Source: Owenia fusiformis (Eukaryota; Annelida; Polychaeta; Sabellida; Oweniidae). Taken from it: a stretch of 64,000 nucleotides of DNA. Shown piece after piece: positions 1 through 64,000 of this stretch (positions are counted from its first letter, which is position 1; every line of letters starts with the position of its first letter). The stretch is from positions 21,836,184 to 21,900,183 of the forward strand of contig CAIIXF020000012.1 in assembly GCA_903813345.2 (NCBI GenBank). The letters are read 5' to 3'. A program made the translations under genes and the position numbers. The notes beneath the pieces were generated by a model, which ran no database searches, had not been told where the DNA came from, and saw only the letters and a program-made list of their open reading frames with translations.

Positions 1-1235
1 CAAACCCAGTTATCGATTGAGCAAGAATTGTTAGGGACACAACATGGATTGTAGATGTGTCGGTGAAGAGCTAAACACTGAAGAAATACCATATTAACTA
101 TAAAAAGCGCACATCACCAAAATTTCAGGAGAATTAAAGATTGACTAACCAGCAAATTATGAGATCAACATTCTATGAGAAAACGAGCCAGATTCATTAA
201 TGTTTACCAAAATTAGACCACTTTTGATCTTACTTTATGATCACCCTGTACACCAAATTTTGCAGTATAATGCAAGAGGTCCTGAGTAATAAAATAATTG
301 AATAAGTCAATCAACTTTGATTGTATGTGATCTCAAAGAGGATTTTAATTGGTCCACCACCCTCTATGATGATAGCTTTTAGTCTTATTTACCATTCTGA
401 TATAGCAGTATCAGTGAAATGTTGGCTGGGTTTCTTTCAACTTATTTTAATAACCAGCCTTAGTTGGGCCATATTTCAAGATTGGGTGCCTATACACCAT
501 CTCCTATGCCCTACAATCACTGGAGTATTGCATTAGGACTATTAGATGAGTGGTTATCAGGAGGTATCAGTTCAGGTACAAATGTACAATATGCAAATTA
601 TATTTTTGCAACTTCAAGTTTCATTTGGTATATAAATTATGATTTTGGATAACAGAATTCTTAAAAAAGTGGCGTTTTTTACATTATTATTTTTGCATTA
701 TTTCACAGATGATTGACAGATTTATCATGCAATAGCATTTCAGATAACAGATAGCAATACTGAATTTTGATTGATATTGAACTGATATTGCATGCCTTAT
801 CTTACTATGTGTGAAATATATTTATATTGAATAGTGCATGAAGACTGTGAAATCTGCAATGGATAGTGCTGATGTACTGGAAATTCCCAATGCACAATTT
901 GAAGGTATATATGAAGCAAAGTGCAAGGAATATCAGGATACATACACAGTGCATAATTGTCTGTAAGAAAAATTTACAATAGAATACACAGTGCAAAATT
1001 CATAGGAAACACAAAATACAATATATAAGGAATATAAAATACTTAAAGTTCACATTGCAAAATTTGCAATAATGATACCCCCATTAATGTGAGGGTGAGG
1101 GTGATTTGAAATCAACCCCACATCTATGGGGGTACAATGAATCATGCCAAATGCTCAATATGCAATGAAACCACCACACAAGCGACTGGGGTGGGAAATG
1201 CATAATTGATTTACCAATCAACCAATGAGCATTAG
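1..1235. other. 3' flank of the cysteine-rich gene, no feature recognised
   Basis: AT-rich DNA downstream of the minus-strand stop codon. Only short chance reading frames are present on either strand, and I see no clear polyadenylation signal, RNA gene or repeat structure. Confidence 0.4.
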
Positions 1236-1349
1236 TCAGTATCTCTCCTCTGCTCCCATTGGTTGCTTCATGTTGATCTCACAACAACAGCAGTTGATAG
1301 TTTCACATGCTGGAGGCTGACACGCACATTTACAATCACAATTGCCGCA
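1236..1349 (-). CDS. Cysteine-rich gene, terminal coding exon
   Basis: The acceptor is TTTGTTTAG just above 1349. The exon reads 37 codons and a TGA at 1238-1236. It encodes ten cysteines in the first 23 residues (motifs CDCKCAC, QPPAC, CCCC), then a polar tail ending in ERY. The frame matches the preceding exon (phase 0). Confidence 0.75.
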   Translation of the reverse strand, partial: CGNCDCKCACQPPACETINCCCCEINMKQPMGAEERY

Positions 1350-4300
1350 CTAAACAAACAAATTCACAATTAATGATGGAAATATCATTGCAGTGCTCTT
1401 CCAAGCATTGAAGAATTGCTCTCAGCATCAATTTGAGATTCTCAAACTAACTTGCATCTACCTGAAAACCTATTTAGAAAACCTTGTTTTTTAGTGCAAT
1501 TGTTTTTGCTCCTTTCTACCAATTCTTGAGAATGAAATAAAATGCCTTTCCGAACCTTGTTGGAACAAAATAGCATGTACAACATGCTCAATAGAGAGAT
1601 TTCGCACATACGTAAAATACAACTTATAACGTATACTTATACTTATAAGAAGACATACAAGGTGTTTCATAATGTGGGTATTTCGTCAGGAAAGATCTTC
1701 TCGGACTGTAATAAATAAAGGTCAAAGGGATGCCTTTTGTACTTTCTTGAATTGTAGCATGTTTAGTTGATCCAAATGTGTTTGTCTAGAATAAAATAGG
1801 CTCATATATAGTATATACATATAGACCCATCTCTTCTCAAATTGACTTTTTGGAGATGCTCGTTATGAAACACCCTGTATGTCATTTGTTGAGCTACTGA
1901 ATGGGTCGTTTCCAGGAATTGCTAGAACCTACTGGTTTGATTGGTGTTTCAAATTGATGGTTAAAGTATTTGATTGGATACTGTTCCTACTCAGCCGATT
2001 AATTTAGAAAATTCTTGCGGTCAATTGTTCCACACACATGTAGGTGAAGCTTTATACGTAGATCCAACTGTATACGTTTATCATCTACGTGTACATGTAT
2101 ATACAATTTTGTAAGTTCATTGAACTTATACTGATCATGAAAACTTTGAAATAATCAACTTGTTTATGTTATGACTCACTTGAAAGGATCATGACTCACT
2201 TTAAAGGATCGTGTTTAGAATACACTACAACTACTAGGACACGGAAGCAAGCATTTAATTATAATGTGCATAATCTACACGTGCAGATGACAGTGCATTC
2301 ACAGTCTCTGGTTGGTGGAGCTTTTCTGTATCGGGAATAGTTATGTTCCATTAAGTACAATTTAAAATTGATTTTAGTAAATATAATAGTTCGACATGAC
2401 CCTTTAAACTATACGTATACGTATAAGTTGTACTTTCACTTATGTGCGAAATCTCTCTATTATTATAGTTATACAAAGGAATTTTTGGTTGATTTCAAAA
2501 AAGTATTCAAAAAATCCTCCCAAAATAGATAAAAATCAAGATAAACCTTTTATTTCATTAACAAGATACTTTCTTGAAATCAACCAAAAATTCCTTTGTA
2601 CAATTACAATATTGAGAGACCTTAACATGTTGTGTTTATGTCGTTTTGTTCCAATGAGGTTCAGAAAGATGTTTCATTTCACTCTGGAAACATGATACCA
2701 AGAACAAAACAAGTGTTTGATGTGTTTTCTAAAACAATATAGATGAAAGTATATATAAATATATTTTTCAAATTATATTGTTACCATTCAAAAGATGACC
2801 ATTAAATTGACGATGTGTTAAATTTTTAGATTTTTTTTATGACTAGTTCAAAACGTGTGTTCAAAAAGTTCTCCATATCGATACCATTCCTTTCAAAGAA
2901 TTTTTAAAAGTTTGTGATTTTATTTTATTTTTTTATTTTCTTATTTTATTTATTTATTTATTTCATATAATACATACAATAGTTAACAATGAAGTGGGTG
3001 ACACAAAATTTGTGTATATTCCCACAGATGGAGTGAGTAAAATACAAGTATGTTACTATGCAGTTTGGGGATCTGCCGTGGCATGCCCTCGACAAAAGAT
3101 ATAATATGTGCCATCAAATTGCCCAAGGAAGGAATTAAAGTTGCAATAAATATTTCTTGGTTTGTTTTTTCATGAAAATGGTACTTTTGATGGATTGAAT
3201 GTGCGGGGGTAGTTGGTTCCAAATATCAGGTATAGAATACGCTAACATTGATTTTCCATAGTTAGTGCGGGTTTTTGGCTTGTCATAAGATTTCTTATTT
3301 CTTGTGTTGTAATTGTGTCTATTCTCAACTGTTTTGAAAAAAGATGGGAATATTTGTTTGTAATTATCCTTGTCGTTGATCCATTTAAACATAAAAATAT
3401 ATCTCTGCTGCTTATTTATTTCAAATATGTTCAATATTTTTAAGTCATGAAAAAGAGGTAGGGAGTGAGCTCTAAAATCACTATTTGTTGCAATTCTTAC
3501 AAATTTTTTCTGTGAGAGATGAAGGGTATTTAGTAATGTACAGCCTGCTTCACCCCATACTATATTTCCATAGATAAGGTATGAATAAATCAAAGAATAA
3601 TATATACTAAGTAGGCTTTTGACATTTAATAAATGCTTCACTTTGTATAATATACCAATGGTTCTTGATATTTTCATGTTTACGGATGTTATGTGATTTT
3701 TCCAGGTTAAATTTTGATCAATTATGATTCCTAAAAAGTTTATATGTGACACCTGTTCAAGTACTTTGTCATTCATAGTGACATTTATTTCATTTTTATT
3801 ATAATGCTTTTGTCTTGAAGAAAATATAATATATTTAGTTTTCTTAGCATTTAATGAAAGTTTATTTGTGGCTATCCATTCCTCGATTAGTTTCAGTTCA
3901 GCATTCAAAGCATTTGTGATTTCATTAAGATTTTTTCCTTGTATTAACAGATTAGTATCATCTGCAAATAGCACAAAAAATAATCGTGGAGAGGATAAGT
4001 AAATGTCATTGATATATATGATAAAAAACAAGGGACCTAGTACAGAGCCTTGTGGAACTCCACATGTAATTATCTCAGAATCTGAAATAGTGTCTTTGTA
4101 ACAGGTTTTTTGGATTCTATTAGAAAAGTAACTTTTGACCCATTCCAGTGCAACACCACGTATCCCATAAAACTCAAGCTTTTGAAAGAGAATATTGTGG
4201 TCTATAGTATCGAATGCTTTGGAGAAGTCAAGAAATAACCCTATAGAGAATTCACCTTTATCTATAGAATGTCTAATTTTTTCAACAAATGTGAGTACAG

Positions 4301-7300
4301 CCATGAATGTTGACTTTTTTTCTCGAAAACCAAATTGATAAAGATACAAAATTTCTATTTTGTCGAGAAAGGAAGTCAGGCGATGATGCATTAGTTTTTC
4401 AAGTAATTTGGAGAAGACTGGTAAAATCGAAATAGGTCGATAATTTGTAAAAAGTTGACTGTCCTCCTTTTTATGAATTGGAATTATTTTTGCAATTTTT
4501 AATTTGTCAGGAAAATTACCATTTGTTAGAGATAAATTGAAAATGTGTAATAATGGTAATTGGAATGCCTTACCACAATGCTTAATTATGGAAGGTTTGA
4601 AATCATCAAAACCGGCCGCAGAGTTTTTTAATTTAGATATTTCCATGTCTAACTCATTAGAGTCAATTGGATTCAAAAATAAAGTTGTAGCTTGTCTGCC
4701 AAGATTTTTCATGTAGTCTGAAGGACTTTTATTTGTAGAAGGAATTTGAGCTGCTAGGGTTTCACCTACCCTTGAAAAGAAGGAGTTAAATTGGTTAGCA
4801 ATGTCAAGTTTATTACTTATTTCAGAATTGTTATGGAAAAAAGAGTCTGGGATATTGTGGTTTTTATTTTTTCTTTGGAGAATTTCATTAATAATTTCCC
4901 AATTAGCCTTAATGTTTCCTTGATTTTCCTCAAATTTTCTACTAAAATAACGTTTATGTGCTGATCTTATGATTGTTTTTAGCATTTTTGAGTAGACTTT
5001 ATAATTTGCCTTATTTTGATTTGTCGGTAAACGAAGATATTTCTTATATAATTTGCTTTTTTGTCTTACAGATACAAGTATAGCTGTTGTAATCCAAGGT
5101 TTTTCATTATTATTATATAATTTAACAGATATTGTTTTTATTGGGAAACTTTCATCATAAATTTCTTTAAGGCGGTTTTCAAATAAATTGTAAGAAGTAT
5201 TTGCGTTGTCACTATTCAAAATATCTGCCCATGATTCTTTTGCTAATTTTTCTTGGAAAGTAGTGAGATTATTGTCAGAGTATTTTCTAATTGATTTGTT
5301 AATTACTTTTATCTGATGAATCGGTTTATTAAAAGTAGCAAATATAGGGAAGTGATCTGAAATGTCATTAAAAATTATTCCACATAATCCATTTTTGATA
5401 TCATTTGTAAAAATGTTGTCAATTAATGTTGCTGTACTTGAAGTCACCCTGGTTGCTTTGTAAATAAGTGGTATTAAATTATAAGATGTCATGATGTTGT
5501 AGAAATTTTCAGTTGGCTCATGCTGATTGGTCTTAAATAAATCAATATTAAAATCACCCATTACATAGTTTGTTTTGTTTTCTCTGGATAAATTATTAAA
5601 ATAGACTTCTAGACTATTATTAAATTCTTCGATATCTACATTAGGAGGCTTATATATACAGGTTAAGAGTATGTTTTTGCCATTGCTTACAATAACCTCA
5701 ATTGTCAAAACATCGCATCCTAAATGATTAAATTGAAGATCTGGTCTTTCTTTAACGTTAATAGTATCCTTGATATAGAAACCAACACCACCCCCTCTAG
5801 TTGATCGAGATTTAAAATAACCTTTGAAATTCATTAGTTTTGAATATTGTGATTCTTGATCCTCATAAAGCCATGTTTCAGAAAGGCCAACAATCGATGC
5901 TCCCTTATCAAGTGATGACAAAAGACTAATTGACTAATTTCCAATGATTTGACGGCATACTTCGAATATTACAATGGACTATAGCCATATCAACATTGTT
6001 GTTAGCATTCAAATTATTGTTCAGTTCAGTTAAGGTTACATATTCGCTCTTTGCCATAATTTCATTGGTAGTCACATCGAATCCAGGAGCATCAATCATT
6101 GATATCACCAGGTCATGGTGAATAGTGTTCAAAATTTTTTTTTTGTCTTATACATCTTCCAAATATGCTTAACTATCAATATGCATTAATAAGTTCCCAA
6201 TTTTAGAACAAACATCCCTTCAAAAATGACATTTTGAAATTGAAAAATCAATTTAAATGGTCCCAAAACCTTCAAGGCTACATATAAATACCATATGAAA
6301 AATGAAAATCCTGAAATGTATTGCTAACTGTGGAAATCATCGAGTCGTAGCAACAGAATATATGACATTAAGGAAATGCAGAGTTCACAAATTGTTTGAA
6401 GGAAAATATATAGAGTTCAGAATGTACAATGTTCAATATTATAATATTAAATATACGTATGAAGTATAATTTAATATAAATATATTTGAATTATTTTTTA
6501 TTATTATATAAGAGGGAGACAATTAAATATATATACTTAAATCACAGTATCAGAAGCAACAATCCTGGAAGAGGTTTATTCAATAAAAGTTATAGTTTGA
6601 ATAAGATGATGAAAACACATAGTGTGAATCAGCACATGATGTGCATTATCAGTACATCATGTGCATAATAAGCTCACTGTGTGCATTAACAGTGATTTGT
6701 GCGAAACAGAACAGAATGAAGTCAATATACTTACATCACACAGAGGTTCATTGCCTTGGCAACAAGGATTGTCCGCACTTTGACAACATTGGCACATTAT
6801 TATGTCAGCACATTCCAGGTGCTGGAATTGGAAAATACCATTATTACAACATTATCATTAAGACATAATACTATTCTTCTTGAAACTGATGTAACTGTAA
6901 ACGACACGTAATAGGCATTACATGGAATTAAATTATCAGAGCAAAAATGATTATAAAATTCTTGCAATCTTTTGAGACTTTCTCTCAACTTGTCTCCATG
7001 TAATGTCTGTTTTCTTTATTTTCGGATAATCTTATGATTTTTAAGGTTATCTTCAAAAAATGAGATATCCCCTTAATTTTAGTTCTAATGAATTAAGACA
7101 TTAATTAAGACATAATTTCCATATAATCAGATGTCTCGATTTAAAAATAAATAAAATAAGGATTGTATAAGGGATAAATTGGCATGATTCCTTCTCTCTA
7201 ATCCCTTCTTATTCCTTTGAAAGTCCTGCAAACATTAGTCTCAGTTATGAGTTAAGTTTTAAACAGCTCAGTTACAAGTTTGACAAAATACTATTGGTAT

Positions 7301-10300
7301 TTTGGCTTGTACTGTAAGACTGAAGCTAATGAAAATGTTACAAATGATTGGGTCAGAGTCTTAAAATATAACAAAAACAAATAACTTAATAAAAACTTAT
7401 AAGTTGTTTGTTATATAAACTTATAAGCAACCTGCATGTATTGCAGACTTGCATGTTAAATGTCCTGATATACAAAAGTCACTCCGGCAACTAGGCCCAC
7501 CTATTGTATTAACTAGATGATGTATACATACCCGACATATATTCTGTGAGGCATTAATAAAAAAAAATATAGATATTGCTGATCAGGTATAAAAATCATT
7601 TAATTATTTGACACACATGTACACCATTTAATTTCATACTGGACTACCTTATTTCATGGACATCGGACTGATAGTCTCAATATTACAGCACTTAAAACAA
7701 CATTCACCAGTTGGCCAATATCGTGCTGTTGGCAAACATGCACACATTTTCCAAAGTTGTCAAAGATCTAACTGCATTCTTCATGGAGTATGGTCTGAAT
7801 GACACATGTGATCTCACTTTTGAGGTCTAATGTTGTTCTGCTGTTATTCTCCTATACTCTTTATTTGGGGTATCCCCACTTGTAAAAGTTAAATGGGGCT
7901 ATATCTGGGCTATGTGGCGCCTATTCATTGCCTGTTGTACTGCTGATAATGTGGTCTTTGGAGTGGTCCCAAAGCCATTCTAGTGCATCATAGGCTGTAT
8001 GGGGCATGGTTCTGTTGTGTTAGAAAAACTATTGCTACTTATCAATCTCCTTGAGTTGACCTAAAGCTCCCCCTCCCTCCCAAAACTTCCTGAGAATCAC
8101 AATATAGCGTTCCGTGTTGTCAGTTATTGCATTTTGCTGACATCTTCAAAAGTAAAGAACTCTATCCCCATGTGCCGAGTATACACTAATCTGGGCATCT
8201 GTCTGAGTGTGTGAAGTTGCCTCTGCACTACTTCATCAAGTGATTGGCTCCCAAAGAAAATATAACTGTCAGAGTTTACCAGATTATCAAGTTGGAAATA
8301 GAGTTCATCGGAATACCAGACCACAGGGTTCGCACACCTTTTTCAAAATGAAACTCCCTGACATTTCCAGGCAAAAAAGGAAATTTCCAGACCTAGTTTT
8401 GCTTGCAAGGGCCTCCCTAAAAAGTCTCAAACAACTGTATCGTTTAAAAGACGAGACTTATTATGAAACATTTTGGGAATCTCCTTTAATACCATTTCTC
8501 ATGACTTAACTTTACTTCTACAGGTCGTCTTATTCACCAATAGCCACTTCACCAGAGCCACTCCTGATATATTATATTCTCAATTTTACATATTTACATT
8601 GCATAAGGCCAAAGGTAAACATACATGTACAGGGGCATAGCCAACAAGTGTCAAGGGGTGCATCTTTTGGGGTTTGCATCACTGCGAGCGTAGGAAAACC
8701 AAAAGGGGGGGTACAGGGGTTAATCCCCGGAAATTTTTAAAAATTGACATTTGTATATGGTGCATTCTAAGCATTTCAAACTATAATTTGTTAATATTTT
8801 GTAATGAATCCAAATGACAACTGAAACTTCAAAATTTTGATCTAAATCTAGAACAAGCCACAGGGTGAACAGAATGGCACCCTTGAACAGAATACACTTT
8901 TCCTGATGGAAAATTCAGAATGGCCACCTTAACATTTACCCAGACTGCCTAAAAACTAATCAAACTTGTAGACTAACCTTGACAGACAAGATTTTAGGAC
9001 AGAAAATTCAAAATGGCTGCCTTAACATTTACCCAGAATGCTGAAAAAACTAATCAGTTCTAAACTTTCATAGGTAGAAACATCCCTGAAAATATCAAAT
9101 GCATGCGTCAAATGGTTTGGCTAGAAACCTGTAGACAAGCCTTGACAGACAAGATTTTAGGACGGAAAACCCAAAATGTTCTAAACTTTCATAGGTAGAA
9201 ACATCCCTGAGAATTTTAAATGAATCCCTCAAACGGTTTGGCTGGAAACCTGTAGACAAGATTATTCACATTGTATATGGTGCATTCTAAGCATTTCAAA
9301 CTATAATTGTTTTGTCAATGAATACAAATGACAACTGAAACTTCAAAATTTTGAGCAACTCCCTTGAGGGGCAAGTCCCACCTGATGAAACATATTTTAT
9401 TGAAAACTGATCATTATGAACATTATATGATAGCAATAACCTGGCATACCTATTGTCTTCTCACCTTTGAGAAAATCTACACAAAAACATGATACCATAT
9501 TAGAAATTCCTTCTCAAGTAGCGTCACAATAAGGCACAGGCCTATGATACCAAATCAAATAATTGGTATTTGTGTTATCAGGAATCATATTTCAAAAAGT
9601 TTAATAATAAAAAATAGAGGCATTTTGAATTCAGAGACCATCTTGAATATTTCTTCTTGAGCAGATGTCATTTATCCCTAAGGCATCGCCATATAATGTT
9701 TGAGATAAAGTAAGTTCTCTAAGTTCATCTTTACATGAAGAAAGGTTCTTCTTTTGATTCTTGGTTATTTCCTCCTCTTCCTGTGAAATTTGGACCAATT
9801 CCAAAAACTGTCAATAAGGTTTTCAAAATTAATTGTTTTCATGAAAAATGGGGAAAACGCAGAGGCCCTAAAAAACCAAAGTATAACCTTTGAACCAAAT
9901 CTGTCAACTGATATTTGAGTTATCGCCCTGACAGATGAATAGACTTACGTATGATCGGACTGTCGGACAGCTTCTCAATATACAGTTTTATACTTTAAAG
10001 AGTTCCCAGAATTATTTTTGTTTTTCACCTCCCACCATCCTCAGATTAACCCCTCAATAAAAGGTAACCCAATAAAACATGCATGAAACATATACTGGTA
10101 ATTTTTATTTCTTAAGACTAACTTTCAAGCATAATGTATTGAACCATCATATATGTTATATTCTTTATTGTTTGGTTTCAGTATAATGTTCATACTGTTC
10201 TTAAAAATATACAATACCAGATAGAATGTCATTCAATCAATTCTAATGAAAAGATTTCTAATTTGTGGAAACAATTAAATGTCAAGGTACAGCTGGAAAG

Positions 10301-13300
10301 TAACATTTTGGTAAAAAATTGCTATACCTGCACATGTTATTTTCTGGTACAAAATTAAGTATGAAGTCATGTGTCAATTTCCTTGCTTTTTTCAGGAAAG
10401 TATCATTACATTGTCTTTTTTTAGAATATCTCATTCTGGTAGGAGTTCAATGGGAACTCCAGGAAATTCCGATATTTCACACTTTCTATTTTTCCAAATT
10501 TTCTTTCAAAGTTTTCAGACAACACAGGAACTACCATTGACCTGTTTCCAGGTTTACTAAAAATAGATAGTGTAATGATCCTTTCCTGAAAAAAGCAAGG
10601 AAATACACACATGACTTCATACTTAATTTTGTACCAGAAAATAACATGTGCAGGTATAGCAATTTTTACCAAAATGTTACTTTCCAGCTGAACCTTAAGT
10701 TAGATTTTGGACTTTATTGATATCCTGTCATAGTCCTGAAATGTATTTTACTGAAACATTATTTTTCAACACTGATACAAAATTCCCTGACATTTCCCTG
10801 ACACATCTACTGTTTCAAAATTCCCTGACATTTTTGGCCCTTTTTGACCCAATTTCAAAATTCCCTGACATTTCCAGCACCTGGAAAAATAAATCAATTT
10901 CCCTGACATTTCCAGGTGTGTACGAACCCTGGACCAGTTCAGACAGCCCGAAAGTGGCCATCTGGGGTATGTTGTTTAAAATGCTGTGATATTGTGACTA
11001 TTAGTCCAATGGTCATGAAATATGGTAGGCTGGTAGGAAATTGAATGATGTACAAATATGATGCCAAATATCAGGGAGTAATAACCTAGATGCGAGTAGA
11101 AATAATCTTGATTTACTTCATTAAAAATTCAAAATTCAGTCAAAGTAATATCATATTTGAAATCTACATGTAAAATTACATCTAGTAATGTGGTTTTAAA
11201 AAGTGTTTATCAACTTTGAAAAATTAATTTTCTTTGAAAATGTGACTTCTAGCTCGGGGAGATTCCCCGACCCCATGCTATAAAATCACAAAAAATGAAA
11301 TATCTTTTCTTTTAGTGGACAGATAATATTTTTCTTTACTGGACATATTTTCATTAGTATAAGTATCAGACACATAAGGGTTATATTAAAATTGAGCCAC
11401 TTAAATTTATAATATTCAAGTTTAAGGGAACTTTCTTATATACCTGCCATGTTAATTGACCCGAATCAGACACCTGGCGGTGAAACTGGTAACTTCCTAC
11501 TCGCATTTGGGTAATTTGCTCAAACACCAAAGATATGAGGAAAAATTAGGGTTGCCGTTTTTTACCACCCTGTAGTAGAGGTAAAATATTTATTAAAGAT
11601 TGGAAAAGCTTAGAAAAAGGCTAAATAGCCATTTTTATTTAACTAGTGTAGGCAAGATCGTTTTTAATGATGTAAAGTTTTGTGACCCATTAACAGTGTT
11701 AATTAGTAATGTTACCATGAACTATTAACCCTACAAATGGGTGATTTCTAATTATTAATAAGTATAGATGACTCACCCTCCTAGCTGGGCAACATGAGTC
11801 AAGACAAGATTCAAAATTTGGATGTTTGCAGCAGTTGAAGAATTCTGCCATAGCTATCCAACAGTCACAACATTGAGATTCCCCTTCTTTGCCGCAACAA
11901 CCAAGGTCTTTACAAAATCCTCGAGACTTAAACAAAGACGGGTATATTCGTCACAGCATGTTGGTTCATTTATTAATACAAATCTCCTTCAGTTCTTGTG
12001 CTAACATATTTTTGATTTGATTCTTGTATTCACAATTTTATGAAGTACCCCACACAAGTTTTTGATAGGAACTTAATTGACCCATGATTAAATTACTAAT
12101 TTTAAATCAATTTCTTCATGTTTAACTTACCAGGAGTACTTGGCGAATGATGAGTACTATGACAATAACAACCAAATATGCACCAATAGAGATACAGATA
12201 ATGGCTGGAGTGGGTAATAATTGAGAATACTGCACTTGGTTCTCTGACGGCTAAAACAAAGCAAAAGAAATATGCGTGCAAGTAGTAACAGTAAGGTTTA
12301 AAGATTCAATTACAAATATCTAAACAAGAAACAGGGTGAACAGAATCGCACCCTTGAACAGAATACACTTTTCGGGATGGAAAATTCAAAATGGCCTCCT
12401 TAACATTTACCCAGACTGCCTAAAAACTAATCAGTTCTAAACTTTCCATCTGAAACATCTCTAAAATTTTAGGATGAATCCATGAAACCTGTAAACAACC
12501 CTCAAGAGACACGTTTTAAGGTATTACTTCACAGTGTATCAGCTTTTTTTTCTATACAATTCAGATTTTCCTGAAAAAATCCTGGTAAAAGATAAACTGA
12601 TATATTACAAAATATGTGAAAATTGGAAAGATTGGCCGTTTAGTTAAAAAAAAAATGTTTTAATTTAACATTGCTCTCAATGGGAAATTATTATTTTATT
12701 TTTTAAACAAGCCTTCACAGACATGATTTTAGGATGAAAAATCCAAAATGGCCACCTTAACATTTACCAAGAATGCCGAAAAACTAATCAGTTCTAAACT
12801 TTTATAGGTAGAAACATCCCTGAGAATTTCAAATGAATCCCTCAAACGGTTTGGCTGGAAACCTGTAGACAAGCCTTGACAGACAAGATTTCAGGATGGA
12901 AAATCCAAAATGGCCGTCTTAACATTTATCCAGAATGTCGAAAAACTAATCAGTTCTAAACTTTCATAGGTAGAAACATCCCTGAGAATTTCAAATGAAT
13001 CCCTCAAATGGTTTGGCTGGAAACCTGTAGACAATTAAACCTTGACAGAAAAGATTTTAGGATGGAAAATCCAAAATGGCCACCTTAACATTTACCCAGA
13101 ATGCCGAAAAACTAATCAGTTCTAAACTTTCATAGGTAGAAACATCTCTGAGAATTTCAAATGAATCCCTCAAACGGTTTGGCTGGATACCTGTAGACAA
13201 GCCTTGACAGACAAGATTTTAGGACGGAAAATTCAAAATGGCCGCCTTAACATTTACCCAGAATGCCGAAAAAATAATCAGTTCTAAACTTTCATAGGTA

Positions 13301-15841
13301 AAAACATCCCTGAGAATTTCAAATGAATCCCTCAAACGGTTTGGCTGGAATCCTGTAGACAAGCCTTGACAGACAAGATTTTAGGACGGAAAATCCAAAA
13401 TGGCCACTTTAACATTTACCCAGAATGCCGAAAAACTAATCAGTTCTAAACTTTCATTGGTAGAAACATCCCTGAGAATTTCAAATGAATCCCTTAAATA
13501 GTTTGGCTGGAAACCTGTAGACACCCAACCGCCTGGCAAACTGATTACAATATACCACCTTAGGGTGATCCATATCTTTATTTTCAAAAAATTGTGATTG
13601 ACATTAAAATTATCAAATTATTTGGTAACCTTACATTCTACAACAGAATCTGAGTATTTGAATACTTTCTAGCAATTTATACAAACATCATTTAAACACC
13701 AAAACAGTAATTTTGAGAGATTTGAAATTTTCTGTGGACCTATATGTCACAACTATAGCAAGCCATCAACTTTATTTGATCAAAATTACTGATTCTCTTA
13801 AACCAAGAGGACTTACTACGGTGATGCAGTCGAAATAGATACTTCGTGGGTAGACATAAAATGAATGTTAATACCACTTGTATGAGTGGCAGTTTTAATG
13901 TGACCACCAAAGAATAAATGTACCCATGGAATGGACAAATGGATGGATGGATGAATGGGTGTGTGACTGTGTAGGTTTGTGGATCGATGGATGGATTATA
14001 AGTAAATTGAAGCGGGAATAATAAAAAGACATACCTGGTCCATGTCAACTTTTCTTAGACTTGAAATAACACCAAGTTGTAAGGTGGAATCATCATATTT
14101 TCTCCCCTGTCTTGTCAGAGTCCCAACTGTTAACAATTTTTATCAGTTGCTTAATCAGCTGACATAATCATCTGTAACAGAATACAACATGTAATATAAG
14201 AGAATGAACATCATAATGTTACAAAATACCACAGAATAAAACAAATAATGAAACAAAATACAACATAAATATGAAGATAATAGAAATGACATACATGTAA
14301 TGTGGTGACAGAATTGTTCCAAAATGCAACAGGTTAGGGATGGGTTGGTTCATTATTACACTGATAAATAGCATTTCCATAGAAAATCATTCAAAAAACC
14401 AGGATGGTAATTTTGCTTGTATTTTGACATTTTGTTTTGTCCTATTCAACACCACATTTACAGGAAATGACTACAATGCCTTTATCATTGCAATAAACAT
14501 ATTACTGATTCTATTAGGATGCTGTCCATTATCAGCCTTTGTTATATTCATACTAGTGAGGAGAAGAAGGTTGAAAAAAGTTCTCAAATTGATAAAAGAC
14601 ATTTCCTTGAGGACTTTAACTGAGCACAAAATGTACATCTGGTTTGCAGAGACTCAGGTCAGTATTTGCATATTGTAAAATATGACATGAACCCATGTTT
14701 GCAGTACATAATCCAACAAATGAATCCAAATGTTGTGTTGTTAGATGTTAATGCTTGGAACCAGAAGATCACAAGACTAGCGTTTCCAATATATGTGGAG
14801 CAACTTATCGTTCGGTTTCGGAACAAGAACATTTTACCCTTTCACAACTTCTGGCCTTAAATCTCCACAAAACAGCATTTTTCTTGCAATATTTTGCATC
14901 AAAAGAGGTTCATTCTTTTTACTCCTTCTCTTTGAAGAGTTTTGAAGAGCTTTTCGCTACCAAATAGACCTAGATGATCAGATTATTTTAATCGAATACA
15001 CGCAGTCACTCTGTTCCGAACCGTTCCGAAATTGTTCCGCTTTGAAGCAAAATGTTCCGAACCGAACCGTTCCGATTTTTTTTGTTCCGTGACATCTCTA
15101 CAAGCTATCAACATTACATAGTACTACATCTTTTGTTTATGATATGAAATGCATAGTTTGCATAAATACATAATGCATAATTATTTGTATATTGTATTCT
15201 TAAATCTATTTGATCCAAACTAAACTTAAAGAATAAATAAGTGACATATTTTTGCAGACTAACTTGTACATGAAGGTTTGACTTGGGCTGTAATTTTAGG
15301 GACGTGTTTGCAGTTTTGAGTTTCCCTTCCATACTAGATTAGTGTTCTGTTGCTTTTTATTGCCTGGTCTTCCTGATTAAATGTGAATGATTTTCAATAT
15401 ACTTATCATACTCTTCTACTCTTATCATACATCTTCCATTCTTACATCACAAAATCATGGTGCCGACTGTCGGTATACGCAATGGTTTTCAGTACAACGC
15501 GTGTCGGAATATTGGTTCTCAGTACAATGAGGTGATCCTAGTCTATATCCAATGATTGAATTTCCGGAGAATTCAGTCTGAATATTTTCATTCCAAATTT
15601 CAAAACATTTCAGACTAGAGGATATAGTCTAGAGGTGATCCCAACAAATCAACAATTACCATCCATTAACAATTAACATGAACTAAGAGGCTGAGACTGG
15701 CCTGCCTTATCAGTTTGTTATGCCACAGCCTTGAGCCTACACTCAATTTTTTTATTCTGTGAACCAGTTCATATGGTTAAAATAACGAAAGAATGTGATG
15801 TAACCACGTATCTACTTACCAGTTTGTTCTAGGTCATCCGT
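1236..15841 (-). CDS. Single-pass membrane protein with a cysteine-rich tail (spliced, six-exon model)
   Basis: I assembled this from splice signals; I do not recognise the family. The exons, 5' to 3' on the minus strand, are 15841-15820 (uncertain), 14126-14035, 12250-12131, 11926-11777, 6821-6735 and 1349-1236. They join in one open frame of 195 codons including the stop. Residues 1-50 or so are polar. A hydrophobic helix with a following Ile-Ile-Arg (about residues 53-75) looks like a transmembrane anchor. The last 116 residues hold 28 cysteines, many as CC or CxC pairs, ending in a CCCC cluster and a short polar tail. There is no signal peptide, so the tail is probably cytosolic. The tail superficially resembles the cysteine-rich I-mfa (MDFI/MDFIC) type, but I cannot show homology. 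The exon phases agree at all five junctions, which strongly supports a real gene. The start codon is unresolved: the first-exon copy on this strand has ACG where its inverted copy has ATG. Confidence 0.72.
1656..1879. mobile_element. MITE with mariner-like ends
   Basis: It begins TACAAGGTGTTTCATAA and ends with the near reverse complement TTATGAAACACCCTGTA. A TA at each edge is consistent with Tc1/mariner target choice. It is 224 bp, has no reading frame, and is nested inside the 1.5-2.7 kb inverted-repeat element. Confidence 0.6.
2466..2608. mobile_element. Small hairpin MITE inserted in an inverted-repeat arm
   Basis: About 30-bp terminal inverted repeats (core ACAAAGGAATTTTTGGTTGA) flank roughly 75 bp of AT-rich DNA. 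The matching arm at 1530-1650 lacks this segment, which marks it as an insertion. Confidence 0.6.
2920..6140 (-). mobile_element. Non-LTR retrotransposon (LINE), nearly full-length second ORF
   Basis: A minus-strand element in an intron of the cysteine-rich gene, in the same orientation as that gene. It has an endonuclease plus reverse-transcriptase ORF and a short 3' UTR that ends near 2920-2965 in an (AAATA)n-like simple tail, typical of several CR1/Jockey-type LINEs. The 5' end is near 6140. I see no ORF1 and no clear target-site duplication, so it is probably 5'-truncated. A relative lies at 39.5-41.3 kb. Confidence 0.85.
3135..6132 (-). pseudogene. LINE endonuclease-reverse transcriptase, broken near the N-terminus
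   Basis: The main open stretch (5921-3135) has about 928 codons. It shows an APE-type endonuclease with LSETWL (residues 13-18), GDFNID (122-127) and SDHFP (188-192). The reverse transcriptase follows, with NYRPISIL (493-500), LDFSKAFD (564-571), GVPQGSVLGP (621-630) and the catalytic FADD (652-655), then a C-terminal domain. The start of the endonuclease (6132-5926, with HCNIRS) is in another frame. A TAG and a one-base shift near 5922-5935 separate the two parts, as comparison with the copy at 41.0 kb shows. The reverse transcriptase keeps its catalytic residues, but the full protein cannot be made without recoding. Its clade is CR1/Jockey-like by motif order; I cannot fix it further. Confidence 0.85.
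6735..6821 (-). CDS. Cysteine-rich gene, penultimate exon
   Basis: A 29-codon phase-0 exon between acceptor CCAATTCCAG and donor GTAAGTAT. It encodes seven cysteines (MCQCC, PCCQ, LCD motifs). The other two frames are closed by stops, so the open, cysteine-rich frame is not an accident of composition. Confidence 0.75.
6822..7649. other. Intron sequence, nothing recognised
   Basis: Part of the intron between the 11926-11777 and 6821-6735 exons of the minus-strand gene. It is AT-rich, and I see no gene, RNA or clear repeat in it. Confidence 0.4.
7650..8323 (-). pseudogene. Mariner-type (DDE) transposase remnant, main part
   Basis: Reading the minus strand from 8323 downward gives transposase landmarks in order. 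They are WYSDE followed by FQLDNLVN (first catalytic Asp region), FFGSQ, GIEFFTFED, then PHTAYDALEWL, APHSPDIAPFNFYKWGYPK (second catalytic region) and a C-terminal LKSEI. Several in-frame stops and frame changes interrupt it, so it is dead. The upstream continuation lies beyond a 2.6-kb insertion, at 10932-10985. Family placement (mariner/IS630-like) rests on motif recognition only. Confidence 0.7.
8324..10931. mobile_element. 2.6-kb non-autonomous transposon inserted in the transposase remnant
   Basis: The left end is CAGGGTTCGCACACC and the right end GGTGTGTACGAACCCTG, which are near inverted repeats. GACCA flanks both sides as a 5-bp target-site duplication. Subterminal copies of CCCTGACATTTCC occur at both ends (8350-8372, 10785-10915). 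There is no transposase ORF. A foldback (10285-10695) and diverged copies of the 162-bp repeat (8860-9270) lie inside. Family is unassigned; the CAGGG ends are hAT-like, but a 5-bp duplication is not. Confidence 0.6.
10285..10695. repeat. Long inverted repeat (hairpin)
   Basis: About 10285-10430 is a nearly perfect reverse complement of about 10550-10695, including ACCAGAAAATAACATGTGCA and the CAGGAAAGTATCATTAC / GTAATGATCCTTTCCTG pair. The loop is about 120 bp. The short reading frames here mirror each other and are not genes. Confidence 0.75.
10932..10985 (-). pseudogene. Mariner-type transposase remnant, upstream piece
   Basis: After the right-hand GACCA, the minus strand stays open toward the transposase frame and ends LSELVW, which continues in frame as YSDE at 8316 once the insertion and one GACCA are removed. 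This supports the two pieces having been contiguous. Confidence 0.5.
10986..11776. other. Intron sequence, nothing recognised
   Basis: AT-rich intronic DNA of the minus-strand gene, with no supported coding, RNA or repeat feature. Confidence 0.4.
11777..11926 (-). CDS. Cysteine-rich gene, exon following the membrane anchor
   Basis: A 50-codon phase-0 exon with a pyrimidine-rich acceptor (CCCGTCTTTGTTTAAG) and donor GTGAGT. It encodes eleven cysteines, including LGCCG, CCDC, NCC and SCC. An alternative upstream frame also contains CCDE before the exon, but it would need a 1-nt shift; the acceptor at 11926 removes that need. Confidence 0.75.
12131..12250 (-). CDS. Cysteine-rich gene, transmembrane exon
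   Basis: A 40-codon phase-0 exon with acceptor GTTTTAG and donor GTAAGT. It starts with a polar stretch (PSENQ) and then encodes about 23 consecutive hydrophobic residues rich in Ile and Val, ended by an Arg. This is a typical single transmembrane segment. Confidence 0.75.
12330..13525. repeat. Tandem array of a ~162-bp repeat
   Basis: Landmarks such as CAGTTCTAAACTTTCATAGG recur near 12789, 12951, 13117, 13279 and 13441, spacings of 162-166 bp. Each unit also carries CTTGACAGACAAGATTTTAG and GGTTTGGCTGGAAACCTGTA. A diverged unit with an insertion starts near 12330, and related partial units lie at 8860-9270. The array sits in an intron of the minus-strand gene. Confidence 0.85.
14035..14126 (-). 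CDS. Cysteine-rich gene, N-terminal exon
   Basis: 92 nt, acceptor TTAACAG, donor GTATGT. One frame is open; it starts with two bases completing a split codon and ends in phase 0 at the transmembrane exon. It encodes a polar, Arg/Lys/Asp-rich stretch with no hydrophobic segment. An in-frame Met (VDMDQ) near its end could be an alternative start. Confidence 0.6.
14464..14657 (+). CDS. Possible exon of an unknown membrane protein on the opposite strand
   Basis: An open segment from acceptor CATTTACAG (to 14463) to donor GTCAGT (14658). It encodes about 25 hydrophobic residues, a basic stop-transfer run (RRRRLKK) and an amphipathic stretch. This is the layout of a transmembrane segment followed by a cytosolic region. 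No neighbouring exons in phase are evident, and it lies within an intron of the minus-strand gene. It could be a captured fragment of a transposon or a decayed gene. Confidence 0.25.
14658..15732. other. Intron sequence with a GTTCCGAACC-rich patch
   Basis: No gene is supported. At 15010-15090 short GTTCCG/AACCG motifs recur, which looks like degenerate simple repeat. Confidence 0.35.
15820..15841 (-). CDS. Possible first coding exon of the cysteine-rich gene (ACG in place of ATG)
   Basis: The strong donor GTAAGTAG below 15820 ends a segment whose phase fits the 14126-14035 exon and gives TDDLEQT. The frame is closed upstream by a TAA, and the first usable codon is ACG at 15841-15839. The inverted copy at 16470-16491 has ATG at the same place. 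Either a non-AUG start is used, this copy is decayed, or the true first exon lies elsewhere. Confidence 0.35.
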
Positions 15842-15951
15842 CGGACTAGGTTACATTGTGGAACGCAGCCAAACAAGACACTGAAGGCAACAGCATATCG
15901 ATCTTGATCTTAGCAGAATTTTTGGAAATTTAGATCGTCCATTTTGCAAGC

Positions 15952-15990
15952 TCACGTGACTGATCATGTGTCAGGTGTCTGATCACGTGA
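15952..15990. promoter_or_regulatory. Pair of TCACGTGA E-boxes
   Basis: Perfect TCACGTGA palindromes occur at 15952-15959 and 15983-15990, 31 bp apart, within a short GTGTCTGATCA repeat. This octamer is the known target of USF/TFE-type bHLH-zip factors. The position upstream of the divergent first exons suggests a promoter element; this is inference. Confidence 0.4.
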
Positions 15991-16469
15991 CATGTGTCTG
16001 ATCACATGATTAGTTACTGTATCGATCATGTAACTGAATGACGTATCGCCCAACCATGTCTTCAAGGAAAACGGTAGTAAATATTTTTGAAAATAGTTCG
16101 CGAGCATTTGCTACTGATTATAGAAGGCCCAATTACGCAATGAACGAAACTGCTAAATTGTTTTTCGTGCCTAACAGGCCTGGACACAAACGAAACTGCT
16201 AAATTTGAATTTTTAGTCTGCTTATTGATCTATTGATTCATAAAGACATGAAATGATGCATTCAAATAAGACCACCTCCTAAATGAAAACACTACACATA
16301 AAGTGGTGAAAAACAACGAACTAAAGTTGAAAGATCGCAACGTTCGCTACTTTGTTCACTTCCAGAAATCTCCAAGGGGCTACAAATGGGAAATTATTTA
16401 GATTTTATAACTTCAGAATACTGCCATCAATGTTGTGTTTGTCTGAGTTCCACAATGTAACCTAGTCCG

Positions 16470-16491
16470 ATGGATGACATAGAACAAACTG
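16470..16491 (+). other. First-exon-like copy with ATG, pointing away from the cysteine-rich gene
   Basis: ATG at 16470 opens MDDIEQT plus one base and is followed by the donor GTAAGTAG. This is the inverted duplicate of 15841-15820. No plus-strand exon in matching phase is evident downstream, so it may be a non-functional copy or the start of an unrecognised plus-strand transcript. Confidence 0.35.
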
Positions 16492-16584
16492 GTAAGTAGA
16501 CACATGGTTACATCACATTCTTTCGTTATTTTAACCATATGAACTGGTTCACAGAATAAAAAATTTGAGTGTAAGCCACATGCT

Positions 16585-17490
16585 ATCTATTGCAAGACTT
16601 ACGCCTGCCACAACCGTCACCATGTTAATCAGTGTTTTTTAAGTAGCGCAAGGATCCTGCCATGACCGTGGTAGTGTTATCGTGTAAGCCTGGTATAACC
16701 GTGGCAGGCTGGTATAACCGTGACAATGCTGTATGATATTGCAAGGCCTGTCATGACCCTGGAAGTGTTATCGTGGTAGCCTGGCGTGACCGTAGCCTTT
16801 ATTGTGGTTTATAAGCGAATGTGAATATTAATGTATAGTAGTAATTTTGATTTTGACATGATTAAGGTAGTTAACACCATGATCATATAGTATTAAACTG
16901 TTTAATTGTAATGACGATCACTTAAAATTGTTAAGGATATTCCTGGCATTAATGTCATACATATTTACTAATCATTGCAATACATTATAACGGTCATAGT
17001 AGGACTAAGCCTAAATTTCTACATTACCACCATCATACCTGGCCTTGCAATACTATATTACATTGTCATGGTCATACCAGGCTTTGTGATTCCATTATAC
17101 ATCGTCACATTCATGCCAGGTTTTGAAATACACATTGTCACGGTCACTTATAGCAATCATATATTTCTACATTACCACTCTCATACCCGAACTTGCAATA
17201 CTATATTACATTGTCTCGGTCATGTCAGGCCTTGCATAATTATATAACATTGTCACTGTCATGCCAGGCCTTGCAGTACTATATTACATTGTCACGGTCA
17301 TGCCAAGCCTTGCAGAACTATATTACATTGTCACGGTCATGGCAGGCATTGCAATATAATACAGCATTGTCGCGGTTATACCAGGCTTTCACGATAACAT
17401 TGCCACGGTCATGACAGGATCCTTGCGCTACTTAAAAACACTGAATAACATGGCGACGGTTACACCAGGCGTTAGTCTTGCAACAGATAG
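16585..17490. repeat. Large palindrome of 39-bp tandem units (foldback)
   Basis: About 16585-16790 is the inverted counterpart of about 17310-17490; both ends share TTGCAAGACT, AAGTAGCGCAAGGATCCTG and the ACCGTGGC/GCCACGGT motifs. In the right half the unit CATTGTCACGGTCATGCCAGG recurs exactly every 39 bp (17209, 17248, 17287, 17326). The middle (16800-16970) is unique AT-rich DNA. Confidence 0.8.
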
Positions 17491-17912
17491 GGTCTCGTGT
17501 AAGCTTGCTTAGGGAATTTTTTCAAAAAAAAATTTCTATCCCAAGAGTCTAAGCTGAAAACACGTACAAAATAATTGATCTTCGATCGATTTTAAAATCC
17601 TGAAATGAATACTATATCACAGTAATATGAAAGTGCAGCAAAGAAACACATACAATACCTAAAATCACGATTTTGAAGTCCATTTCTGTAAAAATTGAAA
17701 TTTCAAAAATGTTTGATCACGTGATAGTTCCGACTGATGAATGGTAGATGTAAATTTAGGTAAAATATGATTTTAAGCATCAATTTAATCACATCGTATG
17801 ATCTGCTTGTTTTCTTAATTCATGTTATTTGAAAACTACCTTTTTATAGCTTTTAGGAGTTGAGCTCTGGTCGAGTTTGATGTCGTATCAAACGAGAAAA
17901 TTTACGATAGAA

Positions 17913-17920
17913 TGACGTCA
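17913..17920 (+). promoter_or_regulatory. CRE-like TGACGTCA site upstream of ESS2
   Basis: A perfect TGACGTCA palindrome 80 bp before the ESS2 start codon. This is the consensus for CREB/ATF factors. Function is inferred from position only. Confidence 0.35.
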
Positions 17921-17999
17921 TTTGAAAGCAGAACGTCTTAAAAACAGAAAATCGCAATAAAATTGCATTTTCTCCACTCATACGTGAAACTAATGCAGA

Positions 18000-18113
18000 A
18001 TGACTTTACAACGAGTAGGGGAGAAGGCGTTGGTAGCAGTAAAGGCCACAGAACCAATTCCAGGGCTGAGCAAAGAACAGAAAACAGTGCTAGATGAAGA
18101 GGCTTATTCAGAG
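18000..18113 (+). CDS. ESS2: ESS2 exon 1
   Basis: Starts at ATG 18000, codes 38 residues ending LDEEAYSE, and ends in phase 0 before GTTTGC. Confidence 0.88.
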
Positions 18114-21100
18114 GTTTGCTTATTTGTTGTGTTTCTTGTTTGTTTCACCCAAACTTTCAGGTTTGCTAGATCTACGATAGGGATCGGATCACGCTCCTCG
18201 TCAGTCCATGGCTATAGTACCTTTTGTCATTTCCCCACACAAAAATCAGTAGAATTCCATACAATTACATACAACTTACTTCCTGCGAAAGCTATTTGGA
18301 TTTTGATATAATAGCTTTCCCACGGAGCATTTGGACAGCTCAATGATCGTGACCTTTGAAATCGAATTAAGTCGATCCGCGGCTTACTTTTGGTCTCTAA
18401 CTGTGTCTTACATCAGTATCATCAATCCGTGTAAGTATTGGAGCGCTGGAGTACTTCTTTTTCGATCAAGACTTGTAATTGTTAGTCGAGTGAATCGTTT
18501 TACTGCCAAATTCCAATATGGCGGTGACATTTTCGTAAATCTCCGGAGGTTGTCCGAACCTAACTAATTCTCAAAATTCATTTCGTTCGTTGCGTATCTC
18601 GCACCTAGCAAACCGCCATATTGGAAATAGGTCTGTAAAACTTTAACTCGATGAACAATTTACAAGTCTTGATCGAAAAAGAAGTACTCCAGCGCTCCAA
18701 TACTTACACGGATTGATGATACTGATGTAAGACACAGTTAGAGACCAAAAGTAAGCCGCGGATCGACTTAATTCAATTTCAAAGGTCACTATTGATCAGC
18801 TGTTCACTTCTCCGTTTGAGAGCCATAAGTTTCAAAATCTAACATGGCTCTCGAAGTGAGTAACATACAACGAGATTTTTTTCTTGTTTTTCTTCTTCTA
18901 AATCTGATGAGCTGAGCGATTCTGAGAATGTGACGTCAACAGGGCAGAATGGACTCGTCCATACTATGTGGGGAGCCCGGGGGGTTCACTGTGTACAAAA
19001 ATTTGCAGGGGTCCTAGGCTGAACCCTCAGATATCAATATATTCCCATACCAAAATGTCAAATTTGAATGTGTTCCCATACCAACCAATATAGTGCCCAA
19101 ATATGAAACCAATGCCATACCAAATGTCAAAATATAGGACCTCAAGTCTCTAGCCAATTCTTGGCTAGAAGTTATTCCATCTTGAATACCGTGAACCATT
19201 GTAAAATATCTAGTCGGGGTTCAATAAATTTAAGCAATATTCTAAAAACCTTCATATTAATTATGAATTGAAATGGAACTGGCTGGGCTCCTTGATGAGA
19301 TATTACATGATTTCGTCTAAAATTATAACAGCTCCAAGAAAAATGGCGATATTCGAAAACTGGACGAAATGTCGTTTACGTCTGACATTAGTAACTGTAA
19401 ATTCTAAGTTAGCGATCCAGAAGATGTGAACTAATACATTGATCACTTCATGTGTGTTTTGGATTTTTGGTGAGGTAATAAGACCAAAACTCGCAATTCC
19501 AATTGTGATGTGGAAAAATGGCGAACATTTGATTTCAAATTTTATGGTTATCACATGACACATCCAGCATAGTAAAACACATGCAGGGATTTATCTTTGG
19601 ATGAAGGCCACGATATAGTGGCCTTAGAAGAAGGTAATACAACAGATACTTCAAATATAAAAACACTCATCATTTTTGTGTTAAATATTCATTTATAATT
19701 GTAAATGTGGCTATTCTTTCCAATTTCTGAAATGTATAATTTGAGTGCCTCATTTTGTCTGAAATCAATTTTTTCTTTTGAAACTAGATGTTGTCGAATA
19801 AATTGACAAACTTGCAGCGTCTCGGAATAGTATTTTGTATATACTCTAACTGAGCAGGTCAATGTTTAGGGGTGTATATACTGGCAGGCGAAATTCTTGA
19901 AACAGGGGGCGAAAAGGCCGAAATGCTTGAAATGGCTCAAGTGAAATAAGCTGTGAAACAGTAATTTCATTTTTCAAGACGTATCGATTGAATTGATTTA
20001 AACGGTTGAACTCCTGAATTTATAGTGTATACAGGGCTTTTGTGTCATTCATAAATATTATTCACTAGCTTAAGACATTCAATCCATGAACATGAGATAC
20101 CATGGAAATTGTCTTCCGCGGGGATATCTTATGAATCATACCCATTCCATGGTAATACTTGGCATTTGATTGGTTTTCTTAAAATATTTATGTAATGATA
20201 TTTATACATCTACATACAGTCTGAAAATAAAATTATTGATTTCAGGGTATAGAAAAGATCATCAAGCGAGATTTTTTCCCAGATCTTTCAAAACTTGAAG
20301 CTCAGGCTGAGTACCTTGAAGCTCTAGAGAAAAATGACAGAGTGAAGCTGAGAGAAATTCACATCAAATATGGACCTAAAAGATCACGTCTTGTCACACC
20401 TGATATTTGTAAGTACAACATTACTGTTATGATATATATTTATTATTTAAGGAATAAAGACTGAGATTCTATGATTAAATATGTTACTGAAATTTTTATT
20501 CTTTTCATTGTTTAGACCAAAATTGCGTAGTGATTAATGGTCTTTGGCAATGGTTAGAATAAAATTTGAGGTCATACATTTGCCATAAATCATAGGTCTT
20601 TGTTTCAATTCTAATATGTTAAAAATACCAAGAACAACTATTTGAATTTATGAAATTTAGTGGTCATACAAACTCGATTACAGAGAAAGAAGTTATGCTG
20701 CCACAGAGATTTAAAGACCTTAGATATTTTCCTGCCTCTGCATCTTTGATAAACTGGCAGCACTGATTCAGTGTCAATTAATTCTTCCTTGATTTTGAAG
20801 TTTTGGCATATCATTGAGAGTATTGATTTTCCTACCATTGAATACTAATTTTATATCCTAAATAATGCTTTTGTTTGTACTCAAAAAGAGGAGCATTCTT
20901 ATAAATGTCTACTCATTCTGCCATTTAGTTTCAGTTTGTGCTGCTCTTTCTCATCAATAATTTTTGTATAATCTCCAATTTTGTCACTTGCACTTACAAA
21001 TTACTAGTTTGTATTCAGGGAAAGAGGGAGGGGGTCTGTTTAAGTTCCATTTTTATGTCACCACCAAGAAGTGGTGACATATTGTTAATTGTTATGGTCT

Positions 21101-24100
21101 CTGTTTTTTGTGGCGTCGGTTGGTGGTTGGCAATCAGCAGGTGGCGGTTGGCATCTGTAACAAATTCTTACAACTTCCAATAACTTAACAAATACTGTTT
21201 AGACTGACTTCAATTTTTTCCAAATCATCTACAAGTTTTCAGAAGTTCAGATCTTACTGTACATTTAAGATTTGGCCTTCAATGACCTTTTCAAGGTCAA
21301 AAAAGGTTAAAAAGGGTCGAAAAGGTCTTTTTTTCAACTTGCTTCAAATTAACCCAATTTTTCAAAATCATTTACAAGTTAACAGAAATTCAAATCTGAC
21401 TTTAGATTGAAGATTTGACCATCAATGACCTTCTCAAGGTCAGTGAAAGGTCAAAAAGGTGTTTTTGCAACTTGCATCAAATTGTCTAATTTTTTTTTTA
21501 AATCAGTTCTCAAAAGTTCAAATCTGACTATAGATTTGACCTTCAATTCCATTCTCAAGGTACATTCAGATGGCTGCCTAATGTGGGATTTCGCAATAAT
21601 TTTGTGACCTCTTCAAAGTATGGCTATATTATACTCAAATTGAAGGAATTTTAGAGTAGATCACAATTATGATATTGTTTTTCTGATTTGTGCCACAGAA
21701 AATTCAAAATGACTACCTAGAGCAGGAACTTGCTTTTACTTAGAGATCTCTTTATGGTTATATGATACTACAAATGATCTCAAATATTTAATCAAGGGAA
21801 GGATAGATGTAAGTAATTACATTGTGACATATACAGATTCATGAATATAATGTTTGGTGGGATTTGCTACTCCTTGGAGTTACCTATTTCTAGGCTATTA
21901 CTTGCTAATTGACATTGTGCTACCATTTAGATTCAACACCACTAACATTTGAGACACCAGACAGTCATTGTAAAGAGACTCCAAAGCCTGACAGTGAACA
22001 GACAGGGAATGTGGCAGAACCAGGATCTGCTCCCACATTAGGCCCAGCTCACAACCCGGAGAAAAAGAAAGGTAAGATTTTGCTGTCAATTTTAGTGTTG
22101 AAATAACTACGGTATTCTACCAAATTCATATTGATCAAGGGGAATACTGTGTAGCTTCACATGCATATCACAGGTTGTCATTGAACATTTTGTCTGGCAT
22201 GGGAGCATGCTATTTTTCATGAAAACACTATGAAAACTTATCACACAATATTATATGCACACATATTTCTAAACCCATATATTTTTCATTCCAAATTAAA
22301 TAGCCTACACCCTGCATGCAATGGCTTCAATTCATCATTTGTGGATAACCATCACTTCTGTTTGAAGTCCAATAATGCTAAGAGTATAGCTATTGAAAGC
22401 GGCGACACAGTATCATACTCTAAAATATACCATTTCATTTCTTTTTACGATATAGCGACTTGATAATACCCTGCATTTAGATGTTTTCATTATAACTCTG
22501 AAGGTGTTAATAAGAAGAGAGGATATACCAATATGGAAAGGGGGTTTGAATGAAATCATATAGTCATATTGGACAATGAAGGAATGTTTATAGTTAGATG
22601 AGTACTCTCGAATATATGAGTGTTCTGTGACCATTACAATTACAAATATACTAATGGGGGAATCAATATATGTTCTGAACCATAAATAACAATCAAATAC
22701 ATCAAACAATGAGAAATATATGGGAGTTCTGAACAATGAACAATTTGATAACTGCATAATTAGTTTCCACAAACACTATTGTTTCATTATTTTTCAGATA
22801 AAGCAGCATCAGATCTCAGCCTAGATAAATACATGAATAAGGTTACCAGCGAAGACAATGCATCTTTTGAAGAGATTTTGAAACTAAATGATGAGAAACA
22901 CAGAATAAAACATGCCTGGCTCTTCAAAGAGGAGGCTGAACGAAATGAAGTAAGTCTTTTACTGTATAGTTATGTGATGAGAATAAGCAAATCTTAATCT
23001 TATTTTCAGAAAAGCTTATTATGCTTTGAAGTGCCCTAACCCTGATTTATAAATTTTAGAAGTAACTGTACATGTACATGTACATCACTGTACATTAAGC
23101 AACATTATTATCCCACCGAACAAAGTTCGAGGGGGATATAGAAAAGCCATCCGTCCATTCATTTGTGTGTCCGGGCAATAACTCAAACACTGGTTGATGG
23201 ATTTCATTCAAATTTTATAGGCTTATGCCTTATGCCTCTGCTCGAGAAGAAATATACAATATGGCCACTCAATTCAAAATTGCCACCAATATTTTCTAAA
23301 AAATGCAATCTTTGATAACTCAAATACTAGCGCACAGATTTGGTTCAAATTGTTTATGATTGTTCCTAGGGGCAAAGGAGTTTTGCTCATGAAGGGATTT
23401 TAAAGATGGCCGCTGTATTGAAAATGGTGGCTATTTTTCCTAAAATATGCCATCTTTGATATGATAGCTCAAATACCAGTGAACAAATTCTGTTTAAATT
23501 TTATATGCGAATGCCTAGGCAAAAAGCAGCATTGCTCAAGAAGAGATTTTCAAGATGGCTGTTGAATTTCAAAATGGTCTCATGAATTTCAAAATGGCGG
23601 CCATTTTGAGTAAAAAATGTAATCTTTCATAACTCAAATGCTAATTGACGGATATGGTTTACATTTTATATGTTGATGCCTAGTGACAAACAAGCTCTGC
23701 TCAAGAAGGAATTTTCAAGATGGCCAATAATAATCAATTACATGTATACACTAATATATGTTTTGTTCGATGGGATTTACTACTCTGTGAAGTTACTGTT
23801 TTTCTAGTTGTAACAGATACAGCTTCAATAAATTTTGATGTAATTGTACAGGAGATGGCAGCCAGGTTAGCGCTACCAAGCATTGAGGAGCAGGCAGCTA
23901 TAGAAGGCAGGCCAGTAGGCAAGGAGGTTGAATCTTGGGGCTATAAAAATATGAATTCCATTATGTATATACCAGATGGTAAGTTCTTCAGCTCATTCAA
24001 TACTTCAAAATTTATGGTTGCTATGGTAACTCATGTTTTTTAGCACTTAAATAAAAATTAGAAATATATTTTATTCACTTTGTGAACGATTCAGCAAACA

Positions 24101-26035
24101 TAAATATGAGTTTTTTTTTGTTAATGTAGGTGTGTCTGAAAGTGCCAAAGAAAAAATTGAAAGACAGAAAAAGAAGCCCAGAGAAATCATTAAATCTAAC
24201 ACAAGGTTTGAAAAAAAACCTTTTAACACAGCCCAAAGTGCAGAAGTGATTACCCAGGCTGCCTCGGAGCGTGCTTCTGCCCTCCAGGGAAAAATAGGGG
24301 TTGATGGGAAGGAAATCTTGCCTCAACAATCCCCAAGGGTAAATGGATATGGATTTGTAGGGACACCATCTCCTGCTCCTGGTGAGTAAATAGACAACCC
24401 ATAGTCACATTACATCCATATTACATCTTATATCCTAGTGGATGGATAGATAGCTCACATGACATGCATATTCCTGGCTCCAGAAATTCCCCATGTAAAA
24501 TCATGCAGGTTTCAAAGGTGCATATTAAATGGTATATCTGGAGAAAATTTGGAAAATAAAGCGAAAAGTCTCTCATCACTTTGTAATGCAATATGTGAGT
24601 AAATGTCATTCTAAGTTTCAATGAGAAGTCCAATTATTATTGACAATGAATTTTGCTTGTAGGTGTGGATGCTTCACCATTTATGACATGGGGCGAGATA
24701 GAGGGATCTCCTTTCCGATTGGATGCATCAGACACACCCATTAACCTAACCCCAGGTCCAGTATTTAAGGTACTAAGCAGTTACTGCACAGTTAGATATT
24801 TCATAGTGTATGTCCAGTACCAGTACATTTAAAGTAGTACAGTTACAGTACACTGAGAATTACAGTACATGTATTTATGTACTGTACAAACTTTGTATTC
24901 ATTTGTGATTGTCCACCCTTGTGTTGCAATGTTTGGCTACATATGTTTAACCTTACTGATTCATGATGCTAATTATTTGATGACAGGTTCAAATGAAATG
25001 CGTTGTTTATCATTTTGTACAAACTAGAGAAAAATAAAAACCAAGTGCGTGTACAAATAGTCCTCAATCAGATTACTACATGTATATTCTTTCATTTCAA
25101 AATTATGAAATAAGTAAGTCGTATTTGAATATTTTCATATGTTTTAAGATTCCTAATATACCCAAGAGAGACCAAATAGCTCTGGATCTTGCAGAGAAGG
25201 CCAGCAAAGCACATAGAGCTAAGAAACAGGCTGCCATTAAGGAAGTCAAATCTCACTTATCAAGGTATGGCAATATTTAGAGTATAAGTTACAGAAAAAG
25301 TAGTTTAATTATGTATTCCACTTTGAAAAAGTGCTACATACTCTTGTCGTCTTTTGCAGATAGGTGGGTGGACAGACGCAACATAAATTATGTCATCAAT
25401 ATTCCAGGAAAACCATTGATTCCTCCAAAATGAAATTACACATTGAATTTATCAATGCATTTTTCTTGAACAAAAGCCATTTAGGGGTTAAAATGATAAT
25501 AATTTCGTGGGTTGTACTGAAAACCTTTGCTCCATGTAATTGATTTTTTGTATATGAGAATTTATGAGTGGGTTGTTTAATAGAAAAAATTTAATTTTAT
25601 TGTAATTAGTTCTTGAAATGTAAAATGCAAATCATTCATAGAAATAAGATGTTAGATATTTATATTAGCCTTTATGAAACCTTTTTGCGTTGCAGTCCTA
25701 GCCCAAAGTTCAGCTCAGCCCACTCTACAGACCGACTCAAGGGAATGTCACCTGCTGCCCAGAGATTAGCCACAAGTAGACTAGGAGTCAGAATGAACAC
25801 TGATAAATCACTGCGTGCAAGCTACACACCATCCCCCAATAGACTCACACCTTCAAGGGAAAAAACGCCCAGGGGTACCCCATCATTAACCCCCACTAGA
25901 AGCCCCAGTTCTAAGGCATCTCCTCGGACAAAGGCCCCAATAAAACGAACAGTGACACCTATCACAGGATCAGTGACTGATAACTTACTACAGCTACCCA
26001 AGACTAAAAGAATTAAAGCTTCAGATTTTTTCTAG
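18000..26035 (+). CDS. ESS2: ESS2 splicing-associated nuclear protein (DGCR14/Es2), complete nine-exon gene
   Basis: Exons 18000-18113, 20246-20408, 21931-22071, 22798-22949, 23852-23978, 24130-24381, 24663-24769, 25149-25264 and 25696-26035 all have GT-AG borders and join in phase to 503 codons plus TAG. Vertebrate ESS2 is about 476 residues. The family is nuclear and associates with the spliceosomal C complex, where it influences splice-site use. Landmarks in order are VLDEEAYSEGIEKIIKRDFFPD (split by exon 1/2), TSEDNASFEE (exon 4), NTRF and QSPRVNGYGFVGTPSPAPG (exon 6), MTWGEIEGSP (exon 7), RAKKQAA (exon 8), RASYTPSP, and TDNLLQLP plus the terminal KASDFF (exon 9). All are conserved family signatures and there is no stop or frameshift. 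Introns carry repeats, including a strong hairpin in intron 1. The ATG at 18000 is the only in-frame start in exon 1. Confidence 0.95.
18337..18802. repeat. Long inverted repeat in ESS2 intron 1
   Basis: Left arm about 18337-18528 and right arm about 18610-18802 are nearly perfect inverted copies. They share GATCCGCGGCTTACTTTTGG, CAGTATCATCAATCCGTG and GGAGCGCTGGAGTACTTC. The spacer is about 80 bp. It is likely a MITE or foldback insertion and would form a stable hairpin in the ESS2 pre-mRNA. Confidence 0.85.
20246..20408 (+). CDS. ESS2: ESS2 exon 2
   Basis: Acceptor GATTTCAG, donor GTAAGT. Encodes the conserved GIEKIIKRDFFPD region and a charged helix (EYLEALEKND), residues 39-92. Confidence 0.93.
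21045..21575. repeat. Dispersed repeat in ESS2 intron 2
   Basis: Contains an imperfect palindrome (TCACCACCAAGAAGTGGTGA) and then two to three diverged copies of a ~150-bp unit with AAATCTGAC, AATGACCTTCTCAAGGTC and AAAAGGTC motifs. There is no coding capacity. Confidence 0.5.
21931..22071 (+). CDS. ESS2: ESS2 exon 3
   Basis: Acceptor CCATTTAG, donor GTAAGA. Encodes TPLTFETPD and a poorly conserved Pro/Glu-rich linker, residues 93-139. Confidence 0.9.
22798..22949 (+). CDS. ESS2: ESS2 exon 4
   Basis: Acceptor TTTTTCAG, donor GTAAGT. Encodes SLDKYMNKVTSEDNASFEE and KHAWLF, a hallmark block, residues 140-190. Confidence 0.93.
23115..23725. repeat. Diverged tandem repeat in ESS2 intron 4
   Basis: Opens with the imperfect inverted stretch CCGAACAAAGTTCGAGGGGG. 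Units of about 130-180 bp follow, sharing ATCTTTGATAACTCAAATACTAG, AAGAAG..ATTTTCAAGATGGC and AAAATGGC motifs. Probably an old dispersed element. Confidence 0.5.
23852..23978 (+). CDS. ESS2: ESS2 exon 5
   Basis: Acceptor TTGTACAG, donor GTAAGT. Encodes ALPSIEEQAAIEGRP and SWGYKNMNSIMYIPDG, residues 191-232. Confidence 0.92.
24130..24381 (+). CDS. ESS2: ESS2 exon 6
   Basis: Acceptor TTAATGTAG, donor GTGAGT. Encodes KSNTRF, GVDGKEILPQQSPRV and the start of the GTPSPAPG motif, residues 233-316. Confidence 0.93.
24663..24769 (+). CDS. ESS2: ESS2 exon 7
   Basis: Acceptor GCTTGTAG, donor GTACTA. Encodes MTWGEIEGSPFRLD and LTPGPVFK, residues 317-352. Confidence 0.92.
25149..25264 (+). CDS. ESS2: ESS2 exon 8
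   Basis: Acceptor GTTTTAAG, donor GTATGG. Encodes a basic helical region (RDQIALDLAEKA, RAKKQAAIKEV), residues 353-390. Confidence 0.9.
25696..26035 (+). CDS. ESS2: ESS2 exon 9 (terminal)
   Basis: Acceptor GCGTTGCAG. Encodes the Ser/Pro/Thr-rich C-terminus with repeated TP and SP pairs (possible proline-directed phosphorylation sites), LRASYTPSP, TDNLLQLP and the terminal KASDFF before TAG. Confidence 0.93.
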
Positions 26036-26587
26036 TTAAGTAAAAAATGTGTAATATAATGGGCTAGTAGATGCCTTTTGTACCAAAATAAGTGTTCCCT
26101 GTAAGTGTGTATGAAGAAAAAGGAACTTTAAATCACTTGGGACTTATTTATTTAAATCACACGTTAAGTCACCTTTATTTAGGGACATTACATGACAATT
26201 TCCCTATTGATTGCATATTAATGTTCAATGATTCCCCTTTATAGTTGAGTTGACTAAAGTAACATGTAATCATGCAGGTTATCTAGTTTAAAATTACATC
26301 CATAGCATAAAGCATAATGAAAGCCCAATCATTTATTTGGTTTTCAACAGTTGTGCTTATAGGAATGATTCAATTGATTGTACACTATAAAAGATTTTGA
26401 GGTTTTAAAACCATAGACTTTGGTAATTTGTGATTCAGGAAGTTAACTGTTCTAATTTCTTTAAAAAATATACTGTAAACGTTGATTTTATGAAAATATC
26501 TATCCAAACATGTGTTGTAATCATAACACAATGAGATAACTTCCCTCGTTTATTTTATTTTATATACATTGTATTGTTATGTGGGGA

Positions 26588-26593
26588 AATAAA
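26588..26593 (+). terminator. Candidate polyadenylation signal for ESS2
   Basis: The first AATAAA downstream of the stop codon, about 550 bp after it, followed some 45 bp later by a GT-rich stretch (TTTGTTTTGTACATTGTGT). No closer canonical signal is seen. Confidence 0.3.
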
Positions 26594-29500
26594 AAATCAT
26601 CAAGGATATCCTTAAAGAATAATGAATTAATTTGTTTTGTACATTGTGTACAGGATGAGCCAAAAAGGGAACCAAATCAAATCTTAATAACCTTGTTCAA
26701 TATTTCAAATGGTCACGATTTCATGGCCATTTTACAAAACATGCTCCAGATGGCCAAATATACCAAACTCACCTATTACAAACGCCCAGAATTTTACCTT
26801 TGGGGCTAATTCATTGAAAATATGCATATTAACAAGTAACAACCCTAGAACCACCAGGGAGTTAAAACAAGAGATAAGAAGGGAAAAGAGCTACTCCACA
26901 AGATATCTGAGAGTTTGTAGTCAGAAAACTACCCGATGCGTTTAAGTTTGCCTCCAGCTTTTAACTTTCAGCTTTGATGTTTAAATATTCTATATTTCTA
27001 CCGGACTTCTTGCTGAATATCATATAATGTTATAACTTGATTTGGATTTTGGACGATTGCCTGATTGATCCTTTCTGAAATTTTGATTGCGTTCACGATT
27101 GATTGGCAAGAAAAATAATTCCTAATAATTCAGCATAAATTATAATAAGTGGGAAGTAGAATAAAGGATGGGCGGAGCCAGGGGATTGGTGGCCCTACCA
27201 GCCCCACCAATTCACACGCATACACATAATGAGACAAACACAACCAGGCTCCTACCCTTTGCATTCGTTTGACTTCACTTCTTCAAAGAGAGCTTCGTCT
27301 TCGTCTATGTAGTTTAACTAGACTCTGCATGCAGGGTACCAGGCTCCAGGCCGTGGATGGAAATATAAAACTATTTAAGGCACAAACTGGTATTAATAGA
27401 CCGATATGTAGTGTCTGCCATGTATTGAAGGTAAACCAATCTGCATTATTAATGTTTCTTCTATCAATACATGGATTGTGCAATGGAAAAGCAATGGCAC
27501 AATCAAAAATGTGCATATCAATCGTGAATATCTCTCGGTTCAAAGCTTATTTCCAACAGAATCGTGTCAAAATATGTGTCTGAGTTACAGTTATACATTA
27601 TAAGATCGCAAACTCTTACCAATTATCAGCCGAATGGCTCATTTTCAACGAAATGTCCTTAAGACAACAGCCCTGGGTCGCGCCTGAGACCAAAAACTAT
27701 TTCAAATAGCCCTCCCCTAATTATATTGGATAATCACATTTATGCGTGCGCGCGCAGCTCATCCACTGTTACATTTACTCCGATTGCTTTTCTCTTCGCT
27801 AAATAATAGAATAGGTTTATCTAATAAAAGAAACGCCAATCCGTTACACTTCAAGTTTAATACACACCATTTTCTCTATCTTTACATCTTGGGCTATATC
27901 TAGAAATTGAACAATTGCAATGATTCGATGATATAAGTACCGATGCTGCTAAGGGATTACTTTTAACAATGGAGTGTACACGTAGGGTAATAAATAACGC
28001 CATATATGGAAGTTTAGTTTCATTGCTTTGATCCATAGTCCGAATCTTGACTTCGTCATACTCCCTTGTTACCAATACAGAACGATTCTAAATGTCGTAA
28101 GATGCTAATCAATTGCCATAAAAACGATGTTGCGTAAGGGTGAGGGAGGGCCACTTAGTTTGCTTGGCGTAAATTATTATCTCTCGTAACAGTAAAAAAG
28201 GTAGTTATATAACATTAATCGGATAAGGCCCTTGTGTTTCAATGTCATACGAAGGACCGGATAGATTGTATGTTGAATAAAACATCACATACGCGGATCA
28301 ATTTATCATCACATTTGCCCATTAAAGTGGTAATTTCAGTTTAGCTTGAAACAAATTAATAAAATATATAGCATGTCATCATCAGCTCAAAATGATTTGA
28401 TTTACTGGATTAAACTTCTGTCGATCTCTAATTAATATAAGCTATTTTTACGTCTTTACAGTTTTTACATATGTATAATAGTATATTACAGGATACGATG
28501 GCGATTTCTATGTATACGTTTTGAAGGGGTAGGGTGTCAGACCAAGACTTTAATATAAATCGATTTATTGATACGCTCCCTGGACAATTTCTCGAAATAT
28601 ATCGACGTTCGGTTAAGAAACCTTTACAAACAGAATTTAGATTAGTGCCATCGTGTAGATCCACGCAAAATCCTAGTCAATTGCAGCTACACATAGTGAT
28701 TTGATATAAAAAATGACATCTACTGTATTATTACACGCAACCAACCTATTCTCCCCTGTGATTATTAGAAGATGTTTTATATGAAACACATACATTATTG
28801 TTATAGTCACTTTATACTATAAATAGCCGATGGTTTGTAATAATATAACAATGAAGTGGAATTTTGAGTGGCTGTTAAATTGAATTATTTAAGATGTAAC
28901 GAAGATGTGAAACGTTAGGCTTAGAAGGCGGAACATAGCGGACCACTGGGTCCCGAACCTCACACTGTAGATCATTTTTTACCAATTGTTTACGCGACAA
29001 ATTAATTATCTAGAATTTCTATAAATATACACATGCTGATATTCTAATAGATATGTGATGTGAGGGGGGGGGGCAAGGAGAACAATCTTTGTGAAAATGT
29101 TTATATCTGGTCAGTCAATGAACTCAGAGATGGGTATTTGCTTGATAAAAAGTTTTCTTTCTTGATCGGTCTTTGGTTCCCCCAAGACGTAAAGGCCATC
29201 CCTAATAAGTGGTACTTTCGATGCATCATTTCATACGTATCCAATGATCCTCATCGTGAACAAAAAACAAGTTTATTCTTTCAGCAAGCAAATGAGGAAA
29301 ATAGTTAACCCTCATTCGATCGAGTCATTAAAAAGTATGAGCTAGCATATGAGATGCAACATCAATGATTTGGTCGTTGAATTATTATACCAACGTGTAC
29401 ATTGAGCCATAGATGTTTGTTTCAACACTTAAATGTGCTAAAATAATTTGTTTTTCATTCTGCTTATTTGTATCATATTTGACCAATGTAGCACCACGAA

Positions 29501-31426
29501 CGATTCACGAATAGATCTTCTCAGACAAAAACCAAGGGCATTGAAATGTCAAGATATACCACGAGTCAATGCTTTGCAATTATAAAAACATGCTATCAAC
29601 TCCATTGAAGTAAAAATAGTGTTGACTTATTTTTTAACAAGGAATCACACTTGCTCACGTGACCAGTGTTCTCCACGACAGTGTCTCACTAAAAATGTTA
29701 CAAGTACAAAATGGTCAATATCTTTTATGATTTTGGCAGTTGACCTAAAATATGAATAAATGGATTCTTAAAGAGCAAGCTCTCTCGATTAAGTTGACAC
29801 TAGATTTAAGTCTGTCTAGCTGACCTTTTTTCCGTCAGAGGACTCAAATACCTTTTTCTGTTTTAGTTAACATAGTGAGCCCGATGATATAAATTATAGA
29901 TTTAATAAAAAGGGAAGTTAAACCGGATTTTAATGAGCCAAATATAAAAAACACATGCTTCATATTCTTGCCAACTTGGACAGTTCCCTTTAAACGTTTT
30001 CACGTTGAACTGAGATGGTCACTGTCAAAAGTAGTTGCAATGCATATGCATTCATTCGTAACTTAGGCTTCTATTATATAGACCTATACATTTTCTGTCA
30101 TTCGTCGACCATTCTGTCATCATAAAACACTGGGTTAATTGCTAATAGCAATGAAATTGATTTAGAGTAGTAGAAAGCGAGTAGATTTATTCAAAAGTAA
30201 TTTCAAAAATATCGACTTGTGTTTCATAAATAGCAAAGAGTAAAACTATTAACGATTTTATTCATCAAATTTCGTTGAACCTTCCAAGGCAGGAACTAAG
30301 AAGTAAACTCCCTGATCAGTGACGACACGGGTGTCTCTTGTGTCTCTTTTCTCCAGAAGTGTCTGAGTGTTGGCAGCAATTATCAAACCTTCTATGCTTA
30401 ATTTATTCACCAATTTGCTTCACCAAAATGGATTGTTCTTTTAAATAAAATTTTGTTAAATAACATTGCGACTTATAATGTTAAACAAAGTCGCCTTTTT
30501 GGAAATTTTCTTTTTACATACATTATTGTATTGAATAAAACATGATGAATAAAAAAGAAATGACACGGGTGTCATTATCATGTTATTCAACTTTGATTTC
30601 ATAGAGCCAGAGCCACTTCATAACTAGTTCAATGTCTCTGTTGAATCCTCTTGTAATTGATCAAGCGTGACATTAATGAACTTTCTCAAAGTTAGCCGTT
30701 AACGTGTACATGGCGCTGGTGTATCTAAAAGAAACATACATGGTCATTTTAATCATTCATTCGTTCATACATATATTAACTTATTCCCTTAGAAATTGTC
30801 ACTTACGATGAATTAATTGAAATACGTTATTTCATATATTCAGTATATACGTTATCCCAGGGAAGCATGAATGGTTCCTCACCGAAACTAGAACTTACTA
30901 CAAACACTACTACCTTCAAGATATACACTTGAGTAAAGAGCAGAAAGAGGCTTCGCTTTAAAACAGAACATTAAACTTAATTTGCTCTCGGGTTGTGATA
31001 CGATGCTTCGTTTGAAAAACATCACCCTTGGTTTTTATTATTCGTGCAAGGTTTATCATATCTAAGCAGTTGCTTTTGCTTGTCGTATCAGAAATAATTT
31101 CAAATCCGAGCCATTGATATGACACTTTTCTTAGCTGTGGATGATTTAAAGCGTTATTTTCTTGCGTGCTAGGCTTAAATCGGCCTACTGCGTAAAACAA
31201 TATCAAAAGCTATTGTCAAGTTGGGGCTTGTCATGCTTCGGGCGTGCCTTTTGACACTTAGTTTTCAAATGTGTTATCAAATTCAACTGGTTCTTTTAAA
31301 TTACAGGGTGACCCAAACATAATGAGAAGATACTTAACTGAATAAAACAGGAATAATTGGTAACATCTAGAATCTTAAATAATCTAAACTATTATGTAAT
31401 ACACTGTCTGTTTTCGTGTGTTTCAG
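26594..31426. other. Intergenic region, no gene recognised
   Basis: AT-rich DNA between ESS2 and the GPCR exon. I looked specifically for a receptor first exon (TM1-TM2) on the plus strand and found none. Short reading frames here have no recognisable motifs. Confidence 0.45.
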
Positions 31427-31993
31427 GTCTACCCCCCGAGCGCTACTCCATATGGGAGGCGTACCCATACGTATTCGGAGAACCCTTCTGCATCTTTAAG
31501 ACATTCGTGAGCGAGACAACATCTTATGCATCAATATTGACTATTACAGCATTTACCATAGAAAGATACATCGCCATATGCCACCCAATTCGCTCACATA
31601 CGATGTCTAATCTCCCACAGGTGGTGCGGATCATCGTCATACTATGGGGCATCGCGTGCGTATTCGCGCTCCCCTATGCGATACATACCAGGACGTTCTA
31701 TTTTCTTGCGATACCCGGGACGGCGACCGATACTTATTTCGGGGTTCCCATTCAGAGTTCACTGCAGTGCAATATTCTACCCGTTTGGATCTCTAGAATA
31801 AAATACATGTTTCAAATAACAACATTTTTATTCTTCTTTGCTCCAATGACTCTGATTTCTATCTTGTACATACTAATTGGGATTCAATTGAGAAAATCTG
31901 GAAAACGTCTAGGGCAGCGAAAAAACGAATCGTTCAATTCAAATTGCGGAAAGGCACAGAAGCAATCAAGGAGAACCGTTTTGAAAATGTTGG
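31427..31993 (+). CDS. Neuropeptide GPCR exon (neuromedin U / pyrokinin / CAPA receptor type)
   Basis: A 567-nt exon between acceptor GTGTTTCAG and donor GTAAGT, 189 codons, phase 1 at both ends, no stop. It starts in the first extracellular loop with GLPPERYSIWEAYP and FGEPFC. TM3 follows with ERY (residues 46-48, the DRY-equivalent), ICHP, then TM4 with the conserved Trp (74) and Pro. A second loop contains LQCN, whose Cys115 would pair with Cys22; TM5 and a basic third loop complete it. This pattern is characteristic of PRXamide receptors, which couple to G proteins at the plasma membrane. TM1-2 and TM6-7 are absent from the window, so the gene is partial here: either very long introns, or an isolated duplicate. 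As coding sequence it is intact. Confidence 0.88.
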
Positions 31994-32982
31994 GTAAGTT
32001 AAACATATGGAGACCAAACGAGCGGTAGACATGGCCTATATAGATTTGTATAAATCACACTGCGCATTAATATATCAGTTCGTAAAACCGAGTGCCTAAT
32101 CAATGTGCAGTTAAAGCATGATTGATTTCAATTCGCCTTGTTTTACTGATATACTGTCAAATAAACGTCTTATTATCTAATGCTGGCAAAGCATATACAG
32201 CGTCTTATCACCCCCTATTAAAGGGAAATGTATTTTATCCTCAATACCACTCAGCTCGCAAATAGATAATTCAATCAAGCTTTCATAGTCTTCCATGTTG
32301 TCGAGATAATCATATTAGCACTTCACTAATATGTAGATATCTTCATAGGGCATTTAAGATGTCCAGATTGTGTACCACAATCCTGGTGTCAGACTGTCTT
32401 GATGTTCCTGAAATAATATAACCAATGGGTTTTATTTCGTGATATCGACGACATATGCCTTATAATGAAGATTAACTTTCAGACCGTTTTCTCTTAACAT
32501 CTTGAATGACTTCTCTTTGGTGTTGCGGATAATCAATCAGCCATTTGAAATGTTATGAACATTTTTACGTAATATTACATTGCGTTCTTCATCTTAAGTA
32601 GACAGACAAGAAATATTTTGGGACGTGTTATTTCATTAAGTCATATTTCGGATCTATGTTCACAAGCTTAGGTGTCTCCCACTTGACCTATATTTACATA
32701 CATCGAGTGATTTATATAGAATTTCACAATGTTGAATAAACAGTTTAAAAACGAATAATCAATAAAATAAAAAAATCTAGCCCTTTATTACGTCTTTTAG
32801 TTAATATGAAGTTGATGCAGAAATAAGGATCTGAAAGTAAACTTTCGTAGTCTTTTATGGGAGTTTGACTGTGAAATGAATGTTAGATTATTATACTAAT
32901 ATAGACAAAAACTATAGAATCATTTTCTGATTTTGATCATTTTCCTGATTTGACACTTAGCTATTACAAACATTTAGCTCAT
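31994..32982. other. Downstream of the GPCR exon, nothing recognised
   Basis: AT-rich. No exon for TM6-TM7 (a CWxPF-type motif) is visible here or in any plus-strand frame later in the window. Confidence 0.45.
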
Positions 32983-33142
32983 TTACACCCCAGTTACATT
33001 TGTCGTACGGCGGCCATACGCCGACCACAGATCAATTAAATCAGTGAATTTATGTGGCGAGCTTACACTCCAGTCACATTTGTCGTACGGCGGCCGTAAG
33101 TCGACCGCAGATCAATTAAATCAGTGAATTTATGCGGCGAGC
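32983..33142. repeat. 80-bp direct duplications of a transposon end
   Basis: The TTACACCCCAGTCACATTT terminus and its next ~60 bp occur in tandem at 32983 and 33063, immediately before the third copy at 33143, which begins the element proper. The spacing is exactly 80 bp. Confidence 0.8.
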
Positions 33143-34330
33143 TTACACCCCAGTCACATTTGTCGTACGGCGGCCGTAAGTCGACCGCAGCTCGATTAAA
33201 TCAGTGGATTACTGCGGCGAGCGTAGGAAAACTGCGATCGCCTTGCGGTTTCCGTACGGCGTATCCAGTTTTTTACAGGCCGAAGGGTAGTCGTAGAAAT
33301 TATAAATCGGAGTTACAATGTTTGTTCATTTCTGCAGTCGTCCCCGTAGAAATCAACAGGCCATTGCCAGATTGCAGAACGGTCCCATGGTAGACGCACG
33401 TCTGGATTACGTTGACTTGCGTCTGCCGTATCGTTTTGATGGGTTATGTACATTCGGTAAACAATTTATCAGTTGCTGTCATATCTTTGCTGTGAACACA
33501 AAGCGAAAGGTATTAGTGTTTGATGTAAGGTCACTGATCACAGCAACCTTTATTACAAATGATTTACACCCCTGTCACATTTCCTACGGCGACCTTGCGG
33601 TCTATCATTTCTGCGGCCAGTAACATTTCTACGCTCACCGTGGAATTTCTGCGCTCTCGTACTTTTGCAGTCACATTTCCCACGGCAGCCGCACAGTGAA
33701 TTTTAAATTTCTGTTGATAAATAATACTTTTTTTCATTTAATTTACATCGGGACAATTTATAAATGTTATTCATAGTGCTAGGATGTAATATCAAATGAA
33801 AAGTGATCATGAAACATTGACAAATAATGATTCACTCTTGTTGAGCCAGTTGATTTCTACGGGGACCTCAGAAATGAACAAATATTATAACTCCGATTTG
33901 TAATTTCTACGGCGACTCTGCGGCCTGTAAAAAACTGGATACGCCGTACGGAGGCCACAAGGCGAGCGTAGTTTTCCTACGCTCGCCGCAGAAATACATT
34001 GATTTAATTGATCTGCGGTCGACGCACGGCCTCCGTACGACAAATGTGACTGGGATGTAAGTTACTATTGGTCAGTGTATCACATAACACTTTTTATTTG
34101 ATGTATATCCTAGCACTATAAATATTATTTATAAAGTGTACTGATTTAATAGAAAATAACATTAACGTCTATCAATAGAAATTCAAAATTCGCCGTGCGG
34201 CGCGGCTGTCGTGGGAAATTTGACTGCAAACGTATCCGACCGCAGAAATTCTACGGCGAGCGTAGAAATGTTACTGACCGCAGAGATGATAGACCACACG
34301 GTCGCCGTAGGATATGTGACTGGGGTGTTA
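33143..34330. mobile_element. Long-TIR MITE (outer element) split by a second copy
   Basis: The left end is TTACACCCCAGTCACATTT (33143) and the right end ATGTGACTGGGGTGTTA (to 34330). The body is rich in CGTACGG, CTACGGCGAGCG and GACCGCAG motifs. It is interrupted from 33564 to 34060 by a related element in opposite orientation; the two outer parts together match the structure seen, reversed, at 36.93-37.52 kb. No transposase is encoded. Confidence 0.65.
33564..34060. mobile_element. Nested long-TIR MITE (inner element)
   Basis: 497 bp, left end TTACACCCCTGTCACATTT, right end AAATGTGACTGGGATGTAA. TA is present at both edges, compatible with a TA target. The AT-rich core (ATAAATAATAC, ACAAATAATGATTCA) recurs at 36.10-36.29 kb. 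Confidence 0.7.
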
Positions 34331-34462
34331 GGAAAACTACGCAGAAATTCTACGGCGAGCGTAGAAATGTTACTGACCGCAGAACGAGAGGTCATCGCCT
34401 AATTTGATCAACGTCTAAGAGCAGGTCGTCTTTACAAGAAAGTTCACTTTTTAACATAAATC

Positions 34463-34715
34463 ATGTTAACAACCTCTGACTACATCTGTCATGTTAACAA
34501 TCTCTGACTACATCTGTCATATTAACAACCTCTGACTACATCTGTCATGTTAACAATCTCTGACTCTATCTGCCATGTTAACAGCCTCTGACTACACTTG
34601 TCATGTAAATAAAGTCTGACTTCATGTATTATATGTTAACAATTTCTGAATACACCTGCCATGTTAACAACCTTTGACATCAACAATCTCTGACTACATC
34701 TGTCATGCGTCTGAT
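34463..34715. repeat. 28-bp minisatellite
   Basis: About nine imperfect copies of CATGTTAACAATCTCTGACT plus ACATCTGT. There are no spacers between units. Confidence 0.85.
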
Positions 34716-35890
34716 TTTTATGACTTTGTCAACATTTGTTAAAAAAAAGTGTGGGCCAGTTACCATTTATACAATTTTAAAATTCTTTTAAGTTATTCTA
34801 TTTATTCGTTCAACAACCAACACTTTTTGATAAATCATAAAATCAAGTGACTACATGTTTTGCAAGTTTTTACCATTGATTGAAGCCTATGACAACCTTG
34901 CCCAAATTCATTAATTTATTAATTGACAGTGTACATTTTAGCTGAACTTAGCAGTACACGTAGCAGCTAAGTGCTTGCCCATAGCCACTCCTCTTCGCAA
35001 ATTACATCGCCATTGCTCGTCATCGAAATTCTGATCGTCGAATAGTAAACATTCATTTTGTATTGGATGTACATAACTAGAGACCGCCTTATTTCGCATA
35101 TATGAAAATATAAAACATATCTAGGTACATATATCTTTATATGTGACATCGATCAGGAATTATTGACATATTGACAATATTAGGTTGTAATTTCTTGCGG
35201 TAAATTCAAATTGTATCTTTAAACGACTGTTTCATCTTAACTATTCGTTTTATCGGATGTAAAACAAACGGTATGCATAGTTTAACATCTTTCACTTCTA
35301 AAACAGCATAAAATATCACAATATCATCACTTTATGCTGCAATAATACGACTTAAAAGATTATGGTACTAATATTCTTTGGTTTTTGGGCGCCATGCCTG
35401 GTCTTTACCATCACCCTTGAAATTAGCTCCGCTCACTAAGCATAGGGTGTTAAAGTTAAGTAAGTTACGAAGATCAGAGGCCTCATCATCCGCTCGTTGC
35501 AACGCAGATTTGCAAGCGCAACGTAACGCAAGTTTTGGCGAATCGCAATCCGGATTTGTATCATCCACTCGGCGCAATGCAATCGCAAATGGGAAGATGT
35601 TTCAATCGCAACTGACCAAAAGGTTGCGATAGCTCTTTCCCTGCCGCAAATCAATCGCAAATATTACCCATCTTTAAGACAATTGTTATCTATTTTAAAT
35701 GTGTCAATCTAGGAGTTTCTTTATTGATTGCGTAAGTATGTTGCTAAGGGGACTGTGTAATAAAAAGTTAAAACCTTCGAATTTTATAATTAAATCCAAA
35801 TTCTGATCGCAAATCCAAGAAAACGAAACGCAATATTCATTCCGGCATCGTTAAAAATGGGCAAAGCTTTGAGGTTCTTTGCAACAGGTA
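34716..35890. other. Non-coding region with a GC-richer patch
   Basis: Mostly AT-rich. At 35370-35670 there is a GC-richer stretch with many AATCGCAA/TTGCGATT motifs and overlapping frames on both strands, none with recognisable protein features. Confidence 0.35.
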
Positions 35891-36290
35891 ACTTACACCC
35901 CAGCCACATTTGTCGTACGGAGGCCGTGCGTCGACCGCAGATCAATTAAATCAGTGTATCTCTGCGGCGAGCGTAGGAAACTACGCTCGCCTTGCGGCCT
36001 CAGTACGGCGTATCCAGTTTTTTACAGGCCGCAGGGTCGCCATAGAAATTATAATATGTGCAATAAGAGATCTCTTAATATTGATAGGCTATAATCACTA
36101 ATTTAAATTTCTGTTGATAAATAATACTTTTTTCATTTTATTTACATCGGGACAATTTACAAATGTTATTCATAGTGCTAGGAAGTAATATCAAATGAAA
36201 AGTGATCGTGAAACATTGACAAATAATGATTCAATCTTGTTGAGCCAGTTGATTTCTACGGGGACCTCAGAAATAACAAATATTATAATG
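35891..36290. mobile_element. Truncated copy of the long-TIR MITE
   Basis: Begins TTACACCCCAGCCACATTT and carries the CGTACGGAGGCC end block. It then joins the core sequence (36100-36290) in the orientation of the inner element at 33.56-34.06 kb. It stops at the LINE fragment without a right end. Confidence 0.65.
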
Positions 36291-36660
36291 GAGACAAAAA
36301 GAAGTGTAGAATTGGCTGATGTTACATCTAAATAAGGCAATTTCTGTTTAACATTTTCGTAAAAATCACATCTTGATCATCAATGGCTACATAATAAGAA
36401 ATGCTTTTCATCTTCTACACTATCCATGCCACATAATAAGCATTTCCTTTCGTGTAATGGTATACCTGTGTAGCGCCCTGTTTCAATTACTAAGGGCAAA
36501 GTACCAGTTCTGAATCTCGCAAGTGACCTACGGTGATGCTTTGGTAGGGCCAAATACCCTTCCTTGCAAACACTATATTTGTACAGTCTATATTGCCTCA
36601 ATTTATTGCCATTAATTTCATTATTTCTATCATCCCATATGTTATGGATTTTATCAGAAT
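36290..36660 (-). pseudogene. LINE C-terminal fragment (zinc-knuckle region)
   Basis: Reading downward from 36660 gives WDDRNNE, then HHRRSLARFRTGTLPL, ETGRYTGIP, CLLCGMDSVEDEKHFLLCSH, two stops, and a further open stretch (SRCDFYENVKQKL). The C-x2-C ... VEDE-x-HFLL-x-C pattern is the zinc-binding tail found at the C-terminus of several LINE reverse transcriptases. It differs from the C-terminus of the 3-kb element, so it is another family. Truncated and dead. Confidence 0.65.
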
Positions 36661-36929
36661 TAGAGTAAATAACTAGAACTAGAGTAAATACTAGTATTAC
36701 AGATAAGATCCAGGAGTTTCACTTAATGACACAATTGGCCAAGGTCAACTTGAATGTATAATTTCCCTCTAAATAAACGTCCATGGGGGTATTTTGAAAT
36801 GAAATGAGAAATTACATTGACCCACCATCGAACGAAAATCGGTAGTTGTTAATTGGGGGTTTCGATGGCATGGAAATGATTTTAACAACGGTTGGAATAT
36901 TGGAATTTCACTGGAAAGGTGCAAGCGGT
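36661..36929. other. Spacer, nothing recognised
   Basis: Short AT-rich stretch between the LINE fragment and the next MITE copy; no feature seen. Confidence 0.35.
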
Positions 36930-37524
36930 CCTTCACTTCCCGGTCACAGCGACCGCGCGGTCTATCATTTCTGCGATCAATAACATTTCTACGCTCCCCG
37001 TAGAATTTCTGCGGTCGGATACTTTTGCAGTCACATTTCTAACGGCAACCATACGTCGAGTTTTTGAATTTCTGTTGATTAACGTTAATTTTGCTTTTTA
37101 TTTTATCTACATCAGTACAATTTATAAATGTTTTTTGTCGAGTTAGGATATAGTATCGAATAAAAAGTGCAAGTGAAATATAAGTTGCTGTGGTATCATT
37201 GACCTTACATCAATCAGTATACGCATTGTTTACAGCATGACCGAAACCTGAAAACTGACATAAAAACGGTTTCCAAAGGTACATTACCAATCAAACCGTA
37301 CAACAGACGCAAGTTAACGGCAAAGCCGACGTGCGGGCACCGTTGGACCTTACTGCGGTCTGGCAACGGCCTGTTGATTTCTACGGGGACTGCAGATATG
37401 AGCAAATGTTATAACTCCGAGTTATCATTGTTACGGCTACCCCGCGGCCTGTAAAAAGCTGGATACGCCGTACGGAGACCGCGAGCGTAGAAATTCACTG
37501 ATTTAATTGATCTGCAGACTGTAG
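36930..37524. mobile_element. Long-TIR MITE copy, right end missing
   Basis: Left arm (36940-37080) with CTATCATTTCTGCG and TTTCTACGCTCCCCGTAG, an AT-rich core, then an arm with AACGGCCTGTTGATTTCTACG and GGATACGCCGTACGG. It ends near TTGATCTGCAG without the terminal CACATTTGTCG block. In reverse it matches the interrupted element at 33.14-34.33 kb. Confidence 0.65.
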
Positions 37525-37534
37525 TCCATCCTCT

Positions 37535-37920
37535 CACATGCTCTCAACCGAGTAAAGTTTCGTGTGTACAGACTTTCATCTGAGTGCATCCTTCTCAGTA
37601 GACTCTCTCACCCGTGTGAAACCACGTCGTACATACTCTAACCTGCGACCCGGGTGCACCTTCGACAGTAAATACTTTCACCAGACGAGTGCACCGTTGT
37701 AAGTACACTTTAAAAAACCAGGGCACCCTCGTGATATCACACTCAAATACAATGAGAGTGAATGAGGGTGTGTACTGACTAGAGTGCACTCTCGGGTGAG
37801 AGTGTCTGACGATGGTGCACCACATGTAGGGTGAGAGTGTGTACTGACGAGGGTGCACTCGGATTAGATTATGCGATGACGAGGGTGCACTAGGGTGAGA
37901 ATATGTACTGCTATTCAACT
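37535..37920. repeat. Palindromic minisatellite
   Basis: 37535-37735 carries repeated TCTCACCC, GTGCACC and AGTACACT-type motifs. 37750-37920 carries their complements (GGGTGAGAGTGT, GAGGGTGCACT, GTGTACTGAC) in units of roughly 40-55 bp. The two halves form an imperfect inverted repeat. Confidence 0.65.
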
Positions 37921-37924
37921 ATTA

Positions 37925-39542
37925 ATGTGTTCCAGATCGCGAATTTATTATGTATTAACTAAATGCTGTACAAGAATAATAAACTTAGAAATAAATCACA
38001 CAAAGACTGAACTTTATCAGTGATGTTACACGTTGATATTTTTTGATTGAAATAATCACTTTCTATATATTTTAAAGTAAAACTGAACTCGAGATAAGTA
38101 TTTGAATAAGGCCCGATGAGTCCATGGGTTTAAAAAAGTTTGTGACACGGACATTGTTTTTTACCAATATGATTTCCCGCCAATTTATATACAAGGGTTG
38201 TTCAAAAAGTTTTACACAAATATATCTAATTATGAAAATAATGGACCAATCTTGCTCATAATTGGTACGTATGTGCCCCCATCTTATTCCCTTACACTTC
38301 CAAGGTTTCGTGGATATACATGTACACGTGTACGTCTACTAATTAACATTCTACGGTCGCTATAGTAACCAAGGCGATGACAGAATGGTCCATATCATTT
38401 TGAAAAAAAGAAAACTAGTAATATATAAAGAACAAAATTACCAATCATGCAAAATTTACTTACATAAAATTACAACTTAGATTTAAACAATATCTAGTTT
38501 TGTTCTCCTGGCAAAAGTGAATCTAATATCAATATTTCCTATCTTGTTTTTTTAGCATGCCAAAGAATGACCATATAGTACTACGGCCAAGTCCATTTGT
38601 GTCCAAAACACCTAGATTCAATTTGACTTTAGATTCTTGTAGGGGACCCCAAGGCATGTAAAAAAAGTTTGTAAACCCTTGCAAAGCAGGCTCAAAAGTG
38701 CCGAGTCAGCAAATTTTAGCATTTTCGAGTCTGAGTTTGACCATATGCTTGAAACTACTGACACTGTTGTAAATGGTTAACCTTGCTATTCTGAAGATAG
38801 ATGTCAGGCTACACTGGACCATTATCTGAATGGAGTAGGATGAGCATGCGAGAAGGTCTACTGCATACCTGAATCAATTTTTGACAAAATCTGGAGCAAT
38901 TAATTATAAGATGAAGAAAGTAGCATAACATATAACATAATATTTTTGTAGACCTATATTGTTTAATTATTGTTTTCGAAATATTGTGTACGTACATCCA
39001 TGGGCTTTCAATAGAAGGGTAGGCAACTTCCCATATTTTTCAGACATACTGTAAGTATTGTGATTCTTGGGTTTTCAAAATTGGAGAAGAAATGCTTCCT
39101 ATGCACATTCCAAGGAAAAATTGTTTTGTGCTTTTCATGTATGATTTTAAGAAATAACCCAAAAATAAAAACATGATTACCTGCATACACGCTAATAATT
39201 TAATAGAAAATGGAATTCATCATAATTATGGCAACAATGAGACTGACCATTCCCCACAATTATATTTTTATTGGAAAGTGTTCCTGAATAATTATTACCC
39301 ACAATGCAACACTCGAAGAGAACATTTTGATACCTCTTTTCCTTACTTGTCTTTTTGTTTATTTTTAAATGAGATTAATCATGTTTCATGTTTTAATCAT
39401 ATTCAAAATTGATTTTTTCTTTTTAAGATATGCAGATATGCAACTCCATGTTATTACATGAGAACTTCAAAATGAGCAGTGCCATGCTCCCCATTGCAAT
39501 GCAGGTGAATTCTTTTGCACAAAATGTAGAGAATTTAATTAA
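37925..39542. other. Intergenic, nothing recognised
   Basis: AT-rich. A lone sequence TACAAGGGTTGTTCAAAAAGT at about 38191 resembles a mariner end, but I found no partner. No coding region is supported. Confidence 0.4.
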
Positions 39543-41290
39543 CTACATGTTTCACCCCAAATAACATTGCCACATATAAGATGAGAATATCTTAGTGAAT
39601 AAAATACCAATTGTCCTAGAAATTGCATTGACAGAAGCAATATGCCGTTTCCAGTTCAAGTGTTTATCTATTATTATACCAAGAAAGTTTATATGATCAA
39701 CTTGTTCAAGTTGCTTGTCATTAAGATAGATTTTAATATTATTTGCGTTAAATCTTTTTTGTCTTGAGGAAAAAAATGATATATTTTGTTTTATTAGCAT
39801 TGAGTGATAATTTGTTTGTGACTAGCCATTCTTCAATATGTTTCAGTTCAGTATTTAAAGTTTCTGTCAGGTCATTTAGATTTTTGCCTTTAATCAATAA
39901 GTTAGTATCATCCTGTTTGTTGGTTATTTTCACATTATTTTGAATCAAGAAGTCAGGGATATTATTATTTTTGTTTTTTATTTTGAGTATCTTATTAATA
40001 ATTTGCCAATTTGCCTTTATGTTGCCTTGATTCAGTTTAAATTTGTTATTATGTATTGCTTTTCAGATAATTAATTGTACTTTTCAATTGATTTGCATAA
40101 GATTTATATTGTTTTTTATTTTGATCTGTGGGATTCCTGAGATATTTCTTGTATAGTTTGCTTTTATGTCTAATTGATTTAAGTATTGCTGATGTAATCC
40201 ATGGTTTTTGATTATTATTGTATAGTTTAATTGTGATCTGTTTTAATGGGAAGCATTCATCATAAAATTCTGATAGTTTTTCCTCAAATTTATACAAGTA
40301 TATAAGATTCATTAACATCATTGAAATTTGTAATATCAATCCAAGATTCATTAGAGAGGATTTCTTTAAATGTTAAGATGCTTTCATTAGTATATTCTCT
40401 TATAGACTTTTTCATTGATGTTGTTTTGTTAACAGGTTTGTTGGAAACAGCAAATATTGGAAAGTGATCTGATATGTCATTATATATAATTCCACATAAG
40501 TCAACTTTAGTATCATTAGTAAAGATGTTATCTATGAGAGTGGCTGAAGTAGAAGTTACTCTAGTTGCTTTATATATTACAGGCATAAGGTTATATGAAG
40601 ACATAATGTTGTAAAAGTTTTCAGTATTTTCATGTTCAACAGATTTAAAAAGATCAATGTTAAAATCTCCAGCAATATAGCTTAATTTGTTATTTTCTCT
40701 TGAAAGTAAAGATAGGTTTACATCGAGGTCATTGTTCAATTCCTCTAGATCAACATTCGGTGGCTTATACACAGGTTATTAAAATATTCTTTCCATTTTC
40801 AACAATCATCTCTATGGTTATGACATCACAATTGACATTGTAAAATTTTAAATCAAATCTCTCCTTGATATTAATAGATTCATGAAAAAGGAGACCAACA
40901 CCGCCTCCTCTAGTTGTTCTTGAGTTGAAAAATCCTCGGTAATTTAGAAATTCAGAAAAGTTGTCTTTTTGATCTTTATACAGCCAAGTTTCAGAGAGAG
41001 CAATGACAGATATATTTTTATCGATAGACGCAAGTAGATTAGACAATTTCCAATGATTTGATGACAAACTACGAATATTGCAGTGTGAAATAGACATAAC
41101 TATGTTATTCTTGGAATTGAGATTATTATTGAAGTCAGAAAGTGTGATATATTCATTCTTAGCCATGTATTCCTTGGTTGTGTTATCAAAGTCTGGGGCG
41201 TCAGGATCATCATCTCTGATTTCAAGCGGATTAAAAATTCTATTTTCAAAATTAATGATCGAGTCACCATTTGGAACAATATCAATAAAT
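39543..41290 (-). pseudogene. Second LINE copy, internally deleted
   Basis: Related to the element at 2.9-6.1 kb. From 41290 downward it reads an N-terminal acidic region, MAKNEYITL, HCNIRSL, LSETWLYKD, TRGGGVG, YKPPNVD, GDFNID, and SDHFPI across three frames. It then continues to a point matching about residue 371 of the other copy, near 39910. There it jumps directly to DDTNLL, so about 280 residues covering reverse-transcriptase fingers and the first catalytic Asp are missing. A further small deletion and truncation follow near 39543. Confidence 0.8.
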
Positions 41291-43099
41291 GGTAGATTCT
41301 ATTATATTAAAAAAAGAAATTCAGACCATGGGCATGACACATGTGTATTCAGATTAACCAGTATACAAAAGTAGAAGCATTACACACAAACAGATCCCCT
41401 TTATGAATGTTACAAAATTTGAAAAAAGGAAGACTCAATATAAATTGAAACATGATGTTCTGTGAACACAGAACTATGCTAGATGTAAGGGGAAAATACA
41501 TATTTGTGGCTCGGTTGAATGACATATAAACATAACAGTGAATGTAAGAACCAAACAGAATAAAAACAATTTAACAGATTTAAGAACAATTGCGCATGTG
41601 CACTATGACGTACCTGGCAGGTATTGTTTAGGTGTAAAAGTGAAACATAAAGTTATTATAGCAAACTCCCTGCCTCCATGATCCATACTCAAAAGCATCT
41701 AAAAATGAAATCTCATTGAAAGATGACCAAAGTGGTTACAGCATAAACTGCGCATGCGCTAAAAATACGAAAGGTTAATTCATAGATGCATTAAAACATT
41801 ATATAAAAAATGATTAAAGACATGTTAATGAGATTTCTCCGTGGCATTTTTTCTTTATTCCTTTTTGTTTTGAATTTTTTACACCATAACATTAACAGCT
41901 TTTCACCACGTAGAATTTTAAAATATTAAGTTTGAAAATTCCATATTTATAATGGAGCTCAATGGGAAAAATGACATAATTTGGATTATTTTCAAACGTA
42001 GCGGCGCGATTTTTCTTGAAATTGACAGATATAATAAATATTGGTAAGACGAAATGTTTGAAGAAAAATGAAGAAACGTCACCGTCTTGGATACGCAAAA
42101 TATAGAAAAACGTGAAATAATCATAAAAACCTGTAAAAATAGATTGAAGGGGGGTGATATTCATTTTAATGTGCCTTTCACTACTACAGGGTAACCATAG
42201 ATTTGGTAATGGCTTACTAATTTTAAAAGCATATCTTCCAGCATGTGTATCAAGCAGAAGTAATACAATAAGTGAGTTATCATTAATTGGAATGGTATTA
42301 TTATATTCCTTAGCAATGATGACAAAAAGGTAAAATCAATCATATAACATGCTAGTTCTTACCATCAAATCGATCTGTTATAATGCATATTAAAGAATAT
42401 AGCAGTATATCTTCAAATTCAAGAATTGAGCTATAATTGTAAGATAATAGATAAATTGCTAATCTCTGTATAATCCCTTTCTCTGAATCATACTAAATTA
42501 TAATATTTCGGTATGCTTATTTTAGCTGCTGTTGTTATGTCACTTGATGAGATATTCAGTAACATGCTGTCACTAGAGACAAGACTTGACACTAAATAAT
42601 CACTCGAAATAAACAATATGATTCTTCATATTTTCTTCTTTTGTTATACTTCCATTCTTGAAAATTAGCATTCAAAGCTTTTCAATGCAATCATGAATTT
42701 AGTGATCTGACCCTTAAAAAACTTTTCAGGGGGAATAGTTTGTCCACCTGTAACCCTTAGGTGTATTTTCTAGCCATATTTTCCAAGGCCTGCTGGAACC
42801 TATTTTAGTGTGCAAGTTTAGCATTGTTTTCCCATTGATCATTTGAGTTCTCATGTCAATAAATGGAAATAAAAAGGATAGAGTAGTTTATTTTATTGTA
42901 AAAATCAAAAATAAAACAAGGTTTGGTCAGGAAGGGAACAGGTGAAATCCTTGGGATATATGAATTAATTAATTATAAGTTAGAAACATATTCATGTTTC
43001 CACAATTTAGGGTAACCCTGTGTATTATTCTACTGTGCATGGTTATACCCGTGCAAAATATTACAAAATGTTATTTACTTAAGTATATGTAGTCCGGTA
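41291..43099. other. Intergenic, nothing recognised
   Basis: AT-rich sequence. Short frames on the minus strand around 41.9-42.3 kb have no recognisable motifs. Confidence 0.4.
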
Positions 43100-44116
43100 T
43101 ACAGTGTGTCCCAAAAAAAAGGAAACCGGCAATAGATTGCTTATTTCTCAAATATGAATAATAATAGGAAAATTTCACAGCTACCATCTGATAGGTTATG
43201 ATGTCCTTTTTCTTATGATACCAAAGGTGTTTATTTTTCTTCACGGATGACTGAGTTCTAAGAGATTTAAGTGACCATGTCAGAAATTGGTTTGTGCCAC
43301 TTTTTCTGTCATGAATGGCTGAACAATGAGGGATTAAAATGGCTATGCAAGACATTGTCCTATTCGAAATACACATTTCTGAACAAGCATTCAACATAGC
43401 AAGTTCATGCAGCTGACCAAAGATCAAAGAGTATTTGTAGTGCTCCTCCTCATCGTCAGATTATCATTCGGGACAGATTAAGGGCGCTGTTCAACAGAAG
43501 AGTGATTGCCTTGAACCACGAGATTGAGTTCATCGAGATCCCCAGACCTGACACCCTGTGACTTCTCCCTTTTTGGGTTATCTCAAGGGTAAAGTCTTCA
43601 CAACACCACCAAGAGACGTTGATGATCTAAGGGCCAGGATTGTCGCAGCAGTGGAGGATTTAAGGGGACAGAGAGACATCATCGGGGATGCCGTACGTGC
43701 GATGAGATCAAGGGCAGACATTTGCATTGAAAGGAATGGGGGTCATGTTGAAGGACACTGGGGTTAAAACAACTTTGAATGGACATTGGGATTTAAAAGG
43801 GGTGTTAAATATGATATGTGTAATTTTAATTGGAATAAATGAGTAAAAGAGTGATATCCTGATGTTTGTTGTTACTTATCACTTTGTTATGATGATGAAA
43901 TTGACTTGGCTGAAAGTGGTACAAACTCATTTCTGACATGGTCACTTAAATCCCTTATAACTCAGTCATCCATGAAGGAAAATAGGCAACTTTGGTATCA
44001 TAAGAAAGAGGACATCATAATCTATCAGATGGTAGCTGTGAAATTTTCATATCATTATTCATATTTGAGAAATAAGCAATCTATTGCTGGTTTCCTTTTT
44101 TTTGGGACACCCTGTA
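43100..44116. mobile_element. Mariner-like element with ~200-bp inverted ends, deletion derivative
   Basis: Ends TACAGTGTGTCCC and GGGACACCCTGTA with TA at the borders. The inverted arms (43100-43310, 43905-44116) share CAATAGATTGCT/AGCAATCTATTG and TGACATGGTCACTTAA. About 1.02 kb in total, with a transposase remnant in the middle. Confidence 0.8.
43385..43767 (+). pseudogene. Mariner-type transposase remnant
   Basis: Starts near 43408 with LTKDQRVFVV, an N-terminal signature, then most of the protein is missing. The end follows: RLRALFNRRVIALNHEIE, RSPDLTPCDF, GYLKGKVFTTPP, LRARIVAAVEDLR and a C-terminal CIERNGGHVEGHW before TAA. At least two frame changes (near 43535 and 43570) break it. 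Confidence 0.75.
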
Positions 44117-47100
44117 TAGTAAACAAAGGAATATTTTGGTCAACTCAATACATCTGATAAACACTACATGAAGTGTTTTCTATGCAATGATTATATACAG
44201 GCTGCTAATTCATTGTTACTGCGAATTCCAAAAGCTTCCAAATTGTGTGGAATAGAGCATGCAATGTTTTTCAGTTTCAAGCAGGTTTTAGTACATTCTG
44301 ACCAATTGTATTTTCAGACTTATTCCTTTCATGATTATGTGATACTGACCTACTTATCTGCTTAACATGTCTTTAAGTGTCCAATTCCCTGACTCAATGA
44401 TCTTGATTTCAGGACAACATTCTCATTGAATGAAGACGTAAGTTTAAATAAAGATGGCAGTGTTGTCACACCAAAATGAATTCATATAGACATGCAGTCT
44501 CCTGCACATCCCATGAAAATAATATCTACTTCATTAAACTACTCAACTGGAAATCATCGATACATACAAATGTATATTCCGGAGGATTAATCTAAAGAGC
44601 AATAAACATCGTCTATAATGGTGACTAAGAATACCAAAGAGGCTTTCCAAATGAAAGACTCAAGTAAAAAATAAACCATGATTTAAACGTTTGGGCAAAT
44701 TGGTTTAATCTGTCGGCAGAGAGAGGGGGTAGTGTCACAATTGACCAATTATTTCAAAAAGTAGTTGTTTGGCCCCTATTAAGTTTAGTGTCAAAATGCA
44801 GCTTAGACATAGCTTTAGAACCTCAGATAAAATCCATAACTCGACATAAATCCATAACCTCAGACATGAATCCATAATTCGAGATAAAAAGTCAGGCGTT
44901 TGCCCTTTTGCCCATTGACTAGTATGGTGACGTGAATGAGGGCTGTTTTGCCACCAGAGTTCAGAGATGACATACGCTCATAATGTAAACGTGTATTGAG
45001 ATGACATACATCTCTGATTGGTCAAAAGTCGACAAACAAATGATGTCATCAATGGCTTCGAATAATATTATATTCATTTCTGGCGTGTCAGTAACCAATA
45101 TCATAGCTTCTCATTTCACATCAAGATAAAGATGTAAGGAATATGCATATATCAATTAAACATCACATCGAAATGTAATATTTGAAAAGTAGCCGATGAA
45201 AATTCGGACGAACGAAGGTGCTAAGCAAAAGCTGCAATTATGTATGTCATCTTTAAAACTCCGGGACTTTCCCTCCTCTTTGCAATAGTGGAAGCGACAC
45301 TAGAACGGGTAGCATAAAACATTTAGACAGTACATGTATTGTATGTTTTTAACTGCTGCACTAGTTTGACTATGTGCCAATGATCTCAAAGTGATTGTAA
45401 TAAACTAATAAAAAATAATAGCGTGTCGTGAGACAAGTATTCACATATAAAATAAATAAATAAATATTCCAATATTTTTTTAGAGAAGGGAATAAGTGTA
45501 ATTGGATATAAAATGGCCAAGTTGTCATAAGTGCCAACTTGTTTATGCAGATGTTTCCTCTGATTTATGTCGACAAATCAGCCACTATCGACCGTTTTTG
45601 ACATTGCAGATGGGCAGACTGGGGGAGCAAGGTCGTGTAAATTAAAGGATGGAAAAGGGCGCACTGACCTTTGGAAATGATGTAGTGTATTGTGTAAACC
45701 ATTTCTAACATGTCATTGTATTTCATGTCCATGGATCATCATGGATGGCATTTTAAAAGCAAGAAAATACATGTACGGTAGTCCATTTATTGTTATTATA
45801 CCAGCATCACAAGTGATTTGATTTTGGTAAGTCCATGAATGAAGAAAGTCAGTATGTATGGGTCAACTCTAACACTTGATTTGATAAGGTGCAATTTCTA
45901 GGAAAATGTTTGACCTTTTGTCCTCACTCCACGGTCAAAATCAGAATGACAATTTTAGACATTTTCTATAGATGGCGTATGCAACATTTGAGACATTTTG
46001 ATTTTTCGTGGGGTGTTTTGATTCAATCTTTGTTCACTGACAGATGACATACTTGGAAATGATGGCGTGATGGTAAAACATATACATGGCCACAAATCTT
46101 ACATTAATTTTCTCTAAAAGCCACATCATTTGTAAGAGAAAACGCATGATATACATGTATTATTTGGTTGTTATCCATCCCTAAGGTTTTTTTAAATTAC
46201 TTTTATATGAATAGATGGTGTGTTAGGTTGACGTATAGACTAACTGTGGCAAGAGAAGGAATGCCCCAGAGCTTTAGAGATGACAGACATAATAACGTCT
46301 CTTACTGGCCATATTCGTTTGTTAGAATTTTCACAAGCAGGTTTACGAAATAATTGTTCAATTCATTGTCATGTTTTAATCAATGTTAGCACATTAAATT
46401 CTTGTAAAACATCTTCATGTAACATAAAATGCCAATATATTAATTAACATGCCAGATATTAACATGATATTATTTGAAGATGTTTAGAAAATTTTGAAAC
46501 CACCATTTGTCTGTTGATTTGGCCAATCAGCGACGACGTCGTCTCAAAACTGATTTTATAACTACTTGGAAATCGAAGATGCCATGGAAAACAATTTACA
46601 ATTTTTCAAAGAATAAATTATATATTGTTATATTATCCAAGGTTTTTGGATTGTGTTTGGTGGATGGTGCTTGGCAGTTGGTGGTCACTGGATGGCATTT
46701 CACGATCAGCGGATGAAAACTTGAATGACAGGTGGAGTTTAGGGCATAAATTATTCTCACACATTGGTAATTGTTTGGTCAATCTATAAGTGTGCTATTG
46801 AATAGTTTCCAACAAACTTCAAATTCAGACTCTGAAATAAGGAAATTTGCTAAATCAGCATTTTCTAGCCTGAGCCGTCATCCGTAAGATTAAATTACAA
46901 TGTAACATGAGGATTTCATGATACTGATACTAATGAACAAAATATAATTGATATTACCTGCGCTTTAAATTTGCCATTGAGTTCTTCTCACCCAAAATAT
47001 TTCTAGAACTTCTTATAGGGGGTTAAAAATGTTTTAAAGGTTTCACAGATCTGCCAAAAAGAGGATCTGTTCCATCTAAAATCTTAGGGACATTTTTTGT

Positions 47101-47354
47101 AATGAATTTTCCATGTTATATTTGTCCCTATGTATCAATTTATAATATTTGAACCAAATCCGTCCACTGGTGTTTGGGTTGTTCTATCGCCCTCGGTCAA
47201 TAGGATCATTTCCATGGCCGATATCATATTTCCCTCGGAATAAATTCATATTCTATCCCTCCCATTACATCCAGTGCATTAAAAGCTGTTTTGAGCAATA
47301 TTGCCAAACTTTGTTTTTTAACCAGTTTTAATATTCTATCAAGGATGCTACATC
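44117..47354. other. Intergenic, nothing recognised
   Basis: AT-rich. There is a short run of AATCCATAA-type repeats at 44820-44890. No gene or RNA is supported. Confidence 0.4.
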
Positions 47355-47577
47355 TACAGGGTGCCAAATAAATATGTTCCCCTGGATTTCAAGAGTATGT
47401 ACGTTTGTACATAAACGTGCCCAACATTGAACTAGTGATCTGAAACTTCTTGCTCCATGAAGCCATGTTTTAAGTTGCTAAAGAACTATTCAGACATCAT
47501 ACAGACAAAAAAGTTATACAACATTTTGTCCGATGTCAAAGTTGTGTGGGAAGAACATATTTATTGGACACTCTGTA
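47355..47577. mobile_element. MITE with mariner-like ends
   Basis: Begins TACAGGGTGCCAAATAAATA and ends TATTTATTGGACACTCTGTA, a near inverted repeat with TA edges. 223 bp, non-coding. Its size and ends resemble the MITE at 1656-1879, but the internal sequence differs. Confidence 0.65.
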
Positions 47578-48354
47578 CATTGTACAACCTTGGTTCTTGT
47601 TGGTATAGGCCAGTGTCCATAATTGATAAAAATTGATAACGGAATGAATTTTTGGCATTCTTTAAGTTTTAAGGCTGCTGGTGTTTTGTTGCAGAACATA
47701 TTTTTAAAAATACTTGAATTCCAAGTAAGCGTTGGTATAACTGATTACTCATTTTGTTCTAACATCGGTTCAATTTTGCTTATTTTTGAAGAAAATATAA
47801 CAATTTCTAGAGTACACAATAATATAATTGATCATTCATGTCATTTTCAAATACCATCGGATTGTGGGTTTGGCATGTGATTTATTTCTCATTTAATTGA
47901 TTTTAAATAAACACGCTAGATTTAAAATTACTCATTTTATTCATCTATGATTTAAGGAATACATCTACAGTATACAGTGTCCATTTTGATTCAATAATCA
48001 ATGTAGATTTTGCACATATTCATAAAATTTTGCATTTGTACATTCACATCGAAACATTAAGGTAGAACAGCACAGAAGAAGACTATAGCATTAAATAAAA
48101 TTTTAAACATAGTAATACACATATGGTTCTACATTTTAATTCCGAAACAAGCATGAATATGATGTAACAAGTCCTATGTATCAAGTCACATGGATAAGTT
48201 ATGCTGTCTGCTACAGAGGTCAATGTGTAAGATATATTGACCGGATATATTGATTGGATGTAGCAAGTCGAATATTGATACAAATCAAAGTCTATAGACT
48301 AGTCAGTCTGCATGCACACGATCATCTTTTTGTCATCTGAACCAGTTCATGGCA
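47578..48354. other. Left flank of the tandem array, nothing recognised
   Basis: AT-rich sequence without a supported gene, immediately before the first array-like sequence. Confidence 0.35.
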
Positions 48355-49201
48355 AGATAGTATAAATTATAGATGCTGCAGACATGTAGCACAAATGTTC
48401 TCAAGTCCAAGGTAAGAGGAGTGAGCCTGAAAATAAAAAGGAAAACAATCAGGATTGATTAAAATTTTGAATGCTCCATCTATTATGAGTACCAATATCA
48501 ACACCTGTTTTTGATCTAATGAGATATTCATGTATATTCTTCAAGAATAAATTGAAATGTGGTGTTTCGTTTTTCAAAGCAGTTGCCATCTTGACTTTGC
48601 CCAATGTGAAGTAGGAATGGATCGGGCAACAGACCAAATGTGAAAATAATGAAACATGGCTTCATGGTACATTTGTACATTAAGTGAAATCAAGGCAGTC
48701 ATCATTTAGTGTATTTCATAGAAAAAATATTTGCGAAACATAAATGTGCCAGCAATGGGATTAGAATCCCAACAATAGAAAAATGTGTCGTTGTGGAATA
48801 ACCGTACTGAACCAGAGAGCAAAAGCATCAAATGATAGAACTGATTATGTGTTACAGTACCTTTAACAAGATGGTATGCAGATATAAATGCTGCAGATAG
48901 GTAGCACAAATTGTAGATTCTCTGTGGTTTTGCCTCTGTGGTTTTTTTTGTTCTCTCCAAGGCAAGAAGACTGCACCTGAAAGTACATTTAAGGAAAAGA
49001 TCAGCGATGGTTCAATTAAAAAGAAAGAAAACCCCGAAACTAAGCCCACAATTTTAACATGAAAACCCAAAAGGAAAAGACCCTCCAATCTACAACTGTA
49101 GCTAAAATGAACACAAAACTTCAGATCTTAAAAATTTAGATCTGGAGTAGTACTTGAAGTCAACTTTTAAATTGAATCATTACTGAGTAAGTATTGGTCA
49201 A

Positions 49202-49290
49202 GGAAATACAATACAATACAAAACAATACAATACAAAACAATACAAAATTATACAATACAATACAATACAAAACTATACAATACAATACT
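49202..49290. repeat. (AATAC)n microsatellite in the first unit
   Basis: Pentanucleotide run of CAATA/AATAC with CAAAA variants. Equivalent runs lie near 51604-51682, 54886-54955, 58156-58226 and 61258-61327. Confidence 0.9.
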
Positions 49291-49299
49291 AAGCACTAG

Positions 49300-49570
49300 A
49301 TCCATGATCTTGGTCATCTGGTTCTTTGGTTGTCTGGTTCGTTGGTTGTTTGGTTCGTTGGATGGAGTGTTGGTTAGTTGGTTCATTAATTAGTTAGTTG
49401 GTTGGTTAGTTTTAACCTATTGGGTGGTCTGATGGTTGTCTGGTTGGTTAGTTGGTTGGTTAGTGAGTAAGTTGGTTAATAGATTAAGCCTGTTGGGTCA
49501 TTGGTTGGACAGTTGGATGTCCGGTTGGTTGGTCGGTTGGATGTCCGGTTGGTTGGTTGTCTGGTTGTTT
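49300..49570. repeat. TTGG/TAGT-rich simple-sequence tract in the first unit
   Basis: Degenerate GGTTGGTTAGTTGG and TCTGGTTCGTTG runs. Equivalents lie at about 51710-52005, 54980-55265, 58250-58535 and 61355-61650. Translations give repetitive Leu/Gly/Trp/Val strings that are not genes. Confidence 0.9.
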
Positions 49571-50547
49571 GACACCCCCAAGAAAAAAAAACTGGAGTGA
49601 TGACTTCCCAAAAACTTGAATTAAACAACCACATCTACAATCAAAAGATCCCCATTGCTCCATCAAATCCAACTCAATAAAAAGGTGACTTGAGCCCCCC
49701 CCCCCCCATGAAATTAAACTGAAACGGTACTGGAAGTAGCCCCCCCCCCAACACACACACTATGGAGTGAATACCTTCCCAAAAACTTGAATTAAGCAGC
49801 CCAAGCCCAAATCTAAAAGACCACCCCTCAAACAAACTAAAAGGTGAAGTGACTTGAGGCCTCCCCCACTAAAAGTAGAACTGGAATAGTACTGGGAGTA
49901 GCCCCCTGCTAATGGGATGCAACTGATTGCAAGAAATAAAACTGGTCAAAATGCGACATCTACTGTAAGTCCTGGAAACTTGACCTAGTCCCCTCGTGGA
50001 AAAAATGTGATTCCAACAGGACCGTCTTTTCGCAGGGACTTCACCATCTGTGCTACAAATAGATAAAACATGTTGTAGTAGTTGTTATTTTACATAAAAC
50101 TTTACATGAAAACTTTAAATAAAACTTTACACTATACTTTACACTACACTACTAAAAATTTACAGAATATTACAAAAGATAAAATTTATTTCTCCCAATT
50201 TGATATAAACCAGTAGACTTCCATATTTTTGATTTTGAAACATGAACTCTATCCCCCCGGAAACCCAACCACCCCCCTCCCACTTTACCTTAGAGTCCAA
50301 GTTTCTCCAGCAAAAATATGGGTCGGCCAACAAAAGTCCACAAGTAAATATCAAACTGGGAGGCGCCCCCATCCCTATGCAAAACCAGGAAGGAATACTT
50401 AACTTAGGTAGCAGGAACGCAGGAACGCAGCTGTTGTCTCGGTTGTGTCGTTGGTCATCGGGCTCCTCATCTCCAAGCTGAAAGGGAACCTGAAAACAGA
50501 GGAACTAACCTATTGTAATAATTGAATAGAAAAAAAAATGTACTTAC

Positions 50548-50690
50548 TTTGGTGCTTTGGTGACAGGAACACGAACACCTCTCGCCCATGATACTGTTTA
50601 CGTGGACCGGACCTGATGGCTCAAAGTTGTCGAAAGACTGATCCAGCTATCGCCCTAACTTGGTGTGTTTGCTGCATCTCTCTCATAGTT
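50548..50690 (-). other. Exon-like block repeated in each tandem unit
   Basis: On the minus strand an acceptor (TTGTATCTTTCAG) and a donor (GTAAGTACA) enclose about 143 bp starting GTACAACTATGAGAG. A second block follows after TCTGTTTTCAG (50491 downward) and ends in an open stretch LGDEEPDDQRHNRDN then a stop near 50408. The first block has stops in all frames, so any transcript would be non-coding there. The blocks recur at about 53.8, 57.1, 60.2 and 63.5 kb. Confidence 0.4.
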
Positions 50691-50933
50691 GTACCTGAAA
50701 GATACAAGATAAGAAAATGAAAAATACAAGGATGCAACTTGGTCGAGTCACTTCCAATACAAGCGGAGGAGGGAATGCAAAGACATTCCTTTCATTGACT
50801 CTAGTAAATCTGTCATAGCCTTATACCCCTCCTGGCTCAAGATTTATATCATCAAGTCAACTTACTGCTTAGGCAGATGTAACTCTGTAGGAAGAATGGA
50901 ATAGTTGAGCATATGTATATTCTTTAAGAACAC

Positions 50934-53900
50934 AGACCACATGTGAAAATAATGAAACATGGCTTCATGGTACATCTGTACATTAAGTGAAATCAAGGCA
51001 GTCCTCTTTTAGTGTATTTCTAAGAAAAAATGTTTGCCAAACATACATGTGCCAACAATGGGATTAGAATCCCAACAATTGAAAAATGTGTCGTTGTGAA
51101 ATAACTGTACTGAACCAGAGAGCAAAATCATCAAATGATAGAACTGATTATGTGTTACAGTACCTTTAACAAGATGGTATGTAGATATAAATGCTGCAGA
51201 TAGGTAGCACAAATTGCACATTCTCTGTGGTTTTCCTTTTGTGTTTCTTTTTGTTCTCTCCAAGGCAAGAGGTATGTAGATCACAAATGCTGCAGGTAGG
51301 TAGCACAAATTGTAGATTCTCTGTGGTTTTCCCTTTGTGGTTCTTTCTGTTCTCTCCAAGGCAAGAGGACTCCACCTGAAAGTACATTTAAGGAAAAGAT
51401 CAGCGATGGTTCAATTAAAAAGAAAGAAACCCCGAAACTAAGCCCACGATTTTAACATGAAAACCCAAAAGAAAAGACCCTTCAATCTACAACTGTAGCT
51501 AAAATGAACACAAGACTTCAGACCTTCAAAATTTAGATCTGGAGTAGTACTTGAAGTCAACTTTAAAATTGAATCATTACTGAGTAAGTACTGGTCAACG
51601 AAATACAATACAATACAAAACAAAACAATACAAAACTATACAATACAATACAATACAATACAATACAATACAATACAATACTAAGCACTAGATCCATGAT
51701 CTTGGTCATCTGGTTCGTTGCTTGTCTGGTTCGTTGCTTGTCTGGTTCGTTGCTTGTCTGGTTCGTTGGTTGTTTGGTTCGTTGGATGGAGTGTTGATTA
51801 GTTTGTTGATTAATTAGTTAGTTGGTTGGTTAGTTTTAACCTATTGGGTGGTCTGGTGGTTGTCTGGTTGGTTAGTTGGTTGGTTAGTTGGTTGGTTAGT
51901 AAGTAAGTTAGTTAATAGATTAAGCCTATTGGGTCATTGGTTGGTCGGTTGGATGTTCGGTAAGTTGGTTGGTTGGTTGTCTGGTTGGTTGTCTGGTTGT
52001 TTGACTTCCCCCCAAGAAAAACTAGAATAGTACTGGGAGCAGCCCCCTGCTAATGGGATGCAACTGATTGCAAAAGATAAAAACTGGTCAAAAGCGACAT
52101 CTACAGTAAGTCCTTGAAACTCAACCTAGTCTCCTAATGGAGACAAATGTGATTTCAACAGGACTGTCTTTCTGCAGAAAAACTGAAAAACTACTGGGAG
52201 TTCCCCCCCCTGCTAATGGGATGCAACTGATTGCAAGAGATAATACTGGTCAAAATGCGACATCTACTGTAAGTCCTTGAAACTCAACCTAGTCCCCTAA
52301 TGGAGACAAATGTGATTTCAACAGGACTGTCTTTCCGCAGGAAAACTGGAAGAGTACTGGGAGTCCCCCCCTGCTAATGGGATGCAATTGATTGCAAGAG
52401 ATAAAAACTGGTCAGAGCGACATGTACGGTAGGTCCTTGAAACTCAACCTAGTCCCCTAATGGAGACAAATGTGATTTCAACAGGACCGTCCTTCCGCAC
52501 GAAAACTGGAATAGTACTGGGAGTTCCCCCCCCCCCCTGCTAATGGGATGCAACTGATTGCAAGATATGAAAACTGGTCAAAAGCGACATCTACGGTAAG
52601 TCCTTGAAACTCAACCTAGTCCCCTAATGGAGACAAATGTGATTTCAACAGGACTATCTTTCCGCAGGAAAACTGGAAGAGTACTGGGAGTCCCCCCCCC
52701 TGCTAATGGGATGCAATTGATTGCAAGAGATAAAAACTGGTCAGAGCGACATGTACGGTAGGTCCTTGAAACTCAACCTAGTCCCCTAATGGAGACAAAT
52801 GTGATTTCAACAGGACCGTCCTTCCGCACGAAAACTGGAATAGTACTGGGAGCTCCCCCCCCCTGCTAATGGGATGCAACTGATTGCAAGAGATGAAAAC
52901 TGGTCAAAAGCGACATCTACGGTAAGTCCTTGAAACTCAACCTAGTCCCCTAATGGAGACAAATGTGATTTCAACAGGACTGTCTTTCCGCAGGAAAACT
53001 GGAAGAGTACTGGGAGTCCCCCCCCCCCTGCTAATGGGATGCAATTGATTGCAAGAGATAAAAACTGGTCAGAGCGACATGTACGGTAGGTCCTTGAAAC
53101 TCAACCTAGTCCCCTAATGGAGACAAATGTGATTTCAACAGGACTGTCATTCCGCAGGAAAACTGGAATAGTACTGGGAGTCCCCCCCCCCTTCTAATGG
53201 GATGCAACTGATTGCAAGAGATAAAACTGGTCAAAATGCGACATCTACTGTAAGTCCTGGAAACTTGACCTAGTCCCCTCGTGGAAAAAATGTGATTCCA
53301 ACAGGACCGTCTTTTCGCAGGGACTTCACCATCTGTGCTACAAATAGATAAAACATGTTGTAGTAGTTGTTATTTTACATAAAACTTTACATAAAAACTT
53401 TAAATAAAACTTTACACTATACTTTACACTACACTACTAAAAATTTACAGAATATTACAAAAGATAAAATTTATTTCTCCCAATTTGATATAAACCAGTA
53501 GACTTCCATATTTTTGATTTTGAAACATGAACTCTATCCCCCCGGAAACCCAACCACCCCCCTCCCATTTTACCTTAGAGTCCAAGTTTCTCCACCAAAA
53601 ATATGGGTCGGCCAACAAAAGTCCACAAGTAAATATCAAACTGGGAGGTGCCCCCCATCCCTATGCAAAACCAGGAAGGAATACTTAACTTAGGTAGCAG
53701 GAACGCAGCTGTTGTCTCGGTTGTGTCGTTGGTCATCGGGCTCCTCATCTCCAAGCTGAAAGGGAACCTGAAAACAGAGGAACTAACCTGTTGTAATAAT
53801 TGAATAGAAAAAAAATGTACTTACTTTGGTGCTTTGGTGACAGGAACACGAACACCTCTCGCCCATGATACTGTTTACGTGGACCGGACCTGATGGCTCA

Positions 53901-54210
53901 AAGTTGTCGAAAGACTGATCCAGCTATCGCCCTAACTTGGTGTGTTTGCTGCATCTCTCTCATAGTTGTACCTGAAAGATACAAGATAAGAAAATGAAAA
54001 ATACAAGGATGCAACTTGGTCGAGTCACTTCCAATACAAGCGGAGGAGGGAATGCAAAGACATTCCTTTCATTGACTCTAGTAAATCTGTCATAGCCTTA
54101 TACCCCTCCTGGCTCAAGATTTATATCATCAAGTCAACTAACTGCTTGGGCAGATGTAACTCTGTAGGAAGAATGGAATAGTTGAGCATATGTATATTCT
54201 TTAAGAACAC
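50934..54210. repeat. 3.28-kb tandem unit A
   Basis: Measured from the AGACCACATGTGAAAATAAT anchor. Block order is CCAAGGCAAGAGG duplicate (minus-strand exon-like, 51195-51374), (AATAC)n, TTGG-rich tract, eight subrepeats, a TTTACAC-rich block, then a block with two minus-strand exon-like segments. It is 3277 bp. Confidence 0.93.
52020..53250. repeat. Nested ~164-bp subrepeats, unit A (eight copies)
   Basis: TGCTAATGGGATGCAA-type blocks recur at 52048, 52211, 52372, 52538, 52701, 52864, 53029 and about 53192. Each unit has a poly-C run of variable length and, on the plus strand, a GTAAGT or GTAGGT and a TCTTTCCGCAG about 70 bp apart. Confidence 0.92.
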
Positions 54211-57200
54211 AGACCACATGTGAAAATAATGAAACATGGCTTCATGGTACATCTGTACATTAAGTGAAATCAAGGCAGTCCTCTTTTAGTGTATTTCTAA
54301 GAAAAAATGTTTGCCAAACATACATGTGCCAACAATGGGATTAGAATCCCAACAATTGAAAAATGTGTCGTTGTGGAATAACTGTACTGAACCAGAGAGC
54401 AAAATCATCAAATGATAGAACTGATTATGTGTTACAGTACCTTTAACAAGATGGTATGTAGATATAAATGCTGCAGATAGGTAGCACAAATTGCACATTC
54501 TCTGTGGTTTTCCTTTTGTGTTTCTTTTTGTTCTCTCCAAGGCAAGAGGTATGTAGATCACAAATGCTGCAGGTACCTGTAGGTAGCACAAATTGTAGAT
54601 TCTCTGTGGTTTTCCCTTTGTGGTTCTTTCTGTTCTCTCCAAGGCAAGAGGACTGCACCTGAAAGTACATTTAAGGAAAAGGTCAGCGATGGTTCAATTA
54701 AAAAGAAAGAAACCCCGAAACTAAGCCCACAATTTTAACATGAAAACCCAAAAGAAAAGACCCTTCAATCTACAACTGTAGCTAAAATGAACACAAGACT
54801 TCAGACCTTCAAAATTTAGATCTGGAGTAGTACTTGAAGTCAACTTTAAAATTGAATCATTACTGAGTAAGAACTGGTCAACGAAATACAATACAATACA
54901 AAACAAAACAATACAAAACTATACAATACAATACAATACAATACAATACAATACTAAGCACTAGATCCATGATCTTGGTCATCTGGTTCGTTGCTTGTCT
55001 GGTTCATTGCTTGTCTGGTTCGTTGCTTGTCTGGTTCGTTGGTTGTTTGGTTCGTTGGATGGAGTGTTGATTAGTTTGTTGATTAATTAGTTAGTTGGTT
55101 GGTTAGTTTAAACCTTTTGGGTGGTCTGGTGGTTGTCTGGTTGGTTAGTTGGTTGGTTAGTTGGTTGGTTAGTAAGTAAGTTAGTTAATAGATTAAGCCT
55201 ATTGGGTCATTGGTTGGTCGGTTGGATGTTCGGTAAGTTGGTTGGTTGGTTGTCTGGTTGTTTGACTTCCCCCCAAGAAAAACTAGAATAGTACTGGGAG
55301 CAGCCCCCTGCTTAAGGGATGCAACTGATTGCAAGAGATAAAAACTGGTCAAAAGCGACATCTACAGTAAGTCCTTGAAACTCAACCTAGTCTCCTAATG
55401 GAGACAAATGTGATTTCAACAGGACTGTCTTTCTGCAGGAAAACTGAAAAACTACTGGGAGTTCCCCCCCCCCCTGCTAATGGGATGCAACTGATTGCAA
55501 GAGATAATACTGGTCAAAATGCGACATCTACTGTAAGTCCTTGAAACTCAACCTAGTCCCCTAATGGAGACAAATGTGATTTCAACAGGACTGTCTTTCC
55601 GCAGGAAAACTGGAAGAGTACTGGGAGTCCCCCCCCCCTGCTAATGGGATGCAATTGATTGAAAGAGATAAAAACTGGTCAGAGCGACATGTACGGTAGG
55701 TCCTTGAAACTCAACCTAGTCCCCTAATGGAGACAAATGTGATTTCAACAGGACCGTCCTTCCGCACGAAAACTGGAATAGTACTGGGAGTTCCCCCCCC
55801 CCTGCTAATGGGATGCAACTGATTGCAAGAGATGAAAACTGGTCAAAAGCGACATCTACGGTAAGTCCTTGAAACTCAACCTAGTCCCCTAATGGAGACA
55901 AATGTGATTTCAACAGGACTGTCTTTCCGCAGGAAAACTGGAAGAGTACTGGGAGTCCCCCCCCCCTGCTAATGGGATGCAATTGATTGCAAGAGATAAA
56001 AACTGGTCAGAGCGACATGTACGGTAGGTCCTTGAAACTCAACCTAGTCCCCTAATGGAGACAAATGTGATTTCAACAGGACCGTCCTTCCGCACGAAAA
56101 CTGGAATAGTACTGGGAGTTCCCCCCCCCCTGCTAATGGGATGCAACTGATTGCAAGAGATGAAAACTGGTCAAAAGCGACATCTACTGCAAGTCCTTGA
56201 AACTCAACCTAGTCCCCTAATGGAGGCAAATGTGATTTCAACAGGACTGTCTTTCCGCAGGAAAACTGGAAGAGTACTGGGAGTCCCCCCCCCCCCTGCT
56301 AATGGGATGCAATTGATTGCAAGAGATAAAAACTGGTCAGAGCGACATGTACGGTAGGTCCTTGAAACTCAACCTAGTCCCCTAATGGAGACAAATGTGA
56401 TTTCAACAGGACTGTCATTCCGCAGGAAAACTGGAATAGTACTGGGAGTTCCCCCCCCCCCCTTCTAATGGGATGCAACTGATTGCAAGAGATAAAACTG
56501 GTCAAAATGCGACATCTACTGTAAGTCCTGGAAACTTGACCTAGTCCCCTCGTGGAAAAAATGTGATTCCAACAGGACCGTCTTTTCGCAGGGACTTCAC
56601 CATCTGTGCTACAAATAGATAAAACATGTTGTAGTAGTTGTTATTTTACATAAAACTTTACATGAAAACTTTAAATAAAACTTTACACTATACTTTACAC
56701 TACACTACTAAAAATTTACAGAATATTACAAAAGATAAAATTTATTTCTCCCAATTTGATATAAACCAGTAGACTTCCATATTTTTGATTTTGAAACATG
56801 AACTCTATCCCCCCGGAAACCCAACCACCCCCCTCCCACTTTACCTTAGAGTCCAAGTTTCTCCAGCAAAAATATGGGTCGGCCAACAAAAGTCCACAAG
56901 TAAATATCAAACTGGGAGGCGCCCCCATCCCTATGCAAAACCAGGAAGGAATACTTAACTTAGGTAGCAGGAACGCAGGAACGCAGCTGTTGTCTCGGTT
57001 GTGTCGTTGGTCATCGGGCTCCTCATCTCCAAGCTGAAAGGGAACCTGAAAACAGAGGAACTAACCTGTTGTAATAATTGAATAGAAAAAAAATGTACTT
57101 ACTTTGGTGCTTTGGTGACAGGAACACGAACACCTCTCGCCCATGATACTGTTTACGTGGACCGGACCTGATGGCTCAAAGTTGTCGAAAGACTGATCCA

Positions 57201-57488
57201 GCTATCGCCCTAACTTGGTGTGTTTGCTGCATCTCTCTCATAGTTGTACCTGAAAGATACAAGATAAGAAAATGAAAAATACAAGGATGCAACTTGGTCG
57301 AGTCACTTCCAATACAAGCGGAGGAGGGAATGCAAAGACATTCCTTTCATTGACTCTAGTAAATCTGTCATAGCCTTATACCCCTCCTGGCTCAAGATGT
57401 ATATCATCAAGTCAACTTACTGCTTAGGCAGATGTAACTCTGTAGGAAGAATGGAATAGTTGAGCATATGTATATTCTTTAAGAACAC
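54211..57488. repeat. 3.28-kb tandem unit B
   Basis: Same order as unit A, 3278 bp, eight subrepeats, and a 6-bp insertion (TACCTG) near 54574 in the exon-like block. Confidence 0.93.
55290..56510. repeat. Nested ~164-bp subrepeats, unit B (eight copies)
   Basis: Same subrepeat family as at 52.0-53.2 kb, with alternating variants (AGCGACATCTACGG and AGCGACATGTACGG) in the same order. Confidence 0.92.
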
Positions 57489-60400
57489 AGACCACATGTG
57501 AAAATAATGAAACATGGCTTCATGGTACATCTGTACATTAAGTGAAATCAAGGCAGTCCTCTTTTAGTGTATTTCTAAGAAAAAATGTTTGCCAAACATA
57601 CATGTGCCAACAATGGGATTAGAATCCCAACAATTGAAAAATGTGTCGTTGTGAAATAACTGTACTGAACCAGAGAGCAAAATCATCAAATGGTAGAACT
57701 GATTATGTGTTACAGTACCTTTAACAAGATGGTATGTAGATATAAATGCTGCAGATAGGTAGCACAAATTGCACATTCTCTGTGGTTTTCCTTTTGTGTT
57801 TCTTTTTGTTCTCTCCAAGGCAAAAGTATGTAGATCACAAATGCTGCAGGTAGGTAGCACAAATTGTAGATTCTCTGTGGTTTTCCCTTTGTGGTTCTTT
57901 CTGTTCTCTCCAAGGCAAGAGGACTGCACCTGAAAGTACATTTAAGGAAAAGATCAGCGATGGTTCAATTAAAAAGAAAGAAACCCCGAAACTAAGCCCA
58001 CGATTTTAACATGAAAACCCAAAAGAAAAGACCCTTCAATCTACAACTGTAGCTAAAATGAACACAAGACTTCAGACCTTCAAAATTAAGATCTGGAGTA
58101 GTACTTGAAGTCAACTTTAAAATTGAATCATTACTGAGTAAGTACTGGTCAACGAAATACAATACAATACAAAACAAAACAATACAAAACTATACAATAC
58201 AATACAATACAATACAATACAATACTAAGCACTAGATCCATGATCTTGGTCATCTGGTTCGTTGCTTGTCTGGTTCGTTGCTTGTCTGGTTCGTTGCTTG
58301 TCTGGTTCGTTGGTTGTTTGGTTCGTTGGATGGAGTGTTGATTAGTTTGTTGATTAATTAGTTAGTTGGTTGGTTAGTTTTAACCTATTGGGTGGTCTGG
58401 TGGTTGTCTGGTTGGTTAGTTGGTTGGTTAGTAAGTAAGTTAGTTAATACATTAAGCCTATTGGGTCATTGGTTGGTCGGTTGGATGTTCGGTAAGTTGG
58501 TTGGTTGGTTGTCTGGTTGGTTGTCTGGTTGTTTGACTTCCCCCCAAGAAAAACTAGAATAGTACTGGGAGCAGCCCCCTGCTAATGGGATGCAACTGAT
58601 TGCAAAAGATAAAAACTGGTCAAAAGCGACATCTACAGTAAGTCCTTGAAACTCAACCTAGTCTCCTAATGGAGACAAATGAGATTTCAACAGGACTGTC
58701 TTTCTGCAGAAAAACTGAAAAACTACTGGGAGTTCCCCCCCCCCTGCTAATGGGATGCAACTGATTGCAAGAGATAATACTGGTCAAAATGCGACATCTA
58801 CTGTAAGTCCTTGAAACTCAACCTAGTCCCCTAATGGAGACAAATGTGATTTCAACAGGACTGTCTTTCCGCAGGAAAACTGGAAGAGTACTGGGAGTCC
58901 CCCCCCTGCTAATGGGATGCAACTGATTGCAAGAGATGAAAACTGGTCAAAAGCGACATCTACAGTAAGTCCTTGAAACTCAACCTAGTCCCCTAATGGA
59001 GACAAATGTGATTTCAACAGGACTATCTTTCCGCAGGAAAACTGGAAGAGTACTGGGAGTCCCCCCCCTGCTAATGGGATGCAATTGATTGCAAGAGATA
59101 AAAACTGGTCAGAGCGACATGTACGGTAGGTCCTTGAAACTCAACCTAGTCCCCTAATGGAGACAAATGTGATTTCAACAGGACCGTCCTTCCGCACGAA
59201 AACTGGAATAGTACTGGGAGTTCCCCCCCCCCCCTGCTAATGGGATGCAACTGATTGCAAGAGATGAAAACTGGTCAAAAGCGACATCTACGGTAAGTCC
59301 TTGAAACTCAACCTAGTCCCCTAATGGAGACAAATGTGATTTCAACAGGACTGTCTTTCCGCAGGAAAACTGGAAGAGTACTGGGAGTCCCCCCCCCCCT
59401 GCTAATGGGATGCAATTGATTGCAAGAGATAAAAACTGGTCAGAGCGACATGTACGGTAGGTCCTTGAAACTCAACCTAGTCCCCTAATGGAGACAAATG
59501 TGATTTCAACAGGACTGTCATTCCGCAGGAAAACTGGAATAGTACTTGGAGTTCCCCCCCCTTCTAATGGGATGCAACTGATTGCAAGAGATAAAACTGG
59601 TCAAAATGCGACATCTACTGTAAGTCCTGGAAACTTGACCTAGTCCCCTCGTGGAAAAAATGTGATTCCAACAGGACCGTCTTTTCGCAGGGACTTCACC
59701 ATCTGTGCTACAAATAGATAAAACATGTTGTAGTAGTTGTTATTTTACATAAAACTTTACATAAAAACTTTAAATAAAACTTTACACTATACTTTACACT
59801 ACACTACTAAAAATTTACAGAATATTACAAAAGATAAAATTTATTTCTCCCAATTTGATATAAACCTGTAGACTTCCATATTTTTGATTTTGAAACATGA
59901 ACTCTATCCCCCCGGAAACCCAACCACCCCCCTCCCATTTTACCTTAGAGTCCAAGTTTCTCCACCAAAAATATGGGTCGGCCAACAAAAGTCCACAAGT
60001 AAATATCAAACTGGGAGGCGCCCCCCATCCCTATGCAAAACCAGAAAGGAATACTTAACTTAGGTAGCAGGAACGCAGGAACGCAGCTGTTGTCTCGGTT
60101 GTGTCGTTGGTCATCGGGCTCCTCATCTCCAAGCTGAAAGGGAACCTGAAAACAGAGGAACTAACCTGTTGTAATAATTGAATAGAAAAAAAATGTACTT
60201 ACTTTGGTGCTTTGGTGACAGGAACACGAACACCTCTCGCCCATGATACTGTTTACGTGGACCGGACCTGATGGCTCAAAGTTGTCGAAAGACTGATCCA
60301 GCTATCGCCCTAACTTGGTGTGTTTGCTGCATCTCTCTCATAGTTGTACCTGAAAGATACAAGATAAGAAAATGAAAAATACAAGGATGCAACTTGGTCG

Positions 60401-60588
60401 AGTCACTTCCAATACAAGCGGAGGAGGGAATGCAAAGACATTCCTTTCATTGACTCTAGTAAATCTGTCATAGCCTTATACCCCTCCTGGCTCAAGATTT
60501 ATATCATCAAGTCAACTAACTGCTTGGGCAGATGTAACTCTGTAGGAAGAATGGAATAGTTGAGCATATGTATATTCTTTAAGAACAC
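57489..60588. repeat. 3.10-kb tandem unit C (one subrepeat fewer)
   Basis: Same order, 3100 bp, seven subrepeats, and a 2-bp loss near 57825 in the exon-like block that shifts its frame. Confidence 0.93.
58560..59610. repeat. Nested ~164-bp subrepeats, unit C (seven copies)
   Basis: One copy fewer than in the other units, which accounts for nearly all of the 177-bp length difference of this 3.1-kb unit. Confidence 0.92.
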
Positions 60589-63500
60589 AGACCACATGTG
60601 AAAATAATGAAACATGGCTTCATGGTACATCTGTACATTAAGTGAAATCAAGGCAGTCCTCTTTTAGTGTATTTCTAAGAAAAAATGTTTGCCAAACATA
60701 CATGTGCCAACAATGGGATTAGAATCCCAAAAATTGAAAAATGTGTCGTTGTGGAATAACTGTACTGAACCAGAGAGCAAAATCATCAAATGATAGAACT
60801 GATTATGTGTTACAGTACCTTTAACAAGATGGTATGTAGATATAAATGCTGCAGATAGGTAGCACAAATTGCACATTCTCTGTGGTTTTCCTTTTGTGTT
60901 TCTTTATGTTCTCTCCAAGGCAAGAGGTATGTAGATCACAAATGCTGCAGGTAGGTAGCACAGATTGTAGATTCTCTGTGGTTTTCCCTTTGTGGTTCTT
61001 TCTGTTCTCTCCAAGGCAAGAGGACTGCACCTGAAAGTACATTTAAGGAAAAGGTCAGCGATGGTTCAATTAAAAAGAAAGAAACCCCGAAACTAAGCCC
61101 ACAATTTTAACATGAAAACCCAAAAGAAAAGACCCTTCAATCTACAACTGTAGCTAAAATGAACACAAGACTTCAGACCTTCAAAATTTAGATCTGGAGT
61201 AGTACTTGAAGTCAACTTTAAAATTGAATCATTACTGAGTAAGTACTGGTCAACGAAATACAATACAATACAAAACAAAACAATACAAAACTATACAATA
61301 CAATACAATACAATACAATACAATACTAAGCACTAGATCCATGATCTTGGTCATCTGGTTCGTTGCTTGTCTGGTTCATTGCTTGTCTGGTTCGTTGCTT
61401 GTCTGGTTCGTTGGTTGTTTGGTTCGTTGGATGGAGTGTTGATTAGTTTGTTGATTAATTAGTTAGTTGGTTGGTTAGTTTTAACCTATTGGGTGGTCTG
61501 GTGGTTGTCTGGTTGGTTAGTTGGTTGGTTAGTTGGTTGGTTAGTAAGTAAGTTAGTTAATAGATTAAGCCTATTGGGTCATTGGTTGGTCGGTTGGATG
61601 TTCGGTAAGTTGGTTGGTTGGTTGTCTGGTTGGTTGTCTGGTTGTTTGACTTCCCCCCAAGAAAAACTAGAATAGTACTGGGAGCAGCCCCCTGCTAATG
61701 GGATGCAACTGATTGCAAAAGATAAAAACTGGTCAAAAGCGACATCTACAGTAAGTCCTTGAAACTCAACCTAGTCTCCTAATGGAGACAAATGTGATTT
61801 CAACAGGACTGTCTTTCTGCAGAAAAACTGAAAAACTACTGGGAGTTCCCCCCCCCCTGCTAATGGGATGCAACTGATTGCAAGAGATAATACTGGTCAA
61901 AATGCGACATCTACTGTAAGTCCTTGAAACTCAACCTAGTCCCCTAATGGAGACAAATGTGATTTCAACAGGACTGTCTTTCTGCAGGAAAACTGGAAGA
62001 GTACTGGGAGTCCCCCCCCCCCCTGCTAATGGGATGCAATTGATTGCAAGAGATAAAAACTGGTCAGAGCGACATGTACGGTAGGTCCTTGAAACTCAAC
62101 CTAGTCCCCTAATGGAGACAAATGTGATTTCAACAGGACCGTCCTTCCGCACGAAAACTGGAATAGTACTGGGAGTCCCCCCCCTGCTAATGGGATGCAA
62201 CTGATTGCAAGAGATGAAAACTGGTCAAAAGCGACATCTACGGTAAGTCCTTGAAACTCAACCTAGTCCCCTAATGGAGACAAATGTGATTTCAACAGGA
62301 CTATCTTTCCGCAGGAAAACTGGAAGAGTACTGGGAGTCCCCCCCCCCTGCTAATGGGATGCAATTGATTGCAAGAGATAAAAACTGGTCAGAGCGACAT
62401 GTACGGTAGGTCCTTGAAACTCAACCTAGTCCCCTAATGGAGACAAATGTGATTTCAACAGGACCGTCCTTCCGCACGAAAACTGGAATAGTACTGGGAG
62501 TTCCCCCCCCCCTGCTAATGGGATGCAACTGATTGCAAGAGATGAAAACTGGTCAAAAGCGACATCTACGGTAAGTCCTTGAAACTCAACCTAGTCCCCT
62601 AATGGAGACAAATGTGATTTCAACAGGACTGTCTTTCCGCAGGAAAACTGGAAGAGTACTGGGAGTCCCCCCCCTGCTAATGGGATGCAATTGATTGCAA
62701 GAGATAAAAACTGGTCAGAGCGACATGTACGGTAGGTCCTTGAAACTCAATCTAGTCCCCTAATGGAGACAAATGTGATTTCAACAGGACTGTCATTCCG
62801 CAGGAAAACTGGAATAGTACTGGGAGTCCCCCCCCCCTTCTAATGGGATGCAACTGATTGCAAGAGATAAAACTGGTCAAAATGCGACATCTACTGTAAG
62901 TCCTGGAAACTTGACCTAGTCCCCTCGTGGAAAAAATGTGATTCCAACAGGACCGTCTTTTCGCAGGGACTTCACCATCTGTGCTACAAATAGATAAAAC
63001 ATGTTGTAGTAGTTGTTATTTTACATAAAACTTTACATAAAAAACTTTAAATAAAACTTTACACTATACTTTACACTACACTACTAAAAATATACAGAAT
63101 ATTACAAAAGATAAAATTTATTTCTCCCAATTTGATATAAACCAGTAGACTTCCATATTTTTGATTTTGAAACATGAACTCTATCCCCCCGGAAACCCAA
63201 CCACCCCCCTCCCATTTTACCTTAGAGTCCAAGTTTCTCCACCAAAAATATGGGTCGGCCAACAAAAGTCCACAAGTAAATATCAAACTGGGAGGCGCCC
63301 CCCATCCCTATGCAAAACCAGAAAGGAATACTTAACTTAGGTAGCAGGAACGCAGGAACGCAGCTGTTGTCTCGGTTGTGTCGTTGGTCATCGGGCTCCT
63401 CATCTCCAAGCTGAAAGGGAACCTGAAAACAGAGGAACTAACCTGTTGTAATAATTGAATAGAAAAAAAATGTACTTACTTTGGTGCTTTGGTGACAGGA

Positions 63501-63865
63501 ACACGAACACCTCTCGCCCATGATACTGTTTACGTGGACCGGACCTGATGGCTCAAAGTTGTCGAAAGACTGATCCAGCTATCGCCCTAACTTGGTGTGT
63601 TTGCTGCATCTCTCTCATAGTTGTACCTGAAAGATACAAGATAAGAAAATGAAAAATACAAGGATGCAACTTGGTCGAGTCACTTCCAATACAAGCGGAG
63701 GAGGGAATGCAAAGACATTCCTTTCATTGACTCTAGTAAATCTGTCATAGCCTTATACTCCTCCTGGCTCAAGATTTATATCATCAAGTCAACTAACTGC
63801 TTGGGCAGATGTAACTCTGTAGGAAGAATGGAATAGTTGAGCATATGTATATTCTTTAAGAACAC
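60589..63865. repeat. 3.28-kb tandem unit D
   Basis: Same order, 3277 bp, eight subrepeats. Confidence 0.93.
61670..62880. repeat. Nested ~164-bp subrepeats, unit D (eight copies)
   Basis: Same family and variant order as unit A. Confidence 0.92.
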
Positions 63866-64000
63866 AGACCACATGTGAAAATAATGAAACATGGCTTCAT
63901 GGTACATCTGTACATTAAGTGAAATCAAGGCAGTCCTCTTTTAGTGTATTTCTAAGAAAAAATGTTTGCCAAACATACATGTGCCAACAATGGGATTAGA
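63866..64000. repeat. Start of a further tandem unit
   Basis: The anchor and following sequence repeat again and run off the window, so the array continues. Confidence 0.9.

Follow-up and report, generated by a model that had tools for sequence, protein, structure and literature searches.

What kind of protein, if any, is encoded by the cysteine-rich exons on the minus strand of this window (the whole stretch of Owenia fusiformis DNA that was analyzed, 64,000 nucleotides in length)? An earlier note on the same DNA had proposed a five-exon gene at 1236-15841 for an unrecognized membrane protein with a cysteine-dense tail. Reading of the minus strand at every claimed exon yielded the following features, listed in the direction of transcription.

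15735-15889, minus strand: candidate untranslated exon at the 5' end; a strong donor is present at 15820/15819, but the stretch sits in an inverted-repeat arm and is a doubtful part of the gene.
14035-14171, minus strand: start-codon exon with 5' untranslated region; ATG at 14043, coding for MDQ only; acceptor in the top 3.9% of AG sites, donor in the top 0.4% of GT sites.
12131-12250, minus strand: coding exon 2, phase 0, 40 residues with the transmembrane helix; donor in the top 0.1%, acceptor in the top 5.4%.
11777-11926, minus strand: coding exon 3, 50 residues, 11 cysteines, LGCCG and CCDC blocks.
6735-6821, minus strand: coding exon 4, 29 residues, 7 cysteines.
1236-1349, minus strand: coding exon 5 with the stop codon, 37 residues, 10 cysteines, CKCACQPPAC and CCCC blocks; acceptor only in the top 33% of AG sites.

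The five coding parts (14043-14035, 12250-12131, 11926-11777, 6821-6735 and 1349-1236) are joined across four introns, all of which are phase 0 and GT-AG, and the joined frame is open throughout from the ATG at 14043 to the TGA at 1236, giving 159 amino acids (480 bases including the stop codon). The consistent phases proposed previously thus stand, as do the good donors, which score among the best 0.1-1.7% of GT sites with general splice matrices. Acceptor quality is uneven: exons 3 and 5 have ordinary sites that rank in the top 23% and 33% of AG sites, and the remaining ones fall in the top ~4-5%. The start codon lies in the context GACATGG. In-frame stops upstream of MDQ in the same exon fix the N-terminus, provided that this exon is right; the exon also carries short upstream reading frames beginning at 14171 and 14096. 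Candidate poly(A) signals (AATAAA or ATTAAA) are found on the minus strand at 451 and 349. The GC content of the four longer coding exons is 0.41-0.46, versus 0.29-0.36 in the 2-kb blocks of 1-16000, and every exon is single-copy within the window. From this evidence in the DNA itself we regard the five-exon locus as a real gene.

The claimed 5' limit at 15841 falls inside a 155-bp inverted repeat (arms 15735-15889 and 16422-16576, 92% identical), which leaves the 5' edge of the gene doubtful. The stretch at 15735-15889 could represent an untranslated exon at the 5' end or mere repeat. An identical strong splice donor is carried by both arms, and an ATG-led frame (MDDIEQT) reaches it on the plus-strand arm, where the minus-strand arm has ACG. 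The two arms are possibly duplicated divergent first exons.

A 162-bp repeat in five copies is located at 12707-13523 in the first coding intron, and related sequence is found at 8846-9260 in the third. The last (fourth) coding intron contains a non-LTR retrotransposon whose open frame of 932 codons (3138-5933, minus strand) covers endonuclease and reverse transcriptase; a related broken copy, judged by eye, is located at 39751-41298 (minus strand). Large repeated units spaced ~3.1-3.3 kb apart fill 48709-64000, each with a repeated open frame and a 162-165-bp array of 7-8 copies; the arrays are at 52018-53321, 55279-56592, 58550-59691 and 61663-62967. On the plus strand, opposite to the cysteine-tail gene, 23687-26032 appears to hold exons of ESS2 (Es2, DGCR14): the segment 24051-24386 matches nuclear protein Es2 (PF09751, 1.2e-9) and a spliceosomal ESS-2 homologue (1.4e-21), and the flanking fragments 23687-24040 and 25610-26032 match Es2 below threshold only (E 0.11 and 0.15). 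A first ESS2 exon may lie at 18000, judging from the ESS2 N-terminus; Pfam and PDB searches of that stretch gave no match. A rhodopsin-type receptor fragment is found at 31357-32025, plus strand (Pfam 1.6e-23; closest in PDB, neuromedin-U receptor 2, 2e-32). Such neighboring genes indicate animal DNA.

The cysteine richness of the exons was compared with chance expectation in two ways. Among 28-residue windows in all six frames of the 64 kb, irrespective of splice sites, the richest belong to exon 5 (10 cysteines), exon 3 (8) and exon 4 (7), followed by five further windows with 6 cysteines each; in first-order simulations at least 7 cysteines were reached in 7 of 60 runs, 8 in a single run and 10 in none. 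The second test was limited to splice-bounded phase-0 internal exons, a class outside which the terminal exon 5 falls. Among the 18 candidates, the cysteine fraction is highest in exon 4 (0.241) and exon 3 (0.220); third place (0.167) goes to an extended version of exon 4, and the best candidate unrelated to these reaches 0.042. The best fraction obtained in 100 second-order simulations was 0.20, with a single candidate of at least 0.18 in six of them and two such candidates in none. A chance origin of the cysteine-rich exons is unlikely. Cysteine is encoded by a mixture of TGT and TGC codons, so that no simple repeat lies behind the cysteine runs. An additional cysteine-rich window at 7676-7759 (minus strand) was considered as an extra exon and excluded; a diverged copy of this stretch lies in inverted orientation at 10943-11054, so that it looks like repeat sequence.

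The encoded protein has a single strongly hydrophobic segment at about residues 19-38 (best 19-residue mean hydropathy 3.27, compared with at best 0.47 beyond residue 44), in agreement with the one transmembrane helix proposed earlier. The tail comprises the 116 residues from residue 44 on and contains 28 cysteines (24.1%), as had been claimed, in nine CC and six CxC steps; all four of the residue blocks singled out in the earlier note are present in the translation. Its residues 121-137 are CxC-rich with CDCGNCDCKCAC-type spacing. The charged residues flanking the span are D2 and E6 before it and R39, R45 and K49 after it. Exon 3, when folded alone and without relatives, gave a model of too low confidence to interpret (mean pLDDT 60, pTM 0.38).

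Searches of Pfam at E up to 10 returned no family for the whole protein, the tail or exon 3, consistent with the statement that no known family fits, with the limit that HMMER filters discard most weak matches. The same three queries were unmatched by the profiles for I-mfa (PF15316, the comparison that had been suggested), Sprouty (PF05210), PLAC8 (PF04749) and metallothionein (PF00131), each of which recognized its positive control: a human MDFIC fragment (3.1e-42; identical to a PDB chain), the SPRY2 tail (4.4e-40), a PLAC8 control (4.5e-13) and human metallothionein (5.6e-23). The PDB sequence search listed ferritin alone (E 1.2), and NCBIfam a single chance-level match across the span (E 0.19). 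A Pfam match of the span exon alone to DPM3 (E 0.084) was under the family cut-off and was rejected. A cysteine-dense C-terminal region is shared with Sprouty proteins, which are palmitoylated at membranes, and the PLAC8 family likewise comprises short cysteine-rich membrane-linked proteins, but alignment of the tail scored below the shuffle mean for SPRY2 (z -0.47) and at shuffle level for PLAC8 (z 0.03).

Pattern searches for relatives matched 7 stretches in viral contigs and 22 in prokaryotic genome contigs, none of them confirmed as a relative; tblastn against plasmids found none, and degenerate patterns of the CKCACQPP block had no match in either set of contigs. Since these collections hold prokaryotes, viruses, phages and plasmids, misses are expected and are uninformative for animals. 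Peptide strings of the tail had no match among the papers searched, and further literature searches listed no work that we recognized as dealing with this protein. "Unrecognized" here means only that there is no match in the libraries tested, which are Pfam, NCBIfam, the PDB and the prokaryotic, viral and plasmid collections just named.

The gene model, the hydrophobic span and the cysteine pattern are seen in the sequence, and from them we infer a topology, S-acylation and a partner. We tentatively propose a single-pass type III protein. Its cytosolic tail would carry S-acyl groups on cysteines and, anchored through these lipids, regulate another membrane protein, and the distal part of the tail possibly binds metal; this is a plausible reading, although we would not yet call it probable. 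The short acidic N-terminus would face outside and the 116-residue tail the cytosol, as predicted by the positive-inside rule from the flanking charges listed above. In the reducing cytosol the tail cysteines would stay reduced and open to S-acylation or metal binding. The membrane-near cysteines C48, C53 and C54, together with the doublets that follow, would be the candidate acylation sites, and the acylated tail would lie on the membrane and regulate its partner as a lipid anchor, while the CxC-rich end at residues 121-137 may additionally bind metal. MDFIC offers a known case in which a cysteine-rich, acylated C-terminus influences a channel, since its palmitoylated C-terminus is reported to modulate PIEZO1 (PMC12626003); because MDFIC has no detectable relatedness to the present protein, it serves as an analogy. 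Against acylation, 28 cysteines exceed what it needs, and the distal CxC pattern resembles a metal-thiolate site more.

A different reading of the whole tail is a membrane-tethered metal-thiolate domain for zinc or copper, which would buffer or carry metal on the cytosolic side of the membrane. Its 28 thiols in 116 residues and the spacing at residues 121-137 are consistent with such a domain, and the CxC-type spacing of the distal tail is a likeness to metallothioneins, from which the protein differs by its membrane span and longer tail. The metallothionein profile finds the human protein and not this one, and the alignment of the tail to MT2A lies below the shuffle mean (z -0.76); metallothioneins are diverse, however, hence the missing match argues only weakly against the domain. 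We consider this reading rather unlikely, though not negligible.

Still less probable is an extracellular, disulphide-rich tail carried on a signal anchor. The number of cysteines is even, and vicinal cysteines do occur among secreted disulphide-rich proteins, but the charges around the span favor a tail on the inside, and no secreted cysteine-rich family of Pfam was matched.

A further rival reading is a far-diverged member of the I-mfa (MDFI) group joined to a membrane span. With MDFI, MDFIC and MDFIC2 the protein has in common a C-terminal part very rich in cysteine, in which CC and CxC runs recur, and membrane association, which MDFIC achieves through palmitoylated cysteines (PMC12626003). 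The present protein differs by a transmembrane span ahead of its tail and by the lack of any profile signal or alignment signal beyond composition. Local alignment of the tail to MDFIC, MDFI and MDFIC2 gave z values of 0.85, 0.73 and 1.71 above shuffles, with the real score reached by 190, 236 and 57 of 1000 shuffles, respectively; with the cysteines fixed, the values were 1.30, 1.47 and 2.15, and 42 of 1000 shuffles reached the real score for MDFIC2. True paralogues align far better (MDFIC-MDFI 27.2, MDFIC-MDFIC2 15.4, MDFI-MDFIC2 11.2). The likeness is therefore superficial, as judged earlier, and no more than cysteine composition; MDFIC2 alone, in which CCPSRR is aligned with CCPARR, leaves a faint doubt, and we hold a diverged relative to be very improbable.

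Equally improbable is a wrong gene model or a decayed gene, with exons open by chance or joined otherwise: two ordinary acceptors, the tiny first coding exon and the doubtful 5' exon would fit it, but the 28-residue and splice-bounded simulations, the four phase-0 introns, the strong donors, the lack of a premature stop over 480 bases and the mixed cysteine codons without simple repeat all speak for an intact gene.

Profile searches, with scores that are corrected for composition, easily overlook cysteine-dense membrane tails, and those of the MDFI type have been tied to PIEZO channels only recently (PMC12626003). It is quite possible that the present protein is a member of an uncurated family of animal proteins with unnamed orthologues, and if that family is conserved, a Pfam entry would be the sole missing piece. 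A separate animal family, in which a cytosolic cysteine domain anchored to the membrane and without kinship to I-mfa, Sprouty or PLAC8 would have arrived independently at a lipid- or metal-loaded tail regulating a membrane partner, is possible but on the unlikely side. Such a distinct family would provide an independent test of how cysteine-dense membrane tails work.
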